Below, piece after piece: positions 1-64,000 of a stretch of 64,000 nucleotides of DNA. Source of the DNA: a bacterium (GTDB lineage: Bacteria > CAIWAD01); the NCBI GenBank assembly GCA_030429345.1, contig JAUIFJ010000001.1, positions 1-64,000 of the forward strand. Reading direction: 5' to 3'. The translations under genes and the position numbers were made by a program. A model generated the notes under the pieces. It searched no databases, was not told the origin of the DNA, and saw only the letters and a program-made list of their open reading frames with translations. Within the stretch, counting starts at the first letter, position 1; each line of letters begins with the position of its first letter.

Positions 1-120
1 AAACTCCGCCTCCAGAAACTTTTGCAGGACTTCCCGCACCAGCTCCCGCAGAAAATCCGGGTCATCGACCAATGCCGCTTGGAGCTGTCCCTGGAAATTG
101 GCTTCATGCTGCTGGGTCAT
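1..120 (-). mobile_element. IS256-family transposase, N-terminal fragment cut by window edge
   Basis: Forty codons are visible, running from the ATG at 120 down to base 1 and continuing outside the window. The residues (MTQQHEANFQ..., then LRELVREVLQKFLEAEF) match the start of IS256/Mutator-type DDE transposases, where a conserved LREVLxxFLEAE helix opens the protein. A perfect Shine-Dalgarno (AAGGAGG, 129-135) sits at good spacing. The insertion sequence must end between about 121 and 225, because the neighbouring gene is truncated there. Its terminal inverted repeat could not be identified with only one end in view. Confidence 0.75.
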
Positions 121-216
121 GGTTTTCCTCCTTAGTGAATTGGTTATGCACCACTAAAGAAGGCCATGGCCCTACCTTTTTCAAGGGCTTAGCTGCTTTT
201 GCACAAATCTACGGAC

Positions 217-597
217 TCAACCTTGCCCCCTTTTGATTGTCAAACCAATAATTCGCAGATCAATAGGATTCTCACTAGAAGCCGTAATTGCCGTCCCGGT
301 CCATTCGGCATCTATGACCGTCTCTACCACGACAGTAGAATCCTGCGTATACAGGAAGTTCGAGCAAAGCAGGAGATCGTGATCCGGTGTGATCAGGTGC
401 TCTGGATAGGTGCCGGGAGCCACAAGCACCGTGTCTCCGCTCGCGCTGGCATCCAAAGCCTGTTGAATGGTCGGATACTCCTCTGGCACTTCCAGGACAT
501 TTCCGGAAGCTGTCATCACACAGCAGATGAGCAACAGGATCAGTATCAAGATGCGCCACTTCTGTTGGACTTCGGCAACAGGCTGCCCGGAACGCAT
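217..597 (-). pseudogene. Secreted parallel beta-helix protein, truncated by the adjacent insertion sequence
   Basis: The 126-residue frame has a signal-peptide-like hydrophobic stretch at residues 16-30 (ILILILLLICCVMTASG). It is followed by the opening turn of a right-handed beta-helix protein (VPEEYPTIQQALDASASGDTVLVAPGTY), a motif typical of secreted pectate-lyase-like/DUF1565 proteins. The reading stops after GLTIKRGQG, only one or two helix rungs in, whereas such proteins usually run several hundred residues. The stop lies beside the IS256-type element, so the simplest explanation is disruption by insertion. The first codon at 597 has only a weak AAAGAG ahead of it. Confidence 0.6.
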
Positions 598-626
598 TGT
601 ACTCTTTGCACGAACGTCATCGGTTG

Positions 627-905
627 ATGTCGATCAACTTCAACCAGCGACAATTGCTGAGCCTGGGCACCGACGTACCCCTCTTCGAAGGCGCTACGGC
701 CCGTTTCCGCCTGCTCTCCATTCGGCACTGGCCGGATCTGGTGCAAAGTGTGTATGCGGTGGAAAGGGCGGACTGATTTCCCGGGCAGGGAATTCGGTTT
801 GAGTTTCCGCAGGCGCATCGGATATTGAGCGGGTACTTCAAGGAAACGGAATCCGCCGGCATGCTCCTTTCGAGCCGCATCCTCTATCCCTCCGGCTTTG
901 GCTGA
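627..905 (+). pseudogene. Small unknown ORF interrupted by an in-frame TGA
   Basis: From the ATG at 627 the frame is open for 49 codons to a TGA at 774-776. It then continues in the same frame for another 42 sense codons to a second TGA at 903. Both halves have protein-like composition (upstream ...SVYAVERAD, downstream FPGQGIRFEFPQAHRIL...). I do not recognise the family. It reads as a decayed short gene or gene tail between the IS-damaged gene and the next operon. Nothing convincing was found between 906 and 1021. Confidence 0.35.
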
Positions 906-1021
906 GGCCTCGCACACCCCCTGGTCGAGGACAAGTAGCCAGGAGCGCGGACTCCATCCGCCGCTCCATGCATCAGCGACACCGGGCAAACGCCCGCTGA
1001 GCTTCATCCCAGTGAATCCTC

Positions 1022-1477
1022 ATGGACGAATCCAACACTTCGTGGACTCTGCGCATTCGGCAGGACTCCGACAAGGAAGCCCTCTGCTTCATTCGCCGGC
1101 ATAGCCTGCGCATCGGCCCGCCGCTGACTTTCGACAGCGAGGAGCCCAGCGTCAGCGCCCTGGAAACGGCCCTGGCCGCCCTTGGCGCGGAAACCGTCAA
1201 CGGCCTGGGAGCCCTGGCCCGTCGGCGGCGCAAGGAGATCCTCGCTCTCGAGATCGTGCTCCAGGCACAGGTCGAGGACCCTCTGGCCGCCCTCGGCGTG
1301 ATCGGCGAAAGCGGCAGCCCGGCGCTCGAGCGGATCCACATGCGCGGCTATGTCAGCACGCTCCACGATCCCGAAGAGATCCTCGCCCTCTGGGAGGACC
1401 TGCACCCGACCCTTCCGCTGTTGGCCACCTTCCGCCGTGCCTGCAGCGTGGACATCGACTGGAAAATCACCCTCTAG
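1022..1477 (+). CDS. OsmC-like protein lacking the usual redox cysteines
   Basis: The 151-residue product has the OsmC/Ohr outline. An early strand (LRIGPPLTF) leads into a helix with ALETALAALGAE, then a central beta region (LEIVLQAQVEDPLAALGVIGE), and a C-terminal helix and strand (LWEDLHPTLPLLATFRRACSVDIDW). OsmC/Ohr peroxidases carry one Cys in the central helix and one in a later CP motif. Here the first position reads ALGAE and the second LPLLA, so a peroxidase role is unlikely and a binding or scaffold role is possible. It opens a tight operon, with the next gene starting 12 bases after its stop. The family assignment rests on overall pattern only. Confidence 0.5.
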   Translation: MDESNTSWTLRIRQDSDKEALCFIRRHSLRIGPPLTFDSEEPSVSALETALAALGAETVNGLGALARRRRKEILALEIVLQAQVEDPLAALGVIGESGSPALERIHMRGYVSTLHDPEEILALWEDLHPTLPLLATFRRACSVDIDWKITL

Positions 1478-1489
1478 CAAGGAACCGCC

Positions 1490-2311
1490 ATGTCTCACAC
1501 CGTCATCACCGGCGCCGTGCTCTACGATCCCAAGGTCTCCGTGATCTGGGACACCATCGCCCGCTTCTTCGACAGCCAGGGCGTCCCGATGGACGTCGTC
1601 TTCTACACCAATTACGCCCTGCAGTCGAAGGCTCTGGCCGAAGGCCACCTCGATATCGCCTGGAATAGTCCGCTGGCCTGGCTGGAATCCCAGCGGCTGA
1701 CGAACAACGGCTGCCGCGCGATCGCCATGCGGGATACGGACCGCGATCGCTGCACGCATTTTGTCGTACGAAAGGACGGCCCGAAGAGTCTCGCCGAACT
1801 CAAGGGAGCCACCATCGCTCTTGGCGCACAGGATTCTCCGCAGGCCACGCTGATCCCGCTCGGGCACCTGTTGAAGAACGGTCTCGAGCCGGGCAGGGAT
1901 GTGAGCGTCAAGCGCTTCGACCTGCTGGTGGGCAAGCACGGAGATCACATCGGGGGCGAACTGGAGGCTTTCCGCTGCCTGCAGAAGGGCGAGGCCCAGG
2001 CCAGCGCCATGCTGGACCTGAACTGGCAGACCTGGACCGGTGACGGCACCTTCTCGCCGGAGGAGTTCCGCATTCTGGAGACCACGCCCAACTTCGACCA
2101 CTGCGTCTTCACCGTGCGCGACGACTTCCCGCGGGAGATCGAGACCAAGTGGCTCAAGGCCCTCTTCGCCATGAGTTACGACAATCCGGATCACCGTGAG
2201 ATGATGGACCTGGAAGGCCTGAAGAAGTGGGAACCGGGACGCACCAGCGGCTTCGGACCCCTGGATCACGCCGTCCGCTCCCTGGGCTTCTTCGAGGGGG
2301 ATTTCCGGTGA
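1490..2311 (+). CDS. PhnD-like periplasmic-binding-fold protein without a signal peptide
   Basis: The 273-residue product resembles phosphate/phosphite/phosphonate ABC-transporter binding proteins (PhnD family). It has an N-terminal strand MSHTVITGAVLYDPKV, a segment LDIAWNSPLAWLESQR, and SLAELKGATIALGAQDSPQATLIPLGHLL, the typical hinge-loop block. There is no signal peptide or lipobox, and no transporter permease or ATPase gene lies nearby, so the protein probably stays in the cytoplasm. Binding-fold proteins of this kind have become enzymes in other pathways (the THI5 and MqnA/MqnD types), which is an alternative here. A GGAA lies ahead of the ATG. Its stop overlaps the GTG of the next gene. 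Confidence 0.65.
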   Translation: MSHTVITGAVLYDPKVSVIWDTIARFFDSQGVPMDVVFYTNYALQSKALAEGHLDIAWNSPLAWLESQRLTNNGCRAIAMRDTDRDRCTHFVVRKDGPKSLAELKGATIALGAQDSPQATLIPLGHLLKNGLEPGRDVSVKRFDLLVGKHGDHIGGELEAFRCLQKGEAQASAMLDLNWQTWTGDGTFSPEEFRILETTPNFDHCVFTVRDDFPREIETKWLKALFAMSYDNPDHREMMDLEGLKKWEPGRTSGFGPLDHAVRSLGFFEGDFR

Positions 2312-3459
2312 GCCGCCTGCCGCTCTTTCCGGTCACCACCGTCGGCAGCTGGCCCCGTCCGCAGGAACTGCTGAAGAGCCAGCGCCTGCTGCAGCTGGGA
2401 CGCATCACGCGGGAAGAGTTCCACCGGCAGGCGGAGGCCTCGATTCTCGAGCTGCTGGAGATCCAGCACGAGGTCGGGGTGGACATCGTCACCGACGGCG
2501 AACAGAGGCGCGACAACTTCTATTCCTTCGTACACGACCGCATCGAGGGCGTGCGCCTGATGTCGATGGCCGATATGCTCGACGTGGTCGAGGACAAGGC
2601 CGCCTTCGAGCGCATCCTGCAGACCCTGGACGTGCCGGCCTTCTCGCTCTACAATCCCAGCTGCGTAGGCCGCCTCGAGCGGCGTCGCACACTGGCCGTA
2701 GAAGAATGCCGCTTCCTGAAGGAGCACACGGACCGCCCGGTCAAGATTCCCCTGCCGGGGCCCTACCTGCTGACCCGCGCCATGTGGGTGCCGGAACTCA
2801 GCCAGCAGGTATACGGCAGCAAGGAAGAGCTGTCGAAGGATGTGATCCGCATCCTGCGCGACGAGATCCGCGAGCTGATCGAGGCCGGCGCCGACTTCAT
2901 CCAGTTCGACGAACCGGTGCTGACGGAGGTCGTCTTCACCCAGGGCCAGACAAGGACCTTCATGTGCGCCGCGCTCTCGGCGAAGAAGGATCCGGCGGAG
3001 GAGCTGGCCTTCGCCGTCTCGCTGCTCAACCAAGTTCTGGAAGGCTTCAGCGGCCCGACCTTCGGCCTGCACCTCTGCCGCGGCAACTGGAGCCCGGACG
3101 AGTCGATCCTGCTCAGCGGCGAGTATCACCCGCTCAAGGCCAGCCTGGAGGCGATCCGCGTCGATCAGCTGGTGCTGGAGTACGCCACCGAGCGCGCCGG
3201 CTCCGTGCTGCCCTTCGAGGGCAAGTCTCTCGGCCTGGGCGTGGTCAATCCGCGCACGCCGGAAGTGGAAAGCGTCGACCGGATTTGTGATACGGTACGC
3301 GACGCGCTCCGGCACTTCGCGCCCGCCGACCTGACCCTCAACCCGGACTGCGGCTTCGGCACCTTCAGCAACAGTCCCGTCAACAGCCGCGAGATCGCGG
3401 CGCAGAAAATGCATGCCATCGTGGAAGCCGCCCGGCGGCTTCGCAAGGAACACGCCTGA
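2308..3459 (+). CDS. Core MetE-like cobalamin-independent methyltransferase
   Basis: The 383-residue product corresponds to the catalytic C-terminal half of MetE only. The zinc site is complete: His255 and Cys257 in LHLCRGN, Glu291 in VLEYATERAG, and Cys348 in LNPDCGF. IQFDEP at 198-203 matches the substrate strand of the family. Full MetE is about 750 residues, and the short form resembles the core-MetE methionine synthases that take methyl groups from donors other than methyltetrahydrofolate polyglutamate. The GTG start at 2308 was chosen because it overlaps the previous stop (GTGA) and places the conserved VTTVGSWPRP at residues 9-18. Methyl donor and acceptor are unknown. Confidence 0.8.
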   Translation: MSRLPLFPVTTVGSWPRPQELLKSQRLLQLGRITREEFHRQAEASILELLEIQHEVGVDIVTDGEQRRDNFYSFVHDRIEGVRLMSMADMLDVVEDKAAFERILQTLDVPAFSLYNPSCVGRLERRRTLAVEECRFLKEHTDRPVKIPLPGPYLLTRAMWVPELSQQVYGSKEELSKDVIRILRDEIRELIEAGADFIQFDEPVLTEVVFTQGQTRTFMCAALSAKKDPAEELAFAVSLLNQVLEGFSGPTFGLHLCRGNWSPDESILLSGEYHPLKASLEAIRVDQLVLEYATERAGSVLPFEGKSLGLGVVNPRTPEVESVDRICDTVRDALRHFAPADLTLNPDCGFGTFSNSPVNSREIAAQKMHAIVEAARRLRKEHA

Positions 3460-3473
3460 TCAAGGAGAACCGA

Positions 3474-4619
3474 ATGAATCCATGGAAACTGGATGCCGTC
3501 GGGCAGGAATGCCTGGCCGCCGTAGACACCATCGCCACGAATGTGATCGCTCCCGCAGCGGTCGAGAACGATCGCCAGGGACGCTACCCGGAAGCCGCCC
3601 TGAAGGCCTTCGCCGACGCCGGCCTGCTGGGCATGGTCAGCGCGAAAGAGGTAGGCGGAAAGGGCCAGGGCCTGCGCGCGGCCATGGCAGCCGCCGAGCG
3701 CGTGGCACGCGAGGACCCTTCCGCCGCCATGGTGACGATCATGCACTTCTGCGGCGCCGCCGTGCTCGAGGCGCACGGCAACGAGCAGATGCGCCGCCAG
3801 GTGGCGGAAGGCAAGTGTGTGACAACCCTGGCCTTCAGCGAAAGCGGATCGCGCAGCCACTTCTGGCTGCCCGTCAGCACCGCGACCCGCGAAGGCGACC
3901 AGGTCCGCCTCGACGCCGTCAAGCAGATGATCACCTCCGCCGGCAAGGCGGACCTCTACGTGTGGTCGAGCAAGAGCTCCAACGGCGAAGGCCTGAGTTC
4001 GATCTGGGCCGTGCCGGGCGACAGCGCAGGTCTGAGCATTCCCGCGCCCTTCGACGGCATGGGGATGCGCTCCAACAACAGCGCGCCGATCACCGCCAGC
4101 GAGCTGCGCATTCCGGCCGCCAATGTGCTCGGTGAGGATGGCGCCGGCTTCGACCTGATGATGGGCACGGTGATGCCCTGGTTCAGCTTCCAGAACGCCT
4201 CCGTCAGCCTGGGCTGCATGGAGGGCTCGCTGGCGGCCTGTGTCGGCCACCTGACCCGCTCGGCCTATGCCTACGACGGCAGCACCCTGCGGGACATTCC
4301 CCAGGTGCGCGGCTATGTGGCGCGCATGAAGGTCCGCATCGACATGGTGCGCAGCCTGCTGCTGGACGGCATCGACGCCGTCGAGAACGGCCGCGAGGAC
4401 GCCACCCTGCGCGTGCTGCAGGCCAAGGTCGCCGCGGCGGAGGCTTCGCTGGAAGTCAACGACATGGCGATGCGCGTCTGCGGCGGCGCCGCCTTCCGCA
4501 AGGATGTCGGCGTCGAGCGCTATTTCCGCGACAGCCGCGCCGCCTCCGTGATGGCCCCTGTATCCGATGCTCTCTACGACTTCATCGGCAAGGCCGTCTG
4601 CGGTATGGATGTGTTCTAG
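3474..4619 (+). CDS. Acyl-CoA-dehydrogenase-fold flavoprotein without the catalytic Glu
   Basis: The 381-residue product follows the acyl-CoA dehydrogenase plan: N-terminal helices (LLGMVSAKEVGGKG), a middle beta-domain (TLAFSESGSRSHFW) and a C-terminal four-helix bundle (VRGYVARMKVRIDMVRSLLLDG). Where ordinary enzymes have the YEGT catalytic glutamate near the C terminus, this one reads RDSRAASVMAPVSDALYDF. That substitution is typical of ACAD-fold proteins that are not classical beta-oxidation enzymes, including group D flavin monooxygenases such as the DszC type. AAGGAG lies before the ATG. Its place beside the MetE-like gene suggests oxidation of the substrate that yields the methyl group, but this is inference. 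Confidence 0.75.
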   Translation: MNPWKLDAVGQECLAAVDTIATNVIAPAAVENDRQGRYPEAALKAFADAGLLGMVSAKEVGGKGQGLRAAMAAAERVAREDPSAAMVTIMHFCGAAVLEAHGNEQMRRQVAEGKCVTTLAFSESGSRSHFWLPVSTATREGDQVRLDAVKQMITSAGKADLYVWSSKSSNGEGLSSIWAVPGDSAGLSIPAPFDGMGMRSNNSAPITASELRIPAANVLGEDGAGFDLMMGTVMPWFSFQNASVSLGCMEGSLAACVGHLTRSAYAYDGSTLRDIPQVRGYVARMKVRIDMVRSLLLDGIDAVENGREDATLRVLQAKVAAAEASLEVNDMAMRVCGGAAFRKDVGVERYFRDSRAASVMAPVSDALYDFIGKAVCGMDVF

Positions 4620-4642
4620 GACCGACCCCCCGGTTCTTCCTT

Positions 4643-4683
4643 GCCGGTTCCCTCTCGATTCATGACCCTGAGGGGGAACCGGC
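4643..4683. repeat. Imperfect inverted repeat between two genes of the operon
   Basis: GCCGGTTCCCTC at 4643-4654 pairs with GAGGGGGAACCGGC at 4670-4683 apart from one extra G, giving a stem of about 12 pairs with a 15-base loop. There is no T-run after it, so it is not a canonical intrinsic terminator. It could attenuate or stabilise the transcript between the flavoprotein and the aldo/keto reductase. Confidence 0.45.
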
Positions 4684-4713
4684 ATCCGGAAGAGTCCGAT
4701 TGGAACACAGACC

Positions 4714-5661
4714 ATGAGCTTCGACCCCTCCGCCGAGCCATTGCCCCTGGCGCTCGGCTGCATGTATTTCGGATCACGCCTGCCCCGCGCGGAGGCCTTC
4801 GCCCTGCTTGACCGTTTTGCCGACGCGGGCGGCACGCTGCTCGACACGGCCGACTGCTACGCCTTCTGGGAACCCGGTTGCGGCGGCGGGGAAAGCGAGT
4901 CCTGCATCGGCGAATGGCTTGGATCACGCGGGAAACGGCAGGCCGCCCGCGTCTGCACGAAAGTCGGAGCCATGCCGGGTCCGGATGGAGTACGCGAAGG
5001 CCTTTCCGGAGTGACCGTGTCCCGCGCAGTCGAGGGCAGCCTGCGCCGCCTCGGGGTCGAGCGCATCGACCTGTGCTACGCCCATGTGGACGACAGGGAA
5101 GTGCCGCTGCAGGAGACGCTCAGCGCTTTCGCCCGCCTGATCGAGGAAGGAAAGCTGCGTGCCGTCGCCTGCAGCAATACCTCGGCAGGGCGCATTCGGG
5201 AAGCCCTGGCCCTGTCGGCCCGCGAAGCGCTGCCCGCCTGGTGCGCCGTGCAGCAGATGTATACCTATCTTCAGCCCTTGCCCGGCACGGTCTTCCTCGG
5301 CGGCGCGCAGCTCTTCGCAGATGCCGGGCTGCTGCAGCTCTGCCGTGAGACAGAGGGCCTTCGCCTGCTGGCCTATTCCCCCCTGCTCGGCGGTGCCTAT
5401 GACCGCGAAGACAAACCGATTCCGGAACCCTTTCTCCACCCGGCCAACCAGCAGCGCCTGCAGCTGCTGCAGCAGCTCGCCCGCGAAAGGGACTGCCGGC
5501 CGGGCCAGCTGGTCCTGGCCTGGATGATCCACCGTTCGCCCTCCGTGATCCCGGTGGCCGGCGCGAGCACTTCCGGGCAGCTCGAGGCAAACCTGGCCGC
5601 GGCGCGGATGACGCTTTCCCCGGAGGAGATGCGTCGGCTGGATGCGATCAGCGGTCCCTGA
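4714..5661 (+). CDS. Aldo/keto reductase
   Basis: The 315-residue NADPH-dependent oxidoreductase keeps the AKR catalytic tetrad: Asp44 and Tyr49 in LLDTADCYAF, Lys83 in CTKVG, and His124 in CYAHVDD. A typical SNTSAGRI segment and AYSPLLGG follow, and PVAGASTSGQLEANL near the C terminus matches the cofactor phosphate-binding region. The substrate cannot be predicted. It is read in the same direction as the upstream methyltransferase/flavoprotein genes but is separated from them by 94 bases with an inverted repeat. It is followed after 18 bases by the tautomerase gene. Confidence 0.85.
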   Translation: MSFDPSAEPLPLALGCMYFGSRLPRAEAFALLDRFADAGGTLLDTADCYAFWEPGCGGGESESCIGEWLGSRGKRQAARVCTKVGAMPGPDGVREGLSGVTVSRAVEGSLRRLGVERIDLCYAHVDDREVPLQETLSAFARLIEEGKLRAVACSNTSAGRIREALALSAREALPAWCAVQQMYTYLQPLPGTVFLGGAQLFADAGLLQLCRETEGLRLLAYSPLLGGAYDREDKPIPEPFLHPANQQRLQLLQQLARERDCRPGQLVLAWMIHRSPSVIPVAGASTSGQLEANLAAARMTLSPEEMRRLDAISGP

Positions 5662-5679
5662 AAATCCTGGAGGAATCCC

Positions 5680-6030
5680 ATGCCGACCCTGATCCTGGAT
5701 TTCGCTGATCGTTCTCAGCTGGATCCGGCCATGGCCCGGTCATTGGCGGATGCCGCGGCCGACATTCTCGGAATCGCCCCCGGTCACTGTTGGCTGCGCA
5801 TGAGAGCGCTGGAAGCCTACGCCGAAAACGGGGCGGATTCTCCTCCCCGGCCGGTCTTCGTCGAGATTCTTCGTGATACGCTTCCACGGCGCGAGCAGCT
5901 GCAGGAGGAGTCCCGCCAGCTGGCCGCCGCCTTCGCAGCTCGGATCGGCTGCCCGGTCGATCTCGTCCATGTGATCCACGCGCCAGCCGGAAGCGGGCGT
6001 GTCGCCTTCGGCGGAAGGCTGATTCCGTGA
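5680..6030 (+). CDS. Tautomerase-superfamily protein (Pro-1 type)
   Basis: The 116-residue protein begins Met-Pro-Thr-Leu. A proline directly after the initiator Met is the catalytic base in the 4-oxalocrotonate tautomerase/MIF superfamily. Two beta-alpha-beta units can be seen: LILDFADRSQLD with a following helix, and PVFVEILRDTL with REQLQEESRQLAAAFAARIG. The protein ends in a short strand (GRVAFGGRLIP). AGGAGG lies ahead of the ATG. The stop overlaps the GTG of the next gene. Substrate unknown; the assignment rests on length, the Pro and the fold pattern. Confidence 0.55.
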   Translation: MPTLILDFADRSQLDPAMARSLADAAADILGIAPGHCWLRMRALEAYAENGADSPPRPVFVEILRDTLPRREQLQEESRQLAAAFAARIGCPVDLVHVIHAPAGSGRVAFGGRLIP

Positions 6031-6428
6031 ACGGCCCTCCCGAAAAACCGGTGCTGTTCTTTGACGGGGAATGCGGCCTCTGCAACGGCGTCACCCGCTG
6101 GCTGCTGGAACAGGATCGGGAAAAGCGCCTGCTCTTCGCCCCCCTGCAGGGACTGACGGCGAAAGCGCTTCTGCCGGAGGCGCTGCGGGATCCGCAGAGT
6201 GTCGTGCTTCTGTACGGCGATGTGATCCACACACGAAGCGAAGCGGTTCTGCGGACGGTCTCCATGCTGGGGAAAGGCTGGCGGATCCTCCTCGTGTTCC
6301 GAGTCGTGCCGCAGTCGCTGCGGGATGGCCTGTACCGGTTGGTCGCACGCCATCGGGCGAAACTGACATCCCGAGGCGGAAATTGCCGGCTGCCGGGCGA
6401 AGACCTGGGAGCGCGCCTGCTGCCCTGA
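6027..6428 (+). CDS. DCC-family thiol-disulfide oxidoreductase (DUF393)
   Basis: The 133-residue product opens with VLFFDGECGLCNGVTRWLL. The D-x-x-C-x-x-C motif (Asp13, Cys16, Cys19) defines the DCC/YuxK family, a small thioredoxin-like group thought to handle thiols or disulfides. The rest of the family pattern is present (FAPLQGLTAKALL, SVVLLYGDVIHTRSEAVLR, VPQSLRDGLYRLVARHR). The GTG start at 6027 overlaps the preceding stop (GTGA), so the two genes are translationally coupled. It closes the operon. No gene was found in 6429-6680. Confidence 0.8.
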   Translation: MNGPPEKPVLFFDGECGLCNGVTRWLLEQDREKRLLFAPLQGLTAKALLPEALRDPQSVVLLYGDVIHTRSEAVLRTVSMLGKGWRILLVFRVVPQSLRDGLYRLVARHRAKLTSRGGNCRLPGEDLGARLLP

Positions 6429-6680
6429 AGACAGCACACACCTCGCATGTCCATATGCAGAAGGCAGAAGGCGATGTGCATCCGGTGGCAGGGTTCCGCT
6501 AGCGGAAGAAAAGAGTTCGGCATCCTGAAAAGCAGTTGCAAAAGCACGCTGAAAATAGATGCTTTGGGATGTGGCCGATAGCGCTGCAGCTCGTTGGCAT
6601 GCCTCACGGTCCGAGGAGGGCATGCGTCGAGCAAGACCTGACCTGCCCAGTGGTACCTACTGCAGGAGCGCCCCTTCATC

Positions 6681-7727
6681 ATGCATCGCCGGATCTACAA
6701 TGCCCGCCTGGTGGCTGCAACCGTCTTTCAGTCGGCCGGCCTTCTGCCCTTTCCGGCTGCCCCGGCATCCGCTTCCCTGAAACTGACCGAGAACTGCAAC
6801 GCCCGCTGCGTGATGTGTGACTACTGGCACGCGAAGTCCACGGACAAGATCGACACGGAGCGCGCGATCCGGCTTCTCGCAGAGCTGGAGCAGATCGGCG
6901 TACACAGCCTGACCTTCTCCGGCGGCGAACCGCTGCTCAGGAAGGACCTCTTCGAGATCCTTGCCTCGCCCGCCGCCTCCCGCATGCGCAAGGTGCACCT
7001 GTCGACCAACGGACTGCTGTGCCACCGCTACCGGAGTCAGATCAACGAGAGCTGTATCACGCGCCTCACCGTTTCGCTGGATGCCATTGGAGAAGCCAAC
7101 GACAGGATTCGCGGAATCCCCGGCTACTTTGAGAAGGTTACTGCAGGGCTGCAGGGCATCACGAAGAAGATCCACATTCGAAGCCTGTTCACGAGCCGCC
7201 TGGCCGAATGCGTCGATTCCATGCTCGAGCTCTGCGAGTCCCGGGGCTGGAACCTGGAGCTGGCCCTGCCTGACCCCGAGCCCTACTGTTTCTCGTCCAG
7301 CGAGTCCACGGGCAACCTGGAGGATCTCTGGCCCACGGGCGAGCAGGTAGACAAGGTGATCCGCTCGATGAAAGCCGCCGGCCGCATGGACCCGATCACG
7401 GAGAAGAACGCCCTGTCGTACATGAAGACCAGGCGCTTCCGGTTCCGCAACTGTTTCCAGGGCTACAATGCTCTCTATGTCTCCTCCAGCGGGGACCTGC
7501 GCAGCGGTTGCCTCGTGTTCCAGCCGGTCGGAAACGTGCTGCAGCAGTCCCTTGCGGAGATTCTGCACTCCGCCGCATATCGACAATCTCTCAAAGACAT
7601 GTTCGACCTGAAGTGCAGCCTGTGTACCTGTGGCTACGGCTTTTCGGGGAAGGTCGCCGAATCCAGCCGGCGAATCACGAAATGGATGCATCCGCTCCAG
7701 TTGAACGGGGGCGAGGAATCGGCATGA
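6681..7727 (+). CDS. Radical SAM protein with SPASM-like C terminus
   Basis: The 348-residue product has the radical SAM cluster motif CNARCVMC (Cys39, Cys43, Cys46), the GGEPLLR strand and STNGLL typical of the superfamily. Near the C terminus, NCFQGYNALYVSSSGDLRSGC and CSLCTCGYG supply cysteines placed like a SPASM auxiliary cluster, as in peptide- and sugar-modifying enzymes such as PqqE or anSME types. The substrate is unknown. The stop overlaps the start of the glycosyltransferase gene (ATGA), so the two are probably made together, perhaps for a surface polymer or glycan. Confidence 0.85.
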   Translation: MHRRIYNARLVAATVFQSAGLLPFPAAPASASLKLTENCNARCVMCDYWHAKSTDKIDTERAIRLLAELEQIGVHSLTFSGGEPLLRKDLFEILASPAASRMRKVHLSTNGLLCHRYRSQINESCITRLTVSLDAIGEANDRIRGIPGYFEKVTAGLQGITKKIHIRSLFTSRLAECVDSMLELCESRGWNLELALPDPEPYCFSSSESTGNLEDLWPTGEQVDKVIRSMKAAGRMDPITEKNALSYMKTRRFRFRNCFQGYNALYVSSSGDLRSGCLVFQPVGNVLQQSLAEILHSAAYRQSLKDMFDLKCSLCTCGYGFSGKVAESSRRITKWMHPLQLNGGEESA

Positions 7728-8884
7728 GAATCGCGGTTGTTACACACAATTACCCCAGCCCGGCAAATCCCTCCGCGGGCGCCTTCACGAGGGCCTTCGT
7801 CCGCGTGATGCGCCGTTCCGGCCACACGGTGCAGGTCATCTCGCCCGTGTCCTGGGTCCGGAACCGCCTGGAAGGGCTCCGCCGGGCTCCGGCACTGGAG
7901 GAGCGGAGCGCGGAACCGTCGACCTGGTATCCGTCCTTTTTCCACCTGCACAGGCTGATCCCGTGGAAACGGGCCGCACGGGCCCAGGTGATCCACTCCT
8001 ATCGCAGGGCAGCCGCCGGCTGCCTGGCGACCATGGATCCCCTACCGGATCTTGTCTACACGCACTTCGGTCTTTCCGCGACGACCCTGCTGCCGATCAG
8101 CCGGCGCCTCGGAATCCCACTCCTGATGAACATCGGGGAATCCTCTCCCGAGTACCTGGACAGCTACCTGCCCTATGCCGCCCTGGAAAGGAACCCGCCC
8201 CCGCAGAGCGCGTTCATCACTGTCTCACGGGCGCTGCAGGAGACGCTTTGCCAACGGATCCCCTCCATGACGGACCGCATCTGGCACTTGCCGAACGGCG
8301 CGGATCACAAGAGCTTCCACCCCATGCCGCGCACCCTGGCGCGAAAGAAGCTGGGGCTTCCCACGGAAGGCAGACTGGCCTGTTTTACCGGATCCTTCAC
8401 GGAAAGAAAGGGACCTCTTCGCGTCCTGCGTGCCCTGGAGAGCTTGAAGGGCGAGGTGAAAGGAGTCTTCCTGGGACAGGGACCGATGCAGCCGCAGGGA
8501 AATCTCGTGCTCCACAGGGGAGCCGTGCATCACGACGAAATGCCCCTTTGGCTCAACGCCTGCGACCTCTTCGTGCTGCCCAGCCTGGAAGAGGGCATGT
8601 CCAATGCCATCGTGGAGGCCATGGCCTGCGGTCTGCCCCTGGCGGTAAGCGATCGCCCCTTCAACCGGGAATTTCTCGACCCCGAAAGGGCCGTGCTGGT
8701 GAACCCGGAGTCCCCGCTGGACATCGCGGAAGGCATGAGGCGGATTCTTCAAAGCCCTGCATCACAGGAACGCTATGCGCGTCAGGCCCTCGAGGACTCG
8801 AAGGCCCTTTGCCTGGAGAGCCGCCTGGAAGGCATGCTCGACTGCTACACGCGGCTGCAGCAAAGACGTCGCGGAGCCGCCTGA
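7724..8884 (+). CDS. Glycosyltransferase family 4
   Basis: The 386-residue product begins MRIAVVTHNYPSPANPSAGAFTRAF, the N-terminal nucleotide-fold start of GT4 (GT-B fold) enzymes. It keeps a donor-binding half with TGSFTERKGPLRVLRAL and the EEGMSNAIVEAMACGLP motif that contacts the sugar nucleotide in retaining GT4 transferases. GT4 members move sugars from nucleotide donors to lipids, polysaccharides or small molecules, and the acceptor is unknown here. The ATG at 7724 overlaps the radical SAM stop (ATGA), which fixes the start. Confidence 0.9.
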   Translation: MRIAVVTHNYPSPANPSAGAFTRAFVRVMRRSGHTVQVISPVSWVRNRLEGLRRAPALEERSAEPSTWYPSFFHLHRLIPWKRAARAQVIHSYRRAAAGCLATMDPLPDLVYTHFGLSATTLLPISRRLGIPLLMNIGESSPEYLDSYLPYAALERNPPPQSAFITVSRALQETLCQRIPSMTDRIWHLPNGADHKSFHPMPRTLARKKLGLPTEGRLACFTGSFTERKGPLRVLRALESLKGEVKGVFLGQGPMQPQGNLVLHRGAVHHDEMPLWLNACDLFVLPSLEEGMSNAIVEAMACGLPLAVSDRPFNREFLDPERAVLVNPESPLDIAEGMRRILQSPASQERYARQALEDSKALCLESRLEGMLDCYTRLQQRRRGAA

Positions 8885-8894
8885 GAGGCCAGAC

Positions 8895-9290
8895 CTAGCT
8901 GAAATGCTCCTTCAGCAGGTCGCGCAGGACCTCCCCTGTCAGGGGCTTGTGAATGAACCCGGAAAGATAGGGCGACTTGCGCCCGCGAAGCTCGTCGTCC
9001 GGGTTTCGTGATACAGTCAGCATGACGACGATCGCCGTTCCCTGGTGCTGGTCCCCCAGCTTGGCGTATTCATCCATGAACTGGAAGCCGTTCATGCCGG
9101 GCATGTTGATGTCCAGCAGGATCAGTTCGGGTACGCTGGTCTGGCCGCTTTTGAGTTTCGCCAGGGCCTCTTCCGGGTCCCGGAAGACCTCGACGCTTTC
9201 GGCCACCTTCGCATCCTCGATAATGATTTTGTGGTAGTCGTTGTCGGCCGGATCATCATCGATCAGCATGATCTTGTTGAAGGGCCTCAT
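8895..9290 (-). CDS. Single-domain response regulator
   Basis: The 131-residue CheY-like receiver has acidic residues Asp11-Asp13 (MLIDDDPAD), phospho-acceptor Asp60 (LILLDINMPGMNGF), a Thr at VMLTVSR and the Lys of FIHKPL. There is no output domain. The start at 9290 overlaps the stop of the large sensor gene upstream (ATGA), so it is almost certainly that kinase's partner. Receivers of this Rcp1-like length often pass phosphate onward or act by protein contact. The two convergent genes (glycosyltransferase and this one) end ten bases apart. Confidence 0.9.
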   Translation of the reverse strand: MRPFNKIMLIDDDPADNDYHKIIIEDAKVAESVEVFRDPEEALAKLKSGQTSVPELILLDINMPGMNGFQFMDEYAKLGDQHQGTAIVVMLTVSRNPDDELRGRKSPYLSGFIHKPLTGEVLRDLLKEHFS

Positions 9291-12200
9291 GTGGTTTCGG
9301 TCCTTTCGGGAAGTGTAAAATGAAATACGCTGCCGGCTCCTACTTCCGATTTGACCTGCAGCCTGCCGCCATGCAATGCGACAATCTTGTTGCAAATGGC
9401 CAGGCCGATGCCCGTGCCTTCGTATTCATCGCGCGTATGCAGGCGACGGAAAATCTGGAAGATCTCGTCGAAGGATTTTTCGGGAATGCCGATGCCGTTG
9501 TCGCGCACGAAAATGCTCCAGTCCCCGTCACCTCTCCTGGCTCCGATGTGGATCTCGGGAACGGATTCCTCGGCCTGGTACTTGATGGCATTGGAGAGCA
9601 GGTTCTGCAGCAGCTGCTCCATCAGGACCGCGCTGCCGCTCACGACGGGCAGTTTGTCCCGCGTGATTCGCGCCCCCGCCGCGCGAATGCTGGATTCCAG
9701 TCCCTGTATTACGGCATCGCAGACCGCGTCCAGGGAGATCTCCTGGAAGTCGATGCTCTCGTTTCGCATGCGTGAATAGTTGAGCAGCCCCTCGATCAGG
9801 TCGCTCATGCGCGCGGACGCGGTCAAGGTGTGGCGCATATAGCGCCGCTGCTCCTCCGACAGGCTGTTCGACAGCTTCCGCTCGAGCAACTGCACGTAGT
9901 TGGAGATGGTGCGCAGGGGTTCCTGCAGGTCATGCGATGCGGCGTATGCAAATTCCTCCAGCTCCTGGTTGGACTGCTGGAGCTCTACGGCGAACGCCTT
10001 GAGTTTTTGCTCGGTTTCCTTCAGTTCGTCGATCTGGATGAAACTGATCACGACGCCTGCGACCTCGTCCTGCGAATCGATGAAAGGATGGATCCGCTTC
10101 AGGTACCAGCGCCCGTCTTCGGCCTGCAGCTGTGTCACGAAAGCCTTGCCGGACTGCATCACCTCCTGTGACCGCTCCAGCATGTACTTGCTGTCCGCCT
10201 CCCCGAATCGGGTCGTGAAGTGCGTGATCGGCCTGTGGATGTCGTGTTCGCCCAGGTTGAACTGCTGCCTGATCGCCGGCGTGAATTTGCGCACACGCAT
10301 TTCCCGATCCAGGAAGATCGTGCCGATCTCCGTGCTCTTCAGCAGGTTGTCGATATCGTCGTTGAGGGTCGCAAGGTCCGTAATACGAAGCTGGTGCTCC
10401 GCATTGACGGTATGCAGCTCCTCGTTGACGCTCTGCAGCTCCTCGTTCGTGCTCTGCAGCTCCTCGTTGGAACTGAGCAGTTCCTCGTTGGTCGCCTGCA
10501 GCTCCTCGTTGCTCGTTTCGAGTTCCTCGACGGTCGCCTGCAGGTTTTCCCGCGTCTCCTTCAGGTCCTCTTCCAGCTCGAGAATGCGCAGGTCCCTCTC
10601 TTCCTGTTGGCCGCTGGGCGGCTCCGGCGCTTCCGGGGCCTCCATCCTGTACTCCACGCGGAAAATGACGATGAAGCTCGGCTCGACCGTATCGATGCTG
10701 ATCGGCTGGATCAGGATATCCAGGAAGTGCATCTGGTCGTTCTTCTTCAGTCGGACTTCCCGCAGACGCACCTGCTCTTCGTTCTTGGCGGCCTTCCGCA
10801 GGGCGAGGCTCAGCGTCGTCGCCAGGTTCTGGGGAAGCATTTTCAGCAGATTGATCGAGAACTGCTTCGCCGGCAGATCCAGGAACTCCTTGTACTCGCC
10901 CATGGCATGCAGGATGTCGAAGTCGCCATTGACGTAGACGGCCACGGAATCCGAATGGTCGATCAACGCGCTGGCGAGGGCTTCCACGAAACGGAAATCG
11001 CGGTTCGACCCCCGTCCTCCATGCCGCGTCGGCGACACCTGGCCGATGTAGGGGGCATCCGGATAGTTCGACACAGCCCGTGAGGGATGCCGGTCGTCCT
11101 GGCGGTTGCGGTATACACGCCACTTCCTGCTCAGCGCGGTGAACTGCCCCTGGAGCGCCCCCAGGGTCTCGCTGGATCCCAGGAAAAGAACGCCCTTCCC
11201 GTTGAGGGAGTAGCAGAAGGTGCTCAGCAGTTTCTTCTGGAACTCGAGTTCCAGGTAGATCAGCAGGTTGCGGCAGAGAATCAGGTCGATCTTGATGAAG
11301 GGCGGGGAGGTGAGAGCATTGTGCCGGGAGAAGATCACCATGCGACGAATCACATCCTTGACCCGGTAGCCCGTCGAGGTGCGGACGAAGTACTTCTCGA
11401 GGCGCTCCGGCGACACATCCTCCACGACCGAATCGGAGAACAGTCCGCGCCCCGCGCGCTCGATGTGGCCTTCATCCACGTCGGTCGCGAAAACCTTGAC
11501 CTCCAGCGGACGGTCGGACCGGGTCATGAACTCGTGGAAGAGGATGGCGATCGAGTAGGCCTCCTCGCCGGTGCTGCAACCAACGGACCAGACCTTGAGC
11601 GGCCCGATGGCGGATCGTTCCTTGACCAGGGCCGGCAGGACTTTCTCTTCGAGAAGACCCCAGGCCTCGCGGTTCCTGAAAAAGCGTGTGACACCAATCA
11701 GGAACTCGGAGCCGAGCGTCTGCCGTTCGGCCGGATGCAGGTCGAGGTGCTCGACATAGGCTTCCGCCGAATCGAACTTGAGCAGGCTCATGCGGCGCAG
11801 AATGCGCCGCAGCAGGGTCGGGCGACGGTAGAAGCTGAAGTCGTTCCCGGTTTCCGTGCGCACGCGGTTCAGGATGCGCGGCAGCAATCCGCGATCGAAG
11901 CGGAACTGCCTGGCGTGATCCGAGTCCGCCGCCGAGTAGGCGTCAATAAAGCCGAAAATCTCTTCCGGCATCTGCTCGATGGGGAGTACGTAATCCACGT
12001 AGCCCGTGGCAACGGCGCTGCTGGGCATGCCGTCGAACTTGGCCGTTTCCGGACTCTGTGCCACGGACATGCCTCCCGCCTCCTTGATCGAGCGGATGCC
12101 GCGGCTTCCGTCGGACCCTGTGCCGGTCAGGACAACTGCGATGCTGCGGTCGCCCAGGGCCTCGGCCAGGGAGTCGAAGAAGATGTCGATCGGCAGATTG

Positions 12201-12580
12201 AGCTCGTTCCGGTTGGGTTTGTCCTCAAGATGCAGCACACGATCCGCGGTGATCGTCAGGTTCTTCTTTGCCGGGATCAGGTAGATGCTGCCCGGGTCGA
12301 TGGGCATGTTCTCCCGGACCTCGTGGATCGGCAGCCGCGTGTTCTTCGTCAGCAGCTCGGCCATCAGGGACTTGTAGTCGGGCGAGAGGTGCTGTACGAC
12401 AACGAAACTGTGAGGGCAGTCGGAAGGCACATGGTCGAAGAAGAGCTTCAGGGCCTCCAGTCCTCCGGCGGAGGTACCGATGCCGATGACGAATCCGTCA
12501 CTCATCGGATCACCGAGTGGAAGGGCAGACAAGGTGGAGTTAGAGGTCACGTTCTTCTCCGAAATGGAGGCTTGTGGCAC
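9287..12580 (-). CDS. CheB-CheR-PAS-histidine kinase fusion
   Basis: The 1097-residue signalling protein contains, in order: a CheB methylesterase domain (GTSAGG at 35-40 with the active Ser, then [20 protein letters not shown]); a CheR methyltransferase domain ([10 protein letters not shown]..., [13 protein letters not shown]); a coiled coil rich in [12 protein letters not shown] repeats; a PAS domain ([19 protein letters not shown]); and a HisKA/HATPase kinase with phospho-His near residue 883 ([15 protein letters not shown]), the N box NLLSNAIKY and G boxes DNGIGIP and GTGIGLA. It is probably a soluble sensor, since no membrane segment is evident. GTG at 12580 is preceded by GGAG. An internal ATG at 12505 is an alternative start. 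Confidence 0.9.
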
Positions 12581-12842
12581 ATGGCACTCCGGTTTGATCT
12601 ACAGCGGGATTCAGGTAGGGCGTGCGAGTTCTTTCCGCGTAGATCTACCGGCGACGATCACCGGTGTTTCCCTCCGGCAGCGTGAAACAAGTACCGGAAA
12701 GGTATTGCTTGGCACAAGGTTCCACAAGTTCACGGAAAGCGGGCGAAGGAAGGCGACGTTTCGTACAGAAGGCTGAATACTCTCTGACGGGAGGAGTATC
12801 ACATCACGGGGCGAAGGTCGGGACAGAATCGGGCAGGAAGCC

Positions 12843-13505
12843 CTAGAGCAGCTTGTAGCGCCGGGCCTTCTCGGCCGCCTGCATCTTGTTGCAGACCTGC
12901 AGCTTGCGATAGATGTTCTCGATATGCTTGCGAACGGTCGCCGGAGCAATGAACAGCGCCTCGGCGATCTGCTGGTAGCTGTGTCCCTTGCAGAGCTGCT
13001 CCAGCACTTCTGTCTCACGCTTGCTCAGGGCGAAGTCCGGCTGCTGTTCGAGATCCTCCAGCCTGGGTGGCTCACGCAGCAGCCGCAGGGCCTTCAGGGC
13101 GATGCTCGGCGTCATGGGCGCGCCGCCTTCCATCACCTGCAGAATGCCTTCCAGGATCTTGTCCGCCGGCTCGTCCTTCAGCAGGTAGCCGGATGCGCCG
13201 GCCTGGATGGCCCGGAAAATCCGCTCCTCCTCCTCGAAAACCGTCAGCATGATCACCTTGACCTCCGGATGCTCCTCGTGCATGCGGCCGGTGCATGTGA
13301 TGCCATCCATGACGGGCATTTCAATGTCCATCAGCACCACGTCGACCTCGGCCTCGTTGGGCAGGCGGCGCAGCAGCTCCTTGCCGTTGACGGCCAGGAA
13401 GGCGAATTCCACCTCGTCCCGGAAGAGGCCCAGCTTCTCTTCGATCGCCATGGCCAGGCGGCTGTTGTCTTCACAGACTGCGACGCGGATTCGTTTCGTG
13501 CTCAT
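12843..13505 (-). CDS. NarL/FixJ-type response regulator (LuxR HTH)
   Basis: The 220-residue product has a receiver domain with phospho-acceptor Asp60 (VVLMDIEMPVMDG), followed by a LuxR-type helix-turn-helix (LSKRETEVLEQLCKGHSYQQIAEALFIAPATVRKHIENIYRKLQV). It is a DNA-binding regulator. It lies 113 bases downstream of, and on the same strand as, the TPR-containing HisKA_3 sensor kinase, the usual partner class, so the two form a two-component system. The start at 13505 was preferred over one twelve codons upstream because MSTKRIRVAVCED fits the family start. Confidence 0.9.
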   Translation of the reverse strand: MSTKRIRVAVCEDNSRLAMAIEEKLGLFRDEVEFAFLAVNGKELLRRLPNEAEVDVVLMDIEMPVMDGITCTGRMHEEHPEVKVIMLTVFEEEERIFRAIQAGASGYLLKDEPADKILEGILQVMEGGAPMTPSIALKALRLLREPPRLEDLEQQPDFALSKRETEVLEQLCKGHSYQQIAEALFIAPATVRKHIENIYRKLQVCNKMQAAEKARRYKLL

Positions 13506-13618
13506 TGCTTGGGCCTTTTCTGACTGCGAAGGAACCGGCATCGCGCCCCGTGAAGGCTCTGCCGGAAGTGGCTCACAGAGTAGCTTCGTATTTCAGGGCA
13601 GGACATACGGCAGATGCA

Positions 13619-15427
13619 CTAGGAGGAGGATTCGGACACAAGCGGCAGACAGCTTCGAATGCATGTGCCTTTTCCGTCGCTGGACAGTTCGAAGCGCGCC
13701 CCGGCCTCTTCGCTGCGCAGGCGCATGTTGTCCAGCCCGTTGCCGTGAGTTCCCTCGTTGCGCGCGCCTTCGGGGTCGAAGCCTTTGCCATCGTCCCGGA
13801 CTTCCAGGCAGAACTCCGTCTCCGATTTCCACAGGCGGATCCGGACCTCTTCGGCGTCGGCGTGCTTGATGGCGTTCTGCAGGGCTTCCTGCGCCAGGCG
13901 GAAGAACTGCAGCATCTGCGTGGAACTCAGTGTGACATCGCCGGCTGGCTCCGCCTGCAGCTCGATGCGCGGTTTCTCGATGCTGCTGTTGAGCCGTGTG
14001 GCCAGGTCGCTGAGCTTCATTGCCAGCTCGTCGCCATCCCCCTGCTCGCGTCCCAGGACCCAAATGGATGTGCGCAGGTCGCTGATCGCCTCGCGCCCGA
14101 AAGTCCCCAGGGTCGAGAGCTTGTGCTCGAGCGCGTCCCCTTGTTCGAGCGAGCCGCGCCGGGAAAGGATCTCCAGGTTGTCCAGGCTGTTGACCAGGTA
14201 GCTCAGGTTGGAACCCACGTTGTCGTGCAGCTCCTTCGAGATGCGGGTCTTCTCCCGGTGGATCTTCTGTTCCATTTCCTGTTCGCGGCGGCGGGTCCGC
14301 AGTTCCATCTCCGCGCGCAGGCGGGCCTGTCGCAGGCGGTTGAACTGCCAGTAGAAGAGCAGGCTGATCGCGACAAGCGCCAGCGCCGACAGGCTGAGCG
14401 TGACCAGGCGAGCCCTGCGCTGCAGCTGGGCCTCCTGCTCCGCCAGGCGGCGATCCTTCTGTTCGCTCTCGAAGGCGATCTGCAGTTCGGCCACCTTCTC
14501 GTTTGTCTCACGGTTGAGGGCGCTGTCCTTGTAGGCCGTATACAGGACATGATGGCGATAGGCGGCCTCGTGATTGCCCAGCTCGTCGTTGAGCTCGGAA
14601 ATGCGCTGGTGGCAGTACTGGACGAAGTACTGGATTCCCAGCGCCGAATTGAGCTCCAGCGCCTGCCGGTAGATCGGCAGGGCCTCCTCGAAGCGTTCCA
14701 GGAAGGCCAGCATGTCCGCGCGCAGCAGTGTGTTCTCCGCGCGGCCGTAGTCCCCCGCCTCGCGGGCGCGGATGCTGTCCGACTCGGCGAGCAGCTCCCA
14801 GGCCTCGTCGATCGCCCCGCGCAGGGCGGCCATGTTGAAGAGCTTGTTCAGGCTGTAGGGAATGCCGATGCTGTCCGCCAGCTCGCGCTTGATGCCAAGC
14901 GAGCGGCGATAATAGGTCTCCGCGCTGTCCAGCTCGCTCTGCATCTGCTTGAGCACGCCGAAATTGTCGTACAACACGGCCAGTTCGGGACGGAAGGTGT
15001 TCTCCTCCGCGATGCGGATGCCGCGGCGCATGTACTGCAGCGCCGACTCCAGGTCCCGGCGCTTGATGCCGTAGCCGAAGCCGCCGAGCGCCGAGGAAAG
15101 CTCGCGCAGCATGCCCTCGCGCTCGTAGATCCCGATGGCCTGCAGATTGTATACGGTGCTCTGCTCGTGGTCCCCTGCCATGCCGACCACCAGCCCCAGC
15201 CGCATCAGGCTGGCGGCTTCGCCTTTCATGTAGTCCAGGGCGCGGGCCTCTGCCAGGTTGGCCTTGTACAGACTGTCGCTGAAGGGGATGTCGGAAAGAA
15301 CCGTGTTGTGGTCGATGGCATTGATCGAATCGACCCGTTGACGCCGGGCGTCCGTGTCGGCGCAAAGCGGGTTGGCCAGAAGAGCCAGACAGGAAAGTGT
15401 GGACAAGGAGCGGCGCATGGAGTTCAT
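13619..15427 (-). CDS. TPR-containing sensor histidine kinase (HisKA_3)
   Basis: The 602-residue protein has an N-terminal signal/anchor (residues 5-22) and a periplasmic run of TPR-like helices (about 50-330; for example ALDYMKGEAASLMRLGLVVGMAGDHEQSTVYNLQAIGIYE). One membrane segment follows at about 341-359, then a coiled linker. The dimerisation/phospho-acceptor helix carries His401 in SKELHDNVGSNLSYL, and a HATPase domain ends the protein (DGKGFDPEG, GNGLDNMRLR). NarX/DegS-type kinases of this class pair with LuxR-type regulators like the one just downstream. The TPR domain suggests sensing through protein or peptide binding outside the inner membrane. Confidence 0.88.
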   Translation of the reverse strand: MNSMRRSLSTLSCLALLANPLCADTDARRQRVDSINAIDHNTVLSDIPFSDSLYKANLAEARALDYMKGEAASLMRLGLVVGMAGDHEQSTVYNLQAIGIYEREGMLRELSSALGGFGYGIKRRDLESALQYMRRGIRIAEENTFRPELAVLYDNFGVLKQMQSELDSAETYYRRSLGIKRELADSIGIPYSLNKLFNMAALRGAIDEAWELLAESDSIRAREAGDYGRAENTLLRADMLAFLERFEEALPIYRQALELNSALGIQYFVQYCHQRISELNDELGNHEAAYRHHVLYTAYKDSALNRETNEKVAELQIAFESEQKDRRLAEQEAQLQRRARLVTLSLSALALVAISLLFYWQFNRLRQARLRAEMELRTRRREQEMEQKIHREKTRISKELHDNVGSNLSYLVNSLDNLEILSRRGSLEQGDALEHKLSTLGTFGREAISDLRTSIWVLGREQGDGDELAMKLSDLATRLNSSIEKPRIELQAEPAGDVTLSSTQMLQFFRLAQEALQNAIKHADAEEVRIRLWKSETEFCLEVRDDGKGFDPEGARNEGTHGNGLDNMRLRSEEAGARFELSSDGKGTCIRSCLPLVSESSS

Positions 15428-15575
15428 GAACTGGAATTCCCCGCTGTCGGTGTTCTGAACAGAGTAGCAACCTGACGGCGTTGTCAGAAGAAAAATCGCT
15501 TCCGGGCCTGACTCTCACCCCCGGCAATTGACACCTTGCCTCGCGCAAACAAGGGGCAACAGGAGGACACCGGGC

Positions 15576-16610
15576 ATGAAACGCATCGTGATCTGCGCCG
15601 ACGGCACCTGGAACAAGCCGGAAGAGGACCTGAAGAAGGACTTCCCGACCAATGTGCTCAAGCTGGCCCGCGCGGTCGCGCCTTTCGACGGGAACGGCGT
15701 GCCACAGCAGGTGTTCTACGACTGGGGCGTCGGCTCGTACTACAACCAGGCCGTTGGAGGGGCGACGGGCAAGGGGATCCAGAAGAACATCATGGACGAT
15801 TACCGCTATATCGTCCAGAACTACTCGCCCGGCGACGAGCTCTACCTCTTCGGCTACAGCCGCGGGGCGTATACGGTGCGCAGCCTCTGCGGCCTGATCA
15901 ACAACTGCGGCATTCTCAAGCGCCCTGACGCGCGGCTGATCCGCCAGGCCTTCTCCATCTACAAGAACGCCGGCGCGGCGAGCAGGCCCGAAGGAGAGAA
16001 GGCGCGCCGCTTCAGGATGGATCACAGCCACCCCTCGCGGGAGATCGCCTTTGTCGGCGCCTGGGACACGGTGGGCGCGCTGGGCATTCCCTTCTCGCTG
16101 ATGGGCCTCTTCGAGCCGGAAGACGAATTCTACGACACGAAGATGGGACCCAACATCCGTGTGGCACGCCACGCCATGGCGATCAACGAGTACCGGGTCG
16201 ACTTCGAGCCGACGGTCTGGAAGGAGCGCCCGGGCATGGACCTGAAGCAGGTCTGGTTCTGCGGAGCACACGGCGACATCGGCGGCGGCTCGGCGCCGGA
16301 TCGTCGCACGGGTGCCAATCCCTCAGACTACGCCCTGCAGTGGATGAGCCGCGAGGCGGCTGCGAAGGGGCTGGAACTGGAAGCACACCTGGAGGCCGGC
16401 CTGCGCCTGGATCCGCTGGCGGCGCTCAACAAGAGCTACCGCAAGATCTACCGGCTGAAGAAGAAACTCTACCGTCCCCTGGATCACGGCCAGGGCCCGA
16501 TTCGCCTGCACCACAGCGTCAAGCAGCGCTACGAGCAGGACACCCGCTGGCGTCCGCGCAACCTGCTTTCGCTGCTCGACTCGACGGGCTGGCCGCTCAT
16601 CGAAGGCTAG
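15576..16610 (+). CDS. DUF2235 alpha/beta-hydrolase (Tle1-like)
   Basis: The 344-residue product begins MKRIVICADGTWNKPEED and contains the nucleophile elbow GYSRGAYTVRSL (G-x-S-x-G). FCGAHGDIGGG further on matches the DUF2235/Tle1-like catalytic core, which is found in both type VI phospholipase effectors and housekeeping hydrolases. No signal peptide or effector-type N-terminal domain is present, and no type VI genes lie nearby, so a cytosolic hydrolase is more likely. The start at 15576 follows an AGGAGG. It is divergent from the sensor kinase gene. Confidence 0.85.
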   Translation: MKRIVICADGTWNKPEEDLKKDFPTNVLKLARAVAPFDGNGVPQQVFYDWGVGSYYNQAVGGATGKGIQKNIMDDYRYIVQNYSPGDELYLFGYSRGAYTVRSLCGLINNCGILKRPDARLIRQAFSIYKNAGAASRPEGEKARRFRMDHSHPSREIAFVGAWDTVGALGIPFSLMGLFEPEDEFYDTKMGPNIRVARHAMAINEYRVDFEPTVWKERPGMDLKQVWFCGAHGDIGGGSAPDRRTGANPSDYALQWMSREAAAKGLELEAHLEAGLRLDPLAALNKSYRKIYRLKKKLYRPLDHGQGPIRLHHSVKQRYEQDTRWRPRNLLSLLDSTGWPLIEG

Positions 16611-16727
16611 GAGCCGCTTCTACGCGGCATTTGCAAGCCTGGAAATCCCGCTTGCCGCACCCGCTCCGCCGACTCGAAGAGACTTCGGCCGGCCCAATCG
16701 GCGGGAAGGATCAAACACAAGGCATTG

Positions 16728-16764
16728 ATAGGCCAAGTCTATCAGAATAATCCAATCAATCAGT
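16728..16764 (+). promoter_or_regulatory. OxyR-like operator upstream of ahpC
   Basis: ATAG at 16728-16731, seven bases, then CTAT at 16739-16742 matches the half-site spacing of the OxyR consensus (ATAG-N7-CTAT-N7-ATAG-N7-CTAT). At the next N7 step the sequence is ATCC-N7-CAGT, a degenerate second half. The site lies directly upstream of the presumed promoter of a peroxide-defence operon, the position expected for an OxyR activator site. No OxyR gene is present in the window. Confidence 0.5.
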
Positions 16765-16793
16765 TTCACTTATGGCTCGGGGCTTGTTAGAAT
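16765..16793 (+). promoter_or_regulatory. Probable ahpC promoter
   Basis: A TAGAAT hexamer at 16788-16793 resembles a -10 element. TTCACT at 16765-16770 is a weak -35 with 17 bases between. A poor -35 next to an upstream activator site is common for activated promoters. The ahpC ATG lies 76 bases further on. Confidence 0.4.
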
Positions 16794-16868
16794 AAGGCCT
16801 GCACAGCTGGCCCTGTGCCGTTGAACATGAACCGAAGCAACGAACCCATAGTGACAGGAGATCCATTC

Positions 16869-17432
16869 ATGCCCCGCATCAACGAGAGCATTCCCGAGTT
16901 CAAGGTCGAAGCCTTCCACAATGGAGAATTCACCGAAGTCAGCAGTGACGACGTGAAGGGCAAGTGGTCGATCTTCCTTTTCTATCCCGCCGATTTCACC
17001 TTTGTCTGCCCCACGGAGCTGGGCGACATGGCGGATCACTATGAAGAACTGCAGAAGCTGGGCGTGGAAGTCTACAGCGTCAGCACCGACACCCACTTCG
17101 TGCACAAGGCCTGGCACGACGCCAGCGACACCATCCGCAAGATCAAGTTCCCCATGCTGGGTGATCCCGCCGGCGTGATCTCCCGCGGCTTCGACGTGCT
17201 GATCGAGGATGCCGGCGTCGCCCTGCGCGGCACCTTCCTGGCGGATCCCGAAGGCGTGATCAAGGTCGCCGAGATCCACGACCTGGGCATCGGCCGCAGC
17301 GCTGCCGACATGGTGCGCAAGGTCAAGGCCGCACAGTACGTGGCCTCGCACGACGGCGAAGTCTGCCCCGCCAGCTGGGAGCCCGGCAAGGACACCCTGA
17401 AGCCCGGCCTGGACCTGGTCGGCAAGCTCTAG
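16869..17432 (+). CDS. ahpC: Alkyl hydroperoxide reductase subunit C (2-Cys peroxiredoxin)
   Basis: The 187-residue peroxiredoxin has the peroxidatic Cys47 in FVCPTE and the resolving Cys166 in [11 protein letters not shown], the spacing of bacterial AhpC. It reduces hydrogen peroxide and organic hydroperoxides in the cytoplasm and is recycled by AhpF, encoded next. ACAGGAG precedes the ATG at 16869. A hairpin between ahpC and ahpF probably makes the C subunit transcript more abundant. Confidence 0.97.
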
Positions 17433-17442
17433 AACCCTTTCG

Positions 17443-17482
17443 GCCCTGCGGTTCTGTTGAGGAGTCGCAGGGCTTTCTCTCT
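17443..17482 (+). terminator. Hairpin with T-rich tail between ahpC and ahpF (attenuator)
   Basis: GCCCTGCG (17443-17450) pairs with CGCAGGGC (17466-17473) and is followed by TTTCTCTCTC. This looks like a partial intrinsic terminator, which would lower ahpF expression relative to ahpC. Confidence 0.6.
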
Positions 17483-17525
17483 CACGCCGGCCCGTAGACC
17501 GGCCCATTCCGCACGGAGGTGCGAC

Positions 17526-19085
17526 ATGCTGGATCCCCAGATCCTGGCCGCCCTGAAGGAATACACGACCCGCATGAGCCGCAGGGTCGACATCGTCCTG
17601 CAACCAGGAGATCACGAGAAGCGCGCCGAACTGAAGGGCATGCTCGAGCAGATTGCAGGACTGACGGATCACATCGGCCTGGTGACCGATGACGCCTCGC
17701 TCAACCTGCGCAGCGGCGTCAGTTACTCCCTGCGCACAGAGGACGGCGACACGGGCATCCGCTTCAGCGGCGTTCCCGGCGGACACGAATTCAATTCGCT
17801 GATCCTGGCCCTGCTGCAGGCCGGCGGGGTGGCGCTCAAGCTGGACGAGGGAATCCAGTCGACCATCCGCCGCATCGAGGGCGTGATGTCCTTCGAGACG
17901 GTCGTCTCCCTTTCGTGTCACAACTGCCCGGAAGTGGTGCAGGCGCTCAACCAGTTCGCCCTGCTCAACGAAGGCATCACGCACGAGATGATCGACGGCG
18001 GCGTTTTCCCCGGTCTGGTCGAGGAGCGCGGCATCCAGGGCGTGCCCGCCGTCTTCCTGGACGGGGAGTCCTTCGGCGACGGCCGCATGGACACCGGACG
18101 GATCCTGGACAAGCTGCTGGAGACACGAAGCGTCGCCGAGGCGCCCCGGGCGGCCGGCGACGACACGGTCTGGGACATGACCGTGGTCGGAGGCGGACCC
18201 GCGGGAGCGGCGGCGGCGATCTACACCGCGCGCAAGGGCTTCAAGGTGCAGATGATCGCCGAAAGGCAGGGCGGCCAGGTGCGTGACACCATGGCCATCG
18301 AGAACCTGATCTCCGTCTCGAAGACCACCGGTCCGGAGCTGAGCACGGCGCTGCGCGAGCACATGGGGGACTATGACATTCCCCTGCGCGACAACCTGCG
18401 CGTCAAGGAGATCGAGGACGGCGATGTCAAGAAGCTGATGCTCAACAGCGGCGAGGTGATCCAGAGCCGGACCGTCGTCCTGGCCACCGGAGCGCGCTGG
18501 CGCGAGCTGGGCGTCCCCGGCGAGAAGGAGTACATCGGCAAGGGCGTGGCCTACTGCCCGCACTGCGACGGCCCTTTCTTCAAGGGCAAGGACGTCGCCG
18601 TGATCGGCGGCGGCAACTCCGGAGTGGAGGCGGCGCTGGACCTGGCGGGCATCGTCGGCAGTGTCACGGTCATCGAGTTCCTGCCGGAGCTGAAGGCCGA
18701 CCAGGTGCTGATCGACCAGCTGGAGAAGCGCGACAACGTGCGCGTGATCCGCAACGCGGCGACGAAGGAGATCCTCGCCTCCGATGGCAAGCATGTGGAT
18801 TCCCTTGTATACACGGATCGCGGGACGAAGGAGGAACACTCCCTGGAGATCGCCGGCGTCTTCATCCAGATCGGCCTGGTGCCGGTCAGCGAGTACGTGG
18901 AAGGCCTGGTCGAGAAGAACCGCTTCGGGGAGATCGTCGTCAACGAGAAATGCGAAACGAGTCGCGCGGGAATCTATGCCTGCGGCGACGTGACCACCGT
19001 GCCCTACAAGCAGATCATCGTCGCCATGGGCGAGGGCGCCAAGGCCGGTATGGCCGCCAGCGAATACCTGCTGATGCAGGGCTGA
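17526..19085 (+). CDS. ahpF: Alkyl hydroperoxide reductase subunit F
   Basis: The 519-residue flavoprotein disulfide reductase has an N-terminal double-thioredoxin-fold domain with CHNC (Cys131/Cys134). An FAD-binding GGGPAGAAAA motif is followed by the thioredoxin-reductase-type CPHC (Cys344/Cys347), an NAD(P)H-binding GGGNSGVEAALDL, and the terminal FAD motif YACGDVTTVPYKQ. Length matches E. coli AhpF. It reduces AhpC using NADH. GGAGG precedes the ATG at 17526. Confidence 0.97.
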   Translation: MLDPQILAALKEYTTRMSRRVDIVLQPGDHEKRAELKGMLEQIAGLTDHIGLVTDDASLNLRSGVSYSLRTEDGDTGIRFSGVPGGHEFNSLILALLQAGGVALKLDEGIQSTIRRIEGVMSFETVVSLSCHNCPEVVQALNQFALLNEGITHEMIDGGVFPGLVEERGIQGVPAVFLDGESFGDGRMDTGRILDKLLETRSVAEAPRAAGDDTVWDMTVVGGGPAGAAAAIYTARKGFKVQMIAERQGGQVRDTMAIENLISVSKTTGPELSTALREHMGDYDIPLRDNLRVKEIEDGDVKKLMLNSGEVIQSRTVVLATGARWRELGVPGEKEYIGKGVAYCPHCDGPFFKGKDVAVIGGGNSGVEAALDLAGIVGSVTVIEFLPELKADQVLIDQLEKRDNVRVIRNAATKEILASDGKHVDSLVYTDRGTKEEHSLEIAGVFIQIGLVPVSEYVEGLVEKNRFGEIVVNEKCETSRAGIYACGDVTTVPYKQIIVAMGEGAKAGMAASEYLLMQG

Positions 19086-19118
19086 GCCTGGCGCAACAGC
19101 AGACTCTTCCTACATTCG

Positions 19119-19152
19119 ACGGCTCCGCCACCAGGCGGGGCCGTTTTCTATT
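19119..19152 (+). terminator. Intrinsic terminator after ahpF
   Basis: A GC-rich stem (CGGCTCCGCC with GGCGGGGCCG, one G-U pair, ACCA loop region) is followed by TTTTCT. It is well placed 40 bases after the ahpF stop. Confidence 0.7.
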
Positions 19153-19165
19153 CAACGGGACCGGA

Positions 19166-19354
19166 ATGAGCAAGACCCTCTGCGAGATCAAGGATCTTTC
19201 GCCCTCGAAGCAGCCGGACTGGCTGTGGGAGGAGCTCCGCAAGCCCCGTTACTTCTGCTCGAAATGCCTGAGGAGCGCAAAAAGCAAGAAGCGGCTCTGC
19301 AAGGCGAAGCGACTGCCGCTGAAGACCACTGCCCCTGATCTCAACCAGGGCTAG
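19166..19354 (+). CDS. Small conserved-looking cysteine protein
   Basis: The 62-residue product (MSKTLCEIKDLSPSKQ..., YFCSKCLRSAKSKKRLCKAKRL) has a CxxC pair plus two further Cys in a basic context. This resembles a family of tiny zinc-ribbon-like proteins whose members read YxCKKCGRVAxxxxxLCKPxK. A function is not known. It sits alone after the ahpF terminator and converges with the FG-GAP gene, ending nine bases before that gene's stop. Family recognition is from memory of the pattern, so confidence is moderate. Confidence 0.5.
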   Translation: MSKTLCEIKDLSPSKQPDWLWEELRKPRYFCSKCLRSAKSKKRLCKAKRLPLKTTAPDLNQG

Positions 19355-19363
19355 CCCTCCGCA

Positions 19364-20719
19364 CTACTCTCCCGGGGGGAGCGCCTCCACGAAGAAGAAT
19401 CCCCGAGCCTGCATGCGCGCCACCTGCGGCACGATCAAGCCCGGCGAGTCCAGAATGGCGATCCGCTGCGGACTCCTGAGCGAGGCGTAGGGGGTTTCCG
19501 TGTGGTACACCGCCCAGCGGCAGGAGGGGCAGGTATCCTCCCATTCCAGCACCGCGGCATTGCGTTGGATCCGAATCGACAATTCGACATTCACCAGCTG
19601 CTGGTTGCGGTACCAGGACACGGCGCCGTCCTGGAGAGAGGTGCTCAGGATGTCCAGGTCCAGGTCGCCGTCCATGTCCGCCAGTTGCACGCAGGAAGCC
19701 TGGAGCGTGAGGTTGTCCAGGACGACACGGGGCGCGAAGGCCTCTCCCAGGTTCTCGTGCCACGAGACCTCGAAGGCATCATGCGCCGACGTGACCAGAT
19801 CGATGTCCCCGTCGCCGTCCAGGTCCCCCGGAAAGAGACTGGTCGCGTGATCCACCTGCGCGCTGACAAGGTGGGAGACGGCAAAGGGCTCCGGCCCGTT
19901 CTCGAACCAGCGGATGCTGTCATCCCCGCGGGAAGCGGCCAGCAGGTCCAGGTCGCCGTCGCCGTCCATGTCGGCATGGCGCACATCGATCGCGCCCAGT
20001 GCGGAAGTGCTGACCGTATTCTCCGCCCCGAAAAGCCCGTCCCCCAGGTTCTCGAACCAGGCGACCCGGTTGTCGTACAGGGAGGCCGTCGCCAGGTCCA
20101 GGTCGCCATCGCCGTCCACGTCGAAGAAGCTGGCCGAGTTGGCTCCGTCCAGGCCGGAAGCGATCACGGCCCCGGGCGCGAATTCCCTCAGTCCCTGGTT
20201 CCTGTACCACACGACCTGGCCGTGATAGCGAAGCACGACCGCGATGTCCTGCAGGCCGTCTCCGTCTACATCCGGCACTTCCACCGAAATCGGTCCGCCG
20301 TTCGTAGACGCGATCACCTGGCGCACCCAGCTCTGCTCGCTGCCGATCACATTGAAGTGGGCAACGACCCTGCCTTCGTTCCAGTAGCAGGCGACCAGGT
20401 CATTGGTGCCGCTCTGGTCCAGATCCGCCGCAATGACTTCCTGCGGGCGATCCCCGGCAGGCTGGATCAGCTGCTGCGCCCCGAAGCTGCCCTGGCCGTC
20501 AAGATTCTCGTACCAGGCCAGCTTGTCGTCGTAGCGTGACGCCGAGACCAGGTCCGGGTCCCCGTCCAGGTCGATGTCACAGGCGATCACGGAATTCGCC
20601 CCCATTGCCTGGGTGCTGATGATCTGCCGCGGGCTGAAGGGTTCGGCGAAGGCGGACGCAGCAAGCAGACAGGTTCCGAAGCATGCCAGACCCGCGAGAA
20701 GGGTGCAAAAAGAGTTCAT
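19364..20719 (-). CDS. Secreted FG-GAP/VCBS-repeat protein
   Basis: The 451-residue product has a signal peptide (MNSFCTLLAGLACFGTCLLAASAFA). At least six FG-GAP-like repeats follow, built around calcium-binding loops such as DIDLDGDPDLVSASRYDDKLAWYEN, DVDGDGLQDIAV, DVDGDGDLDLATAS, DMDGDGDLDLLAAS and DLDGDGDIDLVTS. These form a beta-propeller. A C-terminal Ig-like segment (VNVELSIRIQRNAAVLEWEDTCPSCRWAVYHTE) ends the protein. It is probably an extracellular or surface protein. The role is unknown. Confidence 0.88.
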   Translation of the reverse strand: MNSFCTLLAGLACFGTCLLAASAFAEPFSPRQIISTQAMGANSVIACDIDLDGDPDLVSASRYDDKLAWYENLDGQGSFGAQQLIQPAGDRPQEVIAADLDQSGTNDLVACYWNEGRVVAHFNVIGSEQSWVRQVIASTNGGPISVEVPDVDGDGLQDIAVVLRYHGQVVWYRNQGLREFAPGAVIASGLDGANSASFFDVDGDGDLDLATASLYDNRVAWFENLGDGLFGAENTVSTSALGAIDVRHADMDGDGDLDLLAASRGDDSIRWFENGPEPFAVSHLVSAQVDHATSLFPGDLDGDGDIDLVTSAHDAFEVSWHENLGEAFAPRVVLDNLTLQASCVQLADMDGDLDLDILSTSLQDGAVSWYRNQQLVNVELSIRIQRNAAVLEWEDTCPSCRWAVYHTETPYASLRSPQRIAILDSPGLIVPQVARMQARGFFFVEALPPGE

Positions 20720-20840
20720 GGGGTTTCCTTCCTCCGGTCGTGCCGGGCGCGGGGAGAGTCGTCGAGTCCTGAATACAGCTCTATTGGCAATGCCTTACCT
20801 TGACCAATGGCAAATTCGTCAGAAAACAGGATCTGCGTGC

Positions 20841-21917
20841 ATGTCGCTGCGTTTTCAGCGTTTAGGTGAGGAAATATCCCCCAGTGAGACCACAGCCGAG
20901 CGTTTCCTCGTCGGAAGCCTGCCGGATGCCGGCGGCTCGGCCCGGGATCGCGTCATCAGTCCCTGGCGGCCCAGGCACCCCGAAGACCTGCTCTGCGGCC
21001 ACAGCGCCACGGAGATCGCGCTCAACCTGATCCTGCTGGAAGGACCGCCTTCCCGAGGCGCCGTCGAAGGGGAACGGCTTTCCATCGACAACCTCTGCGC
21101 CTGCTTCTGCCTGCTGCAGCCCGCCATTGCCAGCCGCCACCGCGAGATCCTGCTCCAGGTCGCCGAAATGGGGCTCTTCCAGGCCTGGGGCACGCGCACG
21201 GCGATGAATGTATACCAGCGCCTGCAGGACCTTTTGCGACACGCGCGCAACTGCCGACAGGCGGAGCACGAGACCTTCCTGAGCTGCTTCCGCCACCTGC
21301 CCGGCATCCTGGCCAGCGATCCCCAGTCCCTTGACCCCCGCCCGGAGGAGCACGCGGAACTGCTGCTCGAGCAGGGCCCGATCGATCGCGAGCTCTTCCA
21401 CCGGCGCTTCACCTCCTACAGGATTCCGCGACGCCTTCACCGGGGCGTGTACTACAAGGCTCTCCGGATCAGCCCGGTGGACGCGCCGCTCGACGACCCC
21501 TCCCTGCTCTCCTGCCGCGTGCGGAACCGGCTGGACGGGGACCGGGTGCAGCTGGTCAGCGTCGAAGCCGCGGAAGGCTGGTATCACGATCTGCTCTATC
21601 CCTCGTGGATGGTGGCCGATTCGCCGGGGCGTTCACGCGCTCCCGGACTGGTCGCCGCTCCGCGCGCGGGCGCCTGGAGACTGGACTATCCCGAACTGGT
21701 GCAGGTGATTTCGCGACTCGGAGAGCGGGAACGCAACACGGGACGCTGGACCCTGCGACCGGAGATCCATCCCCTGGAGCGTTCCACCGGACGGGCCTTC
21801 CCCGTCGTGCTGTATTACGAGGACGGACGCGGGAATCCGGCCCCCAGCAGCCTGCCGCCCCACGAGCTGGCCGATCGCCTTTGCCGCCTCTTCAGCCCCG
21901 ACCGGTGGGGCGACTGA
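20841..21917 (+). CDS. Conserved hypothetical protein (DUF6687-like)
   Basis: The 358-residue product has no signal peptide or membrane segment. Its N-terminal block (SPWRPRHPEDLLCGHSATEIALNLI..., SIDNLCACFCLLQPAIASRHREILLQVAEMGLF) resembles the DUF6687 family. Function unknown. The start at 20841 is the first ATG giving this block and is divergent from the FG-GAP gene. The TGA overlaps the ATG of the Nudix gene (TGATG), which suggests coupling and perhaps a shared role in nucleotide or metabolite clean-up. Confidence 0.55.
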   Translation: MSLRFQRLGEEISPSETTAERFLVGSLPDAGGSARDRVISPWRPRHPEDLLCGHSATEIALNLILLEGPPSRGAVEGERLSIDNLCACFCLLQPAIASRHREILLQVAEMGLFQAWGTRTAMNVYQRLQDLLRHARNCRQAEHETFLSCFRHLPGILASDPQSLDPRPEEHAELLLEQGPIDRELFHRRFTSYRIPRRLHRGVYYKALRISPVDAPLDDPSLLSCRVRNRLDGDRVQLVSVEAAEGWYHDLLYPSWMVADSPGRSRAPGLVAAPRAGAWRLDYPELVQVISRLGERERNTGRWTLRPEIHPLERSTGRAFPVVLYYEDGRGNPAPSSLPPHELADRLCRLFSPDRWGD

Positions 21918-22414
21918 TGCACGCCATCGAAGCCACCTTGTGCTACCTGGAATCCGACGACAGGGTCCTGATGCTCCATCGCATCACGCGCGAGGACGAT
22001 CACCACTACGGCAAGTACAACGGGCTGGGGGGAAAGCTGGATCCGGGCGAATCCCCGGAAGACTGCGTGATCCGCGAAGTTCGCGAGGAAAGCGGCCTGC
22101 GCCCGCGCCGCCTCCGATTCGCCGGTCATATCACCTTTCCCCTCTTCGACGGCAAAAGGGACTGGTCGGTCTTCATCTATCGCGCCTTCGACCCCGTCGG
22201 CGAAACCCTGAGCGAGATCCCGGAAGGGCGGCTGGAGTGGGTTCCCCGCGATGAGCTGCTGGAGCTGAATCTGTGGGAAGGCGACCGAGTCTTCCTGCCC
22301 TGGGTACTGGAGGACCGCCGCTTCCTGGCGCGCTTCGACTACGAGGACGGGCGCTACAAAGGCCACTCGGTGCATTTCATCGAAGAGGATCTCCGCCTTG
22401 ACGCGGAGGGATGA
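21917..22414 (+). CDS. Nudix hydrolase (MutT/8-oxo-dGTPase-like)
   Basis: The 165-residue product carries a complete Nudix box, GGKLDPGESPEDCVIREVREESGL, with the metal-binding REVREES glutamates. Just before it, HHYGKYNGLGGK matches the MTH1/MutT-like subgroup that hydrolyses oxidised purine nucleoside triphosphates. Substrate specificity is inferred, not shown. Its end overlaps the TTG start of the MATE gene by 17 bases. Confidence 0.88.
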   Translation: MHAIEATLCYLESDDRVLMLHRITREDDHHYGKYNGLGGKLDPGESPEDCVIREVREESGLRPRRLRFAGHITFPLFDGKRDWSVFIYRAFDPVGETLSEIPEGRLEWVPRDELLELNLWEGDRVFLPWVLEDRRFLARFDYEDGRYKGHSVHFIEEDLRLDAEG

Positions 22415-23747
22415 TCCCGCGGGCTACCGCGGCATCCTGGCCCTGGCCATTCCCGCCATGGCGGCCACCCTGGCCGACCCCCTGCTCTCCTTCACGGACA
22501 CCGCCCTTGTAGCACGTCTGGGCACCTATCCCCTGGCCAGCCTGCAGCTCTGCACGGACATCCTCAGCATGCTGGTCTGGCTCTTCAATTTCCTGTCCTA
22601 CGGCATGACGGCCCGCCTGGCTCTGCTCCTGGCCCGGGGACAGCAGGCGGATGCCCGGCGCCTGGCGGCACAGAGCCTGCAGCTGGCCTTCGGCATTGGC
22701 CTGTGCCTGTTCCTGCTTCTGCTCGTGGCGGCCCCCACCCTGCTAGGCCTGGCAGGAGCGGAAGGACGGGTACTCGAACTGGGAAGTCTCTACCTCTTCT
22801 CCCGCGCCGCCGGATTGCCGGCCGCCATGCTCAACCTCTCCGCGATCGGGATCCTGCGCGGCATGCGTGATACAAAGACCACCCTGTGGATCACGGTCGG
22901 CGCCAACCTGCTGAACCTGGTCCTCGACCTGCTGCTGATCTTCGGCGCCGGGCCGCTTCCGGCCCTGGGCCTGGTGGGCGCGGCGATTGCATCCGTTGTC
23001 GCACAATGGTCGGCGGCGGCGACCTACCTGCACCTGCTGGGCCGCCGTGGCGTGCTCCCTCCGCTCGGCAGTCTCTTCCGTCCGCGCCTGGAGGGCATGG
23101 CCTCGCTGATCCGCGTATCACGGGACCTCTTCCTGCGGACCAGCCTGCTGCTGCTGGCCTTCCTGGCCGCCACCAGCACCGCCACCCGCCTGGGCGCGCC
23201 CGAGCTGGCTGCCCACGGCATCGGCATGAAGCTCTGGATGCTGGTGGTCTTCCTGATCGAGGGATACGAAATTGCCGGACAGTCCCTGACCGGGGGTCTG
23301 CTCGGCACGGGACGCATGGAGGATGCCCGACGCCTGGGCCTGCGCCTGCTGGTTCTGGGCGCGGGGACCGGGCTCGTCTTCGCGGGCGCCTTCGCCCTTT
23401 TGCGCGATCCCCTGGTCGGCCTCTTCGATCCCGCGGCAGATGTCCTGGCGAATGTGCTGGGAGTCTTTCCCCTGATCGTGGTCCTGCAGCCGCTCAACGG
23501 CATGGCCTTCGTGCTGGACGGCCTGCTGATCGGAGCCGGGGACACGCGCTTCCTGGCGCGGGCCATGCTCTTCTGCGGACCGCCTGCGCTGCTTGGCGCC
23601 GCGGGCTGGGCCCTCTACGGAAACGGGGGACTGCAGGCCGTCTGGTGGGGACTGGCGGCCATGATGGCGCTGCGTTTCCTGACGAACATGGGGCGCTTCC
23701 TGGGAGGCGCCTGGCAGCAAAGCATGGAAAGTGGAACACATGCCTGA
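22398..23747 (+). CDS. MATE-family efflux transporter
   Basis: The 449-residue polytopic membrane protein has about twelve hydrophobic segments and the MATE signature near the N terminus (LALAIPAMAATLADPLLSFTDTALVARLGTYPLASLQL). It belongs to the DinF-like branch of Na+/H+-coupled multidrug exporters. The start is probably TTG at 22398 with AGAGGA upstream. An ATG at 22458 would cut the first helix. It is translationally linked to the Nudix gene. Confidence 0.9.
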   Translation: MTRRDDPAGYRGILALAIPAMAATLADPLLSFTDTALVARLGTYPLASLQLCTDILSMLVWLFNFLSYGMTARLALLLARGQQADARRLAAQSLQLAFGIGLCLFLLLLVAAPTLLGLAGAEGRVLELGSLYLFSRAAGLPAAMLNLSAIGILRGMRDTKTTLWITVGANLLNLVLDLLLIFGAGPLPALGLVGAAIASVVAQWSAAATYLHLLGRRGVLPPLGSLFRPRLEGMASLIRVSRDLFLRTSLLLLAFLAATSTATRLGAPELAAHGIGMKLWMLVVFLIEGYEIAGQSLTGGLLGTGRMEDARRLGLRLLVLGAGTGLVFAGAFALLRDPLVGLFDPAADVLANVLGVFPLIVVLQPLNGMAFVLDGLLIGAGDTRFLARAMLFCGPPALLGAAGWALYGNGGLQAVWWGLAAMMALRFLTNMGRFLGGAWQQSMESGTHA

Positions 23748-23780
23748 ACAGCGGAAGACCTTTAAGGAACAACAACACCC

Positions 23781-25034
23781 ATGAGTCTTCCTTTCCGCGC
23801 CCCAGAGACGAAACGGCACCGGGGACGATCCGTGGCGACCCTGTCGATCCTGGTCGCCGCCGGAGGAGCGCTGGCCATGCTCCCCTTCAGGGCCCACCCC
23901 CTGGGCGCTGCCGGATTCGCCCTCTTCGAGGCGGCCCTTGTCGGCGGATTCGCCGACTGGTTCGCCGTGACCGCCCTCTTCCGGCATCCGCTGGGCCAGA
24001 AATGGGTGCCGCATACGGCGATCATTCCGGCCAACCGGGACCGCATCATCGACAACCTGGTGGCGCTGGTCGAGAACCGGCTGCTGAACCAGGAAAGCCT
24101 GCAGCGGCGCCTGTCGAGCACGCCGATCGCCCTGCCCCTGCTGGATGCCATCGAGGACCAGGAAACCCTGCGCAACGCGGCCGGATTCCTGGCTCGCGGA
24201 ATCAGCGCGCGCCTGCGGGAAGAACCGCTGGACACCCTTTCCGGCCTGATCGAGACCTCGCTGAAGCGCCGCATCCTGGAGCGTGAGGCGCCTCTGCTCT
24301 GGCAGGACCTGCGCCGGGACTGGCTCGGGCCGCAACGCTTCGAACTCTGGGCCGGCGCCGGCTTGCGCGGCCTGTCGCGCCTGCCTTCCGGCCCGACCTT
24401 GCGGACGACCATCCGTTCGACCCTGGAAGGCATGATCGAGAAGTTCCTGGACGGCAATCCCTTCGCCTCCCTGGCGCGCGGCTTCCTGGACGAGGAGAAA
24501 CTGACCCAGTTGGTGGTCGAAGGCCTGAAAAGCCGGCTGCTGCAGGCCGCGGAGAACGAGGCCGACCCCCTGCGCGCCGCGCTGCGCAAGGCCTGCGACC
24601 CGGACGAGCCCCATGCCGGGCTGCTGAAGATCCTTGAAACGCTGCAGCAGGGCCTGCGCGAAACGGATCCCTCGCTGGCCGACCGCCTGGCTCGCAGCGC
24701 CCGCGACGCCGGCGCCGCCTGGCTGGAAAGCGAGGAGGGGCACAAACAGGTCCAGGCCTGGCTCGCCGGGGCGCTGCGTCGACTGCGGGACAATCCGGAA
24801 CACCTGGGCCGACTGGATGTCTACCTGCGTTCGCGCTTGCTCATCCTGGCCGAGAAGCACCATGACAAGATCGGCGAAGTCGTGCGCGAGAACCTGCAGG
24901 TACTCAGCGCGCGCCAGTTCTCGGACGAGCTGGAGGATCGCGTCGGCCAGGATCTGCAATGGATCCGCGTCAACGGAGCGGTCGTCGGCGGGCTGGTCGG
25001 GCTGATCCTGCACCTGCTGTTGAAGCTTGTCTGA
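23781..25034 (+). CDS. DUF445 family membrane protein
   Basis: The 417-residue product has an N-terminal hydrophobic pair (VATLSILVAAGGALAMLPF and GAAGFALFEAALVGGFADWFAVTALFRHPLG) and a long helical cytoplasmic or periplasmic region. A C-terminal membrane segment (VNGAVVGGLVGLILHLLLKLV) closes the protein. GGFADWFAVTALFRHPLG and IPANRDRIIDNL are hallmarks of the DUF445/YjiN family. Function is poorly known. It follows the MATE gene by 33 bases. Confidence 0.88.
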   Translation: MSLPFRAPETKRHRGRSVATLSILVAAGGALAMLPFRAHPLGAAGFALFEAALVGGFADWFAVTALFRHPLGQKWVPHTAIIPANRDRIIDNLVALVENRLLNQESLQRRLSSTPIALPLLDAIEDQETLRNAAGFLARGISARLREEPLDTLSGLIETSLKRRILEREAPLLWQDLRRDWLGPQRFELWAGAGLRGLSRLPSGPTLRTTIRSTLEGMIEKFLDGNPFASLARGFLDEEKLTQLVVEGLKSRLLQAAENEADPLRAALRKACDPDEPHAGLLKILETLQQGLRETDPSLADRLARSARDAGAAWLESEEGHKQVQAWLAGALRRLRDNPEHLGRLDVYLRSRLLILAEKHHDKIGEVVRENLQVLSARQFSDELEDRVGQDLQWIRVNGAVVGGLVGLILHLLLKLV

Positions 25035-25124
25035 GTCCTGCCCCCTTTCCGGGGACGCGAAGCTGTCCGCCCTTCCTTACCTTGGCCGCTGTTCTGTCGA
25101 TTGCCTGAAGAGAAAAGGCCTTCC

Positions 25125-25646
25125 ATGCGTATCCTGCCGGCCCTGGGCCTTGGCCTTCTCCTGTTCTCCTGCAGTTCGAGGCCTCCCGCGGGCCTCTCCT
25201 ACGAGTACCACCAGGAGTTGTCACACGAGGACTGGACCTTCCAGGTGAGTGTCGCGCCCGCAGAGGCCCCGCCGGAAGGCAGCTTCAGCGTGCGCGTGCA
25301 ACACGCCTTCTTCATGGTGACACCTGTCATGTCGGTGCACCCGCGGGAAGGGCGACTCGTCGACTGCCAGCTGGGCAACCTGGACGAGGACGACGAACCC
25401 GAACTGCTGGTCGCCAGCCGCACAACGGAGGATGCCCCTCTTCGGCTGTCCCTCTTCCAGATGCGTGGAGGCACGCTCTACCCGGTCGCCCTTGCCGACT
25501 GGCGGGACTTTGCGGCAGCAGGCGGAAGCGGCGAGAAGGCGGGCATCGACAAGAACGGGCTGAGCCTGTGTTACACCGGCAGCGGCGGGGAACAGCATTG
25601 CCTGGTCTGGAACCCCAAGGAAAACCGCTGGAGCGACGGGAGCTGA
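25125..25646 (+). CDS. Hypothetical lipoprotein
   Basis: The 173-residue product has a lipoprotein signal peptide (MRILPALGLGLLLFSC, Cys16). A beta-rich body follows, including DCQLGNLDEDDEPELLVASR, which resembles a single FG-GAP/VCBS-like turn, and KNGLSLCYTGSGGEQHCLVWNPKENRW. I do not recognise the family. It precedes the AtuA-type genes by two bases, which suggests one transcript although the functional link is obscure. The start at 25125 gives the best signal peptide. Confidence 0.6.
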   Translation: MRILPALGLGLLLFSCSSRPPAGLSYEYHQELSHEDWTFQVSVAPAEAPPEGSFSVRVQHAFFMVTPVMSVHPREGRLVDCQLGNLDEDDEPELLVASRTTEDAPLRLSLFQMRGGTLYPVALADWRDFAAAGGSGEKAGIDKNGLSLCYTGSGGEQHCLVWNPKENRWSDGS

Positions 25647-25648
25647 GT

Positions 25649-26998
25649 ATGGATCGTGTATTACGTGTTGCAAACGGACAGGGATTCTGGGGGGACTCGG
25701 TCGAAGCCCCGGTCCAGCTGATCCGCGGCGGGGGGATCGACTTCCTGACCATGGACTACCTGGCGGAAGTCACCCTGTCGATCATGCAGCGGCAGAAACT
25801 GAAGCGGCCCGAGACGGGCTATGCCCGCGACTTCGTAGAGCTCGTCGATCGCGTCCTGCCGGACCTGCTGGAAAAGAAGATCCGCGTGATCAGCAATGCC
25901 GGCGGCGTCAACGCGCCCGCCTGCAGCAAGGCACTGAAGGATGTGGCCGCGAAGCACAAGGCGGACATCCGCATCGGGACCATCGAGGGCGACGACATCC
26001 TGCATCGCCTGGACGAGCTGATCGCCGCCGGCGCGCCGCTGGCCAACATGGAAACGGGCGAGGAGCTGGCGACGATCCGCGATCGCGTGACGGCGGCCAA
26101 TGTATACATCGACTCCTTCTGTATTGCCGAGGCGCTGGACAAGGGCGCGCAGATCGTGCTCGCCGGACGCGTCTCCGACCCCGGCCTGGCCCTGGGCCCG
26201 ATGATCCACGCCTTCGGCTGGGGCCGCGAGGACTGGGACCTGCTGGCGGCGGGCACCGTCGCCGGGCATGTCACCGAGTGCGGCGCCCAGTGCAGCGGCG
26301 GCAACTACAGCCGCTGGTGGCAGGTGAAGGACTATGCCGGCATCGGCTATCCGGTGGTCGAGGTGCTGCAGGACGGCAGCTTCGTCGTCACCAAGCAGCC
26401 GGGCACGGGCGGGCTGGTCAACCGCTGGAGCGTCTGCGAGCAGCTGCTCTACGAAATGGGCGATCCGCAACACTACATCAGCCCCGACACCATGGTCGAT
26501 TTCACCTCGCTGTCCCTCGAGGACCTGGGAAAGGATCGCGTGCGCATCTCGAAGATCAAGGGCGCGCCGGCGACGGATTCCTACAAGGTCTCGATCAGCT
26601 ACCTGGCCGGCTACAAGGCCAGCGGGCAACTGACGGTCTGCGGCCCCCGCGCCGTCGAGAAGGCCCGCGCCGTGGCCGGGATCATCTGGAAGCGCCTGGA
26701 GGACGTGGGCTGCAGCTACGAGGAAACGAACAGCGAACTGCTGGGCATCGACTCCTGCCACCCCGGCATTGCCGCCCCCCCCGCAGATCCGCCGGAAGTG
26801 GTGTTGCGGCTGAGCTGTCGTGATACCGACCGCGCCAAGGTCGACCGCTTCGGCAAGGAGCTGGCCCCGGTGATCACCAACGGGCCTTCCGGCATCACCG
26901 GTTTCGCCGGCGGCCGTCCCAAGGCCCAGGAGATCGTCGCCTACTGGCCGGCGCTCGTACCCAAGGAACTGATCCAGACCCGTGTGACGGTGGAGTAG
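25649..26998 (+). CDS. AtuA-family protein (acyclic terpene utilisation, DUF1446)
   Basis: The 449-residue product matches the AtuA/DUF1446 N-terminal domain: RVANGQGFWGDS at the start, then ISNAGGVNAPAC, IGTIEGDDI, IVLAGRVSDPGLALGPMIHAFGW, and GHVTECGAQCSGGNYSRWW. AtuA is linked to citronellol/geraniol degradation in Pseudomonas, but the family is wider and the reaction is not established. Here the C-terminal ferredoxin-fold part is a separate gene, starting two bases later. Confidence 0.85.
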   Translation: MDRVLRVANGQGFWGDSVEAPVQLIRGGGIDFLTMDYLAEVTLSIMQRQKLKRPETGYARDFVELVDRVLPDLLEKKIRVISNAGGVNAPACSKALKDVAAKHKADIRIGTIEGDDILHRLDELIAAGAPLANMETGEELATIRDRVTAANVYIDSFCIAEALDKGAQIVLAGRVSDPGLALGPMIHAFGWGREDWDLLAAGTVAGHVTECGAQCSGGNYSRWWQVKDYAGIGYPVVEVLQDGSFVVTKQPGTGGLVNRWSVCEQLLYEMGDPQHYISPDTMVDFTSLSLEDLGKDRVRISKIKGAPATDSYKVSISYLAGYKASGQLTVCGPRAVEKARAVAGIIWKRLEDVGCSYEETNSELLGIDSCHPGIAAPPADPPEVVLRLSCRDTDRAKVDRFGKELAPVITNGPSGITGFAGGRPKAQEIVAYWPALVPKELIQTRVTVE

Positions 26999-27000
26999 AA

Positions 27001-27345
27001 ATGAAGATTCGACTGGAAGAGATCGCGCACGCCCGCAGCGGGGACAAGGGCCCCCACTCGAATGTCGGCATCGTCTTCGGCCACGAGGATGTATACAAGT
27101 GGGCCCTCGCGGTCCTGACCGAGGAGCGGGTGAAGAAGCACTTCGAGGCCATCGCCCTGGGGAAAGTCATACGCTACGAGCTGCCCAACCTGTGGGCGCT
27201 CAACTTCATGCTGGGCGACAGCCTGGGCGGCGGCGGCAGCCTCTCCCTTAAGAACGACGCCCAGGGCAAGACCCACGGCCAGGCGCTCCTGCGCATGGAA
27301 GTCGACCTGCCCGACGAGCTGGCGGAGCATCGCCTGGAGCTCTAG
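27001..27345 (+). CDS. AtuA-like C-terminal ferredoxin-fold protein
   Basis: The 114-residue product (IAHARSGDKGPHSNVGIVFGHEDVYKWAL..., YELPNLWALNFMLGDSLGGGGSLSLKNDAQGKTHGQALLRMEV) matches the domain that in many AtuA proteins is fused to the DUF1446 part. Two bases separate it from the upstream gene, so the two products probably form one complex. The GDKG and LGGGGSLSL segments are family hallmarks. Confidence 0.85.
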   Translation: MKIRLEEIAHARSGDKGPHSNVGIVFGHEDVYKWALAVLTEERVKKHFEAIALGKVIRYELPNLWALNFMLGDSLGGGGSLSLKNDAQGKTHGQALLRMEVDLPDELAEHRLEL

Positions 27346-27371
27346 CCCAGGCCGTATACCCTGAACACAGG

Positions 27372-27406
27372 AACGCCCCGATCCAAGGATCGGGGCGTTC
27401 TTTTTG
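27372..27406 (+). terminator. Intrinsic terminator after the AtuA pair
   Basis: ACGCCCCGATCC and GGATCGGGGCGT form a perfect 12-pair stem with a three-base loop, followed by TCTTTTTG. It lies between convergent genes. The opposite strand has only a weak T-tail. Confidence 0.92.
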
Positions 27407-27432
27407 TGTCTGCTGCTGAAGCGCCAGGCGGG

Positions 27433-30400
27433 CTACTTCAGGTCTTGGGCCGCCTCAGGCGAGAGAATGCCTGTACTGCGGCTCAATTCACCCAGCTCGG
27501 GCAGCGGAAGGTCCGGGTGGGTATCCGCCACCCGCAGGCCGTCCTCGTCGATGGCGGACACGCGCAGGAAGCCCATGTCCGTGATGCCGACGGCATGATA
27601 GAACAGGTTGAGATCGGTCAGGTCCGTACTCGAGAAGCCGGGGCTGCTGAACAGCATGTTGTCGTCATAGATCAGCATGTAGTAGTCCACGGTGATCGGG
27701 TCGCCGTTGATGTCCTGTGTCACAGGCGTCCACTGGGCGTTGACGATGGCCTGCCCCGCCGAGAAGTCCACGGGAGTCATCGTCAGGTCCGTGATCGCCG
27801 CCGGAATGCGGCTGGACAGGTTCATGTAGACATACACCGTCTCGGGATCGTTGTACATGCTGTTGTCGACCGTGACGGTCGCCCTGTAGCTGCCGACGGC
27901 GTATCCGGCGCCGTTCGCGCCGAAGGTCACCGTGGCATAGGAGCTCAAGGCGGGCACGGTTCCGCTGGCGGGGCTGACGCTCAGCCAGGGCGTGCTCTCG
28001 TTGTTGGTGTAGTTCATGAGCGACAGGAAGGGCTTGCCGTATCGCAGGACCTCGCTGGCCGGTGTCACGGAGGTGGTGAAGATCCTTGCCGTGGCCTTGG
28101 CGCGCTTGCCGGCCCAGGCGACAATGTTCTCGATGCTCTCGCCAAGGCTGCAGTCGAAGTACTGGATGCTGTGCTCCATGGGAGCGCCGTAGATCAGCAT
28201 GCCCGTGGCCTTGTTGACGACCATGGCGTTGCCGCCGCAGTCGCTGGTCGCCAGCGCCGTCCAGCCCATAGCCGGAACCGTCAGCGTGTGATGCACGGCG
28301 GAACTGCCCTGGGCGTCGTCTCCCACGCCGTAGACCAGGGCATCGATCGACGGATGAACGATGCTGCAGGTGCCCCAGGTGGTGGTCACACCGCCGGCGA
28401 CCGTAAGCCCTTCCGTGAGGGAAGATGTGGCCGTTCCCTGGATCAGGACGCCGCCACGCTCGTTGTAGCTGTCCAGCTTGGAAATACTGGCCATGATGTT
28501 GTCATGGGAACTGACGCTGACCGGAGAGGGCACAATCACGATGCCGTAGGGATCCAGGTCCGTGGAAGCCAGATCCGCGGTCGGAATCACGGTGTAGGCA
28601 TAGCCCTGGGCATCCAGCTGGTCACGCCATTCGCTGCCGCCGTAGGGATCCTGGTCCTGTACGACCGCCACGGAGATCGCGGTCGGCGGATAGATGCTCA
28701 TCTTGCCGGAGTTGTTTGTCATCCGCACTTCGTAGCTGGCTTCCTCCGGCAGCTCTTCATAGCCGTCCTTGGCAACGACGACACCGTACCAGCCCGCTTC
28801 CGGGAAGGCCGTGCTGCTGCCGAAGGTCAGGCTCTCCACGGGCGTGGCCGCGGTCTGCGAGGCCTGCAGATACTCTACGCGAGACATGTAGTCCTCGGCA
28901 GGGTAGACATACAGGTCCAGATCCACGTCCTGGTTCGAATCCAGATCCAGGGTCCAGGAGTCGGTCAGGGCGGAGGCGCTGACATAGAACTCGAAGACAT
29001 CCAGGATCTCGTCGGACTCGATCATGCCGCAGATGCGATTGCCGTCGATGAGGGACTCGCCGCGACTGTAGTTCTTCGTCACACGCATGTTGGCGGTTTC
29101 GCCGTCAAAATTGAAGACGCCCGCCTGGTATTCCCCGGTATACCCGGCCACGTTGCGGTTGGCGATCACCCAGTCCGGCTGGCCGCTGGCGTAGGCCGAG
29201 GTGGCCAGGTAGCTGTCGAAGCCGTTGGTGCTGGTGGCGGGATCGTCGTGCAGGCGGATGTCGTAGTCCGCCGTCGTCGAGAGCGGCTGGACGGCGAAGA
29301 TGTTCCACCAGCCCGACTCCGTGCCCTCGAAGCCGTCGCAATTGGGATAGGTGTAGGTGCTCGTCATCTTGGCGGGCGGATCATTGCGCTCGACAGATGC
29401 CTCCGCGCCCATGTCGTAGGGGCTCCAGATCCACTGGGTGTAGTCGATGTTGTCGCTCTCGTTCGTCTCGCAGACCTCGTCGTTGTAATCCAGCTCGATG
29501 TGCAGGGAATGACGCCCGCCGCGCACCGTGATCGGCCCGAAGTTGTTGTAGTACTGGTAGCCGCTCCAGGTGTTGCCGCCCCAGGTGTACCACCAGACCC
29601 AGGCATCATCGAGGAAGATGCGATTGTAGGGACCGGGGTGATACGAGGGCGAGTTGGCCTGCCGCGCAATGGCGTTCATGTAGGTGCCGTCGGTAGTGTT
29701 CCCGGGCAGCGTGCCCGTCACGAGGCAGCTTCCGCTGTTGGCGCCCGTCGTGTTGCGGGGAACAATGGCGTTGCTCCAGCCGGCGGGGGTCGGCGCATCG
29801 TAGTCGGGAGCATACCAGCCGACCTCGCCCCAGCGGGGACCGGTCAGCGCGGCCAGCATGCGCGTGCGCTGTCCGGCCGAGAACACCGTGCGGCAGGTTT
29901 TGCGGCTGTAGCTCATGATGTTTTCCGGGTCCGGATTATAGGACCGGAAGGCGAAGTTGCAGTAGATCGTTGAGCTGCCCGTGTAGTTGCAGCTCGTGTT
30001 CACGTTGCCTGTTCCCAGGGTCGGATCGGCAGGCGTATCACAGACCAGGTCGCCCGCGCTGCCGCAGTTGCTGCCGTCGGGACATTCCGTGCCATTGGCC
30101 GTCTCGTGGGTGTGCAGCAGGTCGAAGTAGTGGCCGATCTCGTGCGGGAAGGTCGACGGGTTGCTCGAAAGACCGACGCAGCCGTTGGCGAAGGAGATGC
30201 CCTGCTCGTTGGCCGGATACCAGCTGAAGGCGCTCTGGCCGCAGTAGCCGCGATCGTAGTCGACGAAATAGCAGTCGATGGCATTGGGCTGGTTGTTGAT
30301 CTGGATCAGGTTGTCGCGCTCGCCGTCCGTGGTCAAGGTGTAGTACGCCGAGCTGTTGATCTCGTCCTGGTAGGCGACATAAAAGCAGATGCCCGTGCCG

Positions 30401-30711
30401 GCAAAGGCGTCGGCCAGGTCGATCATGGCCTGGTCGAGCTGGGACTGGGGAATGCCTCCCGTGCCGTTGTCGTAGGTCACCACGTGGAAGGCCAGCGGCA
30501 CGTGATATGTCGCCACATCCCGCTCGTCGTAGTCGTAGAAGCCTTCCTCGACGCGCTGCTGGTAGATGGCCGCGTCCTCTTCCGAAAGGGTCAGGCCGCA
30601 TTCGTCATGAACGGGCAGGTTCCCGTCGGGGGAAAAACCGAGTCCGGCGTCCGCCATGGCGGCGGAGGCAAAGAGGGACAACCCGATGGCCGTCAGGAGA
30701 TGCTTCTTCAT
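27433..30711 (-). CDS. Secreted M43-type metalloprotease (pappalysin/cytophagalysin-like)
   Basis: The 1092-residue protein has a signal peptide (MKKHLLTAIGLSLFASAAMA). Its metzincin zinc site is HEIGHYFDLLH (His190, Glu191, His194, His200), with a Met-turn at Met266 (ENIMSYS) and paired Cys typical of M43 enzymes. A long C-terminal half carries beta-sandwich-like modules, for example the propeptide-convertase-like EILDVFEFYVSAS...LDLDSNQDVDLDLYVYPAED and an ASH-like LSVSPASGTVPALSSYATVTF. It lacks the FlgD-like C-terminal sorting domain seen elsewhere in the window. Its start overlaps the stop of the coiled-coil gene (ATGA). Confidence 0.88.
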   Translation of the reverse strand: MKKHLLTAIGLSLFASAAMADAGLGFSPDGNLPVHDECGLTLSEEDAAIYQQRVEEGFYDYDERDVATYHVPLAFHVVTYDNGTGGIPQSQLDQAMIDLADAFAGTGICFYVAYQDEINSSAYYTLTTDGERDNLIQINNQPNAIDCYFVDYDRGYCGQSAFSWYPANEQGISFANGCVGLSSNPSTFPHEIGHYFDLLHTHETANGTECPDGSNCGSAGDLVCDTPADPTLGTGNVNTSCNYTGSSTIYCNFAFRSYNPDPENIMSYSRKTCRTVFSAGQRTRMLAALTGPRWGEVGWYAPDYDAPTPAGWSNAIVPRNTTGANSGSCLVTGTLPGNTTDGTYMNAIARQANSPSYHPGPYNRIFLDDAWVWWYTWGGNTWSGYQYYNNFGPITVRGGRHSLHIELDYNDEVCETNESDNIDYTQWIWSPYDMGAEASVERNDPPAKMTSTYTYPNCDGFEGTESGWWNIFAVQPLSTTADYDIRLHDDPATSTNGFDSYLATSAYASGQPDWVIANRNVAGYTGEYQAGVFNFDGETANMRVTKNYSRGESLIDGNRICGMIESDEILDVFEFYVSASALTDSWTLDLDSNQDVDLDLYVYPAEDYMSRVEYLQASQTAATPVESLTFGSSTAFPEAGWYGVVVAKDGYEELPEEASYEVRMTNNSGKMSIYPPTAISVAVVQDQDPYGGSEWRDQLDAQGYAYTVIPTADLASTDLDPYGIVIVPSPVSVSSHDNIMASISKLDSYNERGGVLIQGTATSSLTEGLTVAGGVTTTWGTCSIVHPSIDALVYGVGDDAQGSSAVHHTLTVPAMGWTALATSDCGGNAMVVNKATGMLIYGAPMEHSIQYFDCSLGESIENIVAWAGKRAKATARIFTTSVTPASEVLRYGKPFLSLMNYTNNESTPWLSVSPASGTVPALSSYATVTFGANGAGYAVGSYRATVTVDNSMYNDPETVYVYMNLSSRIPAAITDLTMTPVDFSAGQAIVNAQWTPVTQDINGDPITVDYYMLIYDDNMLFSSPGFSSTDLTDLNLFYHAVGITDMGFLRVSAIDEDGLRVADTHPDLPLPELGELSRSTGILSPEAAQDLK

Positions 30712-31193
30712 TTGGCACCTCCTTCAACCGTAGTCGAGGGAACCGCCTTGGCGGGCGCCTTCCGCGCGGCCGCGGACGAGCGCTGCTCCTCCGCAAGCTT
30801 CTCCTCCAGGGTTACCAGAGGCTGCGTGCTGCGGCGTTCCTCGGCGGGAGCCATCAGCCGCTCGCGTTCGGCTTCGGCGCGATCCGCTTCTTCGATGCGT
30901 CCGGCGAGGCGGCACTCCTCCGCCAGGATCTCCAGGCGACGCAGTTCCGTCTCTTCCTTGATGCGCATGATTTCCAGCTGGATCGCTTCCTCGCCGCTAC
31001 GCGAATGCTGCACTTCCAGCTCCTGGATCTGCTGACGCGCTTCCGCCATCAGCGCGGGAATCCGACTGGCAACCTGCCGGCTGGACAGTTCCACCTGATT
31101 CGCGCTTCCTGCCTGCGGGGCAGGCGCATCCTGCTCGGCAAAGGCAAGGGAGGAGATCCCGATCAAGGCCGCAAGGCCGATTGACTTCAACAT
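30708..31193 (-). CDS. Secreted coiled-coil protein encoded with the protease
   Basis: The 161-residue product has a signal peptide (MLKSIGLAALIGISSLAFA). A charged, almost uninterrupted helix follows (about residues 35-135; VASRIPALMAEARQQIQELEVQHSRSGEEAIQLEIMRIKEE...), then an Ala/Lys/Pro-rich tail. No family was recognised. Translational overlap with the metalloprotease points to a partner, chaperone or inhibitor of that enzyme, but this is inference from position only. Confidence 0.65.
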   Translation of the reverse strand: MLKSIGLAALIGISSLAFAEQDAPAPQAGSANQVELSSRQVASRIPALMAEARQQIQELEVQHSRSGEEAIQLEIMRIKEETELRRLEILAEECRLAGRIEEADRAEAERERLMAPAEERRSTQPLVTLEEKLAEEQRSSAAARKAPAKAVPSTTVEGGAK

Positions 31194-31468
31194 GAAGCCC
31201 TCCTGTCAATTGGTTGTACTGTGTGTTGCTGTGGTTTGACGAAGGCCCGCAAACAACAATCCCCCATACCCGGGCCGATCAGTTCATAGAGCTGATCTCA
31301 GCCAGGAGATGGGGGACGATTCCTGGAGCGTTCATGAGACAGATTGAGCAAGAACTGTGCCTCATCCGCGGGGCCGACACTTCCCGCCCCTGTCTCGCAC
31401 CCAGTATGGCGCTGGCGCTTCCCTGCTGGAGTGACGGCAATCACAATGTGAATACCGGGACACAAAAA
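31194..31468. other. Intergenic region with nested inverted repeats
   Basis: No credible gene lies in this stretch. It contains two nested inverted repeats: an outer pair ATCCCCCAT (31259-31267) with ATGGGGGA (31309-31316), and an inner pair GATCAG (31277-31282) with CTGATC (31292-31297). It lies upstream of the coiled-coil/protease operon on the minus strand and may be a leader structure or an operator. The rest shows nothing recognisable. Confidence 0.4.
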
Positions 31469-31493
31469 GACGCCGGCTTGCTCGGCCGGCGTC
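31463..31493 (-). terminator. Intrinsic terminator of the small TPR-like gene
   Basis: Read on the minus strand, GACGCCGGC and GCCGGCGTC pair across a seven-base loop and are followed by TTTTTGTG. It is placed 50 bases after the stop of the gene at 31543-32154. Confidence 0.9.
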
Positions 31494-31542
31494 CAGTCAA
31501 CTGTCCATTCTGTTCAGGATCCGCCGATTCCGTCGGGAATCC

Positions 31543-32154
31543 TCACTTTTCCTTGCGGATGCGTTTCTTCAGGTCCTTGCCATCCAGATCCTCCGGAAAA
31601 TGCCGGCAATAGGCCTTGATCCATTTCCAGGCCTCCTCTTTCTGGCCCAGCCGCAGGGACGCGATGGCCATGTCGAATTCGACTTTTTCCTCGATTGCCA
31701 GGTCTTCATTCAGTTCGATCAGCCGAGCGCCCGTTTCCTTGATTCCCGGCGCCAGTCCGACTTTTCGGTAGGCGCTGAACAACCTCAGGACGGCGATCCA
31801 TTCCAGCTCCTGATCCTCGATGGCGTGCTTGTAGGCATTTACGGAGTGGCTGAAAGCTTCCCTCTGGTCAAAGACATCCAGCCAGGAGAACAGGTCGCCC
31901 AGCAGAATCCACTCCATGGACCCGAATTCACTTTGTGTGGGCCGGTCATAGGCCCATTCATTCAGTTCCCGAAGCTGCAAGTCGAATTCCTTGCGGCTCA
32001 GGCTGTCCATGGGCGTCTGTTCCATGCGCTCATGAGTTGTACTGAGGTACTGAATGCTGGCCTGCAGACTGTCCTGCAGACTGTTGGGAACGGCCTGGGC
32101 CCCCGCCATGTGCAAGGGCAACAAAACGAAGTGAAGAAAAAACAAGAGTCTCAT
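31543..32154 (-). CDS. Secreted helical (TPR-like) hypothetical protein
   Basis: The 203-residue product has a signal peptide (MRLLFFLHFVLLPLHMAGAQA) and a helical body with paired amphipathic helices (WAYDRPTQSEFGSMEWILLGDLFSWLDVF..., AIASLRLGQKEEAWKWIKAYCRHFPED). The last part resembles a TPR. No specific family was recognised. The start at 32154 was chosen over 32211 because it gives a clean signal peptide. It is divergent from the TetR gene. Confidence 0.65.
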   Translation of the reverse strand: MRLLFFLHFVLLPLHMAGAQAVPNSLQDSLQASIQYLSTTHERMEQTPMDSLSRKEFDLQLRELNEWAYDRPTQSEFGSMEWILLGDLFSWLDVFDQREAFSHSVNAYKHAIEDQELEWIAVLRLFSAYRKVGLAPGIKETGARLIELNEDLAIEEKVEFDMAIASLRLGQKEEAWKWIKAYCRHFPEDLDGKDLKKRIRKEK

Positions 32155-32226
32155 CGATTTCTCCTTGGTGGAAGCGAAAAAGGTACGAGAAAACCCGCAG
32201 GAGAGTTGCACCTCTGCTCAAATGTT

Positions 32227-32269
32227 CTGACTATTTGCGCCTTCTGACCGATTCACCATTTTCAGTCAG
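32227..32269. promoter_or_regulatory. Possible TetR operator in a divergent promoter region
   Basis: CTGACT (32227-32232) and AGTCAG (32264-32269) form a spaced inverted repeat, with a related CTGACC between them. It is AT-rich by local standards and lies 29-71 bases before the TetR gene. Autoregulation of the efflux operon is plausible but the site is only a candidate. Confidence 0.3.
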
Positions 32270-32297
32270 TTTGCAATTTTCATCAAATGAGGGCCCA

Positions 32298-32894
32298 ATG
32301 GCCAGAACCGACCGCAGAGATTTCATCCTGGATGCCGCCGAGCACTTGTTCCAGCGCTTCGGCTACCGCCGAACCATTGTCGATGACATCGCCCGGGAAG
32401 TGGGCATAGCGAAGGGCAGCGTCTACCTGCACTTCAAGACCAAGGAGGAGATCCTCCTGGCGCTTTTCGAACGCGATATGTCCCACCTGGACCAGAGATT
32501 GAAAGAGGAATTGAGCCAGGAACCAGTGGCGGCGGATCAGCTCCGCCTGCTGATCCGCATCATGACTTCCCTGGTCGAGGATCAGCCCGTGCTGGCCAAG
32601 ATGCTGCTCGGCGACAACAGCCTGGAGCTTCCTCCCGAACTCAGCAGGCAATGCTGCCACAACAAGGATTTCGCCTTCGGACACATTCCGGGAATCCTGC
32701 AGAAGGGAATCGAACAGGGCGAGTTCCGCGAGGACCTGGACATCCAGGCCGTGATCCCCCTGATCGTGTCGTTCTTCCATATCCATTTCCATAACCGGGA
32801 GCACAACTGGATCGACGTGGAGCCTGAAGCCTTCATGGAGGCCATGCTTCGTGTGCTCTTCCGTGGCATTCTGAACATGAAAGGGAACGAGTAG
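32298..32894 (+). CDS. TetR-family regulator of the adjacent efflux operon
   Basis: The 198-residue product has a TetR N-terminal DNA-binding domain (RRDFILDAAEHLFQRFGYRRTIVDDIAREVGIAKGSVYLHFKTKEEILLALFERDM) and a divergent helical ligand-binding domain. It is the first gene of a four-gene operon (regulator, outer-membrane factor, adaptor, RND pump). Its stop directly abuts the ATG of the outer-membrane factor, so it probably controls its own operon. Confidence 0.92.
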   Translation: MARTDRRDFILDAAEHLFQRFGYRRTIVDDIAREVGIAKGSVYLHFKTKEEILLALFERDMSHLDQRLKEELSQEPVAADQLRLLIRIMTSLVEDQPVLAKMLLGDNSLELPPELSRQCCHNKDFAFGHIPGILQKGIEQGEFREDLDIQAVIPLIVSFFHIHFHNREHNWIDVEPEAFMEAMLRVLFRGILNMKGNE

Positions 32895-34235
32895 ATGAAA
32901 CCCCTGCTGCTGGCCGCGCTTCTGTGCGTCCCTGCGGCCTGGTCCGCGGAGTTCAACCTGCCACCCGGGCAGGCCGTCGACTACCTGCTGGAACACAGCC
33001 GCAGCTACCAGAAGAACCTGGCCGACCGCGAGGACGCCCGCCAGGACGTACGCAGTTCGCGCGGAAGCGCCCTTCCCAGCCTGGATGCCGAACTGGTGTA
33101 TACACGCCTTGGGAACGTCAGCGAATTCGAACTGCCCGGCGAAGAGAACGAGGATCCGCTGGTCCTGCAGACCGCCGCCGAGGACAACTACACCGGGTCG
33201 CTCAGCCTGACCCAGCCCGTCTTCAACGGCGCAGTGTTCTACGCCATCGGCGTGGCACGAAGCTACAACCGCCTGGCCGAGTACAGGCTGCACGCCTCCC
33301 GCAACGACCTGGTGCGGGACTTCCTCCAGCAGTATGCCCAGGTGCTGATGCTGGAGGAACTGGTCGACCTGAACAGCCAGGTCGTATCACAAACCAAGGC
33401 GCACTACGACGAGGCCCTGCTGCTGCACGAGATCGGCTCCCTGAGCCGCTACGATCTGCTGCGCAGCGAGGTCGAGTACCTCAACAGCATTCCGGCGCTG
33501 CGAGACGCGGAAAAGTCGCTCGAGCTGGCCGAGAACGCGCTGCGCATGCAGCTCGACCTGGAAGCGGACACGGAGCTCGCGCTCCAGCCCTTCTTCCTGG
33601 AACTGGACCTGCCGGGAACGGTGGAAGCTTCCGTGAAACACGCCAGGGAGCGCCGGCCGGAACTCCATGTAGCACAAAGCGCGGTCGAAGGCTACGAGCG
33701 CGGCGTCAAGGTCTATCGTTCCGACCAGTGGCCCACCCTGACGGCCTTCGCCAACGCGCAACGGGCCAACGTGTGGGACATGTTTTCCGGGACGGACGAC
33801 TGGGAGAACACCTGGAATGCCGGCCTTAGCCTGAACATTCCCGTCTTCTCCGGCTTCCGCCGCGACGCACAGGTCCAGAAGGGCCGCATGTCGCTTCGGC
33901 GCGCGAAGGCGGACCTGGGCATGGTCAGCGACCAGGTCCAGATGGAGACGCGCGCAGCCTGGGCCGAGCTCGACCGCAGCCGCTCCGACCTGGAGGCCTG
34001 GAGGCACAATGTCGAGGCGGCGGAAGAGGGTCTGGCCATCGCCCGCCTGCGCAACGAGAACGGGGACGGCAGCGGCCTGGAACTGCGCGACGCCCTGACG
34101 GCGCGCAAGCTGGCCGGCGTCAATCTCGCCCAGGCCGAGTACCGGCTCCGCACGGCCCAGATCGAGATGGCGCACGCGCTGGGAGTCATGGATACAGTGG
34201 AATACCGCACACAGCTTGAAGGAAACGAAGAATGA
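32895..34235 (+). CDS. Outer-membrane efflux factor (TolC family)
   Basis: The 446-residue protein has a signal peptide (MKPLLLAALLCVPAAWSA) and the duplicated helical-barrel plan of TolC/OEP proteins. Paired repeats include AEDNYTGSLSLTQPVFNGAVFYAI and DWENTWNAGLSLNIPVFSGFRRDAQVQKGR. It forms the outer-membrane exit duct for the RND pump encoded downstream. It starts immediately after the TetR stop and ends overlapping the adaptor gene by four bases. Confidence 0.93.
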   Translation: MKPLLLAALLCVPAAWSAEFNLPPGQAVDYLLEHSRSYQKNLADREDARQDVRSSRGSALPSLDAELVYTRLGNVSEFELPGEENEDPLVLQTAAEDNYTGSLSLTQPVFNGAVFYAIGVARSYNRLAEYRLHASRNDLVRDFLQQYAQVLMLEELVDLNSQVVSQTKAHYDEALLLHEIGSLSRYDLLRSEVEYLNSIPALRDAEKSLELAENALRMQLDLEADTELALQPFFLELDLPGTVEASVKHARERRPELHVAQSAVEGYERGVKVYRSDQWPTLTAFANAQRANVWDMFSGTDDWENTWNAGLSLNIPVFSGFRRDAQVQKGRMSLRRAKADLGMVSDQVQMETRAAWAELDRSRSDLEAWRHNVEAAEEGLAIARLRNENGDGSGLELRDALTARKLAGVNLAQAEYRLRTAQIEMAHALGVMDTVEYRTQLEGNEE

Positions 34236-35329
34236 GGCAGATCGTCAACCAACCGCGCCATCGCGTGATCCAGCTTGCCGGCGCCGGTCTGCTGGCCCTG
34301 CTCCTGGCCGCCTGCAGCAGCTCGACGGCCGAGGAGGCGAAGGAATCCGGCAACCGCGTGGAAGCCGCCAGCCGCGAAGTGCCGGTCAACGTCAGCATCG
34401 AGAGAGTATCCCCCACCTCCTTCCAGTCGAGCATGAGCGTCGTCGGCGAGGTGGACAGCGAACACAACGCCACCCTTTCGGCCCAGGCCTCCGGAGCCCT
34501 CGTCCGCGTGATCCACGACCGCGGGGCACAGGTCGCGAAGGGCGACACGCTGCTGGAGATCGACAGTCGGCGCGCCCGCGCGGCCTGGGAAATGGCCGCC
34601 GCTTCCCACGACAACACCCGTCTCGACTTCGAGACCGTGAAACGCCAACACGAGCAGGGACTGGGAGTCAGCGCCACTGACTTCCGCAAGGCGGAAAATG
34701 CCCTGCGCATGGCCAAGGCCCAGCTTGCCGAAGCCGCGGTGGGCCTGGAGAACTGTTTCGTGATCGCCCCCTTCTCCGGACTCGTGGACGAGCGCTACGC
34801 CAAGCTGGGCGAGCTGGTCACGCCGGGAATGCCCCTGCTGCGCCTGGTGGACAACGAGCACCTGAAGGTCGTCTGCGGAGTGCCGGAGAACCTTGCCGGC
34901 TTCCTGGAAGTCGGCAAGCGGGCGGATGTCCACGTGCGCGAGGCCGACCTGCATGCCGAAGGAGTCGTACGCTGGGTCGCCGCGGCGGTCAACACGCGGG
35001 ATCGCACCATCCAGACCGAGTTGAGCCTGAGTGACGGCGCCGGCGAACTGAAGCCGGGCATGGTCTGCGAGGTGGTCATCAAGCGCCGCTCGCACGAAAA
35101 CGCGATCGTCGTACCCTTGACCGTGATCCAGCAGTCGGACCACAAGGACTACGTATACGTGGTCGAGAACGATCGCGCCGTCAAGCGCAGCGTGACCAGC
35201 GCCGAAAGGGACGGCACGCGCGTGCGCCTGAGCTCGGGCCTGAACGCCGGGGACAACCTGGTGGTCAAGGGCTTCCGCAGCGTGGTCGACGGCCAGGCGG
35301 TCAAGATCGTGAAGGGAAGCGCCGAATGA
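34232..35329 (+). CDS. RND efflux periplasmic adaptor lipoprotein (HlyD/AcrA family)
   Basis: The 365-residue product carries a lipobox (LLALLLAACSS) and the membrane-fusion plan: lipoyl half-motif (GALVRVIHDRGAQVAKGDTLLEID), helical hairpin, second lipoyl half (NCFVIAPFSGLVDERYAKLGELVTPGMPLLRLVD), beta-barrel and membrane-proximal domains. It links pump and outer-membrane factor. Overlaps of four bases on both sides (ATGA) bind it into the operon. Confidence 0.95.
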   Translation: MRQIVNQPRHRVIQLAGAGLLALLLAACSSSTAEEAKESGNRVEAASREVPVNVSIERVSPTSFQSSMSVVGEVDSEHNATLSAQASGALVRVIHDRGAQVAKGDTLLEIDSRRARAAWEMAAASHDNTRLDFETVKRQHEQGLGVSATDFRKAENALRMAKAQLAEAAVGLENCFVIAPFSGLVDERYAKLGELVTPGMPLLRLVDNEHLKVVCGVPENLAGFLEVGKRADVHVREADLHAEGVVRWVAAAVNTRDRTIQTELSLSDGAGELKPGMVCEVVIKRRSHENAIVVPLTVIQQSDHKDYVYVVENDRAVKRSVTSAERDGTRVRLSSGLNAGDNLVVKGFRSVVDGQAVKIVKGSAE

Positions 35330-38300
35330 AGATCAGCGATTTCGCGCTGGGCAACAAGCCGGCCGTATACGTCCTGGTCATGATCGCCGTCCTGGCGGGC
35401 GTGACGAGCTACCTGCGCCTGCCGCGGGAAGCCTCGCCCGATGTCCAGGTGCCCTTCGTGATCGTGACGACCGTCTACCCCGGCACCAGCCCGGCGGACA
35501 TGGAGTTCCTGATCACCAACAAGATCGAGAAGGAACTGACCGACATCGACAACATCGTCGAGATGCTGAGCATGAGCTCCGAGGGCATCTCGAGCATCAC
35601 CCTCGAATTCGACCCCGAGGAGGATGTAGACGACATGCTGAACAAGGTCCGCGAGAAGGTGGACCTGGCCAAGCCCGAACTGCCCGACGACGCCGAGGAT
35701 CCGGTGATCTCGGAGATCAATTTCGGCGCCATGCCGATCGTGCTGGTCAATATTTCCGGCGACTACGACCTGGTGCGCCTCAAGGATGTGGCCGAGAAGG
35801 TGCAGGATCGTCTGGAAAACATTCCCGGCGTGCTTGAAGTAGGCCTTTCCGGCGGTCTCGAGCGTGAAGTGCAGGTCAACGTGGATCCCGACCGCCTGCA
35901 GTACTACCGCGTCGGCCTGATGGATGTCCAGAACGCGATCCTCAACGAGAACATCAACATTCCCGGCGGCACGCTCAAGCTGGGCGACTACAGCTACCTG
36001 TTGCGCGTGCCCGGCGAGATCGAGGACCCGGCGGAGATCAAGGACTTCGTCGTCAAGGCCGACGACCATTTCCCCGTATACATCCGCGACGTGGCCGAGG
36101 TCGACTACACCTTCAAGGACGCATCCAACCTGGCGCGCATGGACGGTCTGGATTGCATCACGCTTTCCGTCAGCAAGCGCAGCGGCGAGAACATCATCCG
36201 CATCGTGGAAGAGACGAAGCGCATCGTAGACGAGATGCTGCCCGCCCTGCCGCCGACGACACGGGTCGCGTACACGAGCGACATGTCCAAGGACATCGCC
36301 ATGATGGTCGCCGAGCTGGAGAACGGCATCCTGACCGGCCTGGTGCTGGTCGTGCTGGTGCTCTTCCTCTTCCTGGGCTTCCGCACCAGCCTCTTCGTCG
36401 CCGTGGCGATTCCCTTGTCGATGCTGATCAGTTTCTTCGTGCTCGACCTGATGGGCTACACGCTGAACATGGTCGTGCTCTTCAGCCTGATCCTGGCGCT
36501 GGGCATGCTCGTGGACAACGCGATCGTGATCGTCGAGAACATCTACCGCTTCCGCGAAGAGGGTCTGGGTCCTTTCACGGCCGCCTACAAGGGCGTGAGA
36601 GAAGTCGGCTGGGCCGTGACCGCCTCGACGGCGACCACCCTCTGCGCCTTCTACCCGATGATCTTCTGGCCCGGCATCATGGGCGAGTTCATGTCCTACC
36701 TGCCGGTCACGCTGATCATCACCCTGGCCAGTTCGCTCTTCGTCGGACTGGTGATCAACCCAGTCTTCTGCGCCACGCTGATGAAGGTCAGCAAGGATCG
36801 CCAGGGCCGGAAGAACTACGAGAACAGCCGCTTCGTCAGCACCTACCGCCGCAGCCTGGAATGGGCGCTGAATCACCGAGTGACCGTCCTGGCCTTGTCC
36901 TTCGGCGCGCTCTTCCTTGCCATCGGCGTATACGCCAACTTCGGCGCCGGCGTCGAGTTCTTCCCCTCCGTCGACCCGAAGAAGGTCTTCGTGGACTACG
37001 AACTGCCGTCCGGAAACCGGCTGGAGAACACGAACGGCTACGTGTCGGTCATCGAGGACTCGCTGCCGAATTTCGCCAACATCGAGACCTTTGTCGCACA
37101 GGTCGGCGTGTCCACGGGCGACTTCGACATGGGCGCCGGCGGTGGCGGCCCGGCGCACAAGGCGCGCATCTACATCGACATGGTGGACCGCGAGTTCCGC
37201 CAGGGCAGCACCTGGGAAACCCTGGACGAGATCCGCACCGCCATCGGAGAGGTCAGCGGCGCGACCGTGGTCGTCAAGGAAATGGAAGAGGGGCCCCCGA
37301 CGGGCAAGCCGGTCAACATCGAGATCAAGGGCGAGGACTTCGTCACCCTGGGCCGGATCGCCGAGGAGGTGAAGCACATCGTCGAGACCGTGCCCGGCGT
37401 GATCAACCTGCAGGACAACTTCGACGAAGGCCGCCCGGAAATCCAGGTGCTGATCGATCGCCAGAAGGCCGCCTGGCTGGGAGTGAACACGGGCATGGTC
37501 GGCAGCCTGGTCCGCACGGCCATGAACGGCAGCGAGACCGGCAGCTACCGCGTCGGCGAGGACGAGTTCGACATTACGGTCCGGCTGGACGAGAAGCACC
37601 GGCAGAGTGTAGAGGACATTTCCCAGCTGCGCTTCAACGACGAGGGCGACCTGATTCCGCTGTCCTCCTTCGCCAAGGTGCGTGTAGACAACGGCTACGG
37701 CGGCATCAATCACATCGACCGGGACCGCGTGGTCACGGTCAGCTCGGATGTGGATGTAGACAACTACAACGAGAACGCCGTGCTCGAAGAGGTGAAGTCG
37801 CGCCTGGCCGGTTTCGACCTGCCGCTGGGCTACACCATCGGCTACACCGGAGCGAGCAAGGAGCAGAAGGAGGCCGAGGAGTTCCTGGGCGGAGCCTTCC
37901 TGACCGCGCTGCTCTCGATCGGCCTGGTGCTGGTGCTGCAGTTCCGCAGCGTGATCACTCCCATTGTGATCATCTTCAGCGTGCTGCTCTCGCTGGTCGG
38001 CGTCTTCTGGGGCCTGGTGATCATGCAGATGCCCTTCGGCATCATCATGACCGGTGTCGGCGTGATCAGCCTGGCCGGCGTGGTGGTCAACAACGCCATC
38101 GTGCTGATGGACTACACCATACAGCTCCGCGATCGCGGCATGACCAAGCGCGAGGCCCTGCTCAAGGCGGGTGTCACACGCCTGCGCCCGGTGCTGCTGA
38201 CCGCTGTGACCACCGTGCTCGGCCTGATCCCGATGGCTACGGGCGTCAGTTTCGACTTCCGCAATTTCGAGCTGATCATCGGCAGCGACAGTTCGCAGTG

Positions 38301-38490
38301 GTGGGGATCGATGGCGGTGGCCGTGATCTTCGGCCTGGTGGTCGCCACCCTGCTGACACTGATCGTCGTGCCCTCGATCTACAGCCTGATCGACGACATC
38401 AGCCACTGGTTCCAGCGGGTCTTCGCGCGCTGGATCAACACGGAAGTGGAGCAGCCGCTTCCGGCCTCCGCGGAGACTGCCGGCGACTGA
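35326..38490 (+). CDS. RND multidrug/metabolite efflux pump (AcrB/HAE1-like)
   Basis: The 1054-residue inner-membrane pump has twelve predicted membrane segments in two halves. The first is near residue 15 (AVYVLVMIAVLAGVTSYLRLPREA), with ILTGLVLVVLVLFLFLGFRTS and an LALGMLVDNAIVIVENIYRF helix carrying the charged relay region. The second half repeats this (ALLSIGLVLVLQFRSVITPIVIIF; GVVVNNAIVLMDYTIQL). Large periplasmic porter domains lie between. The substrate is unknown. It is the last gene of the TetR operon and is followed by a strong terminator. Confidence 0.95.
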   Translation: MKISDFALGNKPAVYVLVMIAVLAGVTSYLRLPREASPDVQVPFVIVTTVYPGTSPADMEFLITNKIEKELTDIDNIVEMLSMSSEGISSITLEFDPEEDVDDMLNKVREKVDLAKPELPDDAEDPVISEINFGAMPIVLVNISGDYDLVRLKDVAEKVQDRLENIPGVLEVGLSGGLEREVQVNVDPDRLQYYRVGLMDVQNAILNENINIPGGTLKLGDYSYLLRVPGEIEDPAEIKDFVVKADDHFPVYIRDVAEVDYTFKDASNLARMDGLDCITLSVSKRSGENIIRIVEETKRIVDEMLPALPPTTRVAYTSDMSKDIAMMVAELENGILTGLVLVVLVLFLFLGFRTSLFVAVAIPLSMLISFFVLDLMGYTLNMVVLFSLILALGMLVDNAIVIVENIYRFREEGLGPFTAAYKGVREVGWAVTASTATTLCAFYPMIFWPGIMGEFMSYLPVTLIITLASSLFVGLVINPVFCATLMKVSKDRQGRKNYENSRFVSTYRRSLEWALNHRVTVLALSFGALFLAIGVYANFGAGVEFFPSVDPKKVFVDYELPSGNRLENTNGYVSVIEDSLPNFANIETFVAQVGVSTGDFDMGAGGGGPAHKARIYIDMVDREFRQGSTWETLDEIRTAIGEVSGATVVVKEMEEGPPTGKPVNIEIKGEDFVTLGRIAEEVKHIVETVPGVINLQDNFDEGRPEIQVLIDRQKAAWLGVNTGMVGSLVRTAMNGSETGSYRVGEDEFDITVRLDEKHRQSVEDISQLRFNDEGDLIPLSSFAKVRVDNGYGGINHIDRDRVVTVSSDVDVDNYNENAVLEEVKSRLAGFDLPLGYTIGYTGASKEQKEAEEFLGGAFLTALLSIGLVLVLQFRSVITPIVIIFSVLLSLVGVFWGLVIMQMPFGIIMTGVGVISLAGVVVNNAIVLMDYTIQLRDRGMTKREALLKAGVTRLRPVLLTAVTTVLGLIPMATGVSFDFRNFELIIGSDSSQWWGSMAVAVIFGLVVATLLTLIVVPSIYSLIDDISHWFQRVFARWINTEVEQPLPASAETAGD

Positions 38491-38511
38491 TTCACCTTCT
38501 GCATCACAAAT

Positions 38512-38550
38512 GAAACGGGGCGGCTTCGCGTGAAGTCGCCCCGTTTTTGT
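38512..38550 (+). terminator. Intrinsic terminator between the efflux operon and a convergent gene
   Basis: AAACGGGGCGGCTTC pairs with GAAGTCGCCCCGTTT across a GCGT loop, and TTTTTGTT follows. The minus strand also reads TTTCATTT after the stem, so it may work in both directions. Confidence 0.9.
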
Positions 38551-38568
38551 TCATGTCCTGGGTGGGGA

Positions 38569-39459
38569 CTATTTCACGAGCGTTAGCGCCCGCATCCGAA
38601 CGGCTCCCAGCGCCTCCAGTCGGACCAGGTATACACCGCTGGCCAGATGGCCCGCCTTGAACAGCACTTCGTGATCGCCAGCCGGACGATAGCCTTCGGC
38701 CAGGCGCTGCACAAGACGGCCTTGAAGATTGTATACCGCAAGCTCCACGCTCCCCGGACGGGCCAGGCTGTATCCCAGGCGGGTCGACGGATTGAAGGGG
38801 TTCGGCCGGGGAGCGGCCAGCACGAGGCTTTCCGGCCGGCGCGCCTGCTCGTCTACATCCACCGAAAAGCCTTCCAGGTCGACGACGCCATTGGTCATGC
38901 TAACGATGAAGGTGACCTGGTCCATGTCCGCCAGGAAGCCGCCATACTCCAGCGACAGGGAAGACTCGTCGCGGGCTGTGATTTCCAGGCCCGTCGGCAG
39001 GCCGATCAGTTTGTGCTCCGCCTCGACGGCCCCCAGGATCTCCTCGATGTCGAGGCTGTCGCCGATCTCCGGCAGGACCAGGGTGTCCGCGCGGTAGACG
39101 AAGAAGAATCCGCCTGTGACACCTGCCGGGCTGCCGAGGTTGAATCCCTCGGGCGCTGTCAGGAACATGCCCAGGGCGTCCAGCGTGGTGTCCGGGTTGA
39201 CCACCACGCTGGCCCAGAACAGCGTCTCGCCGGCCCCGGTGGAATCCGGGAACAGTGCACCCCCGACTCCCTGCAGGTCTTCTGGCGAAAAGTCGCTGGT
39301 GTCGATCATTCCCTCCGCGGCGAATGTGCCGCTGAAGCTTCCAAAGGGAAACTGCTGGTAATCGCAGGTCGTGGCACCCTGGAGGAAAACCGTGCTTTCC
39401 TGGGCATGAAGCGTCTGGCCGACAAAGAGCAGACTGAGAAAGAGAAGCAAGCGGGGCAT
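38569..39459 (-). CDS. Secreted protein with FlgD-like C-terminal sorting domain
   Basis: The 296-residue product has a signal peptide (MPRLLLFLSLLFVGQTLHA) and a beta-rich domain (residues about 25-215). The C-terminal FlgD-like Ig domain starts at APRPNPFNPSTRLGYSLARPGSVELAVYNLQGRLV and ends ASGVYLVRLEALGAVRMRALTLVK. That ending is the hallmark of surface or secreted proteins in FCB-related lineages. The N-terminal part was not recognised. The start at 39459 was chosen for its signal peptide. A 12-bp repeat array lies 126 bases upstream. Confidence 0.8.
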   Translation of the reverse strand: MPRLLLFLSLLFVGQTLHAQESTVFLQGATTCDYQQFPFGSFSGTFAAEGMIDTSDFSPEDLQGVGGALFPDSTGAGETLFWASVVVNPDTTLDALGMFLTAPEGFNLGSPAGVTGGFFFVYRADTLVLPEIGDSLDIEEILGAVEAEHKLIGLPTGLEITARDESSLSLEYGGFLADMDQVTFIVSMTNGVVDLEGFSVDVDEQARRPESLVLAAPRPNPFNPSTRLGYSLARPGSVELAVYNLQGRLVQRLAEGYRPAGDHEVLFKAGHLASGVYLVRLEALGAVRMRALTLVK

Positions 39460-39585
39460 GGAGGTTCCTGTTGTATGGAAATGTGCCCGCGAAGGGTATC
39501 GAAGCCGGAAGGGAATGGCAAGCGGGGAAGTAGGCAAGTGGATCTCTATGGGGAAGCTGGTGGGCGTCCCTCAAGGATGGTGCCA

Positions 39586-39872
39586 AGCACCGTCCCTGGC
39601 ACCGTCCCTGGCACCGTGCCTGGCACCGTCCTTGGCACCGTCCTTGGCACCGTCCTTGGCACCGTCCTTGGCACCGTCCCTGGCACCGTCCTTGGCACCG
39701 TCCTTGGCACCGTCCCTGGCACCGTCCCTGGCACCGTCCTTGGCACCGTCCTTGGCACCGTCCTTGGCACCGTCCTTGGCACCGTCCCTGGCACCGTCCT
39801 TGGCACCGTCCTTGGCACCGTCCCTGGCACCGTCCCTGGCACCGTCCTTGGCACCGTCCTTGGCGCCGTCCA
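39586..39872. repeat. 12-bp tandem repeat array A with 108-bp higher-order period
   Basis: About 24 head-to-tail copies of a 12-mer, GGCACCGTCC(C/T)T in the plus direction. One base position alternates between C and T. The variants follow the order T-T-T-T-C-T-T-C-C twice over (nine units, 108 bp), preceded by three C-type units and followed by two T-type units. One unit has GTGCC and the last reads GGCGCCGTCC. The 12-bp length keeps all six frames free of stops, so the ORFs through it are not evidence of coding. Array B (53690-54001) is the same family on the opposite strand. Confidence 0.95.
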
Positions 39873-40012
39873 TCAACCATACGGCAGGAAATGCCCTCCC
39901 GGCGGAGAGCAGCGGCCAGAATTACCCCGACGCTTCTCTTCTCGATCGAAGCCCGAACCCACATTATCAAGCACTTAACTCCCTGAAGAAGTTCTGAACT
40001 CCTGCATTCCCG

Positions 40013-40029
40013 CTGGCACGCCTCTTGCC
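40013..40029 (+). promoter_or_regulatory. Sigma-54 (RpoN) promoter
   Basis: TGGCACG at 40014-40020 and TTGC at 40025-40028 match the -24/-12 consensus (TGGCAC-N5-TTGC), with exactly 12 bases between the invariant GG and GC. Transcription would start near 40040, leaving a short leader with AGGAAGGA before the ATG at 40068. No sigma-54 activator gene is in the window. Confidence 0.65.
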
Positions 40030-40067
40030 ATTTATTCGGCGGAATGCTGTGAGGAAGGACTCTTGTG

Positions 40068-41513
40068 ATGACCCGAATTCTGTTGGCCGCGCTTTTGGCC
40101 TGTTCAACGCACTTGCCGGCGCGCGAACGCCTGCTCAACGACCCCATCTTCCTGGTCGACCTGCAGGCACAGCGCCTGGAGCTCGGAGGCCAAGGCTCCT
40201 ATTACAGTATAGACGAGCTGAGTACCCGCTTGGAAACGGCCAGCGGCATCAGCTACGGACTCAACGAATCCCTGCATTTCACCTTCTCGATCCCCTGGTA
40301 CTCGGAGGCCTTCGATCAGGAATCCAAGGCAGGCCAGGGCGACTTCGCCGCCTCGCTCACCTGGCACAGGCCCTGGTTCGGCAGCGAACGCTGGCGTTGG
40401 GGACTGCGCGAGACTTTGCGCTTTCCCACCGGCTATCGCGAGGAACTGGAAGGCTTCTCTTCCTTCACCAGCGGATCCACGCGCAGCGAAAGCCTGCTGC
40501 TGGTCGAACTGCGCGAACGGCGCTTCGTGATCGATGGACACCTGGGCTTTTCGCTCGACGATCGCAGGGAAGAGGTCCGCAACATCTGGGGCATCGGCCT
40601 GCGACAGGAACTGATCGGCGAATGGCTGATGATGGAAATGGAGATCGGCCAGGAGCTGGACCTGAAGAACAAGGACTACGACTACCAGTTCTACGCCGGC
40701 GCCCGCAGCCGTTTGCCCTTCGGCATCACACTCAAGTTCGGCGCTGAGCACCGCCTCTTCGACGGCGAGGACTCCTTCGGCGTATACGGAGGCCTGGGCT
40801 GGCACTTCCAGCCGTCGATCCCGGTCCGCGTGACACACCGGCACCTGCGCGAGAGTATGCGCGCGACCCTGGAGCGGAAGAACTCGACTCCCAGCCTGAG
40901 CCTTGAACCTGGATTCGGCGGCGCCGGAGACGAAAGCGCCATGAACCTCCCCCGGCAGCTGATCCGCGTGGCCGTCCTGCCCTTCGCGGACACCGGCGGA
41001 CACCCTGTATCACAGGATCTCTGGGAGCGCTGCCTGGAGCACTTCGAAAGCGACAGCAGCCTGAGCGTCGTGCCTGCGAGGGACCTGGAGCGCGCCATGA
41101 TCGAGGAGGGCGTCCGCGACCGTATACCGAACGAGCAGGAGGCCCTGCGGATCGCGGATCGCCTGCTGGCGGATTTCGTGGTCAGCGGGCGCATCCTGGA
41201 CAGCGAACCCGCCGAGCGCTCGGGCCTGGACCTGAGTCCGCTCCTGAGCCGGACACATTTCGAAAGCCGCTTGAGCGCCCTGGTCAACCTGGTGCAGGTC
41301 GGCGACGGCCGCGTGCTCTTCAAGGGCCGCATCGGCAGCAGCGCGCGCAGCGAGGCGAGCACGACCCTCTTCCATGCACGGGCGCACCATCGGGACACGC
41401 TCTTCCGCGCCACTCACCGCCAGCGGCTCTTGGAGAAAACCCTGGACGACTGGGCCGGACGCGCCCTGGACGAGCTGTTCTACGAATACAGCGAGCAACT
41501 GGTGGTCAAGTAA
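40068..41513 (+). CDS. Outer-membrane beta-barrel fused to a CsgG/TolB-like domain
   Basis: The 481-residue product has a signal peptide (MTRILLAALLACSTHLPA). Residues about 40-255 alternate like amphipathic barrel strands (SGISYGLNESLHFTFSIPWYSE, GDFAASLTWHRPWFGSERWRWGLRETLRFP, YQFYAGARSRLPFGITLKFGAEHRLFD). After a linker, residues 298-481 resemble the CsgG/TolB N-terminal fold (IRVAVLPFADTGG..., SLSVVPARDLERAMIEEG, ADRLLADFVVSGRIL...). The combination is unfamiliar to me. ATG 40068 was preferred to GTG 40065. A sigma-54 promoter lies upstream, and the TAA overlaps the next gene's ATG. Confidence 0.65.
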   Translation: MTRILLAALLACSTHLPARERLLNDPIFLVDLQAQRLELGGQGSYYSIDELSTRLETASGISYGLNESLHFTFSIPWYSEAFDQESKAGQGDFAASLTWHRPWFGSERWRWGLRETLRFPTGYREELEGFSSFTSGSTRSESLLLVELRERRFVIDGHLGFSLDDRREEVRNIWGIGLRQELIGEWLMMEMEIGQELDLKNKDYDYQFYAGARSRLPFGITLKFGAEHRLFDGEDSFGVYGGLGWHFQPSIPVRVTHRHLRESMRATLERKNSTPSLSLEPGFGGAGDESAMNLPRQLIRVAVLPFADTGGHPVSQDLWERCLEHFESDSSLSVVPARDLERAMIEEGVRDRIPNEQEALRIADRLLADFVVSGRILDSEPAERSGLDLSPLLSRTHFESRLSALVNLVQVGDGRVLFKGRIGSSARSEASTTLFHARAHHRDTLFRATHRQRLLEKTLDDWAGRALDELFYEYSEQLVVK

Positions 41514-43057
41514 TGAACTCCTCTCACGCCCATGCGCTGGCGCACCGGCTGGCGAGCTTCAGCCTGCTCCTGCTGGCCCTGTTGTCCTGTGCCCGCCTGC
41601 CGACGGAAAGCGACAACCTGCCCCCGGTCATTGTCAGCCTCAACCGCAGCGAGACCATTGTGAATGCGGGCAGCGAAATCCTCTTCACCGCCATCACGCG
41701 GGATCCGGACGGGGACAGCACGAGCACCCGCTGGGAAATCAACCGCGGCCAGTTCCTGAGCGTGGGCACGGATAGCGCCCTCTGGAAGAGCCCGGACTCC
41801 ACCAGCTATGTCCGTCTGATCTTTACAGTCGAGGATGCCCTCAACCAGGTCGAATCGGACACGAGCTTTTTCTGGGTCGAGAACCGCGCGCCGGTTTTCA
41901 CGCAGTTGGGACAGGAAAGCCTGAATGTGCTCAACGGCAACACGATCAGTCTCTGGGCGGAAGCGATCGATCCCGATTCGCAGCAGGTGGAGCTGCAGTG
42001 GCAGACACCCTTTGGCAGCCTGCAGCAGTCGAGCGGGGATTCCGTCCGCTGGACGGCGCCGGACAGCACCGTGCGCGCCTGGATCGCGGTGATTGCCCAG
42101 GACCAGTACGGCATCGAGACCACGGATACCTTGTTTGCGCAAGTCTATTCGGAAATCGGCTGCGTCTGGGTCATCGACCAGGGGAACGCCGAAGTGGTCA
42201 AGCTGAGCGCCGCCGGCGACGAGCTGCTTCGCATCGGTGGATTGGGCGATCCAATGGATCTGGACATTGATCCGGAAAACCGCCGGCTCTGGGTCTGCCA
42301 GGGCACGCCTCCGGTTCTCAAGGCCTTTGACCTGCAGGGCAACGAACTCTTCAGCCGCGAGGATCTCTTCAGCCATCCGGTTCGACTGCGATCGTGGTAT
42401 CGCAACGGAAGCGTCTTCGTGCTGGATGATGACAGCGCCCAGGTCGTCGAGGTGGCCTTCTCCGGGAATTCCGTCCGCAGACGCCTGGAGGGATTCGGGG
42501 ATCCGCTGTCCTTCGACCTGCACCAGAGAACCGGGAAGATCTGGGTCTGCGATCCCGGCGCCTACTCGGTCTGGCAGATTGATCCAGCCTTCGAGGGCAA
42601 TGTCAGCGGCGCGGATACCCTGAGCGCCGTCAGTCGGCACGGAGGCTTCCACTATCCCGTCGACGTGAGCGTCGAGGACAGCACGGGCGCCAGCTGGGTG
42701 GTGGACAAGGAACTGGGACTGCTGGTCCGCTACGGGGAAAGCGGCGAGGACAGCCTGATCGTTCCGGGCTTCAGCAATCCGGTGGCCATCGACGCGGCCT
42801 GGAGCGAAGGCCTGGTCTGGGTGCTGGATCGCGCCCTGGTCGGGCGGGCGGTGCGCCTCTTCTACAGCCAGCTGCAGGCGGAGGCCGACGACATCAGTTT
42901 CCCTAAAGCTCTGGCATACAATCGGCTGGATGATCATTGCTGGGTGCTCGATTCGGAGCGCAACCGGCTGTTGAAACTGAATCCGGATGGCGCGGTGGTC
43001 GGCTCCTGGACGGACTTCTATTTTCCGTCAAGACTGGTGATCAACTCCGGATATTAG
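41513..43057 (+). CDS. Lipoprotein with Ig-like domains and an NHL-type beta-propeller
   Basis: The 514-residue product has a lipobox (LLALLSC, Cys26). Two Ig/cadherin-like domains follow (residues about 35-215; DSTSTRWEINRGQFLSVGTDSALWKSPDSTSYVRLIFTVEDALNQ and a second like it). Six or more propeller blades end the protein, each with a WV-D pattern (GCVWVIDQGNAEVVKLSAAGDELL, RLWVCQGTPPVLKAFDLQGNELF, ASWVVDKELGLLVRYG, HCWVLDSERNRLLKL). It is probably attached to the outer membrane and partners the barrel/CsgG-like protein, whose stop it overlaps (TAATG). Confidence 0.8.
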   Translation: MNSSHAHALAHRLASFSLLLLALLSCARLPTESDNLPPVIVSLNRSETIVNAGSEILFTAITRDPDGDSTSTRWEINRGQFLSVGTDSALWKSPDSTSYVRLIFTVEDALNQVESDTSFFWVENRAPVFTQLGQESLNVLNGNTISLWAEAIDPDSQQVELQWQTPFGSLQQSSGDSVRWTAPDSTVRAWIAVIAQDQYGIETTDTLFAQVYSEIGCVWVIDQGNAEVVKLSAAGDELLRIGGLGDPMDLDIDPENRRLWVCQGTPPVLKAFDLQGNELFSREDLFSHPVRLRSWYRNGSVFVLDDDSAQVVEVAFSGNSVRRRLEGFGDPLSFDLHQRTGKIWVCDPGAYSVWQIDPAFEGNVSGADTLSAVSRHGGFHYPVDVSVEDSTGASWVVDKELGLLVRYGESGEDSLIVPGFSNPVAIDAAWSEGLVWVLDRALVGRAVRLFYSQLQAEADDISFPKALAYNRLDDHCWVLDSERNRLLKLNPDGAVVGSWTDFYFPSRLVINSGY

Positions 43058-43274
43058 CCATCTATGATTTAGTGTGTTTTTGTAGCAAGTCGAACAATTT
43101 TTACAGTATAGTTTAGTTCTTGCCTCATCGGTAGCATGGGGGATCTCCACCACTCCGGCTGGCGATCTTGCCGCCTTTCTGCAACCTTCTGGAAATGATG
43201 GAAGCCCAAGTCGCGCCTTCCATGAGTCGATACTTCCGGAAACCGACCCCGTCCGAAGGCAAAGGGAAGACCAT

Positions 43275-43979
43275 ATGAGCAGTTCACTGGTTCAGACCAT
43301 GAAACCACTGGTTCCATCCTTTCTGAGACGCTTTGTCCGCAAGGCACAGGAACGACACATCTTCTTCGAAGCCTATCGCGAGTATCTGGATCTGGATCCG
43401 ACGCTGATGCCAAGTGAGGAGTTGCTCAACCGCCTGGTAGAAGGCTGGGGGAACCAGGGCTTCTCCGCCTGGTCCGACTATCTGCACGCCTGCCTGGCGG
43501 CCCTGGCCGAAAGCCCGGGAGCGGTCGTCGAGTGCGGTTCCGGCCTCTCCACCGTCCTGATGGGCGCGCGCGCGCAGCGTCTGGGCAAGGAGGTGGTCGC
43601 CCTGGAACACCACCACAAATGGTTCCCGCGCATGCAGTATCGCCTGCGCAAGCTGGGCATTACAGGCGCGCGAGTGGCGCACGCTCCCTTGAAATCCTAC
43701 GATGGCTTCGACTGGTACGATGTCCGACAGACCAACCTTCCGGGGCAGATTCATGTGGTGATCTGCGATGGTCCGCCCTCGAAAACCCGCGGCGGTCGAG
43801 TAGGCATGCTTCCCGTACTGCGCGACAGGCTGGCGCCGACCTGCCGCATCCTCATGGACGACGCGGCCCGGGAGGAAGAGCAGGCGATCATGGATCTATG
43901 GGCCAGGGACTTCGGCCTGATCCAGATTCCCCACGAAGGAGACAAACCCTGGGCGGAAATGCGCTTCGCCACCTCCTAG
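43275..43979 (+). CDS. Class I SAM-dependent methyltransferase-like protein
   Basis: The 234-residue product has the SAM-binding loop VVECGSGLSTVLMG, an acidic strand end EVVALEHHHKWF, and IHVVICDGPPSKTRGGRVGMLPVL in the motif IV position. This is a pattern seen in small class I methyltransferases of unknown target. No membrane segment is visible. Its TAG overlaps the stop of the convergent DUF4105 gene within a CTAG palindrome. The 217 bases before it contain no gene. Confidence 0.7.
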   Translation: MSSSLVQTMKPLVPSFLRRFVRKAQERHIFFEAYREYLDLDPTLMPSEELLNRLVEGWGNQGFSAWSDYLHACLAALAESPGAVVECGSGLSTVLMGARAQRLGKEVVALEHHHKWFPRMQYRLRKLGITGARVAHAPLKSYDGFDWYDVRQTNLPGQIHVVICDGPPSKTRGGRVGMLPVLRDRLAPTCRILMDDAAREEEQAIMDLWARDFGLIQIPHEGDKPWAEMRFATS

Positions 43980-44992
43980 GGACCGATCGCCTTTCGCACC
44001 GACGACCGGCGAATGCTTTGCGAAAAGGCCCGGGCATTGTCCGTGGCCACCCCTTCCCGCGAGAGGCGATAGGCCTCCAACCCTTCCGGCAGCGCCTCCG
44101 GCAGATCCAGCAACCCGACTTCCTGGGCCATCTCCGCGGAATAGCCGGGGAGCAGCAGGCGCCAATCCCAAAGGTTCAGCGGCTCTTTTCGCTGGGAATT
44201 GACCAGCCAGGCGATCTGCGTCGTACAGGAGCTGTGTATGGTGTGGTAGAAGCGCGGCTCCTCTTTGAGCCGATTGGCCTGGTGCAGCAACTCCATGAAC
44301 AGCCCCTGCATCTTCTCCCGCGGCGTCTTGACCGGGAATCGATAGATCGGATCCCCCTGGGCCAGCAGACGCAGCGCCACCAGGTCCAGCTCATCGGCCA
44401 GCACATACATCAATTCAAACTGCCTGTACATCCCGGGAAGAACGGCATAGGGCACATTCGGCCCTCTTCGGGCTTCAATGGACAGGCAAACCCGCTCTCC
44501 TCCCGCAAAGCCGAAGCTGAGCATGGCGTGGGCAACGGCCTTGGTCTCCGCAAAATAGACCAGGTAGTAGTCCATGCTCTGCAGGCTGTCCAGGTGCACT
44601 TCAAGATTCCGCCAACCGGCTTCCGGAGTGGCCTCGTCGGGCCAGCGAAAGGCGCGCAGGTCCTTCAGGGCTATGCGGCCTTCCGGCTGCAGCTCTGCGC
44701 CGGGAAGGCGGGATTGTTCGGGTCGCCAGGGCCCTTCACCAGTAGGTGACGCACTTGCCCAAAGCAGAGCTGTCGCCAGAATGGCTCCACCCTGCATCTG
44801 CAGACGCCGTCTTCGTGCCAGGGGAAAGAAAGGCAGCAGCAGGCTCATCCACAGAAGGGCAGCCCCCTTGCCCAGCAGATCCGGCCCAGGCAGCAGGAAA
44901 CGCCAGACGCCCGCCGCCCAGATCCAGCCCGGTGCGAGGAAGAGGAGGATCAGCAGGCGCGGCAACATGCGCCTAGCGGTGTAGAATGCCAT
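43976..44992 (-). CDS. DUF4105 membrane protein
   Basis: The 338-residue product has three N-terminal hydrophobic segments (LPRLLILLFLAPGWIWAAG; GAALLWMSLLLPFFPLA; GGAILATALLWASAS). A periplasmic domain follows with DYYLVYFAETKAVAHAMLSFGF, VLPGMYRQFELMYVLADELDLVALR and YHTIHSSCTTQIAWLVN, matching DUF4105 (Lnb N-terminal periplasmic type). These resemble papain-like or amidase folds, with HSSC..Q as a candidate active region. It overlaps the TetR-type gene upstream by 20 bases. Confidence 0.8.
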   Translation of the reverse strand: MAFYTARRMLPRLLILLFLAPGWIWAAGVWRFLLPGPDLLGKGAALLWMSLLLPFFPLARRRRLQMQGGAILATALLWASASPTGEGPWRPEQSRLPGAELQPEGRIALKDLRAFRWPDEATPEAGWRNLEVHLDSLQSMDYYLVYFAETKAVAHAMLSFGFAGGERVCLSIEARRGPNVPYAVLPGMYRQFELMYVLADELDLVALRLLAQGDPIYRFPVKTPREKMQGLFMELLHQANRLKEEPRFYHTIHSSCTTQIAWLVNSQRKEPLNLWDWRLLLPGYSAEMAQEVGLLDLPEALPEGLEAYRLSREGVATDNARAFSQSIRRSSVRKAIGP

Positions 44993-45731
44993 GCATGAAG
45001 AGGCGGAAGATCTCGTCGGCCATTTCGCGGGCGCTGCGCATTTCCTCCTTGCGCAGGAAGGCTATGGTGTAGACTCCGATCGCCTCCACCAGAATCCGCG
45101 CCACCTGCTCCGGGTCGCAGGGAATGAACTCGCCTCGCCGGCTGCCGCGGGCAATGATCGAACTCAGCTTGTCCTCGAAATCCTGGCGGGCGTCCAGGAT
45201 GCCCAGTTGGGAATCGCTGGGCTGATTCAGGTGATTCCGGTCACGGAACTGGCGCAGAATGAAGAAGAAGTCCGTGTTTTTCCGGTAGTAGATCAGCAAC
45301 AGCACAACGATCGCCCGCAAGTTGTCGCTCATGCTGCGTTCGGCGCGGAACTCCTTGTCCATGATTCCGGCCAGATCGATCAGCCCCTCTTCCAGGATCG
45401 TATGGTAGAGGTGTTCCTTGTTGCGGAAATACTGGTAGAGAGTCGGCTTGGAAAACTCCGTCAAGCGCGCCACTTCATCCAGCGTCGTGCCGGCAAAGCC
45501 CTGCGAGGCGAAGAGGCGCTTGGCGACCAGCAGGATTTCCCGTCGCCGGAACAGGCGTTCCCGCTCGCGGCGGCCAAGGGGCTCCTCCTTGCGGGGAGAG
45601 TCGGCCCTGAGTGGGACCAGCCCGGAAGCGGCCGGCCGAGTGAGCTCGTGAAGAGCGGGGGAAGAAGAAAGGGGGTACGAAGATGCCTGTTCGCGCTTCA
45701 GGTCGATTTTGCGGGACGAGGAAGATTCCAC
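44973..45731 (-). CDS. TetR-family regulator
   Basis: The 252-residue frame contains a TetR DNA-binding domain (RREILLVAKRLFASQGFAGTTLDEVARLTEFSKPTLYQYFRNKEHLYHTIL) and a TetR_C-like domain (LRAIVVLLLIYYRKNTDFFFILRQFRDRN). About 50 residues precede the domain (MESSSSRKIDLKREQ...), longer than usual, so the true start may be downstream at a non-ATG codon. It may regulate the overlapping DUF4105 gene. Confidence 0.85.
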   Translation of the reverse strand: MESSSSRKIDLKREQASSYPLSSSPALHELTRPAASGLVPLRADSPRKEEPLGRRERERLFRRREILLVAKRLFASQGFAGTTLDEVARLTEFSKPTLYQYFRNKEHLYHTILEEGLIDLAGIMDKEFRAERSMSDNLRAIVVLLLIYYRKNTDFFFILRQFRDRNHLNQPSDSQLGILDARQDFEDKLSSIIARGSRRGEFIPCDPEQVARILVEAIGVYTIAFLRKEEMRSAREMADEIFRLFMHGILHR

Positions 45732-46078
45732 ACTTGACTCACTGGTAGAAGAGCACTGTCACAACCGTCAAGAACGAGGCGAAAGTAGGAGTTTCTCTTT
45801 CAAAATCAAATACTTTACTACTCGGTACAAAGCGCTACCAAGCCGTAACGGTGTACCAGTGGCTGCCAAATCCTCCGCTCGGCAGGGCTTGGTCTCCACC
45901 CTTTGCCGGCCCCTAGCGAAAGCCGGACCCGCGCAGGGGGAGGAATTCCCGACTGGTCATTTTCTCTTGAAAAAGAGTGGCCGGATCGCTTGAGTACTTT
46001 GCGAGAAAGCCGATGTAAACGGCAGGGCCCGATCGCAAGGATCGACGCCCACCTTCGACATAAAATGACGGATCCCCC
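45732..46078. other. Intergenic region, no feature recognised
   Basis: The stretch between the divergent TetR gene and the small membrane-protein gene has locally AT-richer sequence (around 45790-45840) that could hold promoters. I see no gene, hairpin with T-tail or clear operator. Confidence 0.4.
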
Positions 46079-46348
46079 ATGCTCTGGACCGCACTTGCCA
46101 TTCTGCTTCTCTTGTCCATTCCAGGCACCAGTCTTTATATCGCGCATCGCAATCTTCGCCGACGCAGCAACCGCCAGCAGGCCCTGGCAGGTGAACTGGA
46201 GAAACTGGAACACTACCTGCAGCGCCAGAAACGCATCGACCTGTTGAAGGTGCAAGAACAGGACCTGGGTCTGGAGCGTGAATGCAACGCTTTCCTCGAC
46301 GCCTGCTATTCATTGATTCGCGAGGACGACAGCTCCCGCCGATCCTGA
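46079..46348 (+). CDS. Small membrane-anchored coiled-coil protein
   Basis: The 89-residue product has one N-terminal hydrophobic segment (MLWTALAILLLLSIPGTSLYIAH) followed by basic residues and a coiled coil (RQQALAGELEKLEHYLQRQKRIDLLKVQEQDLGLE). No family was recognised. The composition and single-anchor layout look real, but there is no independent support beyond that. It lies 66 bases before the nucleotidyltransferase gene. Confidence 0.5.
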   Translation: MLWTALAILLLLSIPGTSLYIAHRNLRRRSNRQQALAGELEKLEHYLQRQKRIDLLKVQEQDLGLERECNAFLDACYSLIREDDSSRRS

Positions 46349-46414
46349 GGACTTTGAGCGAGACCGTTCCAATCGCCACTTTCCCGGCAGTATCCTGTTC
46401 AATCGGAATCCCAG

Positions 46415-47746
46415 ATGCCGGGCCCCTTCGCCCCCGAGCGCCTCTACAAGGGCGCACTCACCATTCTGACAACCCTGCGCGAGGCGGGCCACGAGGCCTA
46501 CATCGCCGGCGGAGCTGTGCGCGACCACCTGCTGAACCGCCAACAGAACGACCTGGATCTTGCCACCTCCGCGACTCCTGACCAGATCCGGCCGCTCTTC
46601 AAACGGACCTTTTCCATAGGCGAAAGCTTCGGTGTCATTCTCGTCCGCATGCAGGGACGCGACTACGAAGTGGCCACTTTTCGGGAAGACCAGGACTACC
46701 GCGACGGCCGCCGCCCCGCTTCCGTGCGCTTCAGCACGGCGCGTGAAGACGTGCTGCGTCGGGATTTCACCATCAATGGCATGCTCTGGGATGCGGAACA
46801 GGAACGGGTCCTGGACTGGGTCGGGGGCGAAGAGGATATTCGGCTGCGGCGCGTCCGGACCATCGGCCGGCCTGAGGAGCGCTTCGCCGAGGATCGCCTG
46901 CGCATGTTGCGTGCGCTTCGCTTCGCGGCCCAGTTGGACTTCGAGATTGAGGAGCAGACCTGGGAGGCGATCTGCCGCCAGGCGGATCGGCTGGAAGAAG
47001 TCAGCACCGAACGGATGAGGGACGAGCTCCAAAAAATCCTGTTGGCTCCCTGCGCGCGTCGCGGTTTGGCGCAGCTGCGCGAGAGCGGGCTTGAATCCGC
47101 GCTGAAGCAACGGTTCCTGAAGAATTACAATGAGTTGTGCAAAGCAACCAGCCGCCGCGACAGGCTGAATGGCAGCCTGCAAGGATTGTTTCCTGAATCC
47201 GGCGTTGCCGAGGAACTGGACGGCTGGCTGCTGATCAACTGCAGCCTGCTCTGTGGCATGCCACCAGAGAATGGTGGCACAATCAAGCTGGATGGTTGGC
47301 GCGGCCTACTTCATGGAGTTGATAAGAAACTGTTTTGCAGTGAATTGTACCGGCTTTCTCAAGCACAAAAACAATCCAATGATGCCTGTCGCGTCCTGAG
47401 CGAAACGGCGGAGCTCTGGTTCGACCTGCAAGGCCTGAAGGGCTGCCGCCTGGCGGATCAACTTCGCCTCTTGCGCTCGCGGGAGTGCCATCGCCTTCGG
47501 CGTCTGTTGCCGATCCTGTGCGGCGAAGAGGCCGTGGAGCTGGAACAGTGGCTGCACGAGCTGGAAACGCGGCACGGAAGCGCGCTGCACCCGAGGCCCT
47601 GGCTCAACGGCCATGACCTGATCGCCCTGGGCGCGCCACGCGGTCCGGTGTTGAAGACCCTGCTGCGCGAGCTGGAGAGCGAGCAGCTGGAAGGGCGCCT
47701 GGCGAGCCGCCAGGAGGCGGAATCCTTCGCAAGAGCGCGCCTCTAG
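46415..47746 (+). CDS. CCA tRNA nucleotidyltransferase / poly(A) polymerase family
   Basis: The 443-residue class II nucleotidyltransferase has YIAGGAVRDHLLNRQQNDLDLATSATPDQI, with the GG and DxD metal-binding motif. VATFRED, RRDFTINGMLWD (motif B-like) and RFAEDRLRMLRALRFAAQLDFEIE (the neck domain) follow. It either adds CCA to tRNA 3' ends or polyadenylates RNA, and sequence alone does not decide. No HD domain is evident. The C-terminal half is divergent. Confidence 0.9.
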   Translation: MPGPFAPERLYKGALTILTTLREAGHEAYIAGGAVRDHLLNRQQNDLDLATSATPDQIRPLFKRTFSIGESFGVILVRMQGRDYEVATFREDQDYRDGRRPASVRFSTAREDVLRRDFTINGMLWDAEQERVLDWVGGEEDIRLRRVRTIGRPEERFAEDRLRMLRALRFAAQLDFEIEEQTWEAICRQADRLEEVSTERMRDELQKILLAPCARRGLAQLRESGLESALKQRFLKNYNELCKATSRRDRLNGSLQGLFPESGVAEELDGWLLINCSLLCGMPPENGGTIKLDGWRGLLHGVDKKLFCSELYRLSQAQKQSNDACRVLSETAELWFDLQGLKGCRLADQLRLLRSRECHRLRRLLPILCGEEAVELEQWLHELETRHGSALHPRPWLNGHDLIALGAPRGPVLKTLLRELESEQLEGRLASRQEAESFARARL

Positions 47747-47836
47747 CGCCAGGGGGCTCCGTCCGGCTTTGGCCTCTGGCGGTTGGCTGAGCTATATTCT
47801 GCGCTTCACCCCGGCACACACGGATCCTGGAGAGAC

Positions 47837-48973
47837 ATGCTATCCCTGAGCCGCAAGCGCAAGCTGCAGATTCCGCTCTATACGCTGATCGGCTTGTGTG
47901 TCTTTGCCTCGGTGCAAGCCATCTGGTGGGTCAGCTTCCAGGTGCGCGAGGGGCAGCAATACCTGGAACTGAACCTGAAGCTGCTGGAAGAGCGCGTCCG
48001 CCTGGCGGAGCAGGAATTCAGCACCCTGGATTCGCTGAGCCAGGTGGATCGGGTCGCCTTCGAGCATCGCTACGACGGGCTGACCCTGGCGATCAGCGAC
48101 CGCTTTCCCAGCGGCTATGCTCCGGTGATTTCGCCGGAACGCCAGCACAGCATCTGGAAGGAGAGCCGGCGCCGGGTGCGCATGTTCGCCCTGGAAGGCA
48201 TGGTCTTCATTCTGGTCCTGGGGTTGGGAGTCTGGTTCCAGGCTCGCGCCTATCAGCGTCAGTTGCACGCCTCGGAACAGCAGAGCAACTTCGTCAGCGC
48301 GGTGACGCATGAGTTGAAATCCCCGCTGACCTCGATTCGCCTCTTCGGTGAACTTGCCGGGCGCGACGGACTTCCGGCAGCCAAGAGAGCGGAGATTTCG
48401 AAACAGATCCTCTCCAACGCGGACCGCCTGAAGGACCTTGTCGACCAGATCCTCCAGGCGCGCAAGCTCGAAGAGGAGCATCTGAAGATCCAGCTGCGCC
48501 CGGTGAAGCTCGAGCACTGGCTCGCGAGTTGGGCCGAGCGGTCGGAACCGGTGGCGCGCGCGCACGGCTTCGAATGGGAACTGACTCTGAACCACTCCAG
48601 TCGCGTGGTACTGGCGGATCCGGTAGCCCTGTCCAGCGCGCTGGACAATCTGCTGAGCAATGCCATGAAATACAGCCCGGGCAAGGGAAGGATTCGCGTG
48701 CAGCTCGATTTTCCTTCCCACTTCGCCGAGTTGTCCCTGAGCGACGAAGGGGTCGGCTTTGATGAGGTGGAAGGGCGGCAGCTCTTCGAACGCTTCTATC
48801 GCGCGGGCAATGAAATGACGCGCCGGACGCGAGGAACCGGCCTGGGCCTGTTCATTGTAAGGGAGCTGATGGCGCAGATGCACGGCAAGGCCCTGGCCGA
48901 AAGCGATGGCCCGGGTCGGGGCGCCCGTTTCAGCCTTCTGCTGCCGTCCCGGCCCGAAGAAGGCGCAGCATAG
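47837..48973 (+). CDS. Sensor histidine kinase
   Basis: The 378-residue product has two membrane segments (residues about 13-33 and 119-136) around a short periplasmic loop. A HisKA domain carries His158 (FVSAVTHELKSPLTSIRLFGEL), and a HATPase domain (DNLLSNAMKYSPGKG, GTGLGLFIVRELM) follows. Its response regulator is 75 bases downstream. Like PhoR/BaeS-type kinases it probably senses an envelope or external signal. The ATG at 47837 follows GGAGAG. Confidence 0.93.
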   Translation: MLSLSRKRKLQIPLYTLIGLCVFASVQAIWWVSFQVREGQQYLELNLKLLEERVRLAEQEFSTLDSLSQVDRVAFEHRYDGLTLAISDRFPSGYAPVISPERQHSIWKESRRRVRMFALEGMVFILVLGLGVWFQARAYQRQLHASEQQSNFVSAVTHELKSPLTSIRLFGELAGRDGLPAAKRAEISKQILSNADRLKDLVDQILQARKLEEEHLKIQLRPVKLEHWLASWAERSEPVARAHGFEWELTLNHSSRVVLADPVALSSALDNLLSNAMKYSPGKGRIRVQLDFPSHFAELSLSDEGVGFDEVEGRQLFERFYRAGNEMTRRTRGTGLGLFIVRELMAQMHGKALAESDGPGRGARFSLLLPSRPEEGAA

Positions 48974-49048
48974 GGACCCGGTCCCGACAGACAGAAATTC
49001 AGCAGGCCTGCCAGACAGGCAAGAACAGCCAAGGGAAGGGTGACGGAC

Positions 49049-49756
49049 ATGCCCAGGATTCTTCTGATTGAAGACGAACAGGATATCGCCAGCGGGATCG
49101 TGATGAACCTGGAGCTGGAGAACTACGAACTGCAGCACGAGGATGATGGCGAAAAGGGCCTGGCGGCGGTCGAATCAGCCAAACCGGACCTGATCCTGCT
49201 GGATGTGATGCTCCCCGGAATCGACGGCTTTGAAATCTGCCGTCGCATTCGCGAGGCGGGTAACCGGGTGCCGATCCTCTTCCTGACGGCCAAGGACCTG
49301 GAAGAGGATCGTGTGCGCGGCCTGGAAGCCGGAGGCGACGACTATCTGCCCAAGCCCTTCGGCATGAAGGAGCTGATCGCCCGCATTGAAAGCATTCTGC
49401 GTCGGCAGAGCTGGTACGAGAAGGCCCTGCCCGAAATGCCAAAGGATGAATTCGGCGGCAACAAGGTCAATTTCGAAGCCTACGAAGCGCAGAACTTCAA
49501 CAACGAGCGCATCCGGCTGACCCAGAAGGAATGCATGCTGCTGCGGCTGCTCATGGAGAACGAGGGCCGGGTGGTCGAGCGCAGCGAAATTCTCGATCGG
49601 ATTTGGGGCACCGACAACTATCCCAGCACGCGAACAGTGGACAACCTGGTCCTGCACCTGCGCAAATACTTTGAACAGGATCCCGCCAAACCCCGGCATT
49701 TTCTTTCCGTTTATCGCGTGGGGTATCGTTTCACCCGGCAGGCGGCTGCAGAATAG
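49049..49756 (+). CDS. OmpR/PhoB-type response regulator
   Basis: The 235-residue product has a receiver domain (ILLIEDEQDIASG, phospho-acceptor Asp52 in LILLDVMLPGIDGF, FLTAKD, LPKPFGMKEL). A winged-helix DNA-binding domain follows (NERIRLTQKECMLLRLLMENEGRVVERSEILDRIWG, RTVDNLVLHLRKYFE). It is the partner of the kinase just upstream. ATG 49049 was chosen; a GTG at 49040 would add three residues. Confidence 0.94.
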   Translation: MPRILLIEDEQDIASGIVMNLELENYELQHEDDGEKGLAAVESAKPDLILLDVMLPGIDGFEICRRIREAGNRVPILFLTAKDLEEDRVRGLEAGGDDYLPKPFGMKELIARIESILRRQSWYEKALPEMPKDEFGGNKVNFEAYEAQNFNNERIRLTQKECMLLRLLMENEGRVVERSEILDRIWGTDNYPSTRTVDNLVLHLRKYFEQDPAKPRHFLSVYRVGYRFTRQAAAE

Positions 49757-49810
49757 CCGGTCATTCTGCCGATACGCGTACCAGAACCATTCAGGATGGA
49801 CAGGTGCAGT

Positions 49811-50239
49811 ATGGCAGCCCCGGAATTTCTTGAGTCCGACAAGGCCTTTGTTTTTTTGCGCAAAGGCGATCTGGAATCCTACAATCGGGAAGTCGTCTCT
49901 CGCGGCGGCAAGATCCACTTCACTAACGCGAACCTGCGCGGAGTGGATTTCCGCAGCGTGGACACGGAATCCCTCTACCTGACGGCCTGCTATCTGCGGG
50001 ACGCCGACCTGCGCGGCTGCGACATACGCCACTGGGACCTGGAAGGCACCTCCCTGCATAACGCCCACATCAGCGGCACCTATTTCCCGGACGATGTGGA
50101 GGCGGAGGAAATCCGCCTGAGCGTCGACCAGGGAATCCGCATCCGCACCCGGGTCAATCATCGCGTCGTGGTGGGCCAGGTCAAGAAAAAGCCTGCTCCT
50201 CCCACCAACGACCCTCCCCAGCCCGAGTACGACCGCTAG
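49811..50239 (+). CDS. Pentapeptide-repeat-like protein
   Basis: The 142-residue product contains consecutive five-residue steps (FTNANLRGVDFRSVDTESLYLTACYLRDADLRGCDIRHWDLEGTSLHNAHISGTYF), consistent with a right-handed quadrilateral beta-helix of about two or three coils. A basic, Pro-rich tail follows (VKKKPAPPTNDPPQPEYDR). Pentapeptide proteins have varied roles and no specific one can be assigned. It follows the two-component genes on the same strand. Confidence 0.75.
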   Translation: MAAPEFLESDKAFVFLRKGDLESYNREVVSRGGKIHFTNANLRGVDFRSVDTESLYLTACYLRDADLRGCDIRHWDLEGTSLHNAHISGTYFPDDVEAEEIRLSVDQGIRIRTRVNHRVVVGQVKKKPAPPTNDPPQPEYDR

Positions 50240-50400
50240 ATCGACCTCAATTCACTCACAAGAGTCTCTCCGGGGAACCCTGCGCCTCATATGGAATAAC
50301 AGGCTTGGCTATCTTGCATGCCTTGGCGCAACCGAACCGCTGCTCCAGACCGACCGGCCTCCGGCCCTTTCGGCCTGGTCCGGCCTCCGAAGGAACCCTC

Positions 50401-52248
50401 ATGCTATCCGTTCTTGCTTCCCTGCTGCTTCTCTTCGGGTCGGCCTTCGCCGGACCCGGCGCAGAGGCTCCCGACACTTTTGACCCCGCGGAGGCGGTAC
50501 CGGTCGAGATTCTGCTCTCCCACGACCCGCTGGTCCCGGGAGAGCCTGCCCGACTGGCCGCCGTCTACCATGTGCCGGACCTGTACCACATCACCGACAT
50601 CGCCAACGGCCTCTTCTACCTGGAGGCGGATACCCTGGACGGCCTGCGCCTGGACAATGTGCGCTATCCGGAAGGGCTGATCGACGAACACGGCGACCGG
50701 GTCTATCGCGGGCAGGTGGTTGTCACCGCCGACATCCATCTACCGGAAAGCTTCGACGGCGGCTTCCCGTGGAATGTATACGCCGGCTTCCAGGTCTGCA
50801 GCGAGACCGGCGCGCTGACCTGCTACCTGCCCGTGGATCACGTCTTCGAGATGGAGCTGAACCTGGGCGACGACCCGGCGGAGATGGAGCCGCGTCACAC
50901 GGAAATCTTCGAGCAGGACGCGGCAGGCTCGACCGACGCCGGCGAAGGGCTCGAAGGGCGTCTTTCCAATGCCCTGGAATCCGGCAGCTTCCTGGCCTTC
51001 CTGATCGTCTTCCTGCTGGGCCTCTTGAGCAGCCTGACTCCCTGCGTCTACCCCATGATCCCGATCACCATCAGTTTCATCGGCGCGCGCAGCGGCAGCA
51101 GCAAGTTCACCGGGTTCATCCAGTCCTGCTGGTTCGTGCTCGGCATGGCGCTGGTCTTCAGCAGCCTGGGCGTGATTGCCGCGGCCACTGGCGGCGTCTT
51201 CGGTGCGGTCGGCCAGTCGCCGGCCTTCCTGATCGGCCTGGCGGTGATTTTCCTGATCCTGGCCACCAGCATGTTCGGCGCTTTCGAGCTGCAGGTCCCC
51301 AGCGCGCTGCTGGGCAAGATGACCGCCACGCCGACCACCGGCCTGCAGGAAGGCAAGGGCCCGAGCCCCTTCGGCGCCATGTTCATGGGCGGCGTGACGG
51401 GCTTCGTCGCCGCGCCCTGCGTCGGTCCGGTGATCGCCACCCTGCTGGTCTTCATTGCCAACACGGGCAACCTGCTGCAGGGCTTTTTCCTGATGCTGGC
51501 CTACGCACTGGGCATGGGCACGCTCTTCCTGGTGATCGGCACCTTCGCCGGGGCGATGAACGCCCTGCCCGGCGCCGGCAGCTGGATGGAAACCGTCAAG
51601 CACTTCTTCGGCGTGGTCATGGTGGCCATGGCGCTGTGGTTCCTGCGCACCCTGATTCCGGCCGAGGTGATGGTCTACCTGGTCGGCGGCGGACTGGTGA
51701 TCTTCGGCGTCTACTGCGACGCCTTCACCCAGCTCAAGGAAGACGCGGGCAAGGGCGCCAAGTTCATCAAGGCCGTCGGCCTGATCGCGGTGCTGATCGG
51801 CGCGCGCTACCTGATCTGGGGCGTGGACGGCCCGGCGGCGACCGTCGTAAGCGCCGGCGGCGGAACGGTGACCCAGGCCCATGCCGAAGTGCCCTGGACC
51901 GTGGCCTCGCCGGAAAGCAACATCCAGGACCAGCTGCTGAACAGCGCCGTGCAGGCCGGCAAGCCGGTGATCATGGATTTCTGGGCCGAATGGTGCGTGC
52001 AGTGCAAGGAACTGGATCACGAAACCTGGTCCGACCCTGCCGTCATGGCTGAGGCCGAGCGCTTCGAGACCGTGAAGATGGACATGACCAAGACCGGAAG
52101 CGACTGGGCCAGGGCCGCCAACCAGGACTACGCCATCGTCGGCATGCCGACAGTGATCTTCTTCGACAGTTCCGGAGAGGAAGTCAAACGCTTCAACGGC
52201 TTCCACAAGGCCGACAAGGTTCTCGAATGGATGAAGGCCGTGCGCTAG
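50401..52248 (+). CDS. dsbD: DsbD-type protein-disulfide reductase
   Basis: The 615-residue product has a signal peptide (MLSVLASLLLLFGSAFA) and an N-terminal periplasmic domain with two Cys (FQVCSETGALTCYLPV). Eight membrane segments follow, with the redox Cys of LLSSLTPCVYPMIPITI and FVAAPCVGPVIATLL, and then a C-terminal thioredoxin domain with WCVQC. It passes electrons from cytoplasmic thioredoxin to periplasmic thiol proteins. The DCC thiol protein at 6027 is the only other thiol-redox gene seen besides ahpF. Confidence 0.94.
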   Translation: MLSVLASLLLLFGSAFAGPGAEAPDTFDPAEAVPVEILLSHDPLVPGEPARLAAVYHVPDLYHITDIANGLFYLEADTLDGLRLDNVRYPEGLIDEHGDRVYRGQVVVTADIHLPESFDGGFPWNVYAGFQVCSETGALTCYLPVDHVFEMELNLGDDPAEMEPRHTEIFEQDAAGSTDAGEGLEGRLSNALESGSFLAFLIVFLLGLLSSLTPCVYPMIPITISFIGARSGSSKFTGFIQSCWFVLGMALVFSSLGVIAAATGGVFGAVGQSPAFLIGLAVIFLILATSMFGAFELQVPSALLGKMTATPTTGLQEGKGPSPFGAMFMGGVTGFVAAPCVGPVIATLLVFIANTGNLLQGFFLMLAYALGMGTLFLVIGTFAGAMNALPGAGSWMETVKHFFGVVMVAMALWFLRTLIPAEVMVYLVGGGLVIFGVYCDAFTQLKEDAGKGAKFIKAVGLIAVLIGARYLIWGVDGPAATVVSAGGGTVTQAHAEVPWTVASPESNIQDQLLNSAVQAGKPVIMDFWAEWCVQCKELDHETWSDPAVMAEAERFETVKMDMTKTGSDWARAANQDYAIVGMPTVIFFDSSGEEVKRFNGFHKADKVLEWMKAVR

Positions 52249-52273
52249 GGCATTCTGATTTCGACACATACGC

Positions 52274-52308
52274 AAGACGCCGTCCACGTGACGGCGTCTT
52301 TTGTTTTG
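52274..52308 (+). terminator. Intrinsic terminator after dsbD
   Basis: AAGACGCCGT pairs with ACGGCGTCTT around a CACGTG-containing loop and is followed by TTGTTTT. Confidence 0.9.
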
Positions 52309-52492
52309 GACATGTCCGGTAGACTGGACGGCAGCTCAAAGCCCGCGCCATGAGGTTGTGCGTGCAGGATCGAAACCCCCTCCGCCACAAACTGTCCAAT
52401 TCCGCAGCCGGTGCAGGTTCCGCTCCTTCGCGAGTTCCGGCGACGACTCGCTTGCACACACAGCTCCCGCCAGCAAACGAAAGGAGACGCTC

Positions 52493-53677
52493 ATGCGCTG
52501 CGTCCTGCTCCTGCTCTTCGCCACACTGCTCCATGCCGAGGTCCTGGTCGAGACCGTCACCCAGGAATCCTTCGAGGGCAGCGGAGGCGTTTGCCTGGGG
52601 CCGGATGGGAATCTCTATGTGGGCGACTTCGGCATTCGGCTGAACAACGCCAACGGGACAACAGTCAAACGGGTCCTGCCCGATGGCAGCGTGGAGACCT
52701 TCGCCAGCGGGATGCTCGGAGCCAGTGGCAACGACTGGGGACCGGATGGCAATCTGTACCAGTCCAACATTGCCGGTGCGCGGATCATGAGGATCACTCC
52801 AGAGGGCGAGGCCAGCATCTTCGCCACCGGCGTCAGCAGTCCCGTGGGCTGCGTCGTCGCTCCGGATGGCAGCGTCTATGCCACCAACTGCCAGAATCCG
52901 GGTGCCATCGACCACATCAGCCCGGAAGGCGTGGTCACGGAGCTGGTGCGGGACGACCTGCTCTCCTGCCCCAACGGCTTGACCATGGACGACGAAGGCA
53001 TCCTCTACACCTGCAACTTCAACAACGGGGATGTCCTGCGGATCACCCAGGCCGGCGAGATCAGCCTGGTCGGCTCGATTCCCAGCACGGCCTGCGGCCA
53101 CCTGACCTGGGCCAATGGCGGACTGTACGTTGTCGGACGCTGTTCGAACCGCATCTATCGCATGGAGCTGGACGGGACCGTTTCCGTGCTGGCCGGCTCG
53201 GGGGTCCGTGGAGTGCAGGACGGCACGGCGGTCGAGGCGCGCTTCTCCACGCCCAACGGCATTCGCGCCAGCCTCACGGGCGACACACTGTACGTCAACG
53301 ATAGCGTCGACCTGGGTGGCGGCTGCTACAATGGCGACCTGAACCCGGTAGTCGTCCGGCGCATCATCAATGTGCTGGAAACGGTGGCGGTGGCCGAACC
53401 ACTTCCGCAGCCAGGACAGTTCTCCCTGCACCCGGCGCAGCCCAACCCCTTCAATCCGACAACGCGCATCCGCTTCGACCTGGCCCTGGCCTTGCCGGTC
53501 AGCTGGGGGCTCTTTGACCTGGCCGGAAGCCGCCTGCATCGCATGGACCTGGGCCAGCTGCCGGCAGGCGCGCACGCCATCCTGATTGACGGAACGCGCC
53601 TGGCCAGCGGCACTTACATCGTCGAGGTCGAAGCCGGCGGAGCAAAGGCCGTGGAGCGGATTACCCTGCTGAAATAG
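52493..53677 (+). CDS. Secreted SMP-30/NHL beta-propeller with FlgD-like C-terminal domain
   Basis: The 394-residue product has a signal peptide (MRCVLLLLFATLLHA) and a propeller with blades of the PDGNLYVGDFG type (GGVCLGPDGNLYVGDFG, GNDWGPDGNLYQSN, GCVVAPDGSVYATNC, GLTMDDEGILYTCNF). The C-terminal FlgD-like Ig domain starts HPAQPNPFNPTTRIRFDLAL and ends SGTYIVEVEAGGAKAVERITLLK. It is probably secreted or surface-attached. AAAGGAG precedes the ATG at 52493. A 12-bp repeat array starts 13 bases after its stop. Confidence 0.88.
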   Translation: MRCVLLLLFATLLHAEVLVETVTQESFEGSGGVCLGPDGNLYVGDFGIRLNNANGTTVKRVLPDGSVETFASGMLGASGNDWGPDGNLYQSNIAGARIMRITPEGEASIFATGVSSPVGCVVAPDGSVYATNCQNPGAIDHISPEGVVTELVRDDLLSCPNGLTMDDEGILYTCNFNNGDVLRITQAGEISLVGSIPSTACGHLTWANGGLYVVGRCSNRIYRMELDGTVSVLAGSGVRGVQDGTAVEARFSTPNGIRASLTGDTLYVNDSVDLGGGCYNGDLNPVVVRRIINVLETVAVAEPLPQPGQFSLHPAQPNPFNPTTRIRFDLALALPVSWGLFDLAGSRLHRMDLGQLPAGAHAILIDGTRLASGTYIVEVEAGGAKAVERITLLK

Positions 53678-53689
53678 GCGGGAATGGTG

Positions 53690-54001
53690 CCATGGACAGT
53701 GCCAGGCACGGTGCCACGGACGGTGCCAGGGACAGTGCCAAGGACGGTGCCAGGGACAGTGCCAGGGACGGTGCCAGGCACGGTGCCACGGACAGTGCCA
53801 GGGACGGTGCCAAGGACGGTGCCAGGCACGGTGCCAGGGACGGTGCCACGCACGGTGCCAAGGACGGTGCCAAGGACGGTGCCAAGGACGGTGCCAGGGA
53901 CGGTGCCACGGACAGTACCAGGGACGGTGCCAAGGACGGTGCCAGGGACAGTGCCAGGCACGGTGCCAGGGACGGTGCCAGGGACGGTGCCAGGAACCAG
54001 G
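53690..54001. repeat. 12-bp tandem repeat array B
   Basis: About 26 head-to-tail copies of a 12-mer whose plus-strand form is (A/G)GTGCCA(A/C/G)G(G/C)AC. The reverse complement is the array A unit, so the two arrays are inverted relative to each other about 14 kb apart. It is more heterogeneous than array A: position one alternates A/G, position seven varies, and one unit has GTACCA. No 108-bp order as clean as in array A was seen. Confidence 0.95.
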
Positions 54002-54019
54002 CAATGTCGCCTATAAAGT

Positions 54020-54053
54020 GAAAGCGCCCGACCAGCAGGAATCGGGCGCTTTC
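54020..54053. terminator. Hairpin between array B and the convergent small gene
   Basis: GAAAGCGCCCGA pairs perfectly with TCGGGCGCTTTC across a ten-base loop. The flanks are only weakly T-rich (TTTCACTTTA on the minus strand), so it may terminate the minus-strand gene at 54077 or simply cap the array. Confidence 0.6.
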
Positions 54054-54076
54054 AAACAGCAATAAACAGAGAGGAG

Positions 54077-54352
54077 TCAGTTCAGGTAGCGACGGTCCAC
54101 CAGCGGCATGTTCCGCAGGGAAGCGGCGCAGAGCCGGTTTCGTTCGCTGACTGTCTTATCGGTACGCAGCAGCCATTCTTTTAGGCTCTTGCGCGCCGCA
54201 GTCGCTTTTTCGACGGGAATCTGCAGGCGGTCCAGCAGGTGGATCATGCGGCCCAGCACGGCATCGGCGGCCAGCATGTCTCCGGAGCTGAGTTCGAAAT
54301 GGAAACGCGAAATCATCTGCTCCAAATACCCGTCGCCGTTTTCGCATTTCAT
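54077..54352 (-). CDS. Small hypothetical helical protein
   Basis: The 91-residue product (MKCENGDGYLEQMISRFHFELSSGDMLAADAVLGRMIHLLDRLQIPVEKATAARKSLKEWLL...) looks mostly helical and soluble. No family was recognised. The internal ATG at 54352 follows GGAAGGG at moderate spacing, and an alternative ATG at 54370 would add six residues. It is divergent from icmF. Confidence 0.5.
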   Translation of the reverse strand: MKCENGDGYLEQMISRFHFELSSGDMLAADAVLGRMIHLLDRLQIPVEKATAARKSLKEWLLRTDKTVSERNRLCAASLRNMPLVDRRYLN

Positions 54353-54679
54353 TCCCGGACCCTTCCACAATGTCGCGACCGCCCCGGGTCGCCCGACGCT
54401 CTATACATCGGTCATTCGCGGAAAGAATTCAGCGCAGTGCAACGAGAAGGCGCACTTTTTCGGCGCACCGGACTCTGCCGCCCCGTGCCTCCGTGTGACA
54501 CAAGGGGCCGTGGGCGTGCAGGGAGTGTCCTCCGCCGGTGGCCGCGCAGCCGCAGAGTCTGTCGAGCACGGCCAACCCCTTCGCGGTGGACTCCCCGCTT
54601 GACGCCTGCGGATTGCTAGTTTCCCGGACTGTCCCGGCGCCTGCACAGGAAGGGCGCCCCAAGGTCCATGGAGTTCCCT
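54353..54679. other. Intergenic region upstream of icmF
   Basis: The stretch between the small minus-strand gene and icmF must hold divergent promoters, but none stands out. No cobalamin-riboswitch core or other structured leader was recognised. Confidence 0.35.
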
Positions 54680-57600
54680 ATGTCCGTCCGATTCATCACC
54701 GCCGCCAGCCTCTTCGACGGCCACGACGCCGCCATCAACATCATGCGCCGCATTCTGCAGGCCAGCGGCGCGGAAGTGATCCACCTGGGGCACAACCGCA
54801 GCGTGCGCGACATCGTCCGCGCCGCGGTGCAGGAAGACGCCCAGGGCATCGCCATCAGCAGCTACCAGGGCGGCCATGTGCGCTTTTTCAAGTACGCCGT
54901 CGACATGCTGAAGGAGATGGACTGCTCGCACATCAAGGTCTATGGCGGGGGCGGAGGCGTGATCGTCCAGCAGGAGATCGAGGAGCTGCATGCCTACGGT
55001 GTGGCCCGCATCTTCAGCCCGCAGGATGGCACCTCCCTGGGCCTGCAGGGAATGATCGACCACATGATGCAGACCGTCGACGCAAAGGCCCCCTCGAAGC
55101 CCTTCTCCGACATGGCCGAGGGCTTGAGGCGCGGCGAGGAGCGCTCCCTGGCCCGGGCGATTTCGCTGGCCGAGCGCATGAAGGAGGACGGGCAGGCGGT
55201 TCCCGAACTGGAGGCGCTGCTGGAAGACGGCCGCAAGGCCAGCGTGCCGATCATCGGCATTACGGGCACCGGCGGCGCGGGCAAGTCCAGCCTGACCGAC
55301 GAGATGGTGCGCCGCTTCCTGGTCAATTATCCCGACTGCCGCATCGGCGTGCTCAGCGTCGACCCCACCAAGCGGCGCACGGGCGGTTCCCTGCTCGGCG
55401 ACCGCATTCGAATGAACAGCCTTTCCAGCGAGCGCACCTTCATGCGCAGCCTGGCGACTCACGGCAGCGGCAGCGAGCTGGCTCCCGCCACCGAGGAGGC
55501 CCTGCAGCTGATGAAGGCCGCCGGCTTCGACCTGCTGATTCTCGAGACCAGCGGCATCGGCCAGGGCGAGAGCGCGGTCGTCGACCTGGTGGATGTCAGT
55601 GTATACGTGATGACCAGCGAGTACGGCGCGGCGAGCCAGCTGGAAAAGATCGACATGCTGGACTACGCCGACCTGGTGGCGCTGAACAAGTTCGAGAAGC
55701 GCGGCAGCACGGACGCCCTGCGCGACGTGCGCAAGCAGGTGCGGCGGGCGCGGCAGATCTCCTGGGATGTGCCCGAGGAGAAGATTCCCGTATACGGAAC
55801 GATTGCCAGCCGCTTCAACTGCAACGGCACCAACTGGTTCTTCGATCGCCTGATGGAGACCGTGCGACAGAAGACCGATTTCCCCCATGCCCACGAGCCG
55901 ACGGCGACGGAAGAAACCGTCGTCTCCGACGAGATCATTCCCGGCACGCGCTCCAACTACCTGGGCGAGATCGCCGACACCCTGCGCCGCTACAAGCGTT
56001 TCACGGCGGAAGAGGCGACACGCCTGCGCGAGCGCCACCACCTGCTGGAAGCGCAGCGGCTGCTCGGCGAAGGGGGCACGGCCGCCCTGGGCGAGAGGAT
56101 TGCCGAAGTGGACAAGGCGCTCTCCGCCGATTCGCTGCGCGCGCTGGAAGACTACGAAGGGCTGCGCCGGCGCTACCAGGGCGAATCCTTCGACTACCAG
56201 GTGCGCGGAAAGACGCTGACGCAAAGCCTTGTCACACAGAGCCTCTCCGGCACCCTGGTGCCGCGGGTTGCCCTGCCCGAATACCACGACCCCGGCGACC
56301 TGTATTCCTTCCTGCGCCTCGAGAACCTGCCGGGCTACTTCCCGTATACGGCGGGCGTCTTCCCCTTCAAGCGCCAGGGCGAGGACCCGGCGCGCATGTT
56401 TGCCGGCGAAGGCCCTCCGGCGCGCACCAACGCGCGTTTCCAGTTCCTTTCGCGGGACAGCGAAGCCAAGCGCCTGTCGACGGCCTTCGACAGCGTGACA
56501 CTCTACGGCGAGGATCCCGATCCGCGCCCAGACATCTACGGGAAGGTCGGCGAGTCTGGCGTCAGCATCTGCACCCTGGAGGACATGAAGATCCTCTATG
56601 GCGGCTTCGATCTGGTCTCGCCACTGTGCAGCGTCTCGATGACGATCAACGGCCCGGCGCCGATGATCCTGGCCATGTATCTCAACACGGCGATCTCCTT
56701 CGAGACGGACCGCTTCCGCGCCGAGAAAGGCCGCGAGCCGGACGAGGCCGAGGCCGCCGAGATCGAGACCCGCACCCTGAATAGCGTGCGCGGTACAGTG
56801 CAGGCGGACATCCTCAAGGAGGACCAGGCGCAGAACACCTGCATCTTCTCCACCGAGTTCGCCCTGCGGATGATGGGCGACATGCAGGAGTACTTCATCC
56901 AGCGCGGCATCCGCAACTACTACAGCGTCTCGATCAGCGGGTATCACATTGCCGAGGCCGGCGCCAACCCGATCAGCCAGCTGGCCTTTACCCTGGCCAA
57001 CGGCTTCACCTACGTGGAATACTACCTGGCCCGCGGCATGAGGATCGACGACTTCGCGCCGAACCTGTCCTTCTTCTTCTCCAACGGCCTGGACCCGGAG
57101 TACAGCGTGATCGGCCGCGTCGCCCGCCGCATCTGGGCCGTGGCGATGCGCGACATCTACGGGGCCAACGAGCGCAGCCAGAAGCTCAAGTATCACATCC
57201 AGACCAGCGGCCGCAGCCTGCACGCCCAGGAAATGGCCTTCAACGACATCCGCACCACGCTGCAGGCGCTGCTGGCGATCAACGACAACTGCAACAGCCT
57301 GCACACCAACGCCTACGACGAGGCCGTCACCACCCCGACCCGCGAAAGCGTGAGACGCGCCCTGGCGATCCAGATGATCATCAACCGCGAATACGGCGCG
57401 ACCAAGAACGAGAACCCCGCCCAGGGCAGCTTCATCATGCGCGAGCTGACCGAGCTGGTCGAAGAGGCCGTGCTCGACGAATTCGTCCGCATCAGCGAGC
57501 GCGGCGGCGTGCTCGGCGCTATGGAGACCCAGTACCAGCGCGGCAAAATCCAGGAAGAGAGCATGTACTACGAGCTCCGCAAGGAGAGCGGGGAACTGCC

Positions 57601-57889
57601 GATCATCGGGGTCAACACCTTCATCGACCCGGAAGGCCAGGCCGTCCCGGAAGACATCGAGCTGGCCCGCGCCACCGAGGAAGAGAAGCAGGGCCAGGTC
57701 GCTGCCCTGAAAGCCTTCCAGGACACCCACGGCGAGAAGGCCACCCAGGCCCTGAGCCGCCTCCAGCAGACCGCCCGCGAAGGCGGCAACCTCTTCGCCG
57801 AGCTGATGCAGACCGTCCGCGTGGCGAGCCTGGGACAGATCACGAACGCGCTCTTCGAAGTGGGCGGGCAGTATCGGCGGAATATGTAG
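54680..57889 (+). CDS. icmF: Fused isobutyryl-CoA mutase IcmF (B12 domain-GTPase-mutase)
   Basis: The 1069-residue product has, in order: a cobalamin-binding domain with the DxHxxN-type loop (FDGHDAAIN, His15); a MeaB-like G-protein domain with P-loop GTGGAGKS (196-203), SVDPTKRRTGGSLLGDRIRM and NKFEKRGS; a linker; and a methylmalonyl-CoA-mutase-type catalytic domain (YPYTAGVFPF-like segment, YGKVGESGVSICTLEDMKILYGGFDL, SISGYHIAEAGANPISQLAFTLANGFTYVEYYLARGM). This order is specific to IcmF, which interconverts isobutyryl- and butyryl-CoA and carries its own chaperone GTPase. The ATG at 54680 follows GGAG and excludes four upstream residues. Confidence 0.93.
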   Translation: MSVRFITAASLFDGHDAAINIMRRILQASGAEVIHLGHNRSVRDIVRAAVQEDAQGIAISSYQGGHVRFFKYAVDMLKEMDCSHIKVYGGGGGVIVQQEIEELHAYGVARIFSPQDGTSLGLQGMIDHMMQTVDAKAPSKPFSDMAEGLRRGEERSLARAISLAERMKEDGQAVPELEALLEDGRKASVPIIGITGTGGAGKSSLTDEMVRRFLVNYPDCRIGVLSVDPTKRRTGGSLLGDRIRMNSLSSERTFMRSLATHGSGSELAPATEEALQLMKAAGFDLLILETSGIGQGESAVVDLVDVSVYVMTSEYGAASQLEKIDMLDYADLVALNKFEKRGSTDALRDVRKQVRRARQISWDVPEEKIPVYGTIASRFNCNGTNWFFDRLMETVRQKTDFPHAHEPTATEETVVSDEIIPGTRSNYLGEIADTLRRYKRFTAEEATRLRERHHLLEAQRLLGEGGTAALGERIAEVDKALSADSLRALEDYEGLRRRYQGESFDYQVRGKTLTQSLVTQSLSGTLVPRVALPEYHDPGDLYSFLRLENLPGYFPYTAGVFPFKRQGEDPARMFAGEGPPARTNARFQFLSRDSEAKRLSTAFDSVTLYGEDPDPRPDIYGKVGESGVSICTLEDMKILYGGFDLVSPLCSVSMTINGPAPMILAMYLNTAISFETDRFRAEKGREPDEAEAAEIETRTLNSVRGTVQADILKEDQAQNTCIFSTEFALRMMGDMQEYFIQRGIRNYYSVSISGYHIAEAGANPISQLAFTLANGFTYVEYYLARGMRIDDFAPNLSFFFSNGLDPEYSVIGRVARRIWAVAMRDIYGANERSQKLKYHIQTSGRSLHAQEMAFNDIRTTLQALLAINDNCNSLHTNAYDEAVTTPTRESVRRALAIQMIINREYGATKNENPAQGSFIMRELTELVEEAVLDEFVRISERGGVLGAMETQYQRGKIQEESMYYELRKESGELPIIGVNTFIDPEGQAVPEDIELARATEEEKQGQVAALKAFQDTHGEKATQALSRLQQTAREGGNLFAELMQTVRVASLGQITNALFEVGGQYRRNM

Positions 57890-58071
57890 GCGGGCTTTCA
57901 GGATTGTCCTGCCGCCAAAACAGCGAAAAGCCTCGATGAGGCTCACCAAGGCTATAACGCCGACCGGGTTCTCCCAATCCGACTGAGAATGTACTGTGAT
58001 TTCCAAAATCTGACAGAACCGAACAACACAACTTGGATTTCGCTTAGCTGGTCAGATTCCTCTTGCCAAGT

Positions 58072-58099
58072 ATGATGGTATTGAATATGATACCATCAT
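58072..58099 (+). promoter_or_regulatory. Perfect inverted repeat, probable toxin-antitoxin operator
   Basis: ATGATGGTAT (58072-58081) and ATACCATCAT (58090-58099) are perfect 10-base arms with an eight-base spacer, ending one base before the toxin ATG. TATGAT within it could be a -10 element. The position suits autorepression by the RHH antitoxin. No Shine-Dalgarno precedes the ATG, so the toxin may be read from a leaderless or poorly initiated transcript. Confidence 0.7.
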
Positions 58100-58100
58100 C

Positions 58101-58520
58101 ATGCGCGTTGTTCTCGATACATGCATTCTGGTGGCTGGGCTTCGTTCGAGGAATGGGGCCTCTTTCCGAGTGCTGCAACTCCTTGGCGAGGGGTTATTTC
58201 AACCTGTTTTGTCCGTGCCACTGGTCATGGAGTATGAGAGCATTCTGAGACGGCAGTCCAGAGAGATGGGGCTTCGATTCAGTCAGATTGACGATGTCCT
58301 GGATTTCATGTGCAAGGCAGGCGAGCATCGACAGATCTATTTTCTTTGGCGGCCAAAACTCCGGGATCCAAACGATGATATGATCCTGGAGTTGGCAGTA
58401 GAGTCAGAAGCTGATGCCATTGTGACTTTCAATCAGAAAGATTTTCATGAGGCACAGCAGTTTGGGCTTCTGGTGATTTCGCCAGGCAAGTTGCTTCAGC
58501 TAGTTGGAGGCACACAATGA
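58101..58520 (+). CDS. PIN-domain toxin (PIN_3 type)
   Basis: The 139-residue ribonuclease-like protein has the acidic PIN residues: Asp6 (VVLDTCILV), Glu in VMEYESIL, and Asp in RDPNDDMILELA with a following EADAIVTFNQKDF. It belongs to the group often annotated as putative toxin component, PIN family. The stop overlaps the antitoxin start (ATGA). Toxin-before-antitoxin order is less usual for VapBC but common for PIN_3 modules. Base composition is visibly more AT-rich than the neighbours, which suggests acquisition. Confidence 0.88.
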   Translation: MRVVLDTCILVAGLRSRNGASFRVLQLLGEGLFQPVLSVPLVMEYESILRRQSREMGLRFSQIDDVLDFMCKAGEHRQIYFLWRPKLRDPNDDMILELAVESEADAIVTFNQKDFHEAQQFGLLVISPGKLLQLVGGTQ

Positions 58521-58753
58521 GTACAATCAGCCTTAGGCTTTCAGATTCTTTGCACAAGCAAATCCGTCTGCTTGCAAAGCGAGAGCAGATTTCCATCAAT
58601 CAACTCATCTCCACGGCAGTTGCAGAGAAGCTTTCCGCATTGCTTACCGAGGAGTACCTGGAAGCTCGCGCCTCGAAGGGCGATAGAAATCGCTTCGAAA
58701 GTGTACTTGCAAAAGTGAAGGATCGTGAACCACAGGATGGGGACGAGCTCTAG
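58517..58753 (+). CDS. Ribbon-helix-helix antitoxin (HicB/Arc-like)
   Basis: The 78-residue product opens with the RHH pattern MSTISLRLSDSLHKQIRLLAKREQISINQLISTAVAEKLSAL and has an acidic C-terminal tail (KVKDREPQDGDEL) that would bind the toxin. It is coupled to the PIN gene and is the likely repressor at the inverted repeat upstream. Confidence 0.85.
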   Translation: MSTISLRLSDSLHKQIRLLAKREQISINQLISTAVAEKLSALLTEEYLEARASKGDRNRFESVLAKVKDREPQDGDEL

Positions 58754-58936
58754 GAACCGCTCCCGAGTCACGATCGATCGCAGAACAGCAGCAGCGTGTT
58801 TCCTGAAGTAGTATCTGCGGCGTAGTGTATGGAAGTGTCGTAGGGAGTGATCGTATTGTAGAAGTGTAATACAACAGTATTCACATTGGGGAAAGGGGCC
58901 TATTTCAGATACGCGCTTAAGAGAATCGAACCAACC

Positions 58937-59380
58937 ATGTCAATCGGAGTTCCGCCCATGGGCCTGATCCTGGGACTCGGTCTGCTGCTGGCGGGAAGCG
59001 AGGCTCTGGTCCGCGCCGGGTCGAGACTTGCGCTGCTGCTGGGCCTGCCGCCGTTGCTGGTGGGCATGGTGTTGATCGGCTGCGGCACCAGCCTGCCGGA
59101 ACTGCTGGTCAGTGTGAACGCCGCGCGAACTGGCTCAGGCGCTCTGGCCCTGGGCAATGTGATCGGCTCCAATCTCTTCAACATTCTCTTCATCCTGGGC
59201 CTGACGGCCTCCGCCATTCCGCTGACCGGCGGGTCCGCGCTGCTGCCGGATGTGCTCCAGATGATCGGCTTCACCGCCCTGCTGGCCCTGTTCGTGATCA
59301 CTGGCATGCGCCTGCAGCGCTGGGAAGGCACCGCCCTGCTGCTGCTCTATTTTGTGATCCAGTACTTCCGCGCTCCCTGA
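58937..59380 (+). CDS. Half-size Na+/Ca2+ exchanger-like protein (single alpha-repeat)
   Basis: The 147-residue membrane protein matches only the first half of a CaCA-family exchanger. MGLILGLGLLLAGSEALVRAGSRLALLLGLPPLLVGMVLIGCGTSLPELLVSVNAA leads into GNVIGSNLFNILFILG, the alpha-1 repeat, followed by two further helices. Typical YrbG-type exchangers are about 320 residues with two repeats. The second half is absent; the DUF502 gene starts 12 bases later. The product may dimerise or be a remnant. An ATG at 58958 is an alternative start. Confidence 0.7.
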   Translation: MSIGVPPMGLILGLGLLLAGSEALVRAGSRLALLLGLPPLLVGMVLIGCGTSLPELLVSVNAARTGSGALALGNVIGSNLFNILFILGLTASAIPLTGGSALLPDVLQMIGFTALLALFVITGMRLQRWEGTALLLLYFVIQYFRAP

Positions 59381-59392
59381 AAGGAGGTCCTC

Positions 59393-60007
59393 GTGGCCGC
59401 CAAGTCCTCGCATATCCGCCGGAAGATCATGGCCGGTATCCTTGCCGTCATCCCGCTGGCGCTGGTGCTGCTGGTGCTGCGCTTCCTGTATACCTTCATC
59501 GACCAGAACGTGCTCGACCTGGTCGACCGCTGGACAGGCGTACGATTTCCGGGACTGGGCCTGCTGATCTTCCTGGTCGCGCTCTACCTGCTGGGCGTGT
59601 TCTCCAGCAACATCGCCGGGCGCTGGCTGCTCGCGCAAATCGACCGGCTCAGCAGCCGCCTGCCGATCGTCGGCACGACCTATTCCGTGGGCAAGCAGCT
59701 CTCGGCCACCCTCTCGCTACCGGAAAAGCAGGTCTTCCGCCAAGTCGTCTTCCTGCCCTACCTGAATGACGGCGCGTATACGATCGGCTTCGTGTCGGCG
59801 ACGATGCGGGAGGAGGGAACGGGGCGCACCTGGTGTCGCGTCTTCGTGCCGACGCCGCCCAACCCGACATCGGGGACGCTGGTGCTGATTCCGGAGGAAG
59901 ACCTGATCTCCCCCGGCTGGACCATCGAGCAGGGCTTCAAGGCTGTGATTTCAGCGGGAATCCTGGGACCGGAGTCTTTCCGGCTGGAGGGGGAGCGGAA
60001 GGGCTAG
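59393..60007 (+). CDS. DUF502 family membrane protein
   Basis: The 204-residue product has two hydrophobic segments (IMAGILAVIPLALVLLVLRFLY; GLGLLIFLVALYLLGVFSSN) and the family blocks VGTTYSVGKQLSATLSLPEKQVFRQVVFLPY and VFVPTPPNPTSGTLVLIPEEDLI. The end is DLISPGWTIEQGFKAVISAG. GTG at 59393 follows a perfect AAAGGAGGT. Its last 101 bases recur in part at 60913-61013 and 62267-62310. Confidence 0.88.
   Translation: MAAKSSHIRRKIMAGILAVIPLALVLLVLRFLYTFIDQNVLDLVDRWTGVRFPGLGLLIFLVALYLLGVFSSNIAGRWLLAQIDRLSSRLPIVGTTYSVGKQLSATLSLPEKQVFRQVVFLPYLNDGAYTIGFVSATMREEGTGRTWCRVFVPTPPNPTSGTLVLIPEEDLISPGWTIEQGFKAVISAGILGPESFRLEGERKG
59907..60007 (+). repeat. Copy 1 of a repeated DUF502 3' end
   Basis: This segment runs from TCTCCCCCGG to the DUF502 stop. 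Compared with copy 2 it differs at nine positions or so, most of them synonymous (for example GGC/GGA, GCT/GCG, TCT/TCC, GAG/GAA) and the stop TAG/TAA. That pattern indicates both versions were once under coding selection. Confidence 0.9.
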
Positions 60008-60099
60008 GCTAGCGGCAACTGCTGTGGTCGTTGATTACAAGAATGGAACCACTCAGTAAGTAAATGGGTGACACGACTCCTGCCAGACTGATGGCATGG

Positions 60100-60516
60100 T
60101 CAGGTGGCCCTTTTCGTGCGGTATGCTTCCATGAACTCTGCTGGTGATACAACGTTCACGCCACAGCACAACTCGACCGGAAAATGAGCGAGATTCCCCG
60201 GTACCAGGAATGCCGCCTTTCCCGCAAGCGCTATCTCAAGAAAAGGGTGATCGTCTACATCGGGCAGAGGCGTCGACAAGGGGGATGATGCGATGGAGCG
60301 TCCGACGCGCGAAATGAAGTCAAGCAGGGCAGCAACAGAGTCCTGCTTGAAGGCGAATCTTGGTCGTGCCAAGACTTCCGTGTACTCCGAAATCACGCGT
60401 GCGTCCAGGAAGAGTGTGAGTTCCCCGGATGAGACCATTCGTACGATCTCACCCGGCGGGCCAAATGGCGACAAGAGCCCGGACACAAGAACATTCGTGT
60501 CAAGGACGATCCTCAC
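60100..60516 (-). CDS. PIN-domain toxin (PIN_3/VapC-like)
   Basis: The 138-residue product has MRIVLDTNVLVSGLLSPFGPPGEIVRM (Asp6, Asn8), ARVISEYTEVLARPRF (Glu) and PLPDVDDHPFLEIALAGKAAFLVPGN (acidic pair). It is a different module from the one at 58101. It overlaps the Phd-type antitoxin gene by four bases (ATGA) and lies between copies 1 and 2 of the DUF502 3' end. Confidence 0.88.
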   Translation of the reverse strand: MRIVLDTNVLVSGLLSPFGPPGEIVRMVSSGELTLFLDARVISEYTEVLARPRFAFKQDSVAALLDFISRVGRSIASSPLSTPLPDVDDHPFLEIALAGKAAFLVPGNLAHFPVELCCGVNVVSPAEFMEAYRTKRAT

Positions 60517-60800
60517 TTGCGGCGCTGCTTTCGGACCGCAAGAATTTCAGCTTCGATCTCATCCATGGACAAGTTCGCTTTGCCCTCTTGAACCGAGCGG
60601 CGTTGGAGATCCGCGACCGCGTCTACCGATCGAGCCTGGCGGAACGCGGACAAGGACTCTTCCAGGTTGGACTCGTTCACCGCCGAAAGAATTGCGACCG
60701 GGCGTCCGTTGCTGGTGATGATGATCTCACGCTCAATGGGCAGATCACGCCAGACTTGGGCTGACTTGCCGCGAAGATCGCGGACACTTACAAATCTCAT
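60513..60800 (-). CDS. Phd/YefM-type antitoxin
   Basis: The 95-residue product (MRFVSVRDLRGKSAQVWRDLPIEREIIITSNGRPVAILSAVNESNLEESLSAFRQ...) has the Phd/YefM DNA-binding fold pattern: VRDLRGKSAQVW, then ITSNGRPVAIL. A C-terminal helix is suited to PIN binding. The start at 60800 was preferred to 60836 because MRFVSVRDL is the family start. It is coupled to the PIN toxin. Confidence 0.85.
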   Translation of the reverse strand: MRFVSVRDLRGKSAQVWRDLPIEREIIITSNGRPVAILSAVNESNLEESLSAFRQARSVDAVADLQRRSVQEGKANLSMDEIEAEILAVRKQRRK

Positions 60801-60912
60801 GTGGGCCTCCAATAGTGGGCCGAAATGTGCACCCAATCGTCACGCATGTCAAGCAAAAGCTGTCTGGAGAACGGATGCTTCCTTGATCGTCAGAGTAAAC
60901 GGCATGGTGAGT

Positions 60913-61061
60913 TCTCCCCCGGATGGACCATCGAGCAGGGCTTCAAGGCGGTGATTTCAGCGGGAATCCTGGAACCGGAGTCCTTCCGGCTGGAGGCGGA
61001 ACGGAAGGGTTAATGCTGCAGCTGCTGGAGGCCTTTCAGCTGCAGGGCACTGTCTCGCGGG
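60913..61061. repeat. Copy 2: remnant of DUF502 3' end plus response-regulator 3' end
   Basis: Bases 60913-61013 encode SPGWTIEQGFKAVISAGILEPESFRLEAERKG and stop, the DUF502 C terminus with two conservative changes. On the opposite strand, bases 61011-61061 read RDSALQLKGLQQLQH and stop, clearly related to the C terminus RDCVLQLMRFRQPQH of the response regulator at 62308. So this is a displaced copy of the junction between two convergent genes, not a gene. The rest of 60801-61194 shows nothing. Confidence 0.85.
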
Positions 61062-61194
61062 ATGTGAGGAATGGTTTCGCTCGCAGGCAAACCTTAAGGA
61101 ATCGGGGTCCGGGAAATGGACGATGGATTGCTCCATCCAGAATTCACCATGAGCTGTCCAGCACAGCGGGACCGTCCCACAGGGAGGCCTCGAT

Positions 61195-61452
61195 TCAGCC
61201 GCTGAAGTTTCCCAGAAGTATCCACGCAGTGACCCAGAAGGAGAGAATAAACAGAATCACAAGCCCCTGCCAGAACGGGTGTGCATGCCTGAGCTCCATG
61301 AATTGAAATGCCACCAGCAGGAACTTGATGGCAGACAGACCCAGGACCAGGAGTGCTCCCTGCAGCAGGGGCACTGATGTTTTGGCCGCCCATGCAACAC
61401 ATAGTGTAAGAGCGCAGAGCGCCAGAATTGCGACTGTATTGTGATGCTTCAT
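61195..61452 (-). CDS. NorF/cytochrome oxidase subunit IV-like membrane protein
   Basis: The 85-residue product has three hydrophobic segments and the pattern SAIKFLLVAFQFMELRHAHPFWQGLVILF, typical of small prokaryotic COX4-like proteins, including NorF, which accompanies NorE in nitric-oxide reductase clusters. Its start directly abuts the stop of the subunit III-like gene. No catalytic oxidase or NO reductase gene is nearby. Confidence 0.75.
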   Translation of the reverse strand: MKHHNTVAILALCALTLCVAWAAKTSVPLLQGALLVLGLSAIKFLLVAFQFMELRHAHPFWQGLVILFILSFWVTAWILLGNFSG

Positions 61453-62034
61453 CTAGAATACCAGGTACAAGGTCGGGAACAACATGAGCCAAATCAGATC
61501 ACACATGTGCCAGAACGCCGCGGCCGCCATCAGGTTATCCTGGCTTTCCGGGCTTTGATCTTCTGTAATACTAGAGCGCAGGCTCCACAGGAAAAGCAGA
61601 CCGACGACCACATGCAGTGCGTGGAATGCGGTGAGCGCCCAGTAGAAAGTGAAAAAGTCATTGAAGGAAAAGTGGAAGCCGTGTGAGATCTTCCGGGCAT
61701 ACTCGACGGTCTTGAGAATCAGAAACACACCTCCACCCGCCATGCAATAGCCGACAAAAGAGCGTGCACGCGCATAGTGGCCCGCCTGGCGAAACTGCAT
61801 GGCCATGGCCAACAGATATCCGCTGACCAGAAGGACGACCACATTCACTGTTCCAATGGTCGTATTCAGCTGTATACTGGATTCATGAAACAGTGCTGGT
61901 GCCGCCATCCCTTTATAGAGGAAGACGGCAAGTGCGGCGGCAAAGGTTACAAGCTCCAGCCCGATGATGATCCAGATGAGAAATCCTCCGGGAGGATAAA
62001 GCAGCCTTGCCTGATTTCCAGAAGTGTGAGTCAT
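61453..62034 (-). CDS. NorE/cytochrome c oxidase subunit III-like protein
   Basis: The 193-residue product has five hydrophobic helices and the subunit III family ending (FTFYWALTAFHALHVVVGLLFLWSL..., AAAAFWHMCDLIWLMLFPTLYLVF). The short, five-helix form next to a NorF-like gene fits NorE better than a true heme-copper oxidase subunit III of about 260 residues. The ATG at 62034 follows AGGA. An in-frame extension to 62220 lacks family sequence and was rejected. The pair sits between junction copies 2 and 3. Confidence 0.8.
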   Translation of the reverse strand: MTHTSGNQARLLYPPGGFLIWIIIGLELVTFAAALAVFLYKGMAAPALFHESSIQLNTTIGTVNVVVLLVSGYLLAMAMQFRQAGHYARARSFVGYCMAGGGVFLILKTVEYARKISHGFHFSFNDFFTFYWALTAFHALHVVVGLLFLWSLRSSITEDQSPESQDNLMAAAAFWHMCDLIWLMLFPTLYLVF

Positions 62035-62266
62035 GCAATTCCTGGTTGTTTCCTGGGATTCCCCGGAGAAGTGTGATTTCACTCGATTGGACGGATAGTA
62101 AGGAACCCAATGCGGATTCCTGAGGGATGGATCCCTGCTCATGTACTGATCAACACCGCCAAGAACATCCGCCGTTTGGCGGACAGCTCTCCGCATCCTG
62201 CGGAGCCGAAAATTCCGCACCTTCGAAGCGGCGACAAAGAATGTAATACAGTGGAATGAGCAGAAG

Positions 62267-62345
62267 CTCGAACCGGAGTCCTTCCGGCTGGAGGCGGAAC
62301 GAAAGGGTTAATGCTGCGGCTGCCGGAACCTCATCAGCTGCAGGA
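62267..62345. repeat. Copy 3 of the DUF502/response-regulator junction
   Basis: Bases 62267-62310 match the last 44 bases of the DUF502 reading frame in copy 2 almost exactly (two mismatches), ending in the same GGTTAA. They then run directly into the 3' end of the intact response regulator. This is probably the original gene junction. No upstream DUF502 sequence remains here. Confidence 0.85.
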
Positions 62346-62715
62346 CGCAGTCGCGCAGCTTGTCGGCGTTGACGGGCTTGGAGAGGAAACGCGCCATCCC
62401 CAGGTTGACCAGGTCTTCCACTTCGCGGAAACCGATCACGCCGGAGACGATGATCACGGGCAGGTCCTTGTGGGCTGGGTCTTCCTTGATGCGGCGGATC
62501 AGCTCGCGGCCGTCGACCCGGGGCATGCGCATGTCGGTGATCACCAGGTCGATCGGGGTGCCGTTTTCCAGGGTCTCCAGGGCTTTCTCGCCGTCTTCGA
62601 CAGGCCAGACCTCGAATCCGGCATTGCGCAGATAGCGCGTCAACAGGTTCCGTGTCGTCGGCTCGTCTTCTGCGAGAAGAATGGTGGTGGCGGCGTAAGC
62701 CTCTGGAATTGCCAT
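62308..62715 (-). CDS. Single-domain response regulator (CheY-like)
   Basis: The 135-residue receiver has acidic Glu16-Asp17 (LLAEDEPTTRNLL), phospho-acceptor Asp61 (LVITDMRMPRVDG), VSGV in the Thr/Ser position and FLSKPV with the conserved Lys. No output domain and no adjacent kinase are present, so it is an orphan regulator in this window. Its stop codon overlaps the DUF502-derived repeat copy 3. Confidence 0.92.
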   Translation of the reverse strand: MAIPEAYAATTILLAEDEPTTRNLLTRYLRNAGFEVWPVEDGEKALETLENGTPIDLVITDMRMPRVDGRELIRRIKEDPAHKDLPVIIVSGVIGFREVEDLVNLGMARFLSKPVNADKLRDCVLQLMRFRQPQH

Positions 62716-62940
62716 AGGGTGCTATCCTGAAGAAGAGAAGGAGAGAGGAGTCCCACTAGCTCCCATATCGGAACCGACCGGACAGGATTTAGCGCGCCAG
62801 CGACATTCTGTCGACTTTTTCAAAGGCAAGACAGAAAAGGCGCAACGGAGCCCTGCCGATAGAACCCGTACCCCGGCGGGAACTCATGCTTTGCTGACAG
62901 CATTTCATCATCTTTGCGGACAACCATTTGCGAGCGAGCC

Positions 62941-63372
62941 ATGTACCGGATCCTGATCCTCTTCCTCTTCGCCCTCTCAGTCCAGGCACAGGACGGCAGT
63001 CCCTCCGAGCGCTACGGGGAAGCCCTTTCGACCTTCCAGGCGCGGCTCTACACGAATGCCGAAGCCGACTTCCGCGCGCTGCTGGCCGATCCTGCCCTGC
63101 CGGCGAGTCTTCGCGACAACTGCTGGTACTGGATCGGGGAATGCCGCTACGCCGAGGGCGCCTGGCTGGACGCGCTGGCCGAATTCAGCCGCGTTGCCGG
63201 CTGGCCGGGAAGCAACAAGCGCGAAGCGGCGCAGCTGAAGATCATCCTCTGCTGGCAGAACATGGATGAGAAAGCCGAAGCCTGCCGCCAGGCGGAAAAG
63301 CTGCAGAAGCTCTGGCCCGGCGGAGAGTACATCGACCAGGCGGATCGCCTGGTGCGTCTGAACTGCAACTAG
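62941..63372 (+). CDS. Periplasmic TPR protein
   Basis: The 143-residue product has a signal peptide (MYRILILFLFALSVQA) and two or three TPR-like repeats (ERYGEALSTFQARLYTNAEADFRALLADPALPASLRDNCWYWIGECRYAEGAWLDALAEFSRVAGWPGSNKREAAQLKIILCWQNM), similar to the C-terminal TPR region of CpoB/YbgF-like proteins. It lies 18 bases before a secreted peptidase gene, which suggests an envelope role. Confidence 0.8.
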   Translation: MYRILILFLFALSVQAQDGSPSERYGEALSTFQARLYTNAEADFRALLADPALPASLRDNCWYWIGECRYAEGAWLDALAEFSRVAGWPGSNKREAAQLKIILCWQNMDEKAEACRQAEKLQKLWPGGEYIDQADRLVRLNCN

Positions 63373-63390
63373 CCCGGACCCTGCCTTCCC

Positions 63391-64000
63391 TTGTCTTCCA
63401 CCAAGCTCTTCCTCACGCTCCTGGCAAGCCTCTGCCTTCTTGCGCCCGATTCGCGGGCCGAGGATCTACCGGATCTCCCCCCGCGCATCCAGCCTCCCCC
63501 CGTGCCCAGCGAGCAGCCGGACTGGATCTGTGATCACACCCGCCGGCTGACCAGCACCTTCTGCGAACTGCGGGGACGAAGGTATCACGCCGGCATCGAC
63601 TTGAGCACGCACGGCGGCGTAGGCCTGGAGCTGAAAGCGCCGGCGGATGTGGAAGTCGTGCGCATTTCCGCCGGCTTCTGGGGCTACGGCAAGCAGCTCA
63701 TGCTGCAGGACGAGGAAGGGCGCCAATACCTTTTCGCCCACCTGCTGGATTTCCGCGCCGACCTGGAAGACTACCTGCTCGAACACCAGCTGCGCGCGGA
63801 TCGCTATCGGCAGACCCTCTATCCTCCCGCCGGCCGCTTCCGCATTGCCCGCGGCGAGGTCTTCGCCCGCAGCGGTGACACAGGCTCCGGCCCGCCTCAC
63901 ATTCACATGGAAGTGCGCCGCGGCGGTTCCGTGGCCATCAATCCGCTACTGCAGGGATTCGGCCTGCCGGATTCCCGTCCACCCGAACTGGTCGAACTGG
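63391..64000 (+). CDS. Secreted M23-family peptidase, C-terminus beyond the window
   Basis: The open frame from the TTG at 63391 runs off the end of the window. It begins with a signal peptide (SSTKLFLTLLASLCLLAPDSRA). The LytM zinc site is visible: RRYHAGIDLSTHGG (His and Asp), VEVVRISAGFWGYGKQLMLQDE, and GPPHIHMEVRRGG (HxH). M23 endopeptidases cut peptidoglycan cross-links or act as inactive regulators; here all metal ligands look intact. No ATG is available near the signal peptide. Confidence 0.85.
   Translation, partial: MSSTKLFLTLLASLCLLAPDSRAEDLPDLPPRIQPPPVPSEQPDWICDHTRRLTSTFCELRGRRYHAGIDLSTHGGVGLELKAPADVEVVRISAGFWGYGKQLMLQDEEGRQYLFAHLLDFRADLEDYLLEHQLRADRYRQTLYPPAGRFRIARGEVFARSGDTGSGPPHIHMEVRRGGSVAINPLLQGFGLPDSRPPELVEL

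Follow-up and report, generated by a model that had tools for sequence, protein, structure and literature searches.

Arrays A and B and their genomic neighbours

The window, the whole 64,000-nucleotide stretch analysed here, carries two tandem arrays of a 12-bp unit, each placed beside a gene for a protein with an FlgD-like CTD. The features around them are as follows.

38569-39459, minus strand: gene for a secreted protein with a T9SS type A / FlgD-like CTD, adjoining array A with its 5' end towards the array
39575-39595, plus strand: predicted terminal hairpin of array A, with a 9-bp stem and a 3-nt loop
about 39587-39871, minus strand: array A, with 23 units of the 12-bp unit GGTGCCA[G/A]GGAC at 39592-39867
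40113-41513, plus strand: gene with no family match on the other side of array A, divergent from 38569-39459
52493-53677, plus strand: gene for a Vgb/SMP-30/NHL-type propeller protein with an FlgD-like CTD, adjoining array B
53686-53997 (53686-53994 by Tandem Repeats Finder), plus strand: array B, with 26 units of 12 bp, GGTGCCANGGAC
54077-54352, minus strand: short predicted gene beyond array B, convergent, called by the codon model only

As stated in the original prediction, the two arrays belong to one 12-bp family in inverted orientation, GGTGCCANGGAC being found on the minus strand at array A and on the plus strand at array B, with the units head-to-tail in both. Tandem Repeats Finder described array A as 12 bp x 23.8 with a 95% match and array B as 12 bp x 25.8 with an 86% match, and the window contains 60 unit matches with no more than 2 mismatches vs 10.8 +/- 3.2 in shuffles. 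An exact run of 57 bp is common to array A and the reverse complement of array B. Array A is closed by an inverted unit (39579-39590, 1 mismatch), which is the source of the hairpin, and its units form a higher-order repeat with a period of 9 units (p=0.013). A CRISPR was ruled out for both arrays by their head-to-tail units without spacers. An Rfam search of the window gave no match, and no Y1 transposase gene was found in the window, in agreement with the earlier reading of a missing REP-associated transposase.

The FlgD-CTD assignment of both neighbours was upheld by a profile built from the CTDs of this genome, which scored 89.5 bits for 38569-39459 and 72.2 bits for 52493-53677. With the general models, the former gene reached 23.7 bits for TIGR04183 (cut-off 23), and the latter 20.4 bits for TIGR04183 and 24 bits for FlgD_ig, both slightly under the cut-offs. 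Array B does begin just past the stop at 53677, at a distance of 8 bp instead of the predicted 13 bp.

Dispersal of the unit in the genome

In the 4.24-Mb genome, 650 matches to a 30-mer of the unit were counted. At least 41 arrays were located in the examined stretches, together containing 623 of these matches, and re-phasing yielded 751 units. The arrays hold 7-35 head-to-tail copies as seen, and their real lengths may be greater, since arrays at contig ends break the assembly. None of the 41 arrays overlaps a called gene (calls from a simple codon model) while the coding fraction of the flanking sequence is 0.88, and convergent, divergent and tandem intergenic gaps are all occupied. Array orientation follows neither the strand of the neighbouring gene (31 co-oriented, 25 not) nor GC skew (21:20). 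A role in RNA or on the transcribed strand was rejected on the former count and a replication-strand bias on the latter, and the proposed RNA-RNA pairing between the transcripts of arrays A and B likewise finds no support in these counts.

Among other GTDB genomes, the only hit to the exact 12-bp array was one stretch in Planctomycetota, where three units in a low-complexity, coding-looking sequence were judged coincidental. Viral contigs, phages and plasmids gave no match.

Unit anatomy and turnover within arrays

Nine positions of the 12-bp unit show 97.5-99.7% constancy across the 751 copies, and nearly all variation falls at positions 1 (G/A/C), 8 (G/A/C) and 10 (G/C). Rare alleles have a frequency of about 1% whether a position is constant or variable, a pattern consistent with a small set of old polymorphisms to which new mutations have been added. 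None of the six frames of the unit contains a stop, and one of them reads VP[G/R]T. This frame would explain the scarcity of the A8-C10 combination (2 seen vs 36 expected), but a peptide-coding array was rejected because two third-codon positions do not vary and called genes contain no array; the close linkage of sites 2 bp apart is a sufficient explanation.

Unit composition differs among arrays (p=3e-19), higher-order repeats are present in three of them including array A, and deviation rises from 0.5% in interior units to 2.4% and 4.8% in the end units. Array-specific composition, higher-order repeats and end-unit decay all point to turnover within the arrays. Different arrays share the order of their unit variants hardly beyond the level of shuffles, and block copying between arrays was therefore rejected. 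A clear inverted end unit is found in only three arrays (array A, L038 and L063), at the 3' end as read on the GGTGCC strand, and it forms a terminal hairpin (stem 9-12 bp, loop 3 nt). Folded as DNA, the array body is no better than shuffles (z -0.8 and +0.4).

Array gain and the arrays of relatives

Two array loci were compared with other genomes of the family, G001, G002 and G003, none of which contains the 12-bp array anywhere. At the array-A locus, the sister-genus genomes G001 and G003 lack the array but retain the FlgD-CTD gene and the two right-hand genes, with order and orientation unchanged, and neither GGTGCC nor GGCACC occurs in their gap. The motB-fliM gap, which carries an array here, is likewise without one in G001, G002 and G003, with the gene order kept. 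Because gene order at array A is kept in relatives without the array, an array was most likely gained there, by addition to a pre-existing gap, and the gene order was left unchanged. The segment once proposed to invert between arrays A and B has its left edge in the ancestral arrangement.

When 386 genomes were searched for spaced GGTGCC triplets, many were found in all four family genomes (G000, the present genome, to G003) and few elsewhere; the class-mate G004 has no such arrays. The unit is 12 bp in the present genome, 11 bp of the GGTGCCAGG[T/C]C type in G001 and G003, and 11 bp, GGTGCCGGTG[T/C], in G002. Arrays of these relatives are also intergenic, with one exception at a contig end. 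The GGTGCC core is common to the four family genomes, and the 11-12-bp units are species-specific.

Linkage of the arrays to RAYT genes

The search for a TnpA-REP (Y1) gene outside the window, advised in the original prediction, proved productive. Ten Y1 (PF01797) genes are encoded in the genome, and the one on contig C59 matches NF047646 REP_Tyr_transpos with 85 bits (cut-off 80). The HUH histidines H73 and H75 and the catalytic Y133 of this REP-associated tyrosine transposase (RAYT) are invariant in 8 homologues, and a profile including it matches the TnpA-REP structure 4er8 (E=2.7e-5) as well as IS200-type TnpA. An array ends about 160 bp upstream of the gene.

RAYT loci of the family (n=11) were gathered by protein search alone, so that their selection is independent of the arrays. 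An 11-12-bp array lies within 400 bp of the RAYT at 5 of the 11 loci, in three of the four genomes:

G000 C59
G001 C100, arrays on both sides
G001 C6, array of 3.9 copies
G002 C83
G002 C281

Six arrays fall in the 8.2 kb near RAYTs vs none in the 18.0 kb farther away, an excess with a chance probability of about 0.001, or 0.003 when the two arrays of one locus are counted once. In the RAYT tree, G002 C83, G001 C100 and G002 C281 form one clade with three different units, as expected if every RAYT has its own repeat.

Several observations were counted against a RAYT reading. The C59 RAYT has an array on a single side and no inverted flank pair, clear inverted ends are confined to three arrays, and the units adjacent to the RAYTs of G001 C100 and G002 C281 differ from the main dispersed unit of their genomes. 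Outside the family, a short-unit array was found at 1 of 34 RAYT loci, plus 1 of 8 in G249. The commonest motif in the flanks of homologue loci in other genomes is GGGGTCAG (14 of 29) and not GGTGCC, leaving GGTGCC unsupported as a general motif of RAYT homologues. Counted in favour of a RAYT link were, outside the family, a 12-bp GGTGCCAG[A/C]CAC repeat near a RAYT in G249, a GGTGCC cluster beside a RAYT in G102, and GGTGCCWGGCACC palindromes that accompany RAYTs in G165 and G079. At G001 C100, the position of the RAYT between two like-oriented arrays fits either spread by the RAYT or insertion of the RAYT into an array.

Comparison with known repeat systems

REPs are imperfect palindromes of ~20-65 nt with a GT[AG]G foot, occurring singly or in spaced inverted pairs, and with their RAYTs (REPtrons) they resemble the present system in their many short, intergenic, lineage-specific repeats, as REP/BIME elements do (PMC2817692, PMC8266576, PMC6006769). 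The high copy number in intergenic DNA, the repeat beside an HUH-Y1 RAYT gene (at C59 and the other array-bearing family loci) and the occurrence of several RAYTs, each with its own repeat, are common to both. The arrays differ in their non-palindromic 11-12-bp unit, repeated head-to-tail. Neither GTAG nor GTGG occurs in the main unit GGTGCCAGGGAC or its complement, GTGG being restricted to minor C8 variants (58 of 751 units); a stem-loop palindrome of 20-40 nt is absent from the array body, hairpins being found only at the three inverted-unit ends; and inverted repeats flank neither the C59 RAYT, with its one-sided array, nor that of G001 C100, whose arrays share one orientation. Without foot, palindrome and inverted flanks, the arrays are not classed as REPs. 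The resemblance to REPs noted originally therefore holds for the RAYT that adjoins an array and recurs in the family, and fails for the unit, which is not a canonical REP.

The arrays repeat one short unit in tandem at numerous intergenic positions, as a dispersed minisatellite does, and in this they resemble short tandemly repeated repetitive (STRR) sequences. The STRRs of heterocystous cyanobacteria are tandem 7-bp units at many intergenic sites per genome, differing from the present arrays in unit length, and are not known to be linked to a transposase. In bacterial VNTR loci, the units are usually unrelated between loci.

TIRtrons contain RAYT-like genes (TIRYTs) within terminal inverted repeats with a GGGGWSAS motif (PMC3733652). 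They share the transposase superfamily with the RAYTs described here, and further likenesses are the GGGGTCAG-rich flanks of homologues in other genomes and a paralogue on C75 with 10-bp inverted ends, CCTGGACACT/AGTGTCCAGG; the C59 RAYT differs in having a tandem array in place of inverted ends. The REP/REPIN clusters of Pseudomonas fluorescens SBW25, in which 72-112 bp separate whole REPs and a pair spans 184 bp, are also RAYT-linked tandem repeats at several loci in both orientations, whereas the period here is 11-12 bp (PMC3116915). No description of RAYTs with units of 11-12 bp was found in the literature covered, which did not extend to Bertels et al. 2017 on RAYT groups.

Alternative explanations

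The notion that T9SS/FlgD-CTD surface genes carry the repeats along with them, and that the repeats work by inverting the segment between arrays A and B or by RNA pairing, arose from the window itself, where both arrays have a CTD neighbour and array A shares its 57-bp identity with the reverse complement of array B. It is very improbable in the light of the whole genome. With the genome-own profile run on all called genes of the array loci, CTD genes make up 6 of 55 array neighbours vs 21 of 297 other genes (Fisher p=0.40), in a genome with at least 150 CTD genes. A genome-wide 12-mer with no bias to secreted genes was part of what the original prediction had named as its refutation. This tabulation gave that outcome, and a tie between the repeats and T9SS surface genes was rejected. 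No evidence for inversion was obtained, as the gene pair at array A is ordered alike in the two array-free sister-genus genomes and arrays A and B are merely one pair among about 41 arrays; the lack of strand bias also argues against this explanation. The common CTD neighbour type is best taken as coincidence, and the arrays have no special relation to the adjoining surface-protein genes.

Ordinary minisatellites could also have spread by slippage and ectopic recombination, with RAYTs as bystanders or as inserters into open, repetitive arrays prone to become single-stranded. This is the chief, though rather unlikely, alternative, to which the edge decay, the array-specific composition and the higher-order repeat in array A, all typical of slippage, lend weight, as does the RAYT of G001 C100, which sits between its arrays as though inserted into one. 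Slippage alone, however, cannot put one unit at 41 intergenic sites, the hardly shared order of unit variants is against simple block copying, and RAYT-adjacent arrays recur with different units in three genomes. A function of the arrays as multi-site DNA elements that bind a nucleoid or regulatory protein, for which the binding of gyrase by BIMEs offers a parallel, is improbable. The constancy of nine unit positions beside the variable positions 1, 8 and 10, and the dyad symmetry in the constant part, would suit such an element, but the evenly spread rare alleles fit a few old polymorphisms with new mutations added, the unit differs between sister genera, and the arrays are biased to neither gene orientation nor GC skew.

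Proposed origin of the arrays and its meaning

Arrays A and B are probably two copies of a dispersed minisatellite that is specific to the lineage and linked to RAYTs, which are HUH-Y1 single-strand nucleases. The unit is dispersed through the genome and arrays neighbour RAYT genes; movement of the arrays by a RAYT would follow a route of the kind outlined here. The RAYT would cut single-stranded array DNA, probably at the hairpin of inverted units, and would join a short multimer into another intergenic site, where replication slippage and unequal exchange would afterwards determine the length of the array and mix the variants of its unit. The arrays are most likely RAYT-propagated DNA rather than regulators of the adjoining surface genes.

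More tentatively, the mobile repeat of the RAYTs of this family may be a tandem minisatellite of 11-12 bp instead of a palindromic REP. Each RAYT would have its own unit and would spread it to intergenic sites by cutting and joining single strands, with unit and period changing between genera. For a domesticated transposase, such a repeat architecture would be new. It touches on how RAYTs spread REPs and why hosts retain RAYTs: a linked repeat of only 11-12 bp, with units differing by sister genus, would reveal what a REP can do without. Such a link would also connect bacterial minisatellites with domesticated HUH transposases, two phenomena so far considered separately. On a practical level, the arrays explain the fragmented assembly, since some two thirds of those located are at the end of a contig.

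Arrays and transposase genes in related genomes

In the relative G001, a REP-associated tyrosine transposase (RAYT) gene (locus L229, contig C100:1-1098) is flanked on both sides by arrays of an identical 11-bp unit in identical orientation, as if the gene had been inserted into one array. Two further arrays were recorded in the relatives.

11-bp arrays in relatives
L223:1171-1288 (G002 C281), unit CCGGGGCAAGC
L080:3223-3379 (G001 C5), unit GGGGTTGCCCG

Since these units differ, the period of 11 is constant and the sequence is not. In G249, from outside the family, a separate longer tandem repeat of the tgtcattccgggcttgacccaaca type lies near the C56 RAYT (L215, about 950-1250).

Inverted repeats and hairpins in the genome under study

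In G000, three IS200-type Y1 genes each carry their own surrounding inverted repeats.

IS200-type Y1 genes and their inverted repeats
L098, C8:76121, tgcaggtgaaacctgca and cggccgttgcacggccg
L099, C9:115641, gcgaccgctacgcggtcg
L100, C46:127112, gctgcgggc

A RAYT paralogue (L102, C75:129000-132500) is tightly bounded by 10-bp inverted ends, CCTGGACACT/AGTGTCCAGG, which exceed the array core AGTGCCAGG by one base.

A second repeat family in this genome consists of gggtcgNtcgcgaNcgaccc-type hairpins and resembles the classical REPs, which are palindromic. These hairpins adjoin another RAYT-like Y1 gene (L104, C55:1-3000), and are also found beside the 12-bp arrays in L056, L059, and L065.

Neighboring genes and sorting-domain proteins

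At least 150 proteins across the whole of G000 contain the T9SS type A sorting domain; one of them lies in a 5166-aa open reading frame at C75:219261. Array B has as a neighbor a fused isobutyryl-CoA mutase/GTPase IcmF gene (window 54680-57889; NF045497, 1803 bits). Elsewhere in the window, a large gene at 9287-12505(-) contains internal degenerate 21-bp (7-codon) repeats at 10396-10543.
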